Notes under the pieces: model-generated
What the model was told of the DNA's origin: nothing
The model's input: only the letters and a program-made list of their open reading frames with translations
Database searches by the model: none
Assembly: GCA_021234155.1 (NCBI GenBank)
Contig: JAJEKV010000001.1
Location: forward strand, 25,531,189-25,595,188
Length of the DNA: 64,000 nt
Direction: 5' to 3'
Source: Isoetes taiwanensis
Taxonomy: Eukaryota; Streptophyta; Lycopodiopsida; Isoetales; Isoetaceae
Shown: piece after piece, positions 1 through 64,000 of the stretch
How positions within the stretch are numbered: position 1 is the first letter of the stretch
How the letters are laid out: each line of letters opens with the position of its first letter
Translations under genes and position numbers: made by a program

Positions 1-500
1 TGAACGGGATCTTTGCTGGTGTCGGATCTGTGCCTGAACCACCTGGAGCAAGGAGAGTCTATGATTAACAATTACGGTGCCATTAGTCAAAACGAAGAAA
101 AGAATGGTGAAATCAAATTACAATAGAGAACATTCATTCCATATAACGGCATCCAATCACGCGAAAAGTAGTCTTTCTCGACTCGCGAGTCGAGAAAGGC
201 CCGGAAAAGTCAAAGTACAATCATTCCCATTAGAATATGGTTGCATCCAATCACACATGGAAGCATACAAATGGTTGCGTCAATGAGACAAGCAGTGCCT
301 TTCTTGACTCGCGAGTCGAGAAAGGCCCAGGAAACCCAATGTACAACCATTATCATAATAGATTATGGCTGCATCCAGTCACACAAACAAACATACAAAT
401 GGTTTCATCAACAGGACAAGCATGTCTTTCTCGACTCGCGAGTCGAGAAAGCCAGCGAAAACTCAATATACATGTATATTCATTACAAAACATAGTACAT
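1..500. repeat. Tandem ~126-bp units, each with the 24-bp palindrome
   Basis: Three palindromes at 174-197, 300-323 and 427-450 sit 126 and 127 bp apart. The DNA between them is also repeated: blocks with GCATCCAATCACACA-like text followed by ACAAATGGTT recur in each unit. The first and third palindromes are perfect 24-mers and the second has one mismatch. The array lies just downstream of the stop codon of the minus-strand gene that ends at 554, in its 3' flank. No convincing gene is seen here; small open frames that read through the palindromes are repeat artefacts. Confidence 0.85.
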
Positions 501-553
501 TTCTTCACGTTTCTTTACAATATTCACACAATTTGACTATCTGAAAGCGGAGG

Positions 554-1405
554 TCACTCTTCTTGATCACCAAAATATTTGTCGTCCATAGCTTTCATGA
601 TCGCTACTCTGCTCGGATCGGGTTCCTTGAGGCTCGGATAGTTCGTAATCACATCGGCCACAAGAATGGCAAAGAGGGATTCCGCCAAGACAGGACAAAG
701 TCCGAAAGACAGCCACTATCCGTCTCATACTCTTCTGGTCGATAAGTCTTAGCAATGATTGTATTTTGCGAGTTATGATAGCACTTGTAGGCGGAGTCAT
801 CTATGATCAGCGTGTTGTGTTTGCCAAAGTCCGGGAATTGTTCATAAACCCTGTCCAGCCTTTTCACCATAATATGCTTCCCCTTTGTGATGGCTGGATC
901 GAGGTCTGACACATGCTCGACCCTTTCGCTTCCCCAAACAAACTTGAACTTCAAAACTGGAAGGCCGAGAACACCAAGAACATTGACAATATTTTTCTTT
1001 GCCATACAAGACCATATGGCCACTTCGAATCCCCGTTCCAGGCACCATTTAACAATTTCCTTTGCTCTAGGCCTCGGATACACGATTTTATGCTCCGTTT
1101 TCGTCGGGATCTGCGAGGTGTTAAGCTCAGGGACGTCTTTATCGTGGTATACTGCAGCTAATACTCCATTGACGTCAAATATTACAAGCTTGGTTGGACC
1201 AGCTGGATCCCAGTTGGAGTTTGGCTCTGACCATATTTCCGGTTCATCGGGATCCATATGCGGGATCATTATTTTGTCAGCTCCTTTCTGGCTGCCCGCA
1301 ATGTCTTCTTGCTCTTGATTGTCTTTGGGGAGTGCATTGTCCTCCTCGCGACGTGAACCGCCACTAGATATTGTCAATGATCCGGAGTCGTTGACTTCGA
1401 TCTCC
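554..1405 (-). CDS. Exon 5, FCP1/NIF-type HAD phosphatase domain
   Basis: The acceptor CATTTCAG joins in phase to exon 4. The domain shows the HAD signatures in order: LVIFDVNGVL (nucleophile Asp in the DxNG form typical of plant NIF/FCP1-like proteins), a YPRPRAKEIVKW helix, VAIWSCM (motif II Ser), a Lys-rich stretch KGKHIMVKRLD (motif III) and LIIDDSAYK (acidic motif). These imply a phosphatase acting on phosphoprotein, although the canonical DxDGT second Asp is replaced by Asn. The frame shifts near 667-690. In the new frame a plausible C-terminus (ITNYPSLKEPDPSRVAIMKA and onward) runs to a TGA at 556-554. Confidence 0.6.
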
Positions 1406-1440
1406 CTGAAATGATGAGAGATGTCAGATAGGAAACGAGT

Positions 1441-1513
1441 TTTCTCGACTCGCGAGTCGAGAATGGAAAAAAAAGTTAGTCCAGAAAGGTTTCTCGACTC
1501 GCGAGTCGAGAAA
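1441..1513. repeat. Two palindromes in the 133-bp intron 4
   Basis: Copies at 1441-1464 (perfect 22-bp core) and 1490-1513 (perfect 24-mer) fill more than a third of this small intron (1406-1538). The half-site is TTTCTCGACTCG. Confidence 0.9.
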
Positions 1514-1538
1514 CACCGAGAGAGCAAAGTGAACTCAC

Positions 1539-3151
1539 CTCAATCTCAGATTCTCAAGAATTTGTTCCGCAGCATTCTGGTCTAAACCTTCGACATTCTC
1601 TTCTCCGTCATGTTTCTCTCCTTCGCTCTCAGGTTTGTCTTCGTCATCATCGTCCTTACTGCTTCCATTTGTCTTCCTCCCTTTGAAATGCTCATGAAGC
1701 AGATCCAGGTATGACTGAATGGTTTCAACCATGTCCTTATTTCCAACCACGGATATAGGTTTCATTCCATAAAGCATAGCCCCCTGAGAGAACAGGCCAT
1801 TCATGTACCACTCGCATACAATTTGATCTTCCTCGACCAAGCTGGTTATGAAGTACTTGATAACTCTTGGCCGGATAGGAATTCTATGTATAGGACCTGT
1901 CGCACCATCATTGCTGACTTTGTCCATCGATGGCACATCCTCCATAAATCTGCCGCCCTTCCAGGGTTCCATCTGCTCTTGAGAAATCATGAACCTGTCG
2001 AGATAATGATGTTCGCTAGACCACCACTTGTCCAGGTCTACAGCCGATCTTGAAACCAAAACCAAAACTATATTGGCAAAGCTTGGTGCCTTCGGCAAGC
2101 CAAGTCTACACTCATGTTCAAGTTCGTATATGGAGTACAAGATCTTGTTGGTGAAGTTAATATCAGCTGCCCATTGGGAGACAGCAGTTGTCTGATTGCC
2201 CGGCATGCAAAAGACAAGGAAACTGAAAGTATCCAGGTCGGTCATGTCCAGACACGTCTTGTATACCACTGCTCTATGTCAGCTTTGTCATAAAAAAGGG
2301 TGGGGTCTTTGATCTTGTTGATGACAAATAGTTCCACGGGCCCAGGTGCCAGTTCCAGACCACCAAATCCCTTGTGTCCCAATGTTATCAGAAATGGAGG
2401 GGAGCTATCATCGGCCTTAAATGGGACCACCCCGAATCCAAGCTTCCTCTTCAGAATTGCCATAGCACGTTCAGGGAAGGGAAGGGTTTTGACGTTACGC
2501 TTTAGCTTGGTGTTGATGTAGGGTTGACATAGACGGTTCAATTCCTTCATGTCTTCCTCATCAAGGGCAGCCTTTTCCTTGTAATAATCAAAGTCATGGT
2601 ATTCATTGGAAGCAACATTGCAGAACTCCGTGATGCCTTCTTCCAACGCACGCCGTCTCTTTAGGACTGTGGCATAATCCTTTGCGTCCTGCATTTTTGA
2701 GCTTCTACTTTTCCTTAGCAGGATTGTTCCATCCAGGATTCTGCCCTGTAGATCAAGCGTTTCCTTGTCGGTCAGGCCCTGTATCCTTTTCATAAATTGC
2801 CTGTCGAACAACTTTGGGTCCGGCCTGCATGGAAATTCTCCATTGCTGTCCTTCAGCTTGCCTCTTGTCCATTGAGCCCATATCTCAGTCCATTTCTCCC
2901 AGACCGCATCAGTGCTAAGAATGAGGTCATATTGGTCTGAGAGAGACTCCCTGCCCTTTCTTGGTGTTCTCTTCTTCTTTTCCTCTTCATCCTCCCCCTC
3001 ATCATCTTCCTGGCCTTCCAGCAGAACATATCTGCAGAGTGACTCAAAGGTCTTCCACTTATCCGAGGGAGCCCTGTTTCCTTTAGGACGCTGAGGACAA
3101 CCCAATGCTTTCCACTGTTGCCGAGCGTGTATGATCTGGTCAGGATACGGG
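1539..3151 (-). CDS. Exon 4, degenerate DNA-methyltransferase-like region
   Basis: The exon starts at a TGCAG acceptor (3152) and ends at the strong donor GTGAGT (1538). It first encodes a charged region with a very acidic run (EGQEDDEGEDEEE). Its second half contains RPRVIKYFITSLV followed by VCEWYMNGLFSQGAM. This is positioned like the K-P-x-x-L...D-P-F-x-G-S-G-T-T end of beta-class amino-methyltransferases, but the DPF-GSGTT residues that bind S-adenosylmethionine are absent, so an enzyme is unlikely. Two long frames overlap at 2242-2269 with no room for an intron, so the reading frame shifts there. The tail is acidic (DDDDEDKPESEGEKHDGEE). The methyltransferase assignment is inference. 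Confidence 0.45.
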
Positions 3152-3217
3152 CTGCATTCAGTAAATGTCCCAATGTTAGAGCATGGAAGTAAACACTAAA
3201 TAGAAGGATGCAGGGGG

Positions 3218-3938
3218 TTTCTCGACTCGCGAGTCGAGAATACCCACAAGGAGAGGAGAAAACATAGGAGAGTCAAGGCCAGAGCGAAAGCATCGTGCAT
3301 TCCCAAATCTTTGCTTTCACGCCTCTTCGAAATATAAACTAAGCGACATTGCCCGAAGAGGCGGGGAAAGAAAGATTGGAAAAGCTCGATGCTTTTGCTC
3401 TTCAGCCATTAATCCCCAATGTTCTCTCTTTTACCCTTGGGTTTCTCGACTTGCGAGTCGAGAAAGTGAGAGGTTTCTATTCAAGGGACTTTCTTCTCGA
3501 CTCGTGAGTCGAGAATACCCTCGGGAGAGGAGAGAACATGGTGCGAGAGTGAAGGCCAGAGTGAAAGCACCGCTCATTCCCAAATCCTTTCTTGCCGCGC
3601 CTCTTCGAACGATGCAACTTAGAATAGAAACTAAGCGACATTGCCCAAAGAGGCCGAGGAAGAAAGGATGGGAAGGCTCGATGCTTTCAGTCGTCGACCA
3701 TTGATCTCGAATGTTCTTTACCGCCCCGGGGTTTCTCGACTCGCGAGTCGAGAAAGTCCCTTTAATGTCTAATTTCCTTTTACTTAAGTGGGTTTTCTCG
3801 ACTCGCGAGTCGAGAAAGCTCCGCATCCTTTGATTTTTCTGTGTTCCCCTGGCTTTCTCGACTCGCGAGTCGAGAAACCCCAGTGAAAATCCGGAAATGA
3901 TAGGATGCTAGGGCTTTCTCGACTCGCGAGTCGGGAAA
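3218..3938. repeat. Seven palindromes in intron 3, with ~235-bp and ~61-bp units
   Basis: Copies are at 3218-3241, 3442-3465, 3494-3515, 3732-3755, 3794-3817, 3854-3877 and 3915-3938. Three are perfect 24-mers and the rest differ by one base or at the outer base. The segments 3218-3442 and 3494-3732 are diverged copies of one another (both carry GAGAGGAGA, AAACTAAGCGACATTGCCC and GCTCGATGCTTT), each bounded by palindromes. The last four copies are spaced 62, 60 and 61 bp. The whole cluster is inside intron 3 (3152-3962). Confidence 0.9.
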
Positions 3939-3962
3939 CCACCGAATCAGAGAGTTATTTAC

Positions 3963-5103
3963 CTTATGTAGCTGGCACTCGCTGCTATTGTGTTCTGGCA
4001 GTGGCTAATGCTGGCCAGCTCGGTTGCTGGCGTCTCCGCTGAAAGAACTCTGCACTCTCGCTTGGCATATCTATCCTTGATCCTTTGCGGCACCTCCTTC
4101 TCCGTCTGCAATACTTGCGCTGCCCTCACTGAATGCTGACCGTCTACTACCCAGAACCGGACGTCTTTTCCCTTCAGGTCTTCCTCAGACTTCCAGCTGA
4201 ACAACTGACCGGTCGATCTGCTGAAAGGTATGACATCCGCAGGCATTGGATCTGCAACAGGATGTCGCACCATCAGGTTCAGAATCTCCAGCATGTGTGC
4301 TGGATTAAATTCCCTGTGGTTGAACAAGACGGCTTCTCCGGTGCAAACCTTCAGGCGTCTGATGTCCAGCAGCAGCTTGTGTGATATTCCCAACGGATAA
4401 TACTGAGCCAGCCGCTCCATTTTCTGTGCCCCTCTCTGTGAAATCCTGATCTGCTCATCTGGATCCATTAATGGGGAGTCGACCATATCTTCGTCTGCTT
4501 CATCATCTGATTCCTCTCGTGTGATGTCATCTGCATCTGAGGTCCTGTCCGGAGATTTTTCTTTATGAACCACAACTTCCCTTGTAACTGCCGAGTGCTG
4601 TAGAGTCTTCAGCACACTGGAAGTGAAGCTCCCCGTGTTGAACAGTTTTTCCCTGACTCTGGAAATCTCCATTCCAAGCTCCCTGGATGTTAGGGTTCCG
4701 GCCTCCTTCATCCTTTCCAGATCCTTCCACCCAAGGTTTTGACAGTTTAAAGGCGCCGGCCTTTTGTCGGTGCCCTTCGCCTTGCTCATTGAAGAGTGAG
4801 AATAATTTGAAACTGATAATTTCTTCGTGTGGTAGAACTTACTCTTCTGGCAGTCTTCCACATACATTGTTAGATGCTTCGAATCTGGCGCAGAGACGGA
4901 GAGCACAACGCCGACCTTCTTGTACTTGTCTCCGGAGCTCTTCTTATCCCTTTGGTGGAGAAACAGATCTTTCTCCTTCCCACTTGTTGATACCTCGACA
5001 TACCACCAAGAATCTGCTGGTGTGTCAAGAAGCTCTGTCTCCAATCCCTCGATGACGAAGAACGGAGTTCGGCCAGTGATCACTAGTGAGTCCGTGGTGA
5101 ATG
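3963..5103 (-). CDS. Exon 3, ParB-like DGQH domain
   Basis: This long exon encodes about 380 residues. The first third is a beta-rich region of unknown family. The middle is acidic (EESDDEADEDMVDSP). The last third has the block FWVVDGQHSVRAAQVLQ, which matches the conserved DGQH(R) loop of ParB/DGQHR-type domains that use this motif in nucleotide binding or hydrolysis. A His/Asn-rich helix (ISHCQNT) follows. The exon ends in AG before the donor GTAAAT. Family membership rests on the one strong motif plus its setting in front of a methyltransferase-like domain, an order common in phage and mobile-element proteins. Function in a plant is unknown. Confidence 0.55.
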
Positions 5104-5166
5104 CTGCACTTCCAAAGGATGGATCAGTAAAGGTATTCCAAGCAAAGAAAAAACCTCAGAGCTCAC

Positions 5167-5326
5167 CGAGCTTTTGTCTTTTCCTCTTGCTTTTTTGCCG
5201 CTAGAACCGACTTCCCGCTCCGGCCTTTCTTGGGCCGGAGTCGTCATGTCTGTATGCCCCCGCATCTTCTTCCTGCTCGAACCCTTCTGTAAATTAAGCC
5301 TCCTCCGCGCGTTGGAGGTTTTAGGA
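5167..5326 (-). CDS. Exon 2, basic linker
   Basis: The acceptor (pyrimidine run, then ACTTGCAG) is strong and the donor is GTGAGC. The exon encodes about 53 residues rich in Lys, Arg and Ser, with stretches such as RRRLNLQKGSSRKK and GKKARGKDK. This suggests a nuclear-localisation or nucleic-acid-binding linker. The following intron would be only 63 bp, and its acceptor (GTGCAG at 5109-5104) leaves exon 3 one base out of frame, so this junction is a suspected lesion or a misplaced border. Confidence 0.45.
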
Positions 5327-5639
5327 CTGCAAGTAAAAAAGGTCGGGCGTGTTCTTAAATTTGATTTAAGGACATACAATCATTTAAGAAAAAAAGCGGG
5401 CTAAGGATACAAAGACGGTTTTAGCCCGCCCAAACACCATTTCAAAATTGAATCACATCCAGGGACTTAGTGAGCGCAGTGTAGCTTATCTTCACTGCGG
5501 CATTGGCGACTTAGAGTTGGGAGGCGAGCATCGACCGTAGTTTACTTCCTGAATGGCGCACGACGCTGGGAAGCTCCTCACAAAGTAGCTTTGCTCGTGT
5601 ATTTTTCTAACCGCCTTATTGCAAGTAGTTGATTTGATC

Positions 5640-5851
5640 GATGAGCACGGAGCTAAGGTAGCAAGCGAGAGGAGCCGCTGTGCACGGAATGCTACACTGC
5701 AGCGCCATGGAACGGGGATACACAAGAATCGCATTGATACAAGTGTTAGATGCGAATGCACTCTTGATGAGACCGACAGAAGAAGCAAAGACTCTCGGTG
5801 AAGCTGCGGGATCTGTCATACAATGGCCCAAGGAATTACTGCCTGAAGAGG
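5640..5851 (+). pseudogene. Exon-like fragment resembling a DUF8039-type transposon domain
   Basis: On the plus strand, opposite to and inside intron 1 of the flanking gene, a short open stretch reads VHGMLHCSAMERGYTR, then IALIQVLDANALL, then LGEAAGSVIQWPKELLPEE. It ends at a strong donor GAG|GTGAGT at 5851. The order VHG - V-V - LG-A-GS-I-WPK resembles the DUF8039 module found with plant CACTA (En/Spm) elements. No other part of such an element is visible, so this is a stranded exon or relic. It is identified from pattern only. Confidence 0.35.
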
Positions 5852-6118
5852 TGAGTTTCAGAGATGCCTGTTATTTTGTGTGTAGAACATGCCGTCCGTG
5901 CTTAGATCATGGGACTGCTCATAAGCTCGACGGATTTAATGTTTCCTTGTCGAGCATTTTTCAGCTTTGAGAGATGAATTACTCTCTGGGTTGAGATGCC
6001 TAAACACGAAACAATGGATCGGGGGTAAACGTGAACAGTTCAGTTTTAGGTGTGTTCTTTCTTGGAATGTTTTCTTCGAATGTTGTATATAGATCAGGCT
6101 AGGTCTAAGGCCCCTCCT

Positions 6119-7225
6119 GTGGTTAGTCGGAGAGGCCTCCACCCAGTCGGAACCACTCCTCTTCGCAATATTCGAGGAAGATGGTTCGAAGGAGAGTGGC
6201 TCAGACATGCTAGAGGCACTTGGGACTAAAAACAGGAGAATACAAAATGCTTAGTTGTAGAGGCCTGTGCTAAGACCCAAAGGCCTGCAGACAGTCAGGG
6301 CCACTTCCCTTCGCAATATTCGAGCAATATAGTTTGAAGGAGAGTGGCTCGGAATCTCTGCGGTTTGGACAATGCAGGGCCGGGCATTGCTATGTGGGCG
6401 GGCTAAAGGGATTCTCGACTTGGCGAGTCGAGAATGCAAGTGTTAACTTCTGTATGCATTCTCGACTTCGCAAGTCGAGAATGCGAACAGCCAGTTCGGG
6501 CTTCGGTGTTTCCACGTGGTTAGTTGTAGAGGCCTCCACCCGGTCCGAGCCCCTCCCTTTGCAATATTCGGCGGATGGTTCGAAGGAGAGTGGCTCGGCG
6601 GATTGAGGCCGCTTCGCGACCATACCAGGGAGAATTGGGCTGGCTAAGGGATTCTCGACTTGCAAATTCGAGAATGCAAATGTTAACTTCCTGTGCATTA
6701 TCGACTGCATGAAGTCGAGAATGCCATAATATCGAGAACTCCAGATAGTACACATGGAGTGCTGGCTGGTTTAAAGGCATTCTCGGCTTCATGAGCGAAA
6801 TCTGGAACAGCTTTCTTGTGGTTTCCACGTGGTTAGTTGTAGAGGCCTCCCACCGGTCCAGAGCCCCTCCCTTCGCAATATTCGACGAAGATGGTTCAAG
6901 GAGAGTGGCTCTGACTGGGTGGAGGCCACTGCACCATACACGGAGAATTGGTCGGTTAAACAATTCTCGACTTGCGTCGATGAGAATGCAAGTGTTGGTT
7001 TGTTTGCCCCATTCTCGACTCATGCAAGTCGAGAATGCCTTAGCCATCGAAACTCGGATAGTACACATGGAGTGCGGCTGGTTAGGGCATTCTCGACTTC
7101 ATGAGCCGAGAATGCGCATGCCAGCTCGCGGGTTTCCCCGGGTTAGTTGTAGAGGCCTCCACCCAGTCCGAGCCCATCCCCTTCGCAATATTCGACGAAG
7201 ATGGTTCGAAGGAGACGGTCTCTGA
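6119..7225. repeat. Five diverged ~310-bp repeats with an inner hairpin
   Basis: A block of about 85 bp containing TTAGTTGTAGAGGCCTCCAC, CTTCGCAATATTCGACGAAG and GGTTCGAAGGAGAGTGGCTC recurs at about 6119, 6253, 6515, 6829 and 7139. Within each block GAGCC-CTC-CTTCG and CGAAGGAG-GGCTC form an imperfect inverted repeat of about 15 bp. Between the blocks lie the diverged palindromes. The array is in intron 1 of the minus-strand gene. Confidence 0.8.
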
Positions 7226-7553
7226 CTGGGTAGAGGCCACTGCGACCATACACAGGAGAATTGGCTGGCTAAGAATTGGCTGCGACCGTGTGTGTGTGAG
7301 ATTAGCGGGTGTTGTCGACAGGTTAGAGGCATTGGCTAGGTATGACATTCTCAACTCGCGAGTCGAGAATGCAAGAATGGCGTTATTCTCGACTGGTGAG
7401 TCGGAAATCCCTCAACCAGCCAACAATCCAGAGTGTACATTCCCTGTTCTCGCCTCGCGAGTCGAGACATTCTCGACTCGCGAGTCGAGAATAAGGCCTG
7501 TACTTTCTTGATTGTTGGCAAGCTGAGGGATTCCCGACTCGCCAGTTGAGAAA
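6411..7553. repeat. Diverged palindrome cluster in intron 1
   Basis: About thirteen copies, mostly variants in which the centre has changed while the arms stay complementary. Examples are 6411-6435, 6456-6484 (13-bp arms GCATTCTCGACTT / AAGTCGAGAATGC around CGC), 6651-6674, 6696-6724, 6962-6986, 7010-7038, 7087-7115, 7348-7369, 7385-7406, 7447-7468, 7470-7491 (perfect 22-bp core) and 7530-7553. The variants keep dyad symmetry. Confidence 0.85.
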
Positions 7554-7913
7554 GCCGGGTTCCCTTCTGCACCTCTCCTGCAAAGGAGGATATGCTGTGA
7601 GTGAAATTTTCAATCTATATTGTAATTCCTATTTTAAGTTTCTGTAAAGCAATTTCATGCATAGTTATGTTCTTTTATGAATCATAGACAGTTCTCTTAC
7701 TGTTATGCAATACTTTTCTTCCTATCTCTCAGGATTCCTAAGTCGGGTGCTTGCCACTACTATTAGCATCTAAGAACACTGATGCCTGTACAAGGTATTC
7801 AAGTAAACAACAACTAAACACAAGAAAGCACAAACAGAAAGCAAATCAAAAGGAAAGCAGTGAAGCAGCTTTGAAACAGCAGACAAATGAGAAAATATTA
7901 AGAAAAAAAATAC

Positions 7914-7960
7914 CTGGGAGATTTGTTGGATGAGGAGGAAGCTGCAGAGTTCGATTCCAT
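7914..7960 (-). CDS. Exon 1 of the ParB-like/HAD gene
   Basis: This 47-nt exon starts with the ATG at 7960-7958 and encodes a short Ser/Ala-rich peptide, MESNSAASSSSNKSP, ending in AG before the donor GTATTT (phase 2). The start was chosen because a TATA box lies about 65 bp upstream and because the phase matches the polypyrimidine-preceded acceptor at 5327. The joined codon AG|T gives Ser and the frame continues into the basic exon 2. Intron 1 is about 2.6 kb and holds the palindrome variants and the 310-bp repeats. Confidence 0.5.
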
Positions 7961-8020
7961 TTTGCTACTGAAGCGTTTAAAAGCGAGAGTAAGGATTTGT
8001 CGGGCTGGAAAATGTATCGG

Positions 8021-8031
8021 GGTATATAAAG
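8021..8031 (-). promoter_or_regulatory. TATA box of the ParB-like/HAD gene
   Basis: On the minus strand the sequence reads CTTTATATACCCC, a good TATA element about 62 bp upstream of the ATG at 7960. This supports transcription start near 7990-8000 and a short 5' leader. Confidence 0.5.
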
Positions 8032-8033
8032 AG

Positions 8034-8764
8034 GCTCTAAAAAATAATAGGAGCAAAACACGAGAGTAAAGGAATTGCAAAAAAAACAATAAACAAGCAA
8101 AGATAAGAATATAAAAACTTACGTAAAAGGTTTCTCACTTCCTTCTTAGGAAGTACTTTCTGCTGGCTAACTCAAATTGAGCCAAAACCTCGTCGCTGGA
8201 TGCGTCGCGATCCGTCGACCACGCCTGATCATAAGATTGCTTCGAAATGCGAGAGTCGATCGAGCGCCAAAAGCGAACAGGGGAACAGTGGTTGCGGAGT
8301 CGAACAAGGGAAGACAAAGAGGAATGGAAGGAATAGGGGTCGCGGGAGAAGAGGTAGAGGGTGCAGTTATTTCTGGCTGCACCCTCGAACCTCGAAAAAG
8401 TGGCATTTATGACACTCCTAGAGTCACGTGTGTGGCATGCCATCCGTGACCTGGATTGCTGACGTGGCCATGTCAGATGTCGCTGATGAAGTGCCACGTC
8501 AGCACAGTCATGAATTCGGGGAAGCCAATGTTTTAATGGTTATAATGTTTTAATGCTTTTTAATGGTTAATGTTAAATGTTTTAATGTTAAATGTTAGTG
8601 TTAAAAGTTTTAATCTTTTTAATAATGTTTTAATGCTTCTTAATGGTTAATGTTAGCCAAGATTTCAATGGTTTTTAATGGTTATATGGTTTCTAATGGT
8701 TATATGGCTATAGTGCTCATTCATATATGGTTGTATGTGGTTTTAATGTGTGCTCTTTCATTCA
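8034..8764. other. Upstream region; TTAATG-rich low-complexity block
   Basis: From 8034 to 8510 the DNA is the upstream region of the minus-strand gene. It includes the inverted pair GAGGGTGCAG / CTGCACCCTC at 8356-8391 and several ACGTGG/CCACGT motifs near 8430-8500. No convincing gene is seen. From about 8520 to 8720 a run of TTTTAATGGTTAATGTTAAATG-type text is an imperfect short tandem repeat. CTTTCATTCAG at 8755-8765 looks like a splice acceptor for the next gene. Confidence 0.5.
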
Positions 8765-8765
8765 G

Positions 8766-11065
8766 GGAGCATGTGAGATGAGCAAAATGGAGCCAAGGAA
8801 GCCCAGCATAGGCCATTGCCCTAGGCTCCAATGGAGGAAGATGGGTTGCTTGTTGTTGCACCCTTGCAACGAGACGGTATTTGCAGAGGGCATAATAACT
8901 GCAGTTGATCCTTTTGATAGTGTGAATGATGAAAGGCTGGGAGATGATCATCTTGGAGTTGGCATTGTGAAGCTTCTTATCGAAGTTGATACAATCATGT
9001 CCCAGGGAAGCTCTAGTGATTGCATTGTGTGCTCTGGGTTGCTGGAGTCCCAAAGTCAGTCGAGATGGCCAATTAGATATATTACACACAAGAATGGTGA
9101 TAGTCTGGAATGCCCTACTGAACTACATACCCCAAGGCCCACCCAAGGCCATGTGGAAGATTTGGTGGTCGATGAGCATCCTTTGATCACAAGGAAGAGA
9201 CGCTATGTTTTTCATAAAAGGCATCCACGGGTGCCCAAGAGGCCTAGAAGTGACAAATATTTAGAAAGGATGGAAAGTATGGCCCCAACCAAAGAAAACC
9301 TAGAGGCAATTAGGGGACAAGAGTGTTGCAACCTAGATTGCACAGTGCAGTACAGTGTGGATGACCTCGTGCAGATAAGGTCCCAATACATTGGACAGCT
9401 TCAAAAAGATAGGATTAATTTCATCTACTCCTTGTGTAGGAATTCCAGCTATGATGAAAACACAGGAAGGCTACTATATCAATTGAGGGGCATGAAGGTA
9501 TGTATGAGAGCATTGAGATGGATTCTTGGGGTGAGCAAGTCTTCATTCTACGATCTTCTGGGAGCAGGTTAGAAAAGGGCACAGTTTGTTCCAACATGGT
9601 AATGCACTCACTTTGAAACCTAGAGCAAATACTCTCAAGGCCATTGCAGTCTTCGAGAGCTTTGTGAGATACATGTCTCAATCTATGCCCCACAAGTCGA
9701 AGGTGAACGAGCACGGTGTGCGAGTGGTGCAAAGGGTGTTGCCACAACACTATATCCAAAAGGAGTGCCTTAAAGAGGTCAACTCCATCCTAGAAACTAC
9801 TGGAGGTAGGCCTCTTTCTCAATCACATTTCAGCAAGTTATGGAGCACTCACTTCTCAGACGTGAGTGTCCTGCAACACATGCCATTCTCAAAGTGCAAC
9901 ACTTGCATTCAACTCAAGGATACACTTGCATCAACTGCAATAGAGAAAGAAAGAATGGCAATTAGGGAGCAGATCACCAAAGGGACCAAATATCATGTAG
10001 ACAGGTTGTATTGGCAAAGGTTTGGACAAATTTTTGTGTATAATTCATGATAAGATGGACCAACACAAGACTTTCTTGCCAAAGCTAGATCCTTTACCCA
10101 AGCGTTGTCAAAACGCTTTTCAGATGAAAGTAAGTCTGGCGGGTGTCTTAACACATGGTCATGGAACTGGAACATATGGTCATTTTGTGCTTGATCTATG
10201 GAGGGATGATCCAAACTTCCATGTGAGCTCTATTTTCAAGTGCTTGAGAACACTAGAGAAAGGATCGATAGAAGGGAGGAGGTATTCCCCTTCAAAGACC
10301 CATTTTGAGGCTTTGATGGATGATCAACCGCTTTGTTACCAAAGGCGGATAAAAAGCTCACATCCAAGGTGTCTAGTGAATCAAGGAGGACTTGGGATGA
10401 TTTCCCCTTACTTGAGAAACCACCGCCGAGAGGAGCTATGTGTTCAATTGGACAACCTGTTGGAAAGAAAACAAGAATAGATGGATGTTTGGGGCAATGT
10501 CATACTTGACAAAGAAGTGGGAGTATTCAAAGTTGTGAAAGTGGGATTCATGATGGTTGGGCATACGCATGATGATATAGATGGATTCTTTGGAACTTTC
10601 TCCACCAAGCTCAAGAGAGAAAACGTGACTAGTCTCCCTGAACTAATGGATGTGTTTGAGAGCTGCATTGACCCCAACCCAATGGCTTTCTTGATGGATG
10701 AGATTGCAAATTGGAAATCATTCGTAGAGGGATACTTGCTAGATGGTAAGGACCAGTTGACAGGACACACAAAGCCACTTCAGTTCAAGTTTTGGGTTAG
10801 GGATGGAATACCAATCATGCAATATAAGTGGAGACCAGGTGACAAGCTGTGGATGCCTGTACAAGGAATCGAGTTGTGGCAAAGGGGTGCTGCTGGTGAA
10901 GTTCTCATTCCTAAAGGGCAGCCAAAACCACTACCTCCCTTCAAGACTGTCAAAGACTCTAGCCAACTAAAGCACAATTTCATTATATATGGACTTTTTG
11001 CAAGTCCATATGTGTCTCAAATGGTAGCTAATGTTAAGAATACAGAGTTCCTAGGAGCAAAATAA
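8766..11065 (+). pseudogene. DUF7869-type transposase-like gene, N-terminal and catalytic part, frameshifted
   Basis: A reading frame begins after a splice-like acceptor and includes CCNLDCTVQYSVDDLVQIR and CMRALRWILGVSKSSFYDLL. This is the Cys-rich, activation-like N-terminus seen in DUF7869 proteins. After a one-base shift near 9560 it continues with a helical segment, then (second shift in a T-run near 10031) HDKMDQHK, LAGVLTHGHGTGTYGHFVLD, LCVQLDN and KVGFMMVGHTHDDIDGFF. The QLDN and VGHTHDDID blocks are the acidic-His signatures of the DDE-like core. A further shift follows QLDN near 10456 and returns near 10530. Such proteins are abundant in plant and animal repeats and probably derive from DNA transposons. 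The lesions make it inactive. The C-terminal part appears 4.6 kb downstream. Confidence 0.65.
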
Positions 11066-11699
11066 TGGAATATGTTAGCATGATTCCATTTTGAGGTGAC
11101 AAAATTAGGCAGGCCCAGTGCTACTGTTTGTCATATGGGCAAGGACTAGCACGTCCAACATAGACAAATGATGATGAAGAAAGGTGAAAGGAATCTTAGT
11201 TTGGGGGCCATATGTCCCAGATGACTACGACATCTACAAAATGTAGCGTATTGTGCACAACATGATGAAGAAGAACAACTTTGGGGTATTAAATTTTACA
11301 TAATTTCATTAAGATATCAGACAGTTTCCAAAGTTCCCAGATAGCAATTAAAAGTATAAAGCTAATGTTATTGACAATGTTAAAGTTTCAAATATCCATC
11401 TGCATGTTATGTGATTGCAATTCCTCATAGCTGGGAGATTATTCTAGGCTCTTATGGGAATAATGTTGTTTTCCTGCATATACTCATGTAAATGTTTGTA
11501 TTGTAATAGGTTATCGAGAGGGATATACAAGTGTGAAATTGGGCGACCGCCGTATTTAAGACTAGCTTCACGTCCGATGACAGATTTAATGTTGTGTAAG
11601 TGTGTTCCATAAAGGGACAATATACGAAAAGAATTCCATTAGATAAGATAAAAAAAGCAATAAGTAAAGAAAGTTTACAAATAATCCATTAACTATCTT
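11066..11699. other. No gene recognised
   Basis: The first 250 bases may be decayed coding sequence of the preceding transposase-like gene (a short stretch reads GPYVPDDYDIYKM). The rest is AT-rich with no recognisable gene. Confidence 0.4.
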
Positions 11700-11737
11700 A
11701 ACCTAACCCTAACCTAACCCTAATGGCTAACCCTAAC
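11700..11737. repeat. Short telomere-like CCCTAA repeats
   Basis: Four imperfect repeats of the type CCTAACCCTAA occur in a row. This is too short for a telomere and may be an interstitial trace or chance composition. Confidence 0.5.
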
Positions 11738-12390
11738 GGGAAGTATGGCAAGGGATTCGAGCTATGGCAGGGGCTATGGCTCACGATGCTTGCATGCAAT
11801 TTCATGGCGGCGGTTCAGGCAACGAGCTATGGTAGGGGATGCTTGCAGGAGACGAGCTATGGCAGGAGATTCTTGCAGGCAGTTTCATGGCGGCAGTTTT
11901 GGGCAATGAGCTATGGCAGGGGATGCTTGCAGAAGAAAGAAAACAGGAGGACGTCGTGATTTTCGATAGAACAGGGATGGATGTGCAGGGCCGGATTGCT
12001 GCAATAGAGGGTTTTGGAGCAGAGGCAGCACCGCAGCAGGGTCTTGTTTTTGCTCATCCAGTTTTCCTGATGGAACAAGTTTTGCTGCATTTGCATCCCC
12101 TGCTTCATCGAAGTTTGCCCTGCATTTGCTGGGACGATTCTTACTGCATCTGCATCCCTTGCTTCATCGAAGTTTTGTTTCTTTTACTTCAGAAATATCC
12201 TCTGTTTCATTTACAGGTGCGGTGGCTTTGGCAGAGAATGCTGGCTTTGCCTTCGGCAGAGAATGAGACTAATGCTGGCTTGGGCAGTGAATTTTTGGCT
12301 TCAACAGAGAATGAGACTAATGCTGGCTTCGGCAGTGAATTTTTGTTGTTTAGATCGGGCTTTTGGCAAAGTAACAGGGTTAACTAATAA
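11738..12390. repeat. Degenerate tandem repeats (AGCTATGGCAGG and GAGAATGAGACTAATGCT types)
   Basis: GAGCTATGGCAGGGGATGCTTGCAG-like text recurs about five times from 11755 to 11935, with variants such as GGCAGGAGATTCTTGCAG. A second type, AGAGAATGAGACTAATGCTGG followed by CAGTGAATTTTT, recurs at about 12255-12345. Open frames across these are repeat-driven and not supported as genes. Confidence 0.6.
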
Positions 12391-12599
12391 AGCAAAGAAG
12401 CTAACAAGGAGGTGAAATCAGATATGCTATCGGATGAAGCTATCAGATATGCTATCAGATATGCCTAATGCATGCATGATGAGTTCCAAAGATCAAATTA
12501 GGCAGGCAAATTGAGCTTGGATGACTGGTCTAAGAAAAAATGTGCCTTCATTCACCCATCGCACAAAAAAAGTGCATTACCGCAAAGCGCATTACATCA

Positions 12600-13005
12600 T
12601 GTCACCACCAAAATTGAAGCCCCACCAATTTCGATGCCCAGTATAAGAGAAATTGGTGAGAAAAATTGGCACAGCAAAAGTGCATTACAAAGCGGACATC
12701 ATGTTACCACCAAAATTGGGCGCCCGCCCAATTTCGATGCCCAGTATAAGAGAAATTGGTGAGAAAAATTGGCACAGGCAAGCAGACATCATGTTACCAC
12801 CAAAATTGGGCGCCCGCCCAATTTCGATGCCCAGTATAAGAGAAATTGGTGAGAAAAATTGGGCGCCCGCCCAATTTGGATGCCCAGGATAAGAAAAAAT
12901 GTGCCCTAGTTAAAAATGTGCCTTGCATGGAGAGATCGAATTACCACCATTATAATTGGCCACCATTATAATTGGGGAGGCAAAATTGGGCGCCCGCCCA
13001 ATTTG
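12600..13005. repeat. ~90-bp tandem repeats with a second palindrome family
   Basis: A unit containing CATCATGTTACCACCAAAATT and GATGCCCAGTATAAGAG is repeated from about 12600 to 12870. Copies at 12713-12734, 12803-12824, 12856-12877 and 12983-13004 contain a 22-bp inverted repeat: arms AAATTGGGCG and CGCCCAATTT around CC. A diverged copy is at 14424-14444. The first unit (12610-12632) carries a version with broken arms. No gene overlaps. Confidence 0.85.
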
Positions 13006-13830
13006 GATGCGTATTCTAAGGAAAAATATGCCAGGAATCAAGTTAAAAATATGCTTGGCAGATATCAAGAAGGATCAAGAAGGTCTGGCACAGGCAACCG
13101 CCCAATTTTTATATATAAATGACCTACAAGATATAAAAGTAAAGGTACTAAAAAAAATTTGCGCACATTATTTAGTTTCTTCATACATTTGTACTCAGTA
13201 TGCTAGATATCAGAATGCTAGATATAGATATCGTTTCGGACGACTCCGGAGCACACTTCAATCATTCATTCAACACTTTCCAATCTAAAAGATTTAATTT
13301 ATTGTTTCTCATGTCCATCAAACGTTTGAGTTAGCTCATGCTTCAATCTTTCATTTTTTATTTGATTATTATTATCATTATTCATGTGTTTGATGTCTTT
13401 TACCTAAGATGGTATCCTCCTCGGACTTTTAACATTTATCGTGCACATAATACCATCCTTTTAACATTTAATGCATGCCAAAATGCAAGGGAGATGTGGA
13501 CATCTATAGGAAAAGAATAGAAAACAATAAACAAAGGAGATGCGCCTACCTTTTGGCAGTCTTGAACATGAAAAAAACACTTCAAAATGTCTTCTAAATG
13601 ATAGGCGCCCTGCTGAAGGAGGACCACAGAATGGAGGAGGAAGAAAATATGATCTTGCACCTTCCAAATGAAGTCTTAACATGAGCAAAAACAAGTCCAA
13701 AAAGACTGCCTGCATGATGGACACGTGGAACGTAGTAAAAGGTATAGGGCATATTTAGTGGGCCCACCTTTTCATGAGCATTTCAAATTTCAAATTAAAG
13801 TGGCCACGTCGACCTTTCACGTGGTTGTCA

Positions 13831-13978
13831 AAATTCAAATTCAAATTCAAATTCAAATTTCCCCCCTCAACTCAATATTGCCTCCAGGCATCTCGCCATC
13901 TGTCATTGCAACCCTCAACTAGGCGCTTGTGGACGGCACTCAACTAGGCGCTTGTGGACGGCTCTCAACTAGGCGCTT
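13831..13978. repeat. AAATTC hexamer run and a 25-bp tandem repeat
   Basis: AAATTC is repeated about five times at 13831-13860. CTCAACTAGGCGCTTGTGG plus ACGGC(A/T) is repeated 2.6 times at 13914-13978. Confidence 0.85.
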
Positions 13979-14450
13979 TGCCTCCATAGCGTAAATTTTC
14001 GTGTTTTCATTAGTATGTAGATGCGCTAGTGTAATTCGCTAGTACTTCCATGTTTTGTTGCCATTTTCTTGCAATTCTAGAGTATTTTTAATGTAACTCT
14101 AATGTGTCATTCAGCATTCTGGATGACAAAAATCTAAGTACCCATGTTTCTGTAAGCTTATTACAGCCTGCAGTGACACGATGATCATGAGGTGATGAGC
14201 CCACCTGCAGGCTTGAAGATGAGGTAAGAGTTTTAAATCACATAACTAGTTGTGGTAGAGTTTGTATTAGACATGTGTAAATATTGTTGTTGTCAGATGA
14301 GGTGCTTGGAAACGAACATATGTGGCTCAGCACGCACCCAACTTCGTGGCCCAAAGTTGTTAGGCAAGTTGTTTGGGGGTCCAATTTGGAGCTTGCTGGG
14401 TGGGCGACAAATATGGGGAGCCCAAATGGGCGGACGCCCAATTTCGTGGC

Positions 14451-14452
<2 letters not shown>

Positions 14453-14485
<33 letters not shown>
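14453..14485 (+). repeat. Poly(A) tract, 33 A
   Basis: An uninterrupted run of 33 A follows a diverged copy of the AAATTGGGCG inverted repeat. It could be the tail of a retroposed sequence. The surrounding 13.98-14.78 kb shows no gene. Confidence 0.8.
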
Positions 14486-14487
<2 letters not shown>

Positions 14488-14782
14488 CTCTCAAATTGGG
14501 CCACCAATTTGGATGCACGAAATCCCAATTTGGGCTTATCAAATTGGGCTGAGGCTCAATCTCTCTCTTTCTCTCTGTTTTGTTTTATGCAATTTCACCA
14601 AGTTTTGATATAATTTTCATATGTGTTTTGTGTTTGGAAACGAGGCGAGCGCCCAATTTGTAATGATATATCGTTCGCTGATGTGCAGATATGAACACAA
14701 TGTAAGGGGTGTTTGAAGTCAGGGTCATACACTCTAGGAGCGGATAAATGCCCGTAAATAGAGGTATGGCATCACAATACCT

Positions 14783-15550
14783 TTGGAGAAGGGTTTTGTA
14801 TCCTTTGCAGATCCGGATATTACAGTATGTGACCTGCTTCTAGGATTGAATACTATGGGTGTGTTCGACACCCAAGGGTTCCATCTGCCTAGCAATCTCA
14901 ACATTCATTTTTGGACTATTTCGTTATATATGGACTACGACAATGACAAAAGTATATGTGCCATCCAAGAGTTGAGCTACCGGACTTTTTGACAAGAAGC
15001 TGAATTCATCGAAGTTGACACTATCTATTGTCCGTATACCGGCGGTCTCACTGTAAGAACATGAATGTCCATTTGACGAGCCATCCGTGAAGTTCTTACT
15101 GTGAGATTTCTCTCTTGCAACTGGACGATTCATTTGTACAAAACAGAAATAGGTATGTGATTTCATATCTTTTACATATTTCAATAACATGTGCACATGA
15201 TGATGATGATGAGAGGTTGACTGGGCACATTGGGCCTCTAGTTTTTGAGTTTGAGTGACCAGTCATGTACCACCAAAGCGTCAAGCCCTCACTGCGAGAA
15301 GCATTGGTCCCTGAAAAGATAAACCTATGCCCAGGTGATGTCTTGTGTCTAACGTGGGAGATGGAAGCCAATGACTGCTAGTGACTACATAGAGATAGAG
15401 ACTATCGACTATGCTTGGGAACCGTCAAACAAGAAGAAGATACCCGATACTATCACGATATACGTGCAGCTGTGAAGGCATATGCAGTACTCGCAGGGGA
15501 TGTCAATTAGTGTATGAAAAAGAGTCATTCATGCAAGTGCATTAAAAAAT
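14783..15550 (+). other. No identifiable gene; possible decayed coding sequence
   Basis: Short open stretches (for example about 15250-15380, reading REALVPEKINLCPGDVLCLT) have codon-like composition but do not resemble a family I know. They lie just ahead of the C-terminal part of the transposase-like gene and may belong to the same decayed element. Confidence 0.3.
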
Positions 15551-15600
15551 GGTCCATAAATTCAGGTATTGTCCAAAATTAATGAAATTGTGCTTACTAG

Positions 15601-16186
15601 TGAAGGGCATCAAGGATTACATAATGCACTGGGATGATGTGGGAGGAAGCAAAGAGACGGGTTCTTGCCAGAGTCAAGATGGGAGGGTTCTCAAGGAGCA
15701 AGCACGTCTAAGAATGTTCACTTGGGTCCTAACAAGGGTTCCAAGTGGTTTGTGGGAAGTAAGGCCTCAAAGCCGAAGTGGTTTGATCTTCCTGAGTGGG
15801 ATCCCTTTGAGGACATCAAGGAAGGATACTTTGTGCTAGTAAGGCCTGATGATGAGGACTGTCCAATATGGTTAGGGGTGGCACTCTCTGATGTAACCAC
15901 CACTATGCCTGATGGAGAGGAGTTGCGTCCTGGATTCCAAATTCAATATTGGGAGCCCATTGGGAGACACAAGAAGGGCAACTTGAAGGAGCAATACACC
16001 GACTGCTGGAAGAAGAAGTGGAGGGCAAATTATGCTGATCCTCAAAGGAGGGAATTGGTGGAGTGTGTGGTATGGTCATATCCAAGTTCTCACACTGCAA
16101 AGGACAACACACACAAGATCCCAAAAAGGGAGATGGACAAAGCCATGAGCAACCTCCATGCTATATCATTGTATGAGGGTAGATAA
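15601..16186 (+). pseudogene. C-terminal part of a DUF7869-type protein
   Basis: The open frame from 15665 encodes GYFVLVRPDDEDCPIWLGVA, then FQIQYWEP, then CWKKKWRANYADPQRRE. The pattern 'FV.V(R/K)P.D...P.W(I/L)G...QYW' is the C-terminal SH3/chromo-like module of DUF7869 proteins. It ends at a TAA (16184-16186). A short piece in another frame (15601-15665, KGIKDYIMHWDDV) appears to precede it after a frameshift. It lies in the same orientation as the catalytic part at 8.77-11.07 kb and is probably its separated 3' end. Confidence 0.55.
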
Positions 16187-16330
16187 TATTGAGAAGCTTG
16201 AAAACTTTCTCAACTAGTGGTTTGTAAAATTTATGAGGAAAACAAGTAATCCAATTCTTTGTGTGTGATGTGTAATTCTATTCAAGCAATCAATTCAGAT
16301 TTTTTTTTTTATGGTGTGTGAGTCCCATTT

Positions 16331-17996
16331 TGTGACGTTCCAGCACAGTATACGGTCCCAGGACGTATACTGTACTGCCTCGTCACGCGTACACGCCACC
16401 CCGACTGACGTGTACGCCGACGTGTAGCCAGGCTAGTAGCCCCTAGGGGGCAACTTGCTAGGTATGTGCATTTCTTATTAATGTGCACATGCACATTTAT
16501 TTGGGTGCACACATTTCCATGTGGGCACATTTAGGTGCACACATTTCCATGTGGGCCCATTTAGGTGCACACATTTCCATGTGGGCACATTTGGGTGCAC
16601 ACATTTCCATGTGGGCACATTTGGCCACCTAGCCATTAAAGGCAAGTGGGCCCATTTCCAATTATCCCACATGCCTAAAGGGGATAATTGGAAACCCTAG
16701 CCTAACCCCTTGCCTATTTAAGTAGGAGAACCCTAACTTGGCCAATTTTCGTTCCTAGGGTTTTAGAGCTCTGTTTTGGCTGCCCCAGGAGTCAAAACCG
16801 CCTCCCAGACTCTGTCTGAGAGAATGGCACCATTAGTTTCCCTTAGTTTGAGCATTTCAGCAGGATGGTCGAACTCAGATCAGGAGGAGGAACTCAAGGA
16901 TCAGGTATTTAGGCAATTTAATAGCTTAAACCCTCTTTTAGTCATCGAACCAGTAGGTTTAGCCTATTAAATTGCCCATAGCAGCCTTCTAGATCTCTAG
17001 ATACCAGACTCTAACTAAAGAACCTAACTCTATGATGTAGATTAGATCTTGTTCTTTAGTTCTTCTGTGATGTATATGGATGATGTATCTCTATGAACTC
17101 CTTGTATTGGGAAGGGGGGTAGAGACCTAAAGCTTTGTAGTTGATGCTCCTAGAGTAGCCTCTCTAGCACACTGTAGATTCGGCCTGTGCACAAGAACCA
17201 CACCTGGTTGTGGGTGAAGGGGCCAGACTGGCTAAGAAGGAGGTTCGTGTCCTGACTCTTGAACGATCCCTCTGGCGTGTAAAGTCTACCGGGGATCACT
17301 GTGACTAGGTCTAATGGCTTGCCACTGAGTGTGGGCAGGGCATGGGCTCGACACCCGTGAAGTGGGGTTCACTTTTCATTGGGTTCAAGTCGAATAAGGG
17401 CAGTGGCCCTCTAGTCACCTCGAGTCAGCATGTAGATCTCTGGAGGGAGAGATCCCTACCTGCCCCATCGGAACTGGGGAGATGTAACCCAGGATATAGC
17501 CCCCTCGGCTATGTATCCGTGGGCTCTGATCAGTCCCAACACTTTTCAACCTACTCGCAAAGTGTGCACAGAGGGGCGTGATGGAGTGGACAACCCAATG
17601 CCATGTTCTTATGCCCGCCCGAGATCCATTGCCATGAATTCGGCCCGCAATGACCTCTCCTGAGACCCAAGCTTGTCACCCATCCCCGTATTCCGAGCCT
17701 TGGGTAGGATTTCCTATGTGTTGTCTTTGATCTTTGTCTATGCAGATATGTGGGAGACCATCCTTCGTGATGGTCATATGACGTTGATGTATGTACTACT
17801 GACATGTGTGTTTACGCTTCCGCAGCTACGTAGGCCCTGAGGGAGACGGGGTAAAATGACCCCTTCACTCTTCCCACTGGGACTCGTTACGGGTGCAGTG
17901 ATTGTGGAGGGCCCTGTATCAGTGTGGAGCTGGTATGGGGGATGAACTCCTGTTTGTATACGGTGCGGGCATCGTATACGAGTAGGGGACGTCACA
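16331..17996 (+). repeat. 5' LTR
   Basis: This is 1666 bp with TGTGACG at the start and CGTCACA at the end, a 7-bp inverted terminal pair. It holds four 30-bp tandem repeats (16504-16623, unit beginning GGTGCACACATTTCCATG), then a TATA-like CCTATTTAAGTAGG at about 16711-16725, the likely promoter. It aligns with the 3' LTR almost base for base except in the first 90 bp and in a patch at about 17520-17700. Confidence 0.9.
16711..16725 (+). promoter_or_regulatory. LTR TATA-like element
   Basis: CCTATTTAAGTAGG, preceded by an upstream 30-bp repeat array and followed by leader-like sequence, is the best candidate core promoter in the LTR. The same element is in the 3' LTR. Confidence 0.4.
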
Positions 17997-17997
17997 G

Positions 17998-18009
17998 TGG
18001 TATCAGAGC
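17998..18009 (+). other. Primer-binding site (tRNA-iMet)
   Basis: TGGTATCAGAGC begins two bases after the 5' LTR. It is complementary to the 3' end of plant initiator methionine tRNA, the common primer of plant LTR elements. Confidence 0.9.
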
Positions 18010-18119
18010 AATGTTCTTGGAGACCAAGAGCAAAGCACTGACCATGCTCCCAGTAGTACTAACTTGATAGGATCCTCAAACCTCGAGAAATGGGAAATTG
18101 TTTCTCATTTTTGTAGTAT

Positions 18120-18460
18120 ATGCTAAGCTAGTAACAGTTAAAGTGAATTAGTAACAATTAAAGTGAATTAGTAACAGTTAAAGACAAAGATTAGTGAGCC
18201 AAACAGTTAAAGACAAAGATTAGTGAGCCAAATAGGATGGTCTCACACATCGCGCCAGGACAGATAGATTAGTGAGCCAAACAGTTAAAGACAAAGATTA
18301 GTGAGCCAAATAGGATGGTCTCACACGTCGCGCCAGGACAGATTTTGAACACCTCAGTTAAAGACAAAGATTAGTGAGCCAAACAGTTAAAGACAAAGAT
18401 TAGTGAGCCAAATAGGATGGTCTCACACGTCGCGCCAGGACAAATTTTGAACACCTCAAA
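18120..18460 (+). repeat. Leader tandem repeats with GTCTCACACGTCGCGCC
   Basis: The unit AGTTAAAGACAAAGATTAG plus TGAGCCAAA is repeated several times, twice followed by GGATGGTCTCACAC(A/G)TCGCGCC (18240 and 18318) before the first complete hairpin at 18420. The array lies in the untranslated leader of the retroelement. Confidence 0.8.
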
Positions 18461-19528
18461 ACATGCCTGGGCGCAACGTGCGAGACATTGATTTGAAAAC
18501 AGTTTAAAGTGCGAGACATTGATTTGAAAACAGTTTAAAAAGTCAAAAATTTTAGAAAAGTAACTTGGTAATTCGAATTTCAGCCTAGGAATTAGCTAGA
18601 TTAGCTTTCCAATCTATTTGAACCTCATCTTAAAACAATTCCCACAGTAGCAGGAATTGAACCTCCCACCCACAGGGTTGAACCCCTCCAAACCCCCCCG
18701 TGCCAACCACTGAGGGCGGGCATCGTTTGTGTTTGAATTATAATTCTTAATTAGATTTAAGCTTTAATAATGTTGGATAATATTAATTGCCAAGCCTTAG
18801 ACTTAGAACCAAGACCCTTAAGCTAGATAGAGACAGCATCTCGATAGACACCAAGACTCCGATCGACATGACGCCAAGACCAAAAGAGTAATGCTCGACT
18901 TCCTCGACAAGGCTTAAATGCCCCTGAGGCCAAGGAGGCCGAAGGAAACAAGAAGAGGAGAGGGCAGAACGAGAGCGGGAGGCCAAGGGTCAAGAAGTAG
19001 CAGAGCAGAAGCGGGTCCAACATTTTTGAAGACTCAACAGCCCGCACAAGATTACCAAGGAGTAACTCTAATAAAGAAAGATATGCACTTAGCCAGTCAT
19101 ATCAAAGGAGAGCCTTATTAATTTCGTAAATGATAAAATTTGGTTTAATACAAAGTGTTTTAGAGTAAATTATAAGTGTATAAAGTTACTTAATTAAGTT
19201 GATTTAGTAAGTTTTAGCTTTTGTTGTCCTAGGCCAATTTGAGAGGATGTCTCACACGTCGCGCCAGGACAGAAAATGAAAAGTTCATTATCGGTCTGGG
19301 CGCAACGTGTGAGACCTTGCTGTGAGACCATGCCCCAAAAGTGCCCAAAACTGCTCCAAATCGACCAAATAAGGGGTCCATTCTGCCTAACTCGACGAGA
19401 TAAGTAGGATTAGACCCTTATATCACCCAAATTGGACAAGTTTAACCCATTTTGAGCCAATGTCTCACACGTCGCGCCAGGACAGATGATGAAAATCTCA
19501 TTTTCGGGCTGGGCGCAATGTGTGAGAC
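18420..19528 (+). other. Three nested hairpin modules in the retroelement leader
   Basis: Modules at 18420-18486, 19249-19315 and 19462-19528 share an outer stem: GTCTCACACGTCGCGCC pairs with GGGCGCAACGTGTGAGAC (small variants). Each also has an inner 6-bp stem that differs in sequence yet stays perfectly complementary: TTTTGA/TCAAAA, AATGAA/TTCATT and GAAAAT/ATTTTC. Size and spacing within the modules are constant (about 67 bp). This is seen directly. A role in RNA packaging, dimerisation or translation is inference. Confidence 0.75.
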
Positions 19529-19927
19529 CTCCAAATTTTGAACCTCTATAACTTGAGCTGCAGAGCTCCAAATCGCCTGAAATTTGTTGTGTTAGGACCG
19601 TTAGACAGCCTAGAATCCATTTATGACCTCAAATTAGGATAGAAATGTCAAACCCCATCTCAAAATGACCAAAGTTGCTCAAACCCTTGAATTGTCTTTC
19701 CAAACTGTGTTTGTCTGTAGATAGAAGCATACCCCATTAGTAGCTCGCAAGTATTGCTCTCGGCTCAAATCTGATGCCTTACTCCTAGATAGAAGTGCCC
19801 AAGAACACCCCTTTGTTATAGTCATCTAGACCTCAGCATAGCAACCCAAGTCCAACTCTTCGTACATCACCTCTGCTCATGCCCAAGGCGTAAACCCTGA
19901 CCTAATTCTGCGTCCTTCTAATAGAGT

Positions 19928-20410
19928 TTGACTTACATAGCCGCCACATTGACACTCCCTATTGCCAGGATACCTAGAAAGGAGCTAGAGTCTAGAGCTG
20001 CCCAAGTCACTCCATGTGTAGAGATTGGACTCCCCCAAACCAACTTTGCTAGGACCTTAGAGTATGCCTCAAACATCATGGAGGTCTTGCAAAACAGCAC
20101 CACACGTCCTAATGTCCATAGACTTGTAGATTATAGATATGTCTCCAGTAATGCTGCTCGAGCCATCTTGCTTGCTTATAGAGCCCAAAATGTTGTAGGA
20201 GAGCCTTTCAAGTAGACCCTTAGACTCTAGGATATACGAGAGTTGCTTTCGAAGTACAGGGCCAGAGCCACAGAAGAGCTAGAGGTGCAACTTCTTGAAG
20301 ACATCAAGGTCCCAGCTGATGTACAGACAGATAAGGAGAGGAGACCGAAAAGGCAGGCCCAAGAGAGGGAAGCACAACGACAAACACCTCAACCGACAAA
20401 CGAGTAGAAC
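19928..20410 (+). pseudogene. Gag-like coding relic inside the LTR element
   Basis: One frame stays open from 19928 to 20215, crosses TAG at 20213 and another stop at about 20229, and continues to about 20410 with plausible helical, charged sequence (DIRELLSKYRARATEELEVQ, then a Lys/Arg/Gln-rich tail). Position and composition suit a gag-like protein, but no zinc knuckle or named domain is recognised. The following open frame at 20295-20945 is basic and in a different frame. Confidence 0.3.
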
Positions 20411-23400
20411 AGGACACCACCGGCCTACCATCAAATTCATCAAATGGGTTGGCAACCAACGGCATCAAGAATCTTCTAGATGGCAACTTCCCGGCTACCA
20501 CGTCCACGAGCTCACATCAGAAAGAGGATCTCGACGCCTTCACCAACTCGACGCACATGAGTTTCAAATGGAAGAACGCAAGACAGCAAAACATAGGTGC
20601 AGGAAGACGTTAGACATCGATGCCGCGTTAGCATCACGAGCTAGGGCCAGAGGGCATAATCTTCCGTCGAGGAGAGAAGTCATGGCGACACAGGAGCGTA
20701 TAGAAACCGGAGAGAAGACCACCACGACCTTGCAGGCCAGCAGCTCAAGCGAACGTCATGCAACGTCAACAAAAGGAGCAACCAAGCTAAGCAACAACAA
20801 AGCACCTAAGGCTAATCAGGACAAGCTTCCAGCTACCTTGCACCAGCAGGAGAACTTTCATCGGTTCCAAAAAGTAGGAGACCATGATGGGGAGGAGACG
20901 CATATCAAGGAACATCTCCGACTCAAAGGCCTATATCAGCATTAGGCAAGATCAAGGAGGAGAATATTCTGCTCAAACAGGAATTCCGGACCCAGGAACA
21001 CCTAGAAACCAAAGGAAGGACGGCTTTACTACGTCAGCCAAGGAGTGCGAGACTCGAATGGTTAGGACCCAAAGGACGGAGGAGACGACCTAGCCAGCAG
21101 GTACAAATCACGCAAAGGCGACCAGAAGGAGCCATGGTAGGAGCAATGGAGATGACCACACTTCCAGGCACAGGAGAGCCACCTCGGAATAAGCAACAGG
21201 AGTCGCACTCAGAAATTCAACCTGCGGGGGAATGACAATGCCTGCCTACCGACCACGATCTCAGAGCTTCGAAGACATTCAAGAATGCCCGACTGCAACA
21301 GCCAGGTGACCCTACTCAAGCTCGATCAATGGCACCGCAAATCAGCAATCTTGCAACGACACACCGCATGTAGGGACGTGAGCGGTCACCGCATTCCTCG
21401 CGACGAACATACACAATAAGGAGGAGCATCTTTTTCAAGGGATCACATCGACGAACACTCTTCGCAACTTGAGGTGATCAGCTCGGATCAGACATGAAGC
21501 TCAACAATAGTAGCAGCATCTCAAGGAATCCCGGAGTCAACCAGAACAAAGAAGATGCAGCAAAACCGAAGAATCAAACGCGATCGAGGAGGGAAAACCC
21601 TAAAGGAGTATAAACATTTAAGTAGATATTCGTAGTTGTTTTGAAAAAGTGGATGAATTAAAAAATCCCAATGTAAATGCGTATATGTCTATTGTATATC
21701 TTGGGTGCTCACAGTTATAGTGGAGAAACATGAGTTTAAAGTCATGTTTTACGGATTTAGCACTTAGATCAGGAAGCTCCTTCACTGCGACTACCAAAGG
21801 AGGAAGCAAGGAGGCACAACTATAGCCCAAGATCAAAACGGAAGAGCAAGTACGAGGGAGAAACGACCGGAGGCCAAGCAAACCTTCGAATCCAAACACT
21901 CTGGAAGTGCCCTCAAGTAGAAGACCGCTCGTCCACCCAATGTCAGAATAAGAGACAACACCGGTCATGTCAAGATCATCAGCGCTGCACCAGGACATCG
22001 TCAGGATGCAACACTACCTCTTGTAGCAGTGGCAGCACTTGACGAACCTATGACATGAGTGGCCTCAACAATGGAAGGAGGAACGCCCCGACATCAACAA
22101 GCCAACTAAGAAGGCAACATCTCGACAACCATAATTCCAACTTGTAGTAATATAGGGTGATGCGCTATGACACGTGTATTAGATGGAGATGCACTTACGA
22201 AAGGCACCGCGACGAGGAGATATGCCTCCAACAACTAGGTGATGGCTTCGTCAGGTACTCCTACCAGTAATTAGAAGAGAAGAAGCCGATCATATCTCCG
22301 ACATGGGCACATCAAATGCCCAAGGTAGAAGCATTCGACACCTTAACGACAAGGATAGCAACTGAAGCACCTTCGGCAAAAAGAGTTCAAGATAATAGCC
22401 AGGCTATTCAACGACAAGAGTATATCTAAGGCAAGTACTTCTTCAACTCAAGGGTCAAGCTGCACAGATATAAGGATCCATCACCCCGACAACATAGCCA
22501 GCATAGAGGAGAGCCATGATGCCTTACTTGCCAGAGAGACCGACATGCATAGAGGGACAAAGGTCAGGAACTGAAAGCTGGAGAAGTGCTAGCAACCGAC
22601 TTCTTCCACGAGCTCCCTAGAGGCAACAGGAGGATCAAGACTGACGAGCACAATCAAAGTCACCGGAAGGTACCTCAAGACAAGAAGATGGCATAGCACT
22701 GTGGAATGTGACAACGTCCAAGCCATGTGATCGAGGGGATCAAACAAGGAAGTTTGGAAGCTCGATGGAGAAGCAATTAGGTGAGGCGAAGCGAGCCGAT
22801 AACTTACACGCGGATTTGCATGCAACTTGGTGAATCCAAGGATGGACGATTCAAAGAACAACTGCAGAAGAAAACAATTCCAGAGGAGTATAGCCAAAGA
22901 AAGCGCGCACAGCCTCAAGAGACGCCTCCAAATAGCTTCAAGCAGCAAGAAGGGGGAACAACTACCGCCCAAGAACAGGATCAGGAAGCAGACCGAAATG
23001 TCGAAGCATCAACGACCAGCACACCTTTAGTTAGAATGTCATGCAAAGCGTGTGGTGCCATAGCCGACAAACATCGGAGGGCCCAAGTATACCAACAAGT
23101 TGCCCGGAGTATGAGCTGACGTACAAATAGGAGGATATAGATCATCAACACCATTGAACGGGAGGAACACCGGTGACATCGCCAAGAAGTAGGTGTGCAA
23201 CTCGAAGGGAGGCATAAGGGGGACCTAATAGCTCTAGTAGTAATTGTAATTATGTAAGCTATATGTTTTGCATGTATAGTTCCCTTGTTATTCCTTCCCT
23301 CCCGTAGCATAACAGATCAAAGGAAGAGATGTCAGGCAATTTGCAGGCGTGAAGCAATCAACATCCTCAACACTCTTCGGGCAACACGATAACGACAAGA

Positions 23401-26400
23401 GGACTCGACGTATGAGACATCGATGGAGTCGAAGAAACAATATCGGATACAGAGTCGTCCTTTAGCTGCCAAGACAAAGAGTTCAAGATGAAAGATCTTC
23501 TTCAATGGCGCCACCTTCAGGCTTTTGAAAAGCGGCATGGAAGATTTCAAGTGATCAACTACACCATCAAGCCACCAGCAATGAGAGGCTTCTAACGAAC
23601 AAAGTCAACCTCTACATCAAAGGGGATCCACCGTCAAGGAGACTGAAGTATCGAGCGACTCGGAAGAACGTCACCTTGCTACTTCAAGCAGGCATCAAGT
23701 GGATGAGCTTCTAGCAAGCTCAAGCATCTAAGGCCATGGGGCCTAGTAGGTTAAATGTATGGACGGTAACATCCATATTGGGATTAGAAGGCATTTCCAG
23801 ATATTCTCGCTGAAAGGATCGCCCCAATATTGAGCTAGGCGTCAAGATTGGGAAGGAAATGCATAGGAGTAACTATAATTATACACGATTGTTAACAGAC
23901 ATCCAATGTATTGAAACCACTTGGTGAGATTGATCTCCTCACTAAGAAGGAATCATTACTAGGAAAATTGTTGACCATGTATAAATCTAGTACCTCCAAA
24001 GAATAATCCAACCGAAAGAAAAGAAGTAATCTAACAAGTCCGGCCAACTTGTTACGATGACATCAATTCGATTGGTAGGAATATTCCAAGGGTTTAAATA
24101 ACCTAAAAAAGGGGGAATCTCTAGAATATAAAAGAATAGTACATGTAAGGTACATCTAAAATAAGAATTATAGTAATAATCAAAAAGTCTTTTGAGACAA
24201 AAGGAATTGTCATGATGACAAAACCTTGTGGTTTAGAATCGTTCTAACTAAGTAGGTAACCCATAACTATATTGAAATAAATGATAACATAATATGTGCA
24301 TCCATCTTAGATGGTTATATATGTTAGCTAAGGCTAGTAAATTAATGCGCTAAGTAAGAAGCGTATAACCTCTTAAGGGGAGAGAATAGATATGACGTTG
24401 CGTACAACGTCATTGAAGGGGTGCAGGACCATTTTCTTTTCGAAGAAAGTGGGAGGGCTCAATCTTATGATTGAACGTACTTGCATCGAATTGACCAACC
24501 CATAGAATAGAGTTCACTCCGGCAATGGCCGAAGCGAACAGAGCGTAAGATAGATACCTTAGTGCTCAGGAGGCCTTCAACGTGCGAGACTGAAGTAGTA
24601 GCTAACTACACCAATGAAGCGGAGCAAAACTATGGGAGCAATGCAACGACCAAGTCATCTCCAAAACTACTCGACGTCGGCTCAATGGGTGGATGCGTTC
24701 TAGCCTAAGGTAAGGCGTGCGCAGGTATTATAAGCTTTAATGTGTCTTATAGATAAGTTAAATATAGATCCTAATAACTGCATAGAAATTGTTGTACGTA
24801 TATGTATCATAGAGAAATAAGTTAAATAGCAACGATAATGTGAGGTAGCATGTTAATAAATCCTTCGCAAGGATGCAATTCCTTCCAAGGATAGCTATAT
24901 GACCTCGGGGTCCTTATAAATATAAATAGAAAATAGAGTTTGGATATACTTAAGTGCATCTTAGGGATATACTTCCAAGGGTAATGCAGGACCCAAGGAA
25001 GAGAATAAGAAGCACATCTAATTCTTGTGTATGATAATTAAAACCTTGTCTAGGTAACAATAGGTCTAATCAGGGTTATTGTTTAAATAATCGCGATCTA
25101 AAAGTCGTTAAATATTGTAAAGCTTAGAATAAATACAATTGTACTATCGGAAGTAATGTATCCGATACTATGATAATGTTAATTCAAAAATATTACCTTA
25201 GGGTAATTATGTTAATCACATGCATTAAAAGAGCCAGGAAAAATTGGCTCAGGCATGTCGATTTGTGTCTAGATTAGTTTCATGTGTAGTTAAGATTAAT
25301 CTACGCATGCAACCTATGCCAGGTATGGGTTGCATGCGTATTTACCGATGATGGGACCACTACGGTGATCTCTAGGGCGTGGTGTAATGCCACTGTAGGC
25401 ATGACCGCGTTTCCGCTTGGATGAGTGGAAGGTAGATTAGAAAGTCTACTTCTGTCCCACGGAGGTAGACGACCTCGAGAGAAAGGAGGTCATTAAGGAA
25501 TGCACTGATAGGAAAGGCACCTTTAGCCCCATATATGCTTTGATAGGAGGAATCTATCCTTCACGCCCCCCCACGCGGGAAGGATATCCTCCACGCTGGG
25601 CAACTAGAGGTGTAGGCATGAGCAGCATATAGGCATGATAGGGCGCTGTCTCCACGGCCACGATGGAAGAAGCATCCTCTTCCCACGCCGGGAGATTAGC
25701 CATGCATTCATGTAGATAGGTGGGTTGGTCACCATATAACCAAAATTTTATTAATAATTAAAATGGTAATAACGTAGGTCGACCTGCAGGCCAATAGAGC
25801 GCTCCAGAGGGCAAGGAGGTCGAGCTATGATGTGTTGCAAGGGATGAAGAGTACCTTAGAGGTGTAAATTTTGTATGAAATTGATAAACCTTGATAAACT
25901 TAAATGTTGTATTAAGTAAGGTTAATAATTACCTTGCGTGGATTAAGTTATGAAGTGATAAGTTAATTGGATAATGAAATAGTACAGTAATGTCTTAAAC
26001 ATTACCTTAGAGTAATTCTAATAATTAAGATAGTAAGTATGTAATTATAGATATTGTAAAATTAATGCAGGATTTTAAGGTGCGAAGACTTGCAACACAA
26101 ATTTTGTTGGAATGTGTTGCAAGGAATGAAGAGTATCTTAAATAATAATTGTATATGAAAGTGTTAAATTGTGATAAACTAAATGTTATGATAACGGGAA
26201 CTAATAAGTACCTTGTTTTAATAGAAGTTACGAATTGACAAGTTATGTGATAAGGTAATGGCGTAATAATGTTCTAAAAATATTACCTTAGGGTAATCTT
26301 AATAAATGTGTAAGTATTATAGTAGTATATCGTATGTATCAGGTTGATTGCAGGTTAGGAAGATTCCAAGGTGGGGAGACCCACGATGCTGCGGACAGCA

Positions 26401-26407
26401 TCATTTC
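20411..26407 (+). other. Interior of the LTR element without recognisable genes
   Basis: About 6 kb with dense stops in all frames. I looked for reverse-transcriptase (YxDD), integrase and protease signatures and saw none. The region probably holds decayed or noncoding filler, as in large non-autonomous LTR elements. Confidence 0.6.
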
Positions 26408-26420
26408 AAGGTGGGGAGAA
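26408..26420 (+). other. Polypurine tract
   Basis: AAGGTGGGGAGAA directly precedes the 3' LTR, as expected for the plus-strand primer. A similar AAGGTGGGGAGA block occurs about 40 bp earlier (26369-26380). Confidence 0.8.
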
Positions 26421-28081
26421 TGTGATCGTTCCAAGACACGATATCACGGTCCCCGGATGTATCTTGCATCGCCGCCACGCCGCACACATTAACCCCCGAC
26501 TGACGTGTATGCCGACGTGTAGCCAGGCTAGTAGCCCCTAGGGGGCAACTTGCTAGGTATGTGCATTTCTTATTAATGTGCACATGCACATTTATTTGGG
26601 TGCACACATTTCCATGTGGGCACATTTAGGTGCACACATTTCCATGTGGGCCCATTTAGGTGCACACATTTCCATGTGGGCACATTTGGGTGCACACATT
26701 TCCATGTGGGCACATTTGGCCACCTAGCCATTAAAGGCAAGTGGGCCCATTTCCAATTATCCCACATGCCTAAAGGGGATAATTGGAAACCCTAGCCTAA
26801 CCCCTTGCCTATTTAAGTAGGAGAACCCTAACTTGGCCAATTTTCGTTCCTAGGGTTTTAGAGCTCTGTTTTGGCTGCCCCAGGAGTCAAAACCGCCTCC
26901 CAGACTCTGTCTGAGAGAATGGCACCATTAGTTTCCCTTAGTTCGAGCATTTCAGCAGGATGGTCGAACTCAGATCAGGAGGAGGAACTCAAGGATCAGG
27001 TATTTAGGCAATTTAATAGCTTAAACCCTCTTTTAGTCATCGAACCAGTAGGTTTAGCCTATTAAATTGCCCATAGCAGCCTTCTAGATCTCTAGATACC
27101 AGACTCTAATACCTAACTCTATGATGTAGATTAGATCTTGTTCTTTAGTTCTTCTGTGATGTATATGGATGATGTATCTCTATGCTCCTTGTATTGGGAA
27201 GGGGGGTAGAGACCTAAAGCTTTGTAGTTGATGCTCCTAGAGTAGCCTCTCTAGCACACTGTAGATTCGGCCTGTGCACAAGAACCACACCTGGTTGTGG
27301 GTGAAGGGGCCAGACTGGCTAAGAAGGAGGTTCGTGTCCTGACTCTTGAACGATCCCTCTGGCGTGTAAAGTCTACCGGGGATCACTGTGACTAGGTCTA
27401 ATGGCTTGCCACTGAGTGTGGGCAGGGCATGGGCTCGACGCCCGTGAAGTGGGGTTCACTTTCCATTGGGTTCAAGTCGAATAAGGGCAGTGGCCCTCTA
27501 GTCACCTCGAGTCAGCATGTAGATCTCTGGAGGGAGAGATCCCTACCTGCCCCATCGGAACTGGGGAGATGTAACCCAGGATATAGCCCCCTCGGCTATG
27601 TATCCGGCGGGCTACAGTCAGGTCCCAACACTTTTCAACCTACTCTGCAAAGTGTGCACAGGAGGGGCAGATGGAGTGGACAACCCAATGCCATGTTCTT
27701 ATGCCAGCCAGATCCATTGCCATGAATTCTGTCTGCAATGACCTCTGGAGACCCAAGCTTGTCAGTCCATCCCTGTGTCTGAGCCTTGGGTAGGATTTCC
27801 TATGTGTTGTGCTGATCTTTGTCTATGCAGATATGTGGGAGACCATCCTTCGTGATGGTCATATGACGTTGATGTATGTACTACTGACATGTGTGTTTAC
27901 GCTTCCGCAGCTAGGTAGGCCCTGAGGGAGACGGGGTAAAATGACCCCTTCACTCTTCCCACTGGGACTCGTTACGGGTGCAGTGATTGTGGAGGGCCCT
28001 GTATCAGTGTGGAGCTGGTATGGGGGATGAACTCCTGTTTGTATACGGTGCGGGCATCGTATACGAGTAGGGGACGTCACA
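26421..28081 (+). repeat. 3' LTR
   Basis: This 1661-bp repeat begins TGTGATCG and ends GTCACA, with the four 30-bp tandem repeats at 26599-26718. It is nearly identical to the 5' LTR from about 90 bp inward, with a few short deletions and a diverged patch at about 27600-27780. The target duplication CATTT follows at 28082-28086. Confidence 0.9.
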
Positions 28082-28086
28082 CATTT

Positions 28087-28625
28087 TCAGTCCGCGTCCC
28101 AAAATTCAAGATTTGTTCCACTTTAATTAAATACGACACATATCAGATTCAGGTACAGTTGGCAAGGCTTGCCCGGAGAAATTATAAGTCAACTGGGTCC
28201 TGCAACATGCTTCTACACAAGTTGGTACAGCCAGGTACAAGAGTGTTTGATTACTTCTCCTGTGGTGCTTTTGGCAGAGCTGCATTGATTCACAAAAGGT
28301 TGGACATGATCCGACTAGCAGTGCCTGAAGGAGGCTAGACCACCTGCTCAATCCTATCCTGGCTGCAGTCCCTGTGTCCCAGCATCAAGGTGATCTTGAA
28401 GGTAGAGGTGATGAACATGCATAAACAGGTCAAGCCCTACATGAATCACTTGAGATTGCTGACGTTGACTACGAGGCTATTAAAGAAGCTAAGTTCGACC
28501 TCGACAATCTCGATGAAGCTGACCTCACTACCCATGCATTTGATTTTGACCCCATCAGTGGTGCTAGACCATCTAATCCTATTACTGGCACTGAGGAGCC
28601 TGATACCACAGAGAAAGAATTGTAA
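28087..28625 (+). pseudogene. Unidentified C-terminal coding relic
   Basis: The frame ending with TAA at 28623-28625 is acidic and codon-like (IADVDYEAIKEAKFDLDNLD, then HAFDFDPISG) for at least 61 codons, with one in-frame TAA about 20 codons earlier. Upstream pieces in other frames also look coding. I do not recognise the family. It lies immediately 3' of the LTR element and may be the distal part of the gene that the element entered. Confidence 0.3.
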
Positions 28626-30190
28626 ATTATGTGTAGCTCAAATGTAAAAATCATATTTTTGTATATAAATTTTTCAAAGTCATGGATTGACCATGTCTCT
28701 ACTTGACTGTGGATATGCAAATTAAGATTGTTATAAAATTAATCTTATTTTTAGTTGTATTTTTTGCATTGTCTTGTTTCTAATGGCGCCAGATAATGGC
28801 ACTTCACATGCACGAATACACATAATGGCGCCATAATAGGTCAAAAATGGGTCACAAAAAAGACTAATAAACAATTTTGTCCCTAATTGAAATCACGAAA
28901 TTTCTCAGTTAGAATTATAGATGTAATACTATGTTTTATGTCTTGAATATAATGTTCTATAAAAAACTAAGCATCTACGGAGTGGTTTAACATGACCCTT
29001 CCTAAATTCTAAGTGTTCCAAAATGATCATTATGCAAAATTATGCAAAGGAAAAGCCAAAAGTATTTTTGAATTTTAAAAATTCGAATATTGGTTTATTC
29101 CTGTTTCTGTTCCAAATTGTAGGCTCACGTTCCCGTTCCAGGTAACTATGCTGTGAAGGCCGCTTTAATATGTATCTTAAATTCTGACTTTAAATGGACA
29201 CAAAATCCCGCTAGCAATGCGCTTCAATTATACATGTGTCCCAATAAATGAAACCGCATCTGTAAATCTAGGATTTGCAACAACAACATATAGTGTAATT
29301 ATGCCTGCAACAAGATTCTCTGTATGTAGGATGTCATGTGTTCTTGTGCTTGGCAGTTTCTCAGACAGATGAACAACATTTTTGAAGTCAATAAATTCTA
29401 TGTAGCCATGATATCCATAATGGCACTTGCATTTGTGAAAGCAATGACATCTGCAGGAGGCTCAAAACATAAGTCCCAATCTGATTAAGATGCTGAAAAT
29501 TTGCTATGCACAGTTTATTTAAATAACCGGTTCTAAATCTAAATAGCTGGGTTAAAAGTTTAAACTTTCTAGAATGTGTACGAAATGGATCAATATGAGT
29601 GGCTTAAGGAAAATGTACACGATACTGACGACTTCAACACCGAAATCCATTATATGTTCTTGGATTTCAAGGCCATTGAACTCATGATCCTTTTCTAAAG
29701 ATAAAGGAGGCATATGGAAAAAATAAAGGTATAATGGGACAACATCATTCAATTAAACATCATTCAATTAAATATCTGGATAAAAAAAAATTGAAAGTCG
29801 TATCCTTTCCGAGTTACTTGAAGCTACTAGTTATTTGTCATGCAACATTAAAACAAATTTGGAGCAGGATCATCCCTTTTATTTAAGTTGCTAACAATTA
29901 GTTACGCCACATATGATAGTTAAAATTGGAAACAGGATAGTTGGTAACAACTTTTTATGCCACATATTCTCATAAAAACGACTGAAGTATGCTAAAAGAA
30001 ACAAGTGTTCATCGCATGTTAGAAGCAATAAAAACCAGAAACTGATACTTAGAAAACTTACTTACCTTATGAAAAACAAATGGCATTGACTGGCCGGCTC
30101 TCCATGCAGAAACTAATGCATGTTCGTACTTCCCAAAGTCATCTTTGCATGGCAAGCATGGGCATAATCTGGGTCTCTTGGTACGATTGT
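28626..30190. other. No gene recognised
   Basis: AT-rich sequence without open frames of note. ATGGCGCCA-type self-complementary text occurs twice near 28783-28836. Confidence 0.5.
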
Positions 30191-30384
30191 CTTATTTAAC
30201 AACCACCGTCATGTTTGAACCAGCATGAAATAAAAAAAAACTCCATGTATTTTTTCAACTCCATGTATTTTTTCCTTCGATGTGGCTTTAACATGACACT
30301 CACGAAAAAATTGGTTAACTTAAAGTCCACACAAAGCTCGTGTATTTTTCTTTGTTCAAACATGACCGTGGTTGATAAATAAAA
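30191..30384. mobile_element. MITE-like fold-back element
   Basis: The left arm at 30191-30220 (CTTATTTAACAACCACCGTC and ATGTTTGAAC) and the right arm at 30354-30384 are about 30-bp inverted repeats with three or four mismatches, enclosing about 130 bp of AT-rich DNA with a short direct repeat (CTCCATGTATTTTTTC). Size and structure suit a MITE. No clear target duplication was found. Confidence 0.55.
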
Positions 30385-32888
30385 CGCTCGCTCTTGCTAT
30401 TCTTGATGAACTAGAAACCATTGCAGCAGTGCAGTATAAGTTCAAGGTAAGTAATACAAGCGTCCAAATATAAGGCTTTGTTCTCTACATTGCTTGCTGT
30501 GCAATCCTTTGTGTTCTGCTTTTCCCTGCCTAGAATATCTTGCCAAAACAGATTATGACTACTGGAAGACCATAGCCCAGCTTTGTTTGAAGTTTGAAAT
30601 GTTCAGGAACAAAAAAAGGCACTAAATAATCTAATCTACATTGGTCTACCCTTTCTGTTGTATTATGTCTGGTGTAAATGCCATATCAGTGCTATATGTG
30701 TATATGTCCTTTCTGGTCAATGCAGCTCATAGCAGTGAAGGCAAAATGTCCTGCCTCTTCTAGATGAAATACAGAAAGAATAAAAAAACTGTCGCTAACA
30801 AGACATACCGGCAAAGGATGAGGGGCATGTCACTTTTGCACCCATTTTTTGTAACAGCAAGCTCGTTGGTCAGAAAATGAACAAGCTACTCCGAGTCCGA
30901 GCCGTTGTGACTGTTTTTCACTGTCACGTGATCAATACCAGTATTGCAGTGGTTGTTATGTATATCAAATCTTGAACTGGATAGCATTTTAATGAGATGG
31001 AGCAGGTAAGACAATGAAATGTGCTTATGTGAAATTTGCAAAGTTAGAGGGTCATGCAAGGGTTTTAGTGAATTTTCAAGCCAGCGCATAGTGCAATGGA
31101 ATTCAACGGTGCCCATTACGCGTAAGGTTTCCTGCCACTGGAATGTTTTGAAGTTATTCTATGTGAAGTATAGCCAGATAAGGTCACAGTTTTCAGTGTC
31201 TTGAAAGTATGTGCCTATTAACAGGAGTAACTGATTAAGGAGAGATTGAAGCAAAGACAATGTGCTTCCCCCATTTTGATTGATTCTGCGCAGTGTACTA
31301 CTCCATTATCAAGTTGTAATTAGGCCTTGTTCTTTGTAGTCTACTGTATTGCCAGCAACCATTATGAAGGCTTCATATACCAGTTATCACGATTCCTTTA
31401 CCTAAGATACTTTGAGAGATGACCCAAATTGTAATGAATAATAAGTGCATGATGCACAGTTGCATATGATCATTACCACGCCCATCTTTGTGCTATATTC
31501 TTGGGAATTATGTTAATAGCTCATGTCGGAAAAGGTTTAATTTTGCATGAACGTGACAGCAAATCTTGGAAGGTTACTTCGGAGTTCGGAACCACACCTC
31601 TAATTCTCCATCTAGGTTGCCATATCATATTTACAAGATACAAGGTTTTAAAAAGCTTTTAGCTTTCAAGGATCAACTATGCAACTTGTATTTACGGCAT
31701 GTCATTGTTGGAAGACAACAACATAGATGGTCTATATACAGTACTGGAGCAAGCCTAATGTGTAGGAGATATAAAAAATACAGTTAGATTCCCAATATCA
31801 GAGAACAACCATGTTCTTCTTACATATGCAAAAATAAGTGCAGAAAGAGTAACACAATGTGCTTACTTATTTTTGCACTTTGCTAAAATACTCATCCATA
31901 GAAGACATAACATAACCCGACTATACTACATGAAATACCTTAGTTTGCCCGGTTGAATTATTCTTATACACATCTTTCTGGATTGACCATTCCAAAAACT
32001 CCTTTGCCATCCTGGTGGATCCAAATCAATGGCTATTAAAACGCGATTTTGTATCCTTGATCCAACATTAGTTGGCAATTTCACAAATGGCTGCCTATGC
32101 CTACTTTCAGGGCAATACACAGATCTTATTTCATCATCAAAACTGACAGAACCTTCTTCTCTTCCTCCGCCGCCAACTTGCTGCAATGATCATCTGAATT
32201 AACAAAATACTACAAGACAATAAGAACTAACGTGGGAATCTGCTTGGGCATGATGGCAAACAGTAGAAAACATTCTGCAATCAACGGCATGTTCTAAGAA
32301 AAAACTTCCACATGGCAAGGCGCCATGGGCTTAGACAGCTAATGCAATTTAAGTTGTTTTTATATAGAGCTCTGTGAGGGTCAGCTTTTGCCAAGCTGGG
32401 TGGCGAATACCCAGAAACAGCCAATATTTGGCTTTATTCGCTCTAGTCAACTCCCTTGTGAAGCCAATATTTGGCTCCATTCGCTCTAGTCAACCAATAT
32501 GCAGTTCATTTCTTATATCACTAGGCGGCCAACTACATGCAAGCATTAACTTAGCCAACTTAAAGCAGGCTTTCTGGCTCATATTCAGGCTTTCTTTGAA
32601 TCTGAACTGGGCGGTAAGTACCAGATTCTTAAGATTTCCTTCCAGGCATCTCATCTGCTTTAAAGCTAATAATAATGGAAACCTGTGCTTAAAAAGAAAA
32701 GTGCAGAGCTTCTTTGCCGACTGTTTTCAGAACTTACAGATTTCGGTGAAAACGTAGAAAGTGTCAAAGAGCGGCTTCGGCAAACGTGGTGCCGCCTTTG
32801 AGAGGAAGAATGGTCCGTCCATTACACGAGAGAATGGCGGGCACTCAAGCAGCCTATTAAGAAGTTTTTGCCCCAACCAACAAAGTAC
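30385..32888. other. No gene recognised
   Basis: A minus-strand open stretch at 31926-32186 (86 codons, preceded by an ATTGCAG acceptor-like site) has coding-like composition, for example VLIAIDLDPPGW, but cannot be assigned. A short direct repeat, GCCAATATTTGGCT plus CATTCGCTCTAGTCAA, lies at 32420 and 32463. Otherwise the interval is AT-rich noncoding DNA. Confidence 0.4.
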
Positions 32889-32898
32889 CCATATATCC
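32889..32898 (+). promoter_or_regulatory. TATA-like element near the dirigent gene
   Basis: CCATATATCC lies about 35 bp before the ATG. That is close for a TATA box but the best candidate; the true promoter may be further upstream. Confidence 0.25.
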
Positions 32899-32928
32899 TA
32901 AACAAGCACAATAGCCCATCAAGCAAAC

Positions 32929-33423
32929 ATGCGCGCCCTTGTCTTTGTGCTCTTGTGTTCTTTCACCCTCGCCATCCCAGCCTCTAGAGTTTCCAACATA
33001 GCATTCTTCATCCATGCCAAAGTTAGCAAGCCCAATGCTACCGCGGTCATTGTTGCTGGCCCAAATGGTGACACCACTAGCCTCACTTTTGGCTCCGTTT
33101 ATGTTGTTGATGATGTGATTACAGCTTCACAATCCAATACCTCTGCCATAATTGGCAGAGCCAAAGGTATGGTGATGGCCACTGAGGAAAATCTCCAATA
33201 TGCTACCTATGTCTTCTCTGTTGTCCTTCAGAATGAAAAGTATAATGGTACCATAGCTTATCAAGGTACTGACCGTGTTGTCAAGGGTGTCAGTGAATTG
33301 GCTGTTGTTGGAGGCACTGGAGATTTCTGTCTAGTCACTGGCTATGCTAGTATCATTCATGTTGAGCTTAACCTGCCAGATTCTACCATTTTGATCAATT
33401 CTACCTTGTATCACAAAATATGA
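32929..33423 (+). CDS. Dirigent-like secreted protein, intact
   Basis: A single-exon frame encodes 164 residues. Residues 1-20 (MRALVFVLLCSFTLAIPASR) form a clear secretory signal peptide. The mature part follows the dirigent beta-barrel pattern: IAFFIHAKV, LTFGSVYVVDD, IIGRAKGMVM, YVFSVVLQNEKYNGT, YQGTDRV and ELAVVGGTGDFCLVTGYA, with the conserved GGTG-F--GYA near the end. Known dirigent proteins guide stereoselective coupling of phenoxy radicals in the cell wall; whether this one does is not known. The length is slightly below the usual 180 residues and the C-terminal strand is followed by an unusual tail (LPDSTILINSTLYHKI). A TATA-like ATATATCC lies at 32891 and AATAAA at 33471. This looks like the one clearly functional gene in the window. 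Confidence 0.9.
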   Translation: MRALVFVLLCSFTLAIPASRVSNIAFFIHAKVSKPNATAVIVAGPNGDTTSLTFGSVYVVDDVITASQSNTSAIIGRAKGMVMATEENLQYATYVFSVVLQNEKYNGTIAYQGTDRVVKGVSELAVVGGTGDFCLVTGYASIIHVELNLPDSTILINSTLYHKI

Positions 33424-33470
33424 GTTCGAATATCAGAAATCTCTAATTCGCTATATATGTCAAACATTAC

Positions 33471-33476
33471 AATAAA
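33471..33476 (+). terminator. Poly(A) signal of the dirigent gene
   Basis: A consensus AATAAA lies 48 bp after the stop codon. Confidence 0.5.
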
Positions 33477-33696
33477 ATTGTTCCATCCTACGAATATCTC
33501 CTAAAATACATTGCAAACCTAGACTTTGGAATGTTCTTTTGATTTACCTTATCACTTCCTAATTTAAGAAAAAAAAATATTAACCAAAAAGTTGTAGAGC
33601 ATTCTAGAGGAAATTCATTCATAGAGTGGTGACATCCACTAGCAATACAAGTGAATACCTAGCATAACTAGCAGTAGAACAAGCTTGGGGCAAAGT

Positions 33697-33720
33697 TTTC
33701 TTTCTTTCTTTCTTTCTTTC
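33697..33720. repeat. (TTTC)6 microsatellite
   Basis: Six perfect tetranucleotide units. The surrounding 33.48-34.18 kb has no gene. Confidence 0.95.
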
Positions 33721-34181
33721 CATGTTCTATATATAAACCTGTGTGTCGTAAATTGTTTACACATCCATCTTAAAACGTGTGGTTTTTTGTCATAAGTCTT
33801 TTTAAAATTCCAGAACATTGTTTCAATAAAGCATCCAACTTAAATAAAATGTTAAGATTTTGAGATCCTGCAGTATATGGCAGTGATGGATTCACAATTA
33901 AACAATAAGCAAATTTATCAAGAGCATAAAGAGACAGATTTATCAAAGCAAGATTCGACAGCCAAAAATGGCCGCTGCCAAATTTGGCTCAGCAAAAGCA
34001 CCTGCCAGATTACTGTTCCGCACAGGTCAATTGCGGCCGCCTCTTTTTCACTAGTATACAGTGATAAATTAGAAGGCTACATGCATGCATGTGATCGTTG
34101 CACAACAAGTTCTAATGTACAATATATACAACAAATAATAAGATATGATATGAATTATCATCATCCCCCTTCCATATCATA

Positions 34182-34900
34182 TTATGTACAGGACAACGAT
34201 TTCTTCAACTGCACTAACTTTTTTTCTGAGAAAGCTTGGTGTTCTATGCTAACATATTTCAACTGTATAAGATTTCTGTTCACAAGATCCTTGATATAAT
34301 GCATATGAATTTTGATATGCTTAGAACTCTCATGCAAGACCGAATTTTTGCACATAGCGATGCAACTAGAGTTATCAGAATTAAGAACAAGGGGATGATC
34401 CATGGCTATGCCAAGTTCTTCTAATAGCTTTTTGCACCAAACCATTCCTTGTGCAGATAAAGTAGCAGCTGCATATTCGACTTCTGTTGTAGACAAGGCA
34501 ACAGAAGTTTGCTTCTTGCATTTCCATGAGATATGTGCTCTAGCAAGCATCATTATAAACTTTAATGTTGACTTTCTGCAATCTAAATCACCTGCCCAGT
34601 CAGAATCACAAAATGTTTTTAGTTCAAGGTCCTTTGAACAAAACAATATACATGCTTTGTTCTCTGTAAATATCTAACAATCCGCTCAACTGCTACCTAA
34701 TAATCTCTACCTGGATTGCTGTTTTATCTGGGAAGCATATTAACAGCAAATGCCATATCTGGCCTTGTGCAATTTGCCAAGTATATCAAGCAACCTACCA
34801 GTTCTCTGTATGGAACGCATTCCATTTCTTTTATCGGTTCCTTTGTTTTCAAAGATAACTCCCCTGATATCTTCTGAAGTGGAGTATCCAATGAAGATGA
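34182..34900 (-). mobile_element. Copia-type pol relic (end of RT and RNase H)
   Basis: On the minus strand, about 34740-34880 encodes, across shifted frames, the end of the reverse transcriptase region (ECVPYRELVGCLIYLANCT, then RPDMAFAVN). The frame 34646-34182 encodes RNase H signatures: FCDSDWAGDLDCRKST, then KKQTSVALSTTEVEYAAA, then the LVLNSDNSSCIAM block with the catalytic Asp. Stops and frameshifts separate the parts and neither gag, integrase nor LTRs are seen nearby, so this is a truncated Ty1/Copia copy. Confidence 0.85.
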
Positions 34901-34959
34901 TGGGCGGACGGGCGATTGAGAATGAGCGCCTATTTTCTTGAAATTTTGTCCTCAATTTC

Positions 34960-35682
34960 CCTCTTCTTGGTGTGAAAGTGCTCTAAACTCCTCTGGTTGA
35001 TCTAACTTCAGAGCTAACTCTGCTGCCCTTATAGAGGGGCATCATTTTTTTTGTCTCTTGAGAATTGTTACTTCATATGGAAACAGAAATTTTTTCACAA
35101 TTATCACGGAAAAAACAAGATTTACCAGTGGCTTTCTGAACGGCTCTACTACTGAACTTTGACATTTATTAATAAACCAACAAGTTTTTCCAGACAATCT
35201 CTTTACTCCTGAATACACCTTCGTTCCTAGTACGGTTGAATTCGAGGTTGAAATCACCAATATCTGGTTATTGTGGGATCAAGTTGTGTTGCCCCTTCAG
35301 GCATTTTTCGAGTTCACTGTGAATGGGCAGAATTCAAAATTTTTGTTGAAGTGTATTCTCAACAGGTTACAGCTCAATTTGAAGGGAATTCACCTTAGTT
35401 GTCTCTGAATTGATAGTTTCTGTTAGGTTGGGTATGATCGGATACAATTGTGATGGCTTTCGGACCTCTGTTGATTAAATTAGAGTCTAATTAGTGGCAT
35501 TCTTCTCCCCTGTTCTTCTTTTTCCTCCTTTCCTGCTTCATTGGAACTTTTTGAATTTTGCATGCGCGTTTGTTGTCTTCTCCTGAATTTTCCTTTATGG
35601 ATTAATTGCCCCTTAAACCCTAAACATTGGAAGATACTATCTTCTTTGGGAATTTTGTAATTTACTCCAAGAAAAGAGCATC
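34960..35682. other. Likely 5' region of the LINE copy; no gene
   Basis: No protein is recognised. Sequence from about 35400 is pyrimidine-rich and leads into the LINE ORF1, so part may be its 5' untranslated region. Confidence 0.35.
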
Positions 35683-37998
35683 ATGGATCCCATTTCTCAC
35701 AAAGTTCCTTGCTGGGATAATCTTTCTGTTGATCCAAACTATCGTGGCCTTTCGCATCCAATCAATCCTGCTACACAGAGGCCATTCCCTTATGGCATTT
35801 TCCGAAATCATCACAAAATTCATTCTGACGCTGCTTTGGATGAGAGACTCAAGCAGATAAAGCCTCTTCACCTCCATCAATGCAAACTGAATATCTACAA
35901 TGGTATTTCCTTAAATCTTCCTATTGTGCATTCTAAAATTGAGGCTTTATCTCAGTCTGCTGTTATTATCAAGCTTCAAAAATGTGATCTAAAATTGGAT
36001 AAACTTTGGGCTTTTCTTCTTAATTCGCACAAAGGAATTATCATCCACTCTATTTACTGGCTTAATTTTTCTTATATTATACTTGAATTTGGGAATCCGA
36101 AATCAGCCAATTTCTTTTTGAATTATGGTCCTCTAACTTTTGAGACTTCTCAGCTCACTTTCTTTAAATGGCATCCCAAACTTGACAATGAGCAAATGAA
36201 CAATCTTTGTATTGCTTCTACATCCTTATTTGGACTGAATCCTATATACTGGGATGAAGAATGCTTCAAGCTTCTCTTCAACTCTATTGGCATGTATATC
36301 TCTACTGAATACTCTCTCTCAAGGCCTCCAAGATCTTTTGTGCATTTGGGTCTCTCTAAGGATATCCCTCTATCCATTCCTTTCATAGATGCCTTTGGTT
36401 CAAAATCTTCTTTAAACCTCAAATAGTCTGCCTTCTCAATGTAAAAAATGTCTTCATAGGCACTTTTGGTATTCTAATTGTAGATCAAACTGTAGTACAG
36501 ATGTTGCAGATGTTCATTATGAAGATAAAACTTTTGCTGAGAGTCAGATATTGGACAAAGCTCCTACTAAACTGCTTCTCTAAAAAAGGCAATCAGATCG
36601 AACTTATGTTAAGGAAAGGATTAATGAGGATATTAACGCCAGAAGTGAGGGTCAATTCTCCAAACTGCGTGAAGGTGACAGATTTAAATGGACAAGAGTT
36701 AATGGGGAGTTTTAAGAGAATTCAAAGGCAGAAAACAGTTAGAGAGCAAAAAAGGGACAAGGAACTGATGGATGATCAGGGTGATTACAATGCTCTGAAA
36801 AATAAAGGAGCTATTGTTATCGGGGAACCCAAGCTTATAGTAAAGGGTAAAGCTCCAGATAAACTAGGTTCTGCTACAGAAAATCTAAGTCTAACGTTGA
36901 ATAACATTATAAGGAGGCTAAGCAAAAGGATAAAGGTCAATGCTCCTATACTCTGTTAGACTTTCCTATCAAAAATATCAGTAAGAGTGGGTCATTAAAT
37001 ATGAAAATTCAAGACAAAGCAAAGCAACCTTTGATTAGTAAGTATCAAGCCAAAAAACTGAAGAATCTTCTGTTTAGATGTTCTCAAATTATAATCTTCA
37101 GCAACAGATTCTCAGCAAAAGGTTCCAGCTTCTAAAAGCTCTAAAGATTTATCTAATGGTGGAATGGATTGTCAACCTGTTAAGGAACTTGAAGCAGCAG
37201 ATCTTCAGCAACCTGTGCAATGCTCTAATTCATATCAGGTATTATCTAATCTTAATGGTGAGATGGATGTTGGTTTAGATAAGAGCACACCATGTGATCT
37301 ATCTCATATTATAGTCCCTCTTATAGTCCCTACCATCCAAAAAAGTCAGTCAGATACTTCTCCCAACGACTTCAGTCTCTTTGCCTTCTCTAATTGACTT
37401 AGATTCTCCTATGGTGAAATGTTCCACATATTCTTTCAAGATTTCAAACAAGTTTGCAGATCAGATGGCCTCTCTGCAAGAAGGTGTCAATCAGCTTTTG
37501 CAAAGGCAGTAAGATGGTGAATCTGCATTGGAAATTACCTTGACTCAAGTGCATGACATTGACTTTGTAGCTAAGACTCCAGAGAATAGAGTAAGTGATA
37601 TATTTACATCTAAAAGAAAGAAGCTTCAAGAAAAAGATGATAGCAGGCAAGTTACTGTTTCTTCCATGATTAATTCCTAAAGTAATAGAATGTTTCAATT
37701 TTCTCCTGCGGGATTTTCGGATTCAAGTGATAGTGAGGGATATGGGAGCGATAAAGAAAATTGGGACAAGGAGGAATATCTTATGGGGAGCCCTCATGTT
37801 GAGTCTAAGACCTACCAAAATAATCTAAAAAAGAGTGTTAAAAAAACATAATAATAGCATTGATAAAGGCCTCATCTTCTCGGACTTTGATAAAACTCCT
37901 GCTCAAAATACAAGAAGTAAAAAAAAAAAATAAAAATAAAAAGAAGTCTACAAGAGCCAAAAAGTAGTTTGTCCTTCTTCTAAAATTTCTTTGCTGTT
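35683..37998 (+). mobile_element. LINE (L1-type) ORF1 region, decayed
   Basis: The frame 35683-36426 encodes 247 residues with the DUF4283-like pattern of plant L1 ORF1 proteins: LDKLWAFLLNSHKG, then FSYIILEFGNPKSANFFLN, then LTFFKWHPKLDNEQMNN, then the P-rich AEGY-like end. After its stop, coding-like sequence continues in shifted frames to about 37900 with charged, low-complexity stretches. It lies immediately upstream of an endonuclease start in the same orientation, the normal ORF1-ORF2 order. Confidence 0.65.
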
Positions 37999-38001
37999 TC
38001 T

Positions 38002-38154
38002 ATGAAGATTCTCACTTGGAATGTAAGAGGAATTAATGGTCCTCTAAAAAGGGGACGTGCTATAGCTCAGGTTAGGCTGTATAATGATGATATTATCCTT
38101 CTTCAAGAGTTGAAGCTGCCTACCTTTGAGTGTGGACAAGCTCAAAGTTGGTAA
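38002..38154 (+). mobile_element. LINE ORF2, start of the endonuclease, truncated
   Basis: Fifty codons begin MKILTWNVRGINGPLKRGRA and continue to DIILLQELKL. WNVRGIN and the LLQE glutamate are the first two conserved blocks of the APE-type endonuclease of L1 elements. The frame stops at 38152-38154, where sequence matching a minus-strand lipase relic begins. This abrupt end marks a deletion or insertion junction. Confidence 0.8.
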
Positions 38155-38159
38155 AAGTT

Positions 38160-39770
38160 TGTGAGAAATATATGAAATGAAATATATTAATGAAGGAAGC
38201 CTAGCCTGATGGTTCAAGCAAGGATGATTCCAAAAAGTCCCATTCAATCTTTTCAATACTTTTGCAACATGACCAGGATAGTGGCATGCAAAAATACGGG
38301 GGGCAATGTCTCGGTGCATCACAGCTGACTTGATGTGATCCCATGGCAAACCCATTTTTCTTAATAGCTGACCACCTCCACACATGATACAAGGAGAACC
38401 AAAAGTAACTACAGGCAACAAAATGTGTGATGCTACTATTCCTCGCAGTTGTAACATAAGAGAAAGCAACATCCCTGGGCTTCCATCCAGCGTATAGCCT
38501 GTGAATTGAATACATCCTTTCTCACCATGTGCATGCAAGTGCTCCAGAACAACAGGCAGAATCTGCACATACAGCACTTTTGTAGCTTGATAAATTCCGC
38601 AGTGTACTCTAACACCTAAACTGGATTCTTGTAACACATTGAAATACATGAGCTATACTGTACTAGTTATGGTTGAAATACATTACCTCAAATTGTGTTG
38701 GTTCAAACAGAAGATTGGCTTGCCAGGAAGCCAGTGAGTCAGAGCCCTAACTCAAAATTACGAGCAAGCTGAGAAACTGTGTCATGTTCCATTCAGAGAA
38801 ATTGCACATAAAAAATGTACCTGTATTATAAAGTAACGAGTCTTATTTTGCTTGTCATCACAACAAAACCATTCACATGGACATGTATCCAAAGCCTGCA
38901 AGTCCATTCCAACTGCCCGTTTGGTACCGTCCTCAGCAGCTACCATAGCTGTGATAGGAGATGATGCAATGAAGGACACAACATCTGATTCTGATTTAGA
39001 ACCACATCCTTCACGAAATGATCCTTCACTAAATGATTCTTCACTGCTGTCCACATAAACTACCCCATTAGCATTGGTACCCCCAGGGAAAAGGTGCCTG
39101 GTTTGAGAGTATAGATATGATGCCGCGGATGCTGCCAAAGAATAAGCAGATGCTGGATTGATAAAATTCCTTTAATGCATCTCACTTTCATCACTCTCTA
39201 AACCTCTCCTTGCTTATGCTCATTAAGTGATGATGTATCTTTTGCAAGTGCTTCGGCTTTTTGTTGTATTGATGAAGTAACAAATTTTAAATGATATAGT
39301 TCTTGAGTCTGCAGCAGTATTCATCCCAATAACATAGGGTACATGATAGTTAAAATGTGCAACGATAAAGCAAGTTTTAATGCAACCAAAGGCTATAAAA
39401 AGTACCTTAATACTCTGTATTGTATAAGCAAGTTTGGAAAGATGTGCCAATCTATCTTAAGCTCAGAAAGTGGAACTTGGAACAAAAACTCAGTAAAAGT
39501 TTCTTTAGTATGGTGCACCTGAACATGTGAAACTTTCGAGGCAGATGATGGATCGCCCTCTGCATCTGCAACACAACATTCTCCACATTCCGATCCTGCA
39601 TCTGAAGAAAATAATGGGGGTGATGATGCTGCTGCGCCCATGGGGCCGCGCTCACTGTCTGAAGCAGTTCCCGCCAGAGGAGTATGCATTTTCTCCTCAC
39701 ATTTCGCACACAGGTAGGAATCAGTACCATTTCTTTGGCCTGCAGAGCCTTTCCTAAATTTCCAAAATTG
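38160..39770 (-). pseudogene. Plastid lipase (PLIP/DALL-like, class 3) pseudogene
   Basis: Exon-like blocks on the minus strand follow the plant PLIP-type lipase order. About 39770-39406 encodes the Ser-rich N-terminus and FTEFLFQVPLSELK, then after a shift AHLSKLAYTIQSIK. 39308-39195 encodes HLKFVTSSIQQKAEAL. About 39160-38821 encodes SAYSLAASAASYLYSQT through CEWFCCDD. 38746-38687 encodes SDSLASWQANLLFEPTQFE. 38620 to about 38160 encodes VRVHCGIYQATKVLY, LLPVVTFGSPCIMCGG, VMHRDIAPRIFACHYPGH and NHPCLNHQ. These enzymes release fatty acids from chloroplast lipids. The nucleophile elbow GHSLGG is here GYTLDG, so the catalytic Ser is lost. Frameshifts, in-frame stops and loss of the C-terminus at the LINE junction confirm a pseudogene. 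Confidence 0.8.
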
Positions 39771-42635
39771 ACAACACAATCAGCTGATAAATAGTCTGAA
39801 CAATAATATTTCGCCACTTACCACTGCTAATAAGGTTTCCCTTCCAGCCAACATGGGGTTTTTGAATCAGCTCATCATATGGTGGCTCAGTTGCTAATGC
39901 CAAGGCCCCAAGGGTATCCATTATAAGGTTAACCCAAAGATGTTGGACAGCTGTAAGTGATGCCTTGCCTGCAATATACAATCAGCTGTTAGGATGAACA
40001 TACATATAAATTGCCTTTGTTAAAAGCTTTGTGTATACCTGTAAGGCAAGCAGAAGTAAAGTTTAGAACAAGAGCAACAAGATTAACTGTGAGTTGGAAC
40101 TGCACAAACTTTTGAATGTTTATATACACAGATCGATCCCACTTGGCAACTGTCACAATGGTCTGGAATTTATCATCCAATATAATAGAATAGGAATAGA
40201 ATAGAATATGAATTTATCGTCCACGGAGACCAACTGGCCTATTAGCATTCTCCTTTGCTATCTGTTGTGAATAAAATTAATAAAAAGCTTCAGGAAAATG
40301 CTAAATTACGTTAAAAGTAGAGCTCCATTAAGAAGACAAAGTAACCTAGACATTCAAGACTATAATAAGGGACGCAAACAGATAGACAATTTTTCCCAGT
40401 ATTGGCAGTCTTTACAAATACAGAACATAAGGACTTAGAAACTTGAGTTCATTACCTCTGTCCCAGCTATACCCATTGCCAAGCAACATCTGATTCATGC
40501 AAAGCAAGTGCATCATTTGTCCCATCACCTGCCACAGCAACAACTTCTTGCATTGTACGAAGCTGTTTTACCAGTATGTGCTTATCTGTAGGATGAGACC
40601 TAGCCATCACCTGAAAATTGTATGAGTCAACTATGAGACAGAAAATTCTGTAAAAGCTCTCAATTTAGTACGTGCATCTTACCTGTAAGTTAGGAATGAG
40701 TTCTCTCATCTCCTCTTCGTTCAGCTGCCTAACTGCAGAACCCTCAATTACCTCACCATCTGTCAAAATGCCACATTCTCGTGCAATTGCCTTTGCTGTG
40801 TTCACATTGTCGCCAGTCACCATGGGAACTTTGATGCCAGCCGACTGGCAAAGCTTTATATCTTCCTTCACACCTGGGCAAACCAGATATTTGATTCCTA
40901 CAACTACCAAACAAGTGATCCATCTTGGGGGATAGGGCCTTCCTTTGAAGGTTCATTCTCCAAATCTTTTATGATTAAGCACAATGTCCTAAGAGCCTCA
41001 TCAGCAAAAGATGTGATTACTTCATGGAGTTCCTCCCTTTTTTCATAATCTATCTCAACAGCTTGACCATTACAATCTATGTATTTGCTGCACATGCCTA
41101 GCACTATCTCAGAAGCACCTTTCGAATGAGCTCTTACAGTGCCATCAAAACCACAACCGCCATTATTTTTTTGGATGAGTTAAAAGGTTCACATTTTATA
41201 ATCTTAGACTTTGAGCGTATGTTCTTAAAGTTTCCTTCTAATGTTAATCCATATCCTAACACTGCTGTCTCTGTAGGGGTCCCAAGTAGATCAACTTTTC
41301 CATCAAATCCTTCAGCCACATCCCCACTTGTGTTCTAGAAAATCCCTTCGAGAAGCAAATCTAGGAGGCAGTCTGGAAGGCTTGATTTCTTGCCAACATC
41401 TTCTTGTAGACTGCCACAAGCCATGCTTTCTTTCTTTTTTTAATTGAAGGCCTGTACAAGCCATGCTTTCACAATAGTCATTTGATTTGTAGTTAGAGTA
41501 CCGGTCTTATCACTGCAGATACAGATTGCAGATCCCATGGTCTCACAAGCAGCAAGATGTCTAATAAGTGCTTTGTCATCCATCATCTTATTCGTTGCAT
41601 ATGCAAGTGTAAGAGTTACTGCTAGAGGAAGGCCCTCAGGGACAACTACAACAACAATAGTTACTGCAATAGCAAAGAAGTCAACAATCCGTTTGACATC
41701 CTCGCCGGAGCAGTCTTTGAGGTCATCTTTTTCAAGAACAAATCTGATCATGAGAACAATAAAAGTCGCAACTGCAAATACTACACCGATTTATCCAATG
41801 AGTATCAATTGCCACGCCATTTAATTTTACTTGCAAAGGTATTTCATCGTTGTCTCCCTCACCTAGTACTGCCATCAACTGGGCCCATTCAGTGTTCATA
41901 CCAACACCTGTAACTATGGCTGTCCCATCTTGAACTTTTGTCCCTGATAAAAGAAAAGGATATTTTTCATCGACACATTTAGGTTCACTTTCACCAGACA
42001 TACTGGATTCATCGATGACCAGTGAGCAACCATTAATGTACAGCCTATCAGCAGGAACTTGGTCTCCAATTGATAAATGTACAATGTCACCAACAACAAG
42101 ATCGAAGACGGACAGTTTTTGTCTCTTGCCATTCCTTGTCACCTGTACAAAAAGCTTCTTTTTCTCTTTATCTAATGCGCGGAACTGCAAGGACTGCTGA
42201 TAATCACTGGCAGCATTCACGAAGACCACAAGCAAAATGTCAAAGATTATCCCTGCTCCATCAAACCATCCTTCATTTAAGCCCTCAGTGGCTATGCCTA
42301 TAACCAATGACACCAGAGCACAAACTCATAAAATAACTAAGGTTAGGTCCTGCATAGCCTCCCAAACAAAAACGAATAACCTCTTGGCAGGTTTCTCTGT
42401 GTAAGTATTGGACCCAAACACTGTCTTTCTGTTTATAATGTCAGGTCGTCACCCTTAATGCCAGACTCTAGAGAGACTTTCAATTTGTCAGCAATCCCTT
42501 TTACTCCCTCATTCACCTTTAAAAACTTTGGTCCATTACTGTCGGACACAGCACTCAATGACTGTCCACAAATATAAAAACCACATTGTTTTGCTTTAAG
42601 CTCCTCTTCGGCACCTGGAGGTGCGAGTTCAACAG
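39771..42635 (-). pseudogene. ACA body: actuator, phosphorylation, nucleotide-binding and membrane exons
   Basis: From 5' to 3' on the minus strand: CGFYICGQSL (start of actuator region); VCALVSLVIGIATEG (first membrane segment, preceded by TGA); IGDQVPADRLYINGCS and SSMSGESEP (actuator TGES); VVVVVPEGLPLAVTLTLAYA (PEGL ion-binding helix); CICSDKTGTLTTNQMT (phosphorylated Asp); [56 protein letters not shown] (hinge, exon 40610-40456); SVYINIQKFVQFQLTVN (exon 40261-40039); and LTAVQHLWVNLIMDTLGALA (exon from 39968). All P-type ATPase motifs are recognisable, but several frame breaks and stops separate them. Confidence 0.85.
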
Positions 42636-42969
42636 CTATTAGAAGATAAACATCATGTAGAATTAGTACCTTCACCAACTAGTATGGATACGAGCCAGTT
42701 TAACACTGCAGATTTATTGACCGTTGTGATTACCATCAATAAATCAAAACACTGCTCTAAACACTTGGCCTGTCGTCCTCAACCTCCTTTTCTGTTTAAC
42801 ACAGAGCCCATCAGAACACAAATAGAGGATAGACTAATCTTTACTAATATAATAAAATTGTCCTTCACTAGATAAATGGCATCTCCTTGTATGATAAGGA
42901 AGCCACTTTCTGGCCTCTAAAGTGGATGTAACTTTGATAGTCTTTGCTACTTATACCATTTTCATTAGG

Positions 42970-45818
42970 TTTATCAGAAGATAAAATTTTGTACCAAATC
43001 ATTGATGTAAATAGACTTTGGAACTTCCAAAAAAAATTATCTGGTGTTCACAGCTCAGTTTCATTGGTGTTTGACTACAGTGTTACAAAGCTCAGTTCAT
43101 TGGTGTCTAGCTACAGTGTTCCAAGCTTTGATAGCTTGAATCGTCGCCATAAGAGTGACTTACAGGGATGCTTTTATTTTTTATTTCAATGCAATTTATA
43201 TAGAATGTTTGGCGAATGTAAGATTAATAAGATTAGTCTTAGTGGCGAATATGAATTTATGCATATTTTCTTATAGTTCTTTGATAAAATTATTTGTTGT
43301 TGAAAATTTATAATTTAAAAACATAGGTGAATACATCCTTTATATTGGTGTTAAAACACAATATAAAACATTTACAAATTTTGTGTTGCAAATAACCTTG
43401 TTCCTAACTTTGCTAGTGAGCACATATAACTTTAAAGCTCAAATTTCAAATAAAATTTTGTACCAAATCATTGATGTAAATAGACTTTGGAACTTCCAAA
43501 AGAAATTTTATCTGGTGTTCACAGCTCAGTTCCATTGGTATTTGACTACAGTGTTACAAAGCTCAGTTGATTGGTGTTTAGCTACAGTGTTCCAAGCTTT
43601 GATAGCTTGAATCGTAGCCATACAGAGTGACTTACAGGGATGCTTTTATTTTTTATTTCAATGCAATTTATATAGAACGTTTGGTGAATGTAAGAAGAAT
43701 AAGATTAGTCTTAGTGGCGAATATGAATTTACCCATATTTTCTTATAGTTCTTTGATAATATTATTTGTTGTTGAAAATTTATAATTTAAAAACATAGGT
43801 GAATACATCCTTTATATTGGCATTAAAACACAATATAAAACATTTACAAGTTTTGTGTTGTAAATAACCTTGTTCCTAACTTTGCTAGTGAGCACATATA
43901 ACTTTAAAGCTCAAGTTTCATCCATAATAAAATTTTGTCCCAAATCATTGATGTTTGGAACTTCCAAAAAAAAAATTTATCTGGTGTTCACAGCTCAGTT
44001 CCATTGGTGTTTGACTACAGTGTTACAAAGCTCAGTTCATTGGTGTTTAGCTACAATGTTCCAAGCTTTGATAGGTTGAATCGTAGCCATACAGAGTGAC
44101 TTATAGAGATGCTTTTATTTTTTATTTCAATGCAATTTATATAGAACGTTTGGCGAATGTAAGAAGAATAAGATTTGTCTTAGTGGCGAATATGAATTTA
44201 CCCATATTTTCTTATAGTTCTTTGATAATATTATTTGTTTTTGAAAATTTATAATTTAAAAACATAAGTGAATACATCCTTTATATTGACATTAAAACAC
44301 AATATAACGCATTTACAAGTTTTGTGTCGCAAATAACCTTGTTTCTAACTTTGCTAGTGAGCACATATATCTTTAAAGCTCAAATTTTATCCATAATAAA
44401 ATTTTGTACCAAATCATTGATGTAAATATACTTTGGAACTTCCAAAAAAAAAAAAATTATCTGGTGTTCACAGCTCAGTTCCATTGGTGTTTGACTACAG
44501 TGTTACAAAACTCAATTCATTGGTGTTTAGCTACAGTGTTCCAAGCTTTGATAGGTTGAATCGTAGCCATACAGAGTGACTTATGGGGATGCTTTTATTT
44601 TTTATTTCAATGCAATTTATATAGAACGTTTGGCGAATGTAAGAAGAATAAGATTAGTCTTAGTGGCGAATATGAATTTACCCATATTTTCTTATAGTTC
44701 TTTGATAATATTATTTGTTGTTGAAAATTTATAATTTAAAAACATAAGTGAATACATCCTTTATATTGGCATTAAAACACAATATGACACATTTACAAGT
44801 TTTGTGTCGCAAATAACCTTGTTCCTAACTTTGCTAGTGAGCACATATAACTTTAAAGCTCAAATTTCATCCATAATAAAATATTGTACCAAATCATTGA
44901 TGTAAATAGACTTTGGAATGGTGTTCACATCTCAGTTCCATTGGTGTTTGACTACAGTGTTACAAAGCTCAGTTCATTGGTGTTTAGCTACAGTGTTCCA
45001 AGCTTTGATAGCTTGAATCGTAGCCATACAGAGTGACTTACAGGGATGCTTTTATTTTTATTTCATTGCAATTTATATAGAACATTTGGCGAATGTAAGA
45101 AGAATAAGATTAGTCTTAGTGGCGAATATGAATTTACCCATATTTTCTTATAGTTCTTTGATAATATTATTTGTTGTTGAAAATTTATAATTTAAAAACA
45201 TAGGTGAATACATCCTTTATATTGGCATTAAAACACAATATAAAACATTTACAAGTTTTGTGTTGCAAATAACCTTGTTCCTAACTTTGCTAGTGAGCAC
45301 ATATAACTTTAAAGCTCAAATTTCATCCATAATAAAATTTTATACCAAATCATTGATGTAAATAGACTTTGGAACTTCCAAAAAAAAAAATTATCTGGTG
45401 TTCACAGCTTAGTTCCATTGGTGTTTGACTAAAGTGTTACAAAGCTCAGTTCATTGGCGTTTAGCTACAGTGTTCCAAGCTTTGATAGCTTGAATCGTAG
45501 CCATACAGAGTGACTTACAGGGATGCTTTTATTTTTTATTTCAATGCAATTTATATAGAACGTTTGGCGAATATAAGAAGAATAAGATTAGTCTCAGTGG
45601 CGAATATGAATTTACCCATATTTTCTTATAGTTCTTTGATAATATTATTTGTTGTTGAAAATTTATAATTTAAAAACATAGGTGAATACATCCTTTATAT
45701 TGGCATTAAAACACAATATAAAACATTTACAAGTTTTGTGTTGCAAATAACCTTGTTCCTAACTTTGCTAGTGAGCACATATAACTTTAAAGCTCAAATT
45801 TCATCCATAATAAAATAG
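42970..45818. repeat. Satellite-like tandem array, six ~470-bp units
   Basis: Starts of the shared text TTGTACCAAATCATTGATG fall near 42990, 43458, 43937, 44405, 44885 and 45340, giving units of about 450-480 bp. Each unit contains a duplicated sub-block (CATTGGTGTTTGACTACAG and CATTGGTGTTTAGCTACAG), then AATCGTAGCCATACAGAG, and ends with GAACGTTTGGCGAATG and AT-rich text. Units are very similar, so the array is fairly young. It sits in the large first intron of the Ca2+-ATPase pseudogene. Confidence 0.95.
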
Positions 45819-46146
45819 TAAAGTACAAATAATGAAGATCATGTATGTAGATGATGACCTTGAGTTCATTTCCAACCATTTGACAATTGCTTGATTATAC
45901 TGACGACTGCTATTGCATGAGATTAAGCTCTAAATAGATAATGCAGAGTCATATGGAAATAATAATGTTTCAAATTGTGGGGTTTAAACGACCCAATACA
46001 AAAGGAAGATAACAAGCTTGACAAATAAGAATATTTCAAATTGTGGGCTTTAAACAGCCCAATACAACAAAGAAGATAACAAGCTTGGCACTTTTACCAG
46101 GAAGACAACCTTTGTGCTTTGGTGCTTCGTTGCTTTGTGATTTTAA

Positions 46147-46447
46147 GTGATTCTAGACGAGGTGCACCCTGGACTACCACAGTCGTCGGATCTCTCAATC
46201 CTACGGCCCAGACTGTATGTTGGAGCCTCTGGACACCTCTCGTTTCGATTATGTTCAATTATGATTGGGGACGCCTATGATTTTAAGATGTCGAATACGA
46301 GTTTGCCTAAGGTTTTGATGGTATATAGAGCCTCTATACGGTTTCGCTTAAGCCTTTAGAATATGAAATACGGGGATTCGAACCTCTACCAAAATAACTC
46401 AATGTCCTAATAAGACTACTTTAACCAATCTAACCAGTGAGCTAATG
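46147..46447 (-). mobile_element. tRNA-derived SINE copy, minus orientation
   Basis: On the minus strand the copy starts with an A box (TAGCTCACTGGTTAGA) and a B box (GGTTCGAATCCCC) about 50 bp later, an RNA polymerase III promoter of tRNA type. The body then carries CAGTCTGGGCCGTAGGAT, GATCCGACGA and GTCCAGGGTGCACCTCG. The same body occurs in the plus orientation at 61.5-62.2 kb, so this is a mobile family. No tRNA acceptor stem is present, so it is not a tRNA gene. Confidence 0.75.
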
Positions 46448-47390
46448 TGAATATTTTTTATCTTAAATCCATGTTTTTTTTTATAATAACCCATTGAATT
46501 GTTTTAGGGATATGGTCTATGGTTTCAAGAATTATATCTATATCAAATCCCCCTGGAACCCCCTGTTATTTTGCTACATATTTCCAACATGCGTCGTCAA
46601 ATCACATAATCGTCTGACTCTACTGCACAAGTTAGTCATAATACGTTCTTGTGCTTATCCCTAAGTGCATAGACAAGACTCAAGAAGGTGCACTTGTTCT
46701 TCTTCAATTGTGCATGCACAAAAGACCATAGCTGTTTTGCAATATGCAGTTGCTTATCCTATTATATGTAGCACCTTAAGTCGAAGGTGCAATCACCTGC
46801 AACAGACAATAATGTTAGTACCCAAAAAGAAATACAAAACCAATAGTTTAAAAATGACAAAGAACCATTAGTTTGAGAAGACATACAACTTAATCAAGCA
46901 AGCTTTTTATTGTCACGTTTATCCAACAAATAAGCCGTTCCTAGGATGGGTCCTATGATAGGCATATATCGGCCGAAGTGAAGTGGTGTTCTCATTGAGC
47001 TTTGTAAAACATTGAGTACAAATGGATCCCTCACTAGAGGTAGGGAATTTTGAAATTATGAACGTTAAATGCTCCGAAACTAGACAATCATCGAGAGCAT
47101 GATGATACTAAAGAATATAATATAAAAGATGGTTTTATCCGCCACTCGGTCGATGCAAAGGTGAGAAGACCTGGCGATCGCTTCTCATCGGGAAGAAGAA
47201 CCACGCCCTCTTGGGTTTTGAGAAAAACCCAAGCAAATAGTTGAAGCACGACCCTACGCACTCTGGCAACCACAAGACCTTAAAAAATCCTGCAGAGTCA
47301 AGGCTGAAAGAAAATAACCCGTCAGTGAGTTAGATGCCATAGGCAAGAATGCACACCAATGGGCAATATAAAAACATATATATAGTAAGA

Positions 47391-47616
47391 CTCGGAGGCT
47401 CCAAGGCCACGCCGAGAAAGAAACAACAACCGACCAATCGGGAACCGTCCGTGAAAAATTACTCTCGCGGGAAAAACAACCGATTAGTGCTGCCTCGGAG
47501 GCTACATTGCCACGCCGAGAGAAAATGAAAAAGAGTTATGCCTCAGAAGCTATAGTACGATGCCGCGAAAGAATAAACTAATAAGAATGCCTCAGAGGTT
47601 ACAAAGCCACGCTGAG
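47391..47616. repeat. Four degenerate hairpin repeats (CTCGGAGGC...GCCACGCCGAG)
   Basis: Units at 47391-47415, 47493-47518, 47542-47568 and 47591-47616 read TGCCTCGGAGGCTACA plus TGCCACGCCGAG with changes. In the last unit both arms have changed together (CTCAG with CTGAG), so the stem is kept. In the third the stem is broken. Confidence 0.7.
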
Positions 47617-47710
47617 GAAATAAAGAATGCAAATTTAAAGGACATAAAAAAGAAAAGGAAATAACGAACATGATCTAATGCAAATAACCATCAAGGGAGG
47701 GAGGGTGAGG

Positions 47711-47864
47711 GAAGCTGATAGGATAGAGAAGAAGGAGAACTAGCTCAAGAGAATGCCGATGGTAGAACAATGAAGAGAGGCTGAATAAATAGGAGGAGTG
47801 ACAAAGAGACGTCCCCATCCAAGGAATGTCGGTTCTATTGCTGTCGCAATAGAACCGTGGCATT
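47711..47864. repeat. 154-bp repeat with terminal hairpin, left copy
   Basis: This repeat matches 55091-55244 with three mismatches. Near its end CGGTTCTATTGC and GCAATAGAACCG form a perfect 12-bp stem with a 4-nt loop. Confidence 0.9.
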
Positions 47865-47901
47865 CCTAGGATGGGTCCTATGATAGGCATATATCGGCCG
47901 A

Positions 47902-50900
47902 TAGAAGAGGAACAAACTCAAACACTACTCAGCATGGAGACTGAAAAGAAGAGAAGCTAAAGAGAGATATAGTATAAAGAAAGGGAGAAACGAGTCTACA
48001 AGGGTCACTAGAAAAGAATGCACAGATAAGGCTGAAGGGATAGCGAAACAAAATAGATTTAAAATGGCAACAACAAAGGTATAAGAACAGACAGAACATC
48101 GAAAGAGCCGATGGGAGAAATGACGAGTGAAGAAGAATACATAGAAAGGAAGAACATAATACGGTAGAAAAGGAACCAGGTAAGTGGGAGCCAGAACGGA
48201 TAGTGGCATGGGAAACAAGGCGACTAAGAAAACCGGCAAATGTAGCAAAGTAAAAAGGTCAGAATAAAAGAGAGCGGAAAAGAAAATTGGAGAAGGTAGA
48301 AGGGGACAAAACTCAGCAGGAAAGGCGAACGGAGAAAAGGAATCAATGATCCACATCGTTAACGAATAAACAATGAAAAAACACACATGGAACAAATGAA
48401 TACATGGAACAAAAGGAAGGATAGAAACATGAACCAACAAGGAACTAAAAGAGCGAAAAGAAGTCAACAAAATTGCCAAACAAAGAGTGAACAAAAAATG
48501 AGCTAGAGACCAGAAAAACATGACTAACATGGCACCAAACGGACCAAAAGGTGGAAAATTAATAGTATCCAAAACTACACATATAGAGAGCAAGAGCACA
48601 AAGGCAAGAGTATCGAGGCCAAAAAGGGGTGCCCAAAAGGGCGAATGCAACTGCAAATAGGATGACTAAAGCGAAAGATAGAGAACTAGGAACAACATAA
48701 CAAACAACCGGATAAATGAATGGCTTAATGAGGATAAAAGATGACCTAAATATGTGTCTTCAACTGGAAAATAAAGTCAAAGAAGGTCCACAACTTGCAA
48801 ACAACACCCAGAGCATCTCCAATGCCAAGAAGATAGATAAAATAAACTATGACAAGTAGAGACAACTCAAAAATTTGGAAAGAACAATGGTGGAGAAGAA
48901 CTATGTAATAAAAGCTTTACAACGAGAAGGAAAGCACCAAAGGAAAACTAACAAAGATGCAACATGCAAGATGATTCTCTTCCACACTAATATCTTATGA
49001 ACCAAGGGATCAGATGCACTAAAATAGATGAACCCATGCGAATGCATAAAAATTGACGTAGAGCAAAAAGAAGCCAAGTAAAGACACCGTATTGTATAGG
49101 CCAGCAAAAAACGCATCACCATAATGCCGTCTCAAGCAATCACCAAAGAAAAAATCGTGATAGAAGAACTATAAACTGCCCTTAAGAGCTACCATGAAAG
49201 GACGGCATGAGTAATGCAAAGCCAAGAAAGGGGTACAATGGAAAATATGGTATAAAGAAAATAAGAAATGCGCCTACAAGTGTCAAAGGGAATAAAATGA
49301 AACATGATGCACAGATGAGGCTGATAGATCAAGCATAATGGATCTAAAAACGGAGATAACAAAGGGTGAAAGCCAAGAACATAGAAACAATTAAAGGGAG
49401 CAAAGAGTTACCTCATGACAAATGTAACACACCTAGAAACAAATAAATCTCCCGACAAAATAGAATAAACGAAAATAAAGGCATAAAGTACTTGAAAATA
49501 GATATAATAGAAACGATGAGCAAATGAGGTTAGAAAAACAAATTGAGATAATGAAGCAATGGCGAGTGGATGGACCATATCGCAAAAACAAGTTCATAGG
49601 AATACAACATAACTAGATTCTAGAATGGGGCTCGCATGAAACCAACAAACCGCCCTAGATAGGCTTCTCATTCATCTCAGCAGATTTTCTACAATGGTGG
49701 ACAGTGGGTAGCCGCACACATGCGAACTACCCACGAAAAATAAAGGGAAAATCCAATTATATCATTTGGACCCCAAAAAATACAATGCTAATAGATGTGT
49801 GGCTGATGTACCTGCCGAAAGCTTATCACCGGGATTAAAAAAACCCCGCCCTTTCGGGTTTTTGAGGAAAAACCCTAGTGAGAAGCCTTCGGCAAGGGGC
49901 TTGGACAAACGTAAGGCATAGAAATCGCTCCCAGAAACCCCCGCATGGAGAAGTCGAAACAGATGCCGCTCGCCAACCTGTACCTGCACATCGCCAACAC
50001 AACAAACGAGACAACACAAACATACCGGAGGATAGCATCACCCGTGGGTGGAAAAGCATCACCCAAATGGGTGGAAGAAAACGCGATAAACCGAAATTTG
50101 TGCACAATACAATAAACAAAGAAGGGGGAGGGCGGTTCAAAGAGAATAAGGTATCACTTGAGAGAAGAGGAAGCGCCGATGAGACGCTGATGCGAACCGC
50201 ACCTAAAATAGCCAAAACCCTAACCGTAAAGGGCATGCGCCGCATGCATGCATGCAAGACATGCATGCTCGCCTATTCTAGAATGTCGATCCGATGTCTC
50301 TGATCGATGCGATTCTAGAATGGGGCTCGCGTGGAAACCAACAAACCGCCCGAATACCGTAGAACTTCCTTATCAAACTAGAATCGAGGACGGCGAAGGT
50401 CACGCCGGATGAAGGCTAAAGAAGGGCCGGGTTTGCGAGAAAGGACATGCCACAGCATGACAGAAACGCCAAATGGGCCAAACCAAGCAGGAAGAAGCCC
50501 CTCCCTGCCTGGAAACAAATCAAAGAGAATAAGGTACTGCTGAGAGAAGAGGAAGCGCCAATGAGACGTTGATGCAGAACCGTGCCTAAAATAGCGAAAC
50601 CCTAACCAGAAAGGGCATGCGCCGCATGCATGCATGCAAGACATGCATGCTCGCCTCATTCTAGAATGTCGATCCGATGTCTCGGATCGATGCGAATAAT
50701 GATATCAAGCAGGAGACTGGAGCAACCCAGAGCAAAAAGACAATCATGATAAATAGACTAAGCGTATTAAAGGGATACAAAAGACACCAAGTAAAACAAC
50801 TAGAATACAAGCACAAAGAGAAGCTAGAGGGACCAATAGTGGGCAAATGGCACAAAGGGGTAATATCTATTTGAAGCAAAAGTCAAACTGAAGGAAAGGA

Positions 50901-53900
50901 CTAGATGACACTGGAGCCAACACATACAAAGGGGCAAAGGAACTTATGAAAAACATGGAGTCATTACACAGGGGAGCAAAACGGAACACACCAGTGGTTG
51001 TTAATATAGCAATGTAGATAAATCGGTCATCTGATAAACCATGTTATATCAGATATATCAATATAGCTCTGATAAGAATGATTAGCTCAAGATGATAAAG
51101 ATGCATGAAGTGAACCATGGAAAAGGTAATAAAAGATGGAAAGTGGAACAATAAACAAACAAATCCACGAATGTGACAATAAAAATGAGAACAATAATGC
51201 TGCACAACTCTGACAGAATTAATACACTAAATAATACTACATCAGCAAAGGATACGATGAGACCAAAATAAGACAAAGGAACCGGGGAAGAAAATGAAGC
51301 GAGACGACGACTGTAAACATAACCCAATAAACTTTGAAGAACCAAACACACATATGGGATAAAGAACAAGAGAAAAAAGGGGTCATGAAGAATGCTAGAT
51401 AAAAGGAACAAAGCATAGCAGTTGAAAACCTCAGAATAACAATCTAAAGCAAAATAAGCAATGCTAAAAATAAATAAAATGGGAGGAGATGAGGAGCAAA
51501 AATAACCACGAGAGCAACATAAATAAATCGAATGGTGCGAATATGAAACTAAAGAAAAGACGGAGAAAATGAGAGCAAATGGCCAAATAAAACAAACGTG
51601 GACAAACATAACGAAAGCGACTGATGAAATATAACCAATGATATCAGTTGCAATAATCATAACAATAGAATGAGAGACTAACATTGTAGCAGCAAAGGGA
51701 GCATGAACGCTAGAGCGCATCAAATGAAAAATACAAAGCAATGCAAAATAAGTAAATAGAATAGTGGTATAAAAGGGGAGCAAAGTGACAAATTTAAAAA
51801 CAAATAAAACGAATAGAACAAAACAAAAGAACATGAATAAACATGACCAAGTCTGTGAATGATGTATCCAACCACACGTATAGCGGATGAAAGTAGTCTA
51901 GGAAGGACCCAAGTATGTGTATCAAACAAAAAATGCAATGTTGAAGAATGACCACAACTTGCAAGTGCTGTGAACGACTCCAATGCAACTACTAGAATAG
52001 ACCTCATATACCCTACTATAATGAGCCTCGAAGGGAATCAAGAAGTAAAATCATAATATGGGAGGTATAATCGACCTTCAAAGAAACCAATAAATAAAAC
52101 CATAAATACTGCTATAATCAACCTCTAAATAAACAAGAGATGAAATCATGATACTATAGCTTATACCCACCAAAGAAATCGATAAATAAAACCATAAGAA
52201 GGGGCACAATTACGAGAGATGCCAACCAACCATATCGAAGACACAAGCACACATCCAACATGTTGAATACAAGCCAAATGCCCATACATCTCATAAACAT
52301 GCCCTCAAACGTAACAACCTACCAACGCCCAAATGCCTGCAACCAACATGAAGTAATATAGCCATACTAAAAGTGAAAAGAACAAAACCGTGTCAACCCA
52401 TAGAGGACAAATCCTAACAAGGTAGACATAAATTAGTAACAATTGACTAATTGTGCTGCACTGAAACAACGAGGTGATGGACTAGAGAATCTGCATTACA
52501 AACAGTCAGACTAAAACTTCTCAAACTACACATAACGGTAAAGCTATCTAGGAGGTGATGCTTAGACCGACAATCATTAATAGTCTGTGAAGTCAAATAA
52601 CATTGAATCACTAAGCCATGACAAAACATACCCAAGGAAATAGAAAGAAAAACCATGAATTAATATCAATGGCTATGGCGAGCAAACATCACCAACTGAG
52701 ATACTAAGAGCTTCGAACCGCCAAAGAAGATATATGCAACAACGTGGGTAAAAAGAGGTCGTAGACCCTTAACGATATAGTGTTAGCTAAGGATTATGAC
52801 GATCTTCGAAACCACCAAACGCAAGTGAGAACAAACCACATACAAGAGAAAAGAAACTCATATATTGTCCAAAAGTGGAAGAAAGCTAAGGGTCAATAAT
52901 TACAAAGAAAAATGGGCAAAATATTTGGTGGCAATTTTTGAGAGGGGCAACTTGTTTATGAAAAAGGTCCAAGTATCTAAGCACCATGTCAACTTAAGAA
53001 CAAAAGAGATCCACATACCTAGCATAATAAGAATCTTGGTCATTGTTGATCCATGTTGTCACCAAGTCATACAAGGAAAATCCATCTCTCGATGATCCAA
53101 GTGGTCACGAAGTCACAATAGGGTCGATATTGACTCAAACCCGCTATGAGAGATCGATTAACAGAAAAAGTACCAAAGTAAACTATTAACATAAGGAGTT
53201 CAAGAAGTATTAAAAAATGAGAAGATACAAATGCCAAAATTATCCATCGACAAGTTAAAAACCAATGGAATCTAGATCCGCCTAATGAAGGCAAGGAAAA
53301 TTATATAACACAAACATCTCAAAAGATGGAACAAGTGGCACCACAATGCAACATATAATGCCAACTATAAAACTTGAATTGCGTTGTGAGGGGACGAAAT
53401 GGCACTATCAAAACCAAAAAATGCACAACATGTAAATACCTGCAATGACAACGACCACTGTAAAAGACCCATGAAAACCTAGTCTAAAGCAACAATGATT
53501 TAAAGGGGAGAGAGTAACACAAGCATCAGAGGCAGTTCAACACGATATTATAAGGTGTCCATGTAAGGGAGAGAGTCACAAGCAAACAAGGCATTCCAAG
53601 CACTAACAAGTTCGCTTGAAAAAAGTCACATCCTGGACCAATATGATACAGCATCCAAGGCCCATGACAAGCCCATTTTATATAGACCAAAACAAACATG
53701 CATGCAGTGGTCGTTAAGAAGGAGAGAAAACAATATGCCTCCCAAGCAAGTCAAAGTTTCATCATATACTAGAACAAGCATGTCGGCAAGGTTCATAACG
53801 GAGGGAGTGTGATCAAAAAACACAAATCTAAAAGCATAAAAAATAAACAATAGGCCTGTTGCATCGACTAAAGGCAACATAGATAAAAAAGGAGAATAAA

Positions 53901-55090
53901 ATAAGGAAATGTAGAAATGAAGAATAAAACAAGTAAAAGCGGAACTAGAGAAAACATGGATCTAATAAAGGAATAAAACAAGTAGAACTAGACAAATAAC
54001 ACGAAAGGGGATCGAACCTGAAACCATATCTCACAAAACTATGTATCTCCACCAACACGCCAACGAAACTAACATTGAAAAAACTAAAATAGTTAATATT
54101 TAACAGAAACAAATAATCAGAACATAGAATCACAGTTGTTCTTCTAGAAACTGCGTCGTCTTGTGGCAGCGCCGAACAGACTGAAGCATCGTGTAGCCTC
54201 TATGGCGCCGAATCTTGCAATCCTGCTTCAACCCTAAACATAACCGCCAGACAAACCTTTAGTAGATTGAACGCCAACTTCGGCATGGGGCAGACGTAAC
54301 GAGCATATGGATCCAATACCGATTTGAGCATATCGGATTCAATACAGTAGGTGCAATAGAGTGAATGGGGTTTGTGCAATAGCCCAGATCGTCTTCGGAA
54401 TCTAGACCGATGGCAAAAGCTCAGGAGATTTTGGATAAGTGATCTTGGATATGGCTAATCGTGAGCTTGAGGGGCCACCGACAGAGCAAAAATCTGAAAT
54501 AGAAATCAGACACAAAAACTGCCACAGACAAAACTGATCAACATGAAAAGCAGAAACATAAGAGCGGTGGAGCACCTACCAAATTACTAGGAAATTGTAA
54601 GACAAGACCAGAGACAACTCAAAATTTTAATGGAAGCTATTCTACCTATCCTGCCAAGCTATGACGAAAATCAGCCTGGCAAAGCAGACTAACCTGTTCC
54701 TCCAAGCTATGAAGAAAATGAAGGCCAAAGCAAAGTTCAAAAAGGGATAAAGAGCAAAAAACCTACGGTGTATGGCAGGTCCACAGCTTCATCGGATAAG
54801 TTTCCATCCATCTCGCTAAATGGCTCTAGACATCCTGGCGCCATCCTTCAGCCCGCATCAAAGGTATGAACATGCAAAGAGAAAAGGAACCCAATGCTAT
54901 TCCTGCACCGAAACTGAAAGAACTGGCCTCATGATCCTGCAACAGAACTGAAGCCCACCGCCTTCAAGAAAAAGGGAGAAATTCTTTACAAACGGAAGAG
55001 AAAACGGGATAGATAGAAGCCCTATCCTCACACGCTAGAAGAAAACAAATTAGAGAATCGTAGGAGAGCAAGAAGCTGATAGGATAGTAG
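47902..55090. other. A/G-rich noncoding block between the 154-bp repeats
   Basis: Seven kilobases strongly biased to A and G on the plus strand. The long minus-strand open frames here (for example 47925-48656 and 51082-51834) are Phe/Leu/Ser-rich products of that bias and do not resemble proteins. Inside, a segment of about 170 bp is duplicated at 50140-50310 and 50520-50693 (GAGAAGAGGAAGCGCC, GGGCATGCGCCGCATGCATG, TAGAATGTCGATCCGATGTC), and TAGAATGGGGCTCGC recurs at 49620 and 50313. AAACCCCGCCCTTTCGGGTTTT at 49839-49861 is a hairpin related to text at 47202-47230. No gene is supported. Confidence 0.6.
53998..54075 (-). mobile_element. Possible tRNA-derived SINE head
   Basis: On the minus strand an A-box-like TTGGCGTGTTGGTGG is followed about 35 bp later by a perfect B box (GGTTCGATCCCC). 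The spacing and boxes fit a polymerase III promoter, but no cloverleaf with an acceptor stem was found. It differs from the other SINE family in the window. Confidence 0.45.
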
Positions 55091-55244
55091 GAAGCTGATA
55101 GGATAGAGAAGAAGGAGAACTAGCTCAAGAGAACGCCGATGGTAGAACAATGAAGAGAGGCTGAATAAATAGGAGGAGTGACAAAGGGACGTCCCCATCC
55201 AAGGAATGTCGGTTCTATTGCTTTCGCAATAGAACCGTGGCATT
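55091..55244. repeat. 154-bp repeat with terminal hairpin, right copy
   Basis: Same orientation as the copy at 47711-47864, three mismatches, with one of them in the hairpin loop. The flanks differ on both sides. Confidence 0.9.
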
Positions 55245-56698
55245 TACACTTTTGCAGCCAATAAGCCAACTATTACACCAACAATCAATAGATCTATGCT
55301 TGCATGCAGATATATAATGGACAAGGTCAGTGCTGGTTCAAATAGTGCAGCAACTTGCAGATCATGCATCAGACTCACAATGCATAATTGTTGCAAAGCA
55401 TTGCACATGATCCCCGAGCTTGCAAATGATAAATGTGAACCAGGCAATAGACAATATAAAAAGATATAAATTTTGCCTAGTTGTTGTATCCTCTTGGACT
55501 GCTATGTACAAAACATCCTCAATTCAATTGTTTTGGTCAAATTTATTGAAGCAACAAATTGCTTTGGTTTCCTCGCCATAAGAAAGAATTTGAGGAATAA
55601 AAGAAGCCTTTGCATTGGGCTTAGGCAAAAGTCTAGAATTCTCAAAATCTTGTGGGACAAAACTTGGGTTATGGGATCTTTTGCATGTAGTTCTTCTACA
55701 TGCAGCAACCACCAAGAGGTATGAGTTGTGCATGAGCTGAAAAGATGCAGCCACCAAAGGGATATGAGCTAAGAAGACATACAAATAATTATGTAGAGAG
55801 AAACTACATCAACGATAAATAGACTGTGCAAAATTGTAGATTGTTTAGAAGAGGACTGTTTGGGATACTACAAAGAGGATGAAGATGACATACTAAAAAG
55901 ATACTATCCTGGTAGAAAAACAAGACCTACGGTTAGTGTGCAAAACATTTCTTTGTTTCTATAGTAGCAGATTCGGCATAACACCAAGGCATGAACACCA
56001 TTGCTGCATGGCTGACCTTTTAGGATGCACAGGACAATCCGAGCTAAAGCAGGCTGCTCCATGACTTGTGGTCTTAGTCCCACTAGTAAATCTATTAAAG
56101 AAAGCTTTCATTGCTTAATACCTGATCCTCGCTCCATCTTCAACTATGCAAAATGATGTCTTAATTATGCATTTTCCACAACGAACGCCGGCATATCGTT
56201 GAATCAGTGATTGATTGAAACAAAATTATAGGCATGAAACACATTGGCAAGCAAGAAGTGTACCTTGATCAAGCAACAACTAAAAGAGCTCCCAGGCCGA
56301 TTTTGAAGCAAATAATGATCCAAATATGTGAACCTATCGATTCCAATGCCATTGCTGCGAAGATATCCATGATAAAGATACAGTTGAAAACCAGAACCTG
56401 ATCAAGAATGAATGGATTTTTGAGTTCACATCCAATGCATAAAAAATGGGAGTATTTACAGAGGAAACCTAGCATCTCTAGGTCATATATTCAACTCTAA
56501 AACATCGATGCACATAAATATGAAAATGCAAAACGGAAAGCTTTTAGGTCAACAAATCTCAGAAGATTGAGCCTGATTAGCGTCCCGAGTTTTATAGTCT
56601 TAATCCAGGACAAAGAAACCATGATAAGGGGAGCTTTCTTTCTGATCATTTACGTCAACAACGTTGCCAGATAAACAGAAATATAGAATTAAAATAAC
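55245..56698. other. No gene recognised (intron side of ACA exon 1)
   Basis: AT-rich sequence without recognisable exons. The missing ACA exon was searched for here by eye and not found. Confidence 0.5.
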
Positions 56699-56869
56699 CT
56701 GAGCTTCAGCATCACGCCTTCTTTTCACATTAGCAGTGTAGCGAAATCTTCGAGTAGCATTGAGCACTAGGGTTGCCTTACGCCAATTCTCGAGCAGCTC
56801 TAAAGGAGGTTCCTTAGCTGGGATCTCGAAGTCCTTCATGGAGCTGGAGCTGTCAGATCTGCTAAACAT
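56699..56869 (-). CDS. ACA exon 1, calmodulin-binding autoinhibitory domain
   Basis: Fifty-seven codons from ATG 56869-56867. A Ser-rich start is followed by DFEIPAKEPPLELLENWRKA and TLVLNATRRFRYTANVKRRR. This is the W-R-x-A---V-N-RRFR-T- helix by which plant ACA pumps bind calmodulin. The exon ends in phase 0 at the donor GTTATT. Just upstream, TTCACTTGCAG before GAAAAAATG is acceptor-like and suggests an intron in the 5' leader. This exon shows no lesion. Confidence 0.85.
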
Positions 56870-57264
56870 TTTTTCCTGCAAGTGAAGAACTGGGTCGGGA
56901 CACCAGAATCATAAGATTGCCTGGTCAGGTTTCTCTGCTATTCCCAAATGTTGATAATGCACCCATCAAATGTTCTTCAATTTCTTGGCTACACAAGAAT
57001 CGGGGGATCGTTCCTTCTTTGAAACATTGGCCCTTGGCAAAGAGCTCTGCTCTCAGATTCAGTAGAAACATCAAGAATGCATCGATTTTGGCGGTGCCGT
57101 TAGCCGGTTTGCACAGCGGCCGCCCACCAACACTGCCAGTTTACAGGACACCGCCAGTTTGAAGCAGTTTTCGACATATTCTAGGTATATTCTAGCATAT
57201 GCTCAGAATATGCTGGAAACTCACATGAACGAGGGTTTGCCCCCCTAGGGGCAACCCAAAAATA

Positions 57265-58450
57265 TTGAAGAAACGGAAGCAAAAAGTGTTGCTATTAAAT
57301 GCAAAATCAAATATACAACTCTCTAGGGTGGCAAAAAGCAGATTGTTGAGGAACTCCATTTCTGAGGTTATGGATGAGACTGGTTATATTCATACTATTC
57401 AAAGGGATATTGCTAACACTTTTCATGCTAAATATATGGATCTTTTTCAAAGTAAACCTATTCCTTCCAATGATCTCGACCATGCAAATGCTTTTAAGTC
57501 TCTCATTGACACTATTCTTCTTACTGCCTCTGATTTTATGGATTGTTCTATGATCTCTCTGCCTTCTCAATATGAAATCCTTAACATTCTTAATAGTTTC
57601 AGCAATGGGATATCCCCTGGTCCAGCTGGCCTTCCTGCTGAATTCTATATTAAATTCTGGGATGTTCTTAAAAATGATCTTACTTCTCTTGTGCATGGCT
57701 TCTGGAGTGCTGAGCATTTGCATCCTTCTATCTCTAGTGGTTTCATATCATTGATCCCCAAGGTTGATCATCCTATCAATCTTCAAGACTGGAGGCCTAT
57801 CTCTTTAACAAATATTACTTGTAAGATTTGTGCTAAGATCATTGCTTCCAGACTTAAAAATTATCAGCAGAAGAATACCAGCCTAAATCAATCTGCTTTT
57901 CTTTCCAAAAGATATATTCTGGATAATTATATGGCTGCCATGGAGAGTCTCCACTGGAACAGGATCTCTAAACAGAATTGTGTTGTCCTTAAACTGGACT
58001 TTAAGCACGCTTGAATCAGTGAGGTGGGATTTTCTTGATTTTGCAATGTCTAAGCTTGGTTTCCTTCCCAAATTAAGAAATCTTATTTTTGGTCTAAACT
58101 CTCGATTTAATTCAGCTGCTTTTATCAATGGTTCTCCATCTTGCTTCTTCCCCATTACTCGAGGTGTAGGCAAGGTTGCCCTCTTGCTCCATATCTTTTC
58201 CTAGTTGCAGCTGAGTTGCTTACTAAATCTATTTCTCATTATCAAAATCTTGGTCTCATTAAAGGTCTGCAGCTTCCTGATTCCATGATCTCTTAGCATT
58301 CTTCAATACTGATGACTCTTTCTCCTTTCTTGATGCTGAGTTAAAAAATATTGAGTTCTTCTTGAAAATTCTTAAGCAATTTTCAGCTGCTTCTGGTATC
58401 CAACTAAACATTGACAAAAGTTTGCTAGTTGGAGTCCCAAGATTAGCCAT
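57265..58450 (+). mobile_element. LINE reverse-transcriptase fragment
   Basis: The frame 57265-58014 encodes blocks of an L1-type reverse transcriptase: GLPAEFYIKFWDVLKNDL, FISLIPKVDHPINLQDWRPI, SLTNITCKICAKIIASRLK, NQSAFLSKRYILDN and VLKLDFKHA. After a stop, shifted frames continue with GCPLAPYLFLVAAELLTK (the QG-PLSP block) and LKNIEFFLKILKQFSAASGI (after the catalytic DD, which is damaged). No endonuclease precedes it. It may be a separate insertion or the distal half of the family seen at 35.7-38.15 kb. Confidence 0.85.
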
Positions 58451-60228
58451 GCTGCCATGTCAGCCCATGGTGATGCATCACCATTAACATGCATATCAAC
58501 ATGGGAGGGGCAGAAGGCTTTGGGATGGTTAAGATTCTAGCAGTGTAAGAATCACATGTAGCCTCCATCAAACTTACAGATGCTTGTCGGATAGCCTCCA
58601 AGTGCAAGATTTATATGCAGCCTCTGAAACCTTATAGACACTCATCTGAAAGGCTATGCATATACATAATCCTTAAATATGAAAGACACGGATGCCCGCA
58701 AACCATTTTTTAAGTTAGGGTTGAAAACATTTTTTATATTTCTTAGGAGAAAACTAGCCAAGCTTCTAGAACATTTCCAGCTTGCAGTGAAGCCCAAAAC
58801 AGCTCATTCAGTAACTCCATGATAGATGAAGCAAGAATTTGGATTGACAAATTCACCTACTAACAAATGCAAAACAAGATGTTGAAGGAACCCTAGATTG
58901 CCCTTGAATCTCTTCAAATGCCCATATTATAAACTATAAATTCGTCACCAAAACTTGATTTTATCCATGATTGCATGACATCGCCTTGAAATAAGTTAAC
59001 TTTGAGAAGAAGAATACCACAATAGCATAGTATTTTGAACACTTTTATATTTTGGACCGAAGTGCTTATAGATTATTCTAGAACCTATGAAGAAAGACTA
59101 TTGAGATAATTTCCTCCCGTCCTCTAGGGGTTTATTAGTCCGGAGTTTCTCCCTTCCAAAATTTCGAATGTGAAGGTTTCTTAATATGTTATAGATCTGT
59201 TATTATATTTGATGTATTGAATGGGGTGACATGTCATGAAAAAAAATATTAAATTAACGTAAGTATTGATGAGACTGACTTAATATCTCAATGGACCAAC
59301 TTTGTCCCTTGTTACATTTGTTTAGCTTCAATATAGGGATATATTATGAAAAAAATGCAAATCACATGTTTCCAAAGGGCAACCCTACACTACCCTGGAT
59401 TGGTTTAGAACATGCCCATGATCTTTGTCTCCGACAATCTATATGCAAATAACAATTTGTACATTGTTTTGCTTTCTTCACATAGAGATGAGGGCCTTAT
59501 CCAAGCACTAGAGCTTGCATTCAGGTGCTATGACCTCCACGTATGCGCACGAAGGCCTAAGTTCGGGCACGTGGGCCCCACTAAAAAGCACGTAGAACCT
59601 TTACCATGTAGTGTAGAAATGCGAAGGGAGGAGCGTAATCTTGAGTGGGGCTTGATACACGAGGTCCCCCAACCAGTCAATAGCTGGGGTACAAATGGCA
59701 AGGGTCGGTGGATGGGTGGGTGGATTACACTCCAAAAAACATGCTCCCTTCTCACGAAGGTGCAACATGAAAATTATCAAACGTTATTTTCGTAGATTTT
59801 ATGTGTCATCGCGAATATTACCAAGCCTTGGATTGTTAGGCCAAGGCACGTTTTGATAGTGCACCAAACATATTTTTATATGTAGAATATTCGATGTGAT
59901 TGAACTACAAAGGGAGGGGAAGGAAGTTAATGAAAAGATAGCAGAGCATATAAGCTTGAAGAAACCTTTCAATATGAGCAAAAGCCATGTAGTGCAAAGT
60001 CAATTGTGATTTAATAATGAATACGTATAACATATATTTGACTTCATCTCAAGCTTCGGCTTCTTGTGGACGTTAAAACCCATTATTATTATTATTATTA
60101 AAAATAATGGAGGCTCCCACTTATGAAATCTCGATGGCCACGATTTACTCTTGGAAATGGCAAGACAAAGGAACGAATATAAAAGATGTGGATTGTGTTT
60201 TTCTTAAAGATTCATTTCTGTTACACCT
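58451..60228. other. No gene recognised; (ATT)6 at 60082-60099
   Basis: A short plus-strand open frame at 59412-59795 has no recognisable features and is not supported. ATATAAAAGATG at 60176-60187, about 45 bp before the next gene's ATG, is a candidate TATA element. Confidence 0.4.
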
Positions 60229-61035
60229 ATGGCGACGTTAAAGCTCGTTTCCCCACTTCCAATATGGAATATATCTCTTATGAAATCCAGTGTAGCAAAT
60301 CGTTCATGTGCAATTGCTTCAATACATCCTTTCCCAAAACAAGGTTGCATTTTTGGAGTGAATGGCTCCCATAATGCTGCAGCAATAGCAGCCAGAGGAA
60401 TTCAGAGTGTGTCTAAATTGCTTATATCGAGGGAAAAGGATGCAGAGTTGATGATCCAGAAAGATATAGATAGCAATGTTTTTGTGACAGATCTAGAGAT
60501 AATTGAAGATCTGTACATTCCAATACCTGGATCAGTTGATTACTTCAAGAGGCAACCACTTTACACTGGAAACAAAAGCATAGGTGTAATTGTTCGAGGA
60601 AATAGACAAAGGCAGCGCGAGGAGAGCTTGTTGCTGAGTGATGGGCAATTTATAACTCTAGCTAAAATAGGACTAGGATCAGAATCAGGATATCTTGATA
60701 GATCTATTTGTTTTCCGGTCCATAGTGGTCTTATTCGTTGTAAAGCCTTGCTTGAAGACTGTAATACATTTAATTTGGTCAAAATGCTGAGAGGAATTGA
60801 GAGCCCATTTGCTATTATTGGGCTGTTTGGCCACTACTTCGTAGCTGCTAGATCTGGTCCCGGATCTCCCGCATTGTTTATGGGAAAAAGCCAGCAGAAT
60901 GTTACCGTTTTTTCTTCCATGTTAATTGGCTTGGAGGCCATGTATTCCCAAGTTGAAAGAGAATTTGATGAGTACGAAGGACTTATGATCGATCACTATG
61001 GTAACATGCATAGTTTGACAAATATAAAAGGATAA
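60229..61035 (+). CDS. PurF-like glutaminase-domain protein, probable pseudoenzyme
   Basis: An uninterrupted single-exon frame of 268 residues. The first 38 are Ser/Ala/Lys-rich with few acids, like a plastid transit peptide. Then QGCIFGVNGSHNAAAIAARG resembles the start of the Ntn-type glutaminase domain of amidophosphoribosyltransferase (normally C-G-I-F-G, with the Cys as nucleophile), and SIGVIVRGNRQ sits where AIGHVRYST is expected. ESPFAIIGLFGHYFVAARSG then PALFMGKSQQNVTVFSS match the 'GAYS....D.L.A.RDP.G.RPL..G' and 'ASE' strands. The HRGQ and HVRYST residues are missing and the Gly after the Cys is gone, so glutaminase activity is unlikely. The phosphoribosyltransferase half is absent. 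It could be a retained paralogue with another role or a young truncated copy. The family call is from motifs only. Confidence 0.5.
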   Translation: MATLKLVSPLPIWNISLMKSSVANRSCAIASIHPFPKQGCIFGVNGSHNAAAIAARGIQSVSKLLISREKDAELMIQKDIDSNVFVTDLEIIEDLYIPIPGSVDYFKRQPLYTGNKSIGVIVRGNRQRQREESLLLSDGQFITLAKIGLGSESGYLDRSICFPVHSGLIRCKALLEDCNTFNLVKMLRGIESPFAIIGLFGHYFVAARSGPGSPALFMGKSQQNVTVFSSMLIGLEAMYSQVEREFDEYEGLMIDHYGNMHSLTNIKG

Positions 61036-61115
61036 AATTTGATAAACACAAGCATTAAGAATTGGCATTTTACAATTATAAAAGGATGAAATTTGATAAA
61101 CACAAGCATTAAGGA
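61020..61115 (+). repeat. ~45-bp direct repeat after the PurF-like gene
   Basis: AAAAGGAT(A/G)AAATTTGATA followed by AACACAAGCATTAAG occurs at about 61026-61058 and again at 61081-61113. It overlaps the end of the PurF-like frame, so the last few codons may have been gained from this repeat. Confidence 0.8.
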
Positions 61116-61514
61116 TTAGTAAAAGATCTACGTCCTCGCATTTCAATTTTATCTATTTTGACCATTATTTGACTAGGAAGGCTCTCTTGGTCTCCTCTTC
61201 TAGGGAGCATAGAGAACCTCTATCCACCTATCAATGTATAAATAACTTAGAGTAGAGTTTACAACCACCACATACTAGGACACCTGTATCTAACAATGAG
61301 TGATTGGAGGCTAGAAGGGTTTGTATGCAATGCAAAACAAGTCTCACAATAATGCAGAGATTTATGACTAGTCTCATCAGGCATACTTCTTTTGAAATTT
61401 GGTGGAGCCGGCTCTTCTATATGGGTTGCAAGTATGGGTCCAATCATATCACTTACCACTTGGAAAGACTTGGAACTCGTCTAGAAAGCCTTTTTGACTC
61501 GGGCTCTTAGAGTG

Positions 61515-61661
61515 AAGTCCACAGTCCATATCCAATTGTAGGATCGACGGATCCGACGATTGTAGTAGTACATGATGCACCTCGTTTACCCAACATACAG
61601 TCTGGGCCGTAGAATCGACAGATCCGACAATTGTGGTAGCCCTGGGTGCACCTCGTTTAGA
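61515..61661 (+). mobile_element. Partial SINE body
   Basis: Carries GTAGGATCGACGGATCCGAC and CAGTCTGGGCCGTAGAAT with GGTGCACCTCGTTTA ends, matching the 3' body of the SINE at 61868-62240, without the polymerase III head. It contains two tandem sub-copies and is followed by a (GAAG) run at 61661-61680. Confidence 0.7.
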
Positions 61662-61867
61662 AGGAAGGAAGGAAGGAAGTTTATTTTAACGAAAACTTCA
61701 TATCTTTGGACTTGAACTCGTGATCACTTGGTTGAAAGGCCAGAACTTATCCAAAGGGGGTTTGATATGGATGTAAAAAATGACAATTCCTGAAACCATA
61801 GACTATATATTCGTAAAACAATTGCATGGGTTGTTATAAAAAAAACATAGATTCAAGTTAGAAAATA

Positions 61868-62240
61868 AATGCATTAGTTCACTGTATATATTGGTTAAAG
61901 TAGTATTATTAGGACATTGAGTTACTTTGGCAGAGGTTCGAGCCCCCCTATTTCATATTCTAAAACCTTAGGCAAAGTTGTATAGAGGTTCGATATTCCC
62001 TTAAAACCTTAGGCGAACTCGTATTTCATATTTCAAAATCATAGGCGCATCCAATAAAAAATGATCATAAGCGAAATGAGAGGTGCCCAGAGGCCCCAAC
62101 ATGCAGTCTGGGCCGTAGGATCGACGGATCCGACGATTGTTGTAGTCCAGGTGCACCTTTGTTTACCCAACATACAGTCTGGGCTGTAGGATCGACGGAT
62201 CCGACGATTGTGGTAGTCCAGGGTGCACCTCGTTTAGAAT
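61868..62240 (+). mobile_element. tRNA-derived SINE copy, plus orientation
   Basis: The A-box region is diverged (ATTAGTTCACTG). The B box GAGGTTCGAGCCCCCC is clear. The body matches the minus-strand copy at 46147-46447, including TTATTAGGACATTGAGTTA and CAGTCTGGGCCGTAGGATCG. Its 3' part is duplicated in tandem (62097-62160 and 62161-62238). Confidence 0.75.
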
Positions 62241-62249
62241 ATCTAGCAT

Positions 62250-64000
62250 TATAACATGGGTTTTTTTTTGTAATTGTATACGTTTTTTTGCATGGTTTTC
62301 ATATGATTTAGTGGCCGTATTTCATGATGTCTACTAAACCTTACTTCTAGAGTGCTCACCCTATTTTATTGATCAAAACTCCATGCCCCCAATGGTTTAT
62401 CCCCCTTTGTTTTTATTTCCCTTACTTTTTGTGTGCATGTAAGCCTCAAGCCTTTTTTATTTTAGGGTTAATTGTTTTAGGTATTCTTTATAGTATCGAA
62501 GGATGTAGCCGAGGCAGAAGGCGTTGAATAGAAGAGGTGTTGGGGATTCATCTTTGCTTGCTTCTTATTGCCTTGTCTTCACATCGAAACGACCAGCTCT
62601 TTGGCGATGCTTCAGCCATTATCTCTACTTCTGCCATGCGTCAGCGAAACCAGCGAATCCTAAGGGAAAGAAAAAAACACTTCCGTTGCTTTGCCTGTGG
62701 GCCTCGCTCCTACCATATGCATCTCTGTTTCTGCCTTGCTTCAGCAAAATCGGCCTATCCTTCATGTTATCCAAACTCAAAAAAGCCCATCTTGTCTGAT
62801 CTTCTGTTGTTCATTCATACCCATTAATGCTGGCTTCGATTTCAATATGCTGGAAGATCTCAAGAAGTCCCAACCGTGGAGTGCGGAGCCGTGGAGTTAT
62901 GAGCCAACTGGTATTATTGCAACATGTATTTTATTCGATTGTCTGTGTACATGTCAGTGCTCTGCAGTTTTGAATAAAGAATGAAGAACTCATGAAACAC
63001 ATACAGGTCCATTGCATATTATCTGAATTGCAGCATATGGTGATTGTTTTTTTCAAACACGTCAGTGTTCTGCAGTTTTGAATAAAGAATGAAGAACTCA
63101 TGAAACACATACAGGTCTATTGCATGTTATTTGAACGACAACATATGGTGATTGTCTTTTTTTTAAAATATGATAGCTTGGCAAATAAGTCAGCAGCTAT
63201 TATTTATCTGATTGGCCTCCTATTATCTTGTCCATCATGTTCAATTCATTTGCAGCTTGCTTGCAGTGTATTCAACTCATACCATGATGCAGAATTGTGA
63301 AGCAAACGGTCACTATATAAATATGGCAGCGCACCAAAATGAAGGAAATTCTCATTGCTTTTGTGCACGTGTCATCGAATCTCCAAGTGAATTATAAAGA
63401 TGTAGAGTAACATAGAGTACAGGAAGGTTCCGTCCTCCATTTTGGTGTAGATGTCCTTTAAAAGTTGATGTATCCATATTTCGCAGAATGTTACATGATT
63501 TGGAATTATGAGGGCATTGTATTATGAAGACATCCTAAATGCAGCAATGAACCTTTAAGCACTCTATTTTGCTTCAATCGACCAGCCTATTATCTTATAC
63601 AGCATATTCAACTGATTCCCAACTTGTTTGAGTTCTTTGCAGCGTATTCAACTCGTATTTATGATGTGTAAACTCTTGGGCAGTCATAATATGTACTGCA
63701 GTTTGAAGTTCCTCATATGCTGATATACAAACTGCATGTTTGTCTATAAAACCTTTTTGAATGAGTCATTATGAGGTTTTCAATGCTAAAGCCTCATTTG
63801 AGGTGAATCTCTTACATGTTCTTTAGAATTAACGTGCGTTCTAGATTCTATACTTCTTGTCGCTTGAAGATTATATGTTCAAACTACAACATGATGGTTC
63901 CAAATCTCAATTGTTGTTGCTTCACGTATTAATTTATCTTTTTATGGTTATACTATGACATCGAGCTTCTAAACATGTCCAACATGTGCTTATACATGTT
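62250..64000. other. No gene recognised to the window end
   Basis: Apart from the tandem duplication, the sequence is AT-rich. Short open frames at 62524-62984 overlap one another in all three frames and show no domain. Related text (GCAG-GTATTCAACTC) at 63265 and 63643 suggests another old duplication. Confidence 0.4.
62948..63165 (+). repeat. ~108-bp tandem duplication
   Basis: ACATGTCAGTGCTCTGCAG and GAATAAAGAATGAAGAACTC up to CATATGGTGATTG are repeated once with a few changes (62948-63050 and 63058-63165). Confidence 0.9.

Follow-up and report, generated by a model that had tools for sequence, protein, structure and literature searches.

The palindromes belong to a family of DNA transposons of Isoetes taiwanensis, within which they are conserved. 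The window, the whole 64-kb stretch of DNA that was analyzed, opens inside one copy of the transposon. The original prediction had treated the palindrome-bearing gene as a host gene, and both gene and palindromes proved to be components of this high-copy element. The dyads are most likely sites for a DNA-binding factor encoded by the element, and the prime candidate is the protein made by its accessory gene, which combines a VDGQH motif with a phosphatase domain.

A loose search (up to six edits) finds 25 dyads within the window, as expected from the roughly 25 predicted in 7.4 kb; because this search is loose, the weakest of the 25 are uncertain. With up to three mismatches, the window gives 15 palindrome matches, compared with 0 in 100 shuffles. 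The dyad has the form TTCTCGACT-N4-AGTCGAGAA, and the spacing between the arms is 4 nt in 56/61 and 47/58 dyads. All six perfect 24-mers that had been described were located (at 174, 427, 1490, 3732, 3794 and 3854), as were the three further dyads with a perfect 22-bp core (at 1441, 3218 and 7469). The dyads form four groups: 3 at 174–450, 2 at 1441–1513, 7 at 3218–3938 and 13 at about 6411–7552. These group sizes are those predicted, but the largest group had been placed in intron 1, and 6411–7552, which lies between two divergent genes, is not necessarily part of that intron. No dyad is found in 8501–64000, which agrees with the claim that the palindrome does not recur after 7.6 kb. A 26th, weak dyad (up to six edits) is located outside the window on its left.

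The transposon is 12–13 kb long. One half is the accessory gene and the other a DUF7869 gene transcribed in the opposite direction. The left and central part covers 1–16330 and shares its ends, and about 80–96% identity in the main blocks, with five other copies. Its left end is at C907:25530448, with 741 bp extending to the left of the window. The right end is interrupted by a nested LTR retrotransposon (16331–28081) with the target duplication CATTT at 16326–16330 and 28082–28086; in a local alignment of its LTRs (16399–17996 vs 26494–28081), 1560/1583 aligned bases are identical. The right terminal piece of the transposon (28087–28139) is marked by the insertion edges and by the right inverted repeat CCACTTTAATTAAATACGAC at 28118–28137. 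The transposon ends are AAGTCGTATTTAATTAAAGTGG and the target duplications are mostly 4 bp. Perfect 4-bp duplications (ATAG, TCAT, ATTG, AAAG, TAAA, AATT, ACAG and CAAG) are observed in 8 of the 11 elements read at both ends. In copies W and L046 the terminal bases are altered and the 4-bp duplication is approximate only, while copy A shows no duplication. The Sola superfamily is characterized by a 4-bp target duplication, which the Isoetes transposon shares; the best match of its transposase is DUF7869. This transposase gene occupies 8697–11065 on the plus strand as ORFs 8697–9572, 9535–10050, 10001–10480 and 10481–11065, and it is broken in the window copy. It matches PF25273 with E=1.2e-22 and 8.4e-5, the second value being under the curated cut-off. 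A probable 3' exon (15638–16186, plus strand) is conserved at the DNA level in other copies and shows 70% protein identity in copy F; it has no Pfam match. DUF7869 is the only match among the plus-strand frames scanned, with no Mutator-like transposase. It had been anticipated that the palindrome might turn out to belong to an ordinary known repeat. It does belong to a repeat, but no described repeat in the literature searched matches the family.

The accessory gene is on the minus strand. The exon with the 'ParB-like' VDGQH motif (3963–5155) has an open frame of 398 aa and an uncertain 5' boundary, and it is high-copy in the genome. The next exon (1539–3195) is frameshifted near 2242–2278 in the window copy, and its counterparts in several other copies have longer open frames of about 500–630 aa. 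The last exon (652–1405) encodes an NLI-interacting-factor-like phosphatase (NIF) domain (PF03031, E=9.9e-10). Two introns on the same strand are predicted from splice sites assigned by eye. The intron 3196–3962 holds seven dyads at 3218, 3442, 3493, 3732, 3794, 3854 and 3915, the last four being 60–62 bp apart, and the 133-nt intron 1406–1538 holds two, at 1441–1464 and 1490–1513. The 3' flank of the gene (174–450) has three dyads in repeat units of 126–128 bp. The region between the divergent genes (6406–7553) has about 13, mostly of the form ATTCTCGACT-N4..6-AGTCGAGAAT and partly within tandem units of about 313 bp. The dN/dS ratio of the accessory gene is 0.13–0.38 for 10 pairs among 5 copies, which were chosen among the best hits, so that the sample favours intact genes.

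The 'ParB' label of the accessory protein is one of motif alone, as read from the sequence. Profile and PDB sequence searches do not support the ParB identity given in the original prediction: no match to the ParB family was obtained from Pfam or PDB sequences, each searched up to E=10, or from NCBIfam, searched up to E=1. A remote relation to ParB may nevertheless exist. The VDGQH exon gives weak, unrelated matches to DUF6371, RXT2_N and a cold-shock domain at E 0.1–0.2, and searches with it found no phage match and no prokaryote relative. The middle exon matches an IS1182 model at E=0.008, far under the cut-off of the model. The open frames of the gene have no Pfam match to DUF1985 or DUF287, and no ATPase, the type of protein that ParA, the partner of ParB, represents, is matched among the open frames scanned. 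Single-sequence structure prediction of the protein gives an uninformative model, with a mean pLDDT of 40.7. In bacterial ParB–parS systems, inverted-repeat sites cluster close to a gene whose protein has a motif of the DG.H type. The Isoetes transposon is similar in having palindromic sites clustered near the gene for such a protein, but its sites are spread inside a eukaryotic transposon, with no partition function implied, and its protein has no ParB profile match.

The palindrome was predicted to be confined to one gene, and this is true in the window but not in the genome, which contains 2,686 perfect palindromes and 6,563 perfect-arm dyads (reversed controls, 0). We sampled 34 clusters, namely the first listed (contigs C1–C114) rather than a random genome sample. 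They form one linkage group, also with the dyads masked; 19 are in the full element and 15 in related sequences. An element end is present in 12 of these 15 non-autonomous loci (terminal similarity in 7, exact end within 13 kb in 9), and L021, L035 and L041 are assigned to the family by similarity only. Of the 50 perfect copies listed, 33 have an exact end within 13 kb and lie inward of it, and 0 lie outward; the expectation for a random site is 1.9%. Short derivatives retain transposon ends together with dyads: three non-autonomous elements, each complete and 4 kb long, have common ends of 168–241 bp and 65–68 bp and carry 6–8 dyads. The dyads thus travel with the transposon ends, and the 34-cluster sample contradicts the suggestion that they are a free-standing parasitic palindrome. 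Among the 26 elements listed with both exact ends, 16 have no perfect palindrome; three of the 16 were inspected and all contain imperfect dyads. Dyads are present in 12/12 examined loci carrying the accessory gene and in 0/4 DUF7869 loci without it. The latter four are top profile matches taken as 9.9-kb stretches, neither random nor whole elements, and the association is one of a single transposon lineage with four top-scoring ParB-less loci. In copy F, the accessory gene is detected at 37% (tblastn), diverged or decayed, and this copy has 9 dyads, 2 with perfect arms, compared with 17–23 and 8–14 in six copies. A host gene with its own repeats was rejected, as two exons gave 5,531 and 4,770 first-look candidates (104 and 125 of them scored, respectively). 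The variant palindrome TTTTCGACTTCGCGAAGTCGAAAA was also rejected as a family of its own, having only 4 genome copies.

The dyads are constrained in both position and sequence. Coding spans of six element copies contain 0 of 106 dyads (up to five mismatches), in line with the predicted absence from exons. The between-copy mismatch is 0.044 in dyads, 0.125 in noncoding flank and 0.101 in the NIF exon, the dyads being marked on a copy excluded from the comparison, and the fraction of CpG kept is 0.91, 0.69 and 0.75, respectively. Indels are equally common in dyads and flank (gap fraction 0.22 vs 0.19). Symmetric double changes number 22 in 297 dyads, against a mean of 7.7 and a maximum of 16 in 1,000 shuffles. 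This set was obtained at a stricter threshold, with 2 matches in shuffled loci; a looser set of 442 dyads, many of them chance matches (shuffled loci give 116 at its threshold), points in the same direction. The dyad sequence is kept in L055, a copy only 67–70% identical at the DNA level. The motif shows no visible change down to 63% protein identity, and hence no site–protein covariation is seen. Array copy number differs among element copies: copy D has a duplicated three-spacer unit of about 182 bp, and in copy B two neighbouring dyads are fused by a deletion. Inverted spacers between palindromes are absent from the six copies, where the spacer comparison gives two weak inverted matches only (scores 17–18), between different spacer types.

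We propose that each dyad would be bound by a symmetric protein, probably a dimer, that the element itself encodes; the accessory protein is the likeliest one. Site arrays in noncoding DNA would let this protein load onto every family copy, autonomous or not. The loaded protein could keep the family expressible and mobile, by removing or blocking silencing marks or by activating transcription. We give about even chances to this full reading, in which the arrays load the protein onto its own family and keep the copies expressible and mobile. The palindrome is linked to the gene family, and the self-recognizing pair of protein and site that was first suggested is still the best reading, although the gene is not a host gene.

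The proposed mode of action would resemble that of VANC on VANDAL21, although the two proteins are unrelated. VANDALs are Mutator-like elements. According to the sections consulted of the report on VANDAL21 of Arabidopsis (Hosaka et al. 2017, PMC5735166), the VANC motif is dense in noncoding parts, among them accessory-gene introns and the region upstream of the transposase gene. The motif regions are described there as fast-changing tandem repeats, and the motif is rare in other elements. The VANC21 motif has 9 bp and is arrayed in one orientation, and the VANC domains are DUF1985/DUF287. As far as this text goes, both systems have an accessory gene, noncoding motif arrays and tandem-repeat dynamics, but the Isoetes transposon differs in its 22–24 bp dyad, VDGQH/NIF protein, DUF7869 gene and 4-bp target duplication. 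The second comparison is with Sola1-1_Ec32 of Ectocarpus, a giant DNA transposon whose accessory gene, antisense to the transposase, encodes a ParB-like domain and a DNA methyltransferase domain; these domains were assigned with InterProScan or HHpred (PMC12477816, in the sections consulted). That study proposes that such accessory proteins bind the transposon which encodes them and modify it. The Isoetes transposon is likewise giant, and its accessory gene and transposase gene are on opposite strands. Compared with what these sections describe, it differs in having the VDGQH motif only, a NIF phosphatase in place of the methyltransferase, and a candidate cis site. With a ParB-like accessory gene reported in this brown-algal Sola-1 transposon, the binding hypothesis becomes directly testable. 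The sections consulted name no target site for the ParB-like accessory proteins of algal transposons, and the Isoetes dyad is a concrete candidate. This family offers one dyad repeated thousands of times, together with a conserved gene and naturally occurring derivatives that are non-autonomous. We suggest only tentatively that the VDGQH/phosphatase protein and the parS-like arrays may form a self-recognition system against host silencing, a VANC-like strategy that arose independently, out of a DNA-binding domain of bacterial type; the dyad would then be the first candidate cis site for the ParB-like accessory proteins of algal transposons. If the dyad is confirmed as a target, this would extend sequence-specific self-recognition beyond VANDALs, by a different protein, and would provide a compact dimer site usable for tethering.

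Other explanations were weighed against an element-encoded factor acting on its own family. The dyads could be binding sites of the transposase, an internal counterpart of subterminal repeats that directly serves transposition. The subterminal repeats of En/Spm (bound by TnpA) and of Ac are short, bound by an element-encoded protein and retained in non-autonomous copies, and they are located in the outer few hundred bp. Retention of ends plus dyads in the non-autonomous Isoetes elements fits this, as does a dyad half-site about 150–170 bp from the left end in six copies; the ends start with AAGTCG and the arm contains AGTCG, a 5-bp agreement that may be chance. However, most dyads are 0.9–8.3 kb inside the left end, quite unlike the En/Spm and Ac repeats (mostly 0.9–8 kb inside the element), the transposase half has none, and the four other DUF7869 loci lack them as well. 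We consider transposase sites unlikely. It is quite improbable that the dyads are host transcription factor sites which the element captured for its own expression: the arrays flank both genes and sit between divergent promoters, and the dyad sequence is strongly constrained, but three of the four dyad groups belong to the accessory gene, in its introns or its 3' flank. Furthermore, 0/34 sampled clusters fall outside the transposon group, and thus no use of the motif by host genes is seen in the sample.

A neutral palindromic repeat, tandemly multiplied in the transposon and homogenized through gene conversion or through template switching at hairpins, would account for the variable array copy number, the duplication of about 182 bp in copy D, the dyad-fusing deletion in copy B and the equal indels in dyads and flank. 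Symmetric variants such as TTTTCGACTTCGCGAAGTCGAAAA, with its 4 genome copies, also fit symmetrizing repair. This explanation is very unlikely, as the dyads stay alike while noncoding flank and spacers diverge, L055 keeps the sequence and not symmetry alone, and coding sequence is free of dyads. Intronic RNA hairpins for splicing control or small RNAs, another of the original suggestions, received little positive support, and we regard them as highly improbable. Each dyad has the potential to fold into a stem, there is an excess of symmetric changes and 9/25 dyads are in predicted introns, but the other 16/25 are outside them and non-autonomous elements also carry dyads. A wobble bias is absent from the one-sided changes in introns and the 3' flank (few events: 8 C>T and 7 G>A), and the 4-nt arm spacing is tighter than a loop requires.

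The dyads reported in the window are real, and the counts of the original prediction hold: a search for the 24-mer that tolerates three mismatches gives 15 matches (0 in shuffles), and one allowing up to six edits gives 25 dyads in four groups, at 174-450, 1441-1513, 3218-3938 and about 6411-7552. As predicted, no dyad was found further on, in a search of 8501-64000. The host is a transposon and not, as first thought, a single gene. Two exons of the accessory gene recur at more than 100 places each (about 109 and 125 among the matches listed; 5,531 and 4,770 first-look candidates). Apart from a few changes, the six copies compared with their flanks have the same two ends, AAGTCGTATTTAATTAAAGTGG at one and the reverse complement of this sequence at the other. 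Perfect 4-bp target duplications are present in 8 of the 11 elements with both ends read; for the window copy and one other (L046) such a duplication fits only with terminal bases assumed mutated, and one copy (A) has none. Sola transposons make a 4-bp target duplication, and the present elements fit Sola when compared on the duplication alone.

The window copy extends from 741 bp left of the window to about 28139. Its end is interrupted by a nested LTR retrotransposon (16331-28081), which is flanked by a CATTT target duplication of its own and whose LTRs, aligned over 1,583 bases, are 98.5% identical; the five other copies measure 11.8-13.2 kb when such inserts are left out. The transposon has two divergent genes, on the minus strand the VDGQH/NIF accessory gene (NIF domain, PF03031 in Pfam) and on the plus strand the DUF7869 transposase gene, which matches PF25273 (E=1.2e-22); introns were assigned by eye from sequence and are predicted introns. 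Across 10 pairings of 5 copies, which are among the best hits, the accessory gene has a dN/dS of 0.13-0.38, which shows purifying selection between copies. The name 'ParB-like' given to this gene is a motif reading only: for the accessory protein, Pfam, NCBIfam and PDB sequences yielded no ParB match, phage sequences no match, and a prokaryote collection no relative. DUF7869 has 9,907 first-look candidates in this genome (150 of 150 over the cut-off among the matches listed) and no match in 14 control genomes, and the I. taiwanensis genome seems rich in a little-described DUF7869 transposon type. In Ectocarpus, a Sola-1 transposon carries a ParB-like/methyltransferase gene antisense to its transposase, and proteins of this kind have been proposed to bind and modify the transposon that encodes them (PMC12477816).

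The palindrome is confined to one gene within the window but not within the genome, which contains 2,686 perfect copies. Dyads in which both 9-bp arms are perfect and the 4-nt centre is free number 6,563, and there are 1,188 and 1,210 exact transposon ends; reversed-pattern controls of these counts gave 0. Of 50 perfect palindromes taken from the listing, 33 have an exact end no more than 13 kb away and lie on its inner side (chance expectation about 1.9%); no palindrome lies that close on an end's outer side. These 50 form 34 clusters. The full element covers 57-100% of each of 19; the other 15, not so covered, form one group by mutual similarity with dyads masked or not, and 12 of them are tied to the element's end either by its terminal sequence (7, within the 1.6 kb examined) or by an exact end within 13 kb (9). 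Only 10 of the 26 elements with both exact ends among the matches listed have a perfect palindrome, and its absence from the other 16 counts against a family-wide link; the three of these 16 that were read (copies N4, N19 and F) each carry between 6 and 9 imperfect dyads. Complete non-autonomous elements, a 703-bp one and three that measure about 4 kb, contain dyads and have two ends in common with the full element (blastn 1e-10). Measured from the left end, the array of the 4-kb elements lies at about 0.8-1.3 kb, matched by the 3'-flank dyads of most full copies at about 0.9-1.2 kb. In one non-autonomous element (L064), two different perfect 28-bp palindromes adjoin, at about 1160-1187 and 1226-1253, with centres of 6 nt and 2 nt between the arms, which suggests symmetrisation.

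Constraint was analyzed in six copies picked regardless of palindromes. None of their 106 dyads (up to five mismatches) falls in coding spans, in line with the predicted absence from exons. Over the left part that could be aligned, copies mismatch at a rate of 0.044 in dyads marked on a copy left out of the comparison (0.045 if marked on any copy); noncoding flank has 0.125 and the NIF exon 0.101. The fractions of CpG kept in dyads, flank and NIF exon are 0.913, 0.688 and 0.750, respectively. Gaps are about equally common in dyads (0.22) and flank (0.19), so whole sites come and go. The arms are 4 nt apart in 56 of 61 dyads of the introns and 3' flank and in 47 of 58 intergenic ones. A set of 297 distinct dyads, with no more than two mismatches in either arm, has 22 complementary double changes at mirrored positions (arm shuffling: mean 7.7, maximum 16, 1,000 trials), and a looser set of 442, including many chance matches, has 75 (shuffle 31.6, maximum 50), counts in which related copies have inherited changes in common and many loci were chosen for a perfect palindrome. 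The outermost pair is A...T in intergenic dyads and T...A in intronic ones, symmetry being kept. The last intron array has three spacer types repeated as a unit, and no full spacer inverted between copies was found there. About 150-170 bp inside the left inverted repeat, all of the six copies have a degenerate dyad at the same position, in which one half-site (GCGAGTCGAGAA) is intact.

Since the dyad and its arm spacing are conserved, and are kept in noncoding DNA and short derivatives, the dyad is best explained as a candidate docking site for a dimeric DNA-binding protein, which the transposon family would require in cis. The leading candidate binder is the accessory protein, as the dyads accompany its gene. 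All 12 examined copies with the accessory gene have dyads: six close copies, five more divergent ones (accessory protein 63-71% identical by tblastn; one is 67-70% identical at the DNA level) and copy F, which is 12.06 kb long with ends as in the other copies. Its accessory gene is diverged or decayed (VDGQH exon 37% identical), and 2 of its 9 dyads have perfect arms; each of the six close copies has 17-23 dyads, 8-14 of them with perfect arms. Four other DUF7869 loci, with transposases 31-35% identical, have neither a dyad nor a match to any accessory-gene part in 9.9 kb each. The association sets one lineage against four loci and is thus suggestive, not proof; the binder may instead be the transposase or a host factor. 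Binding by the accessory protein, or by either of these, may affect silencing, expression or transposition. The nearest worked example for the dyad arrays is VANC21 of VANDAL21. VANC21 binds a 9-bp motif that is dense in noncoding parts of VANDAL21, where it lies in tandem repeats ahead of VANA21 and within introns of both VANC21 and VANB21; this protein causes methylation loss (PMC5735166).

Elsewhere in the window, about six tandem 469-bp units with inner 36-bp repeats occupy 42981-45816, and an open frame at 57229-58014, recognized by eye, resembles a plant LINE reverse transcriptase.
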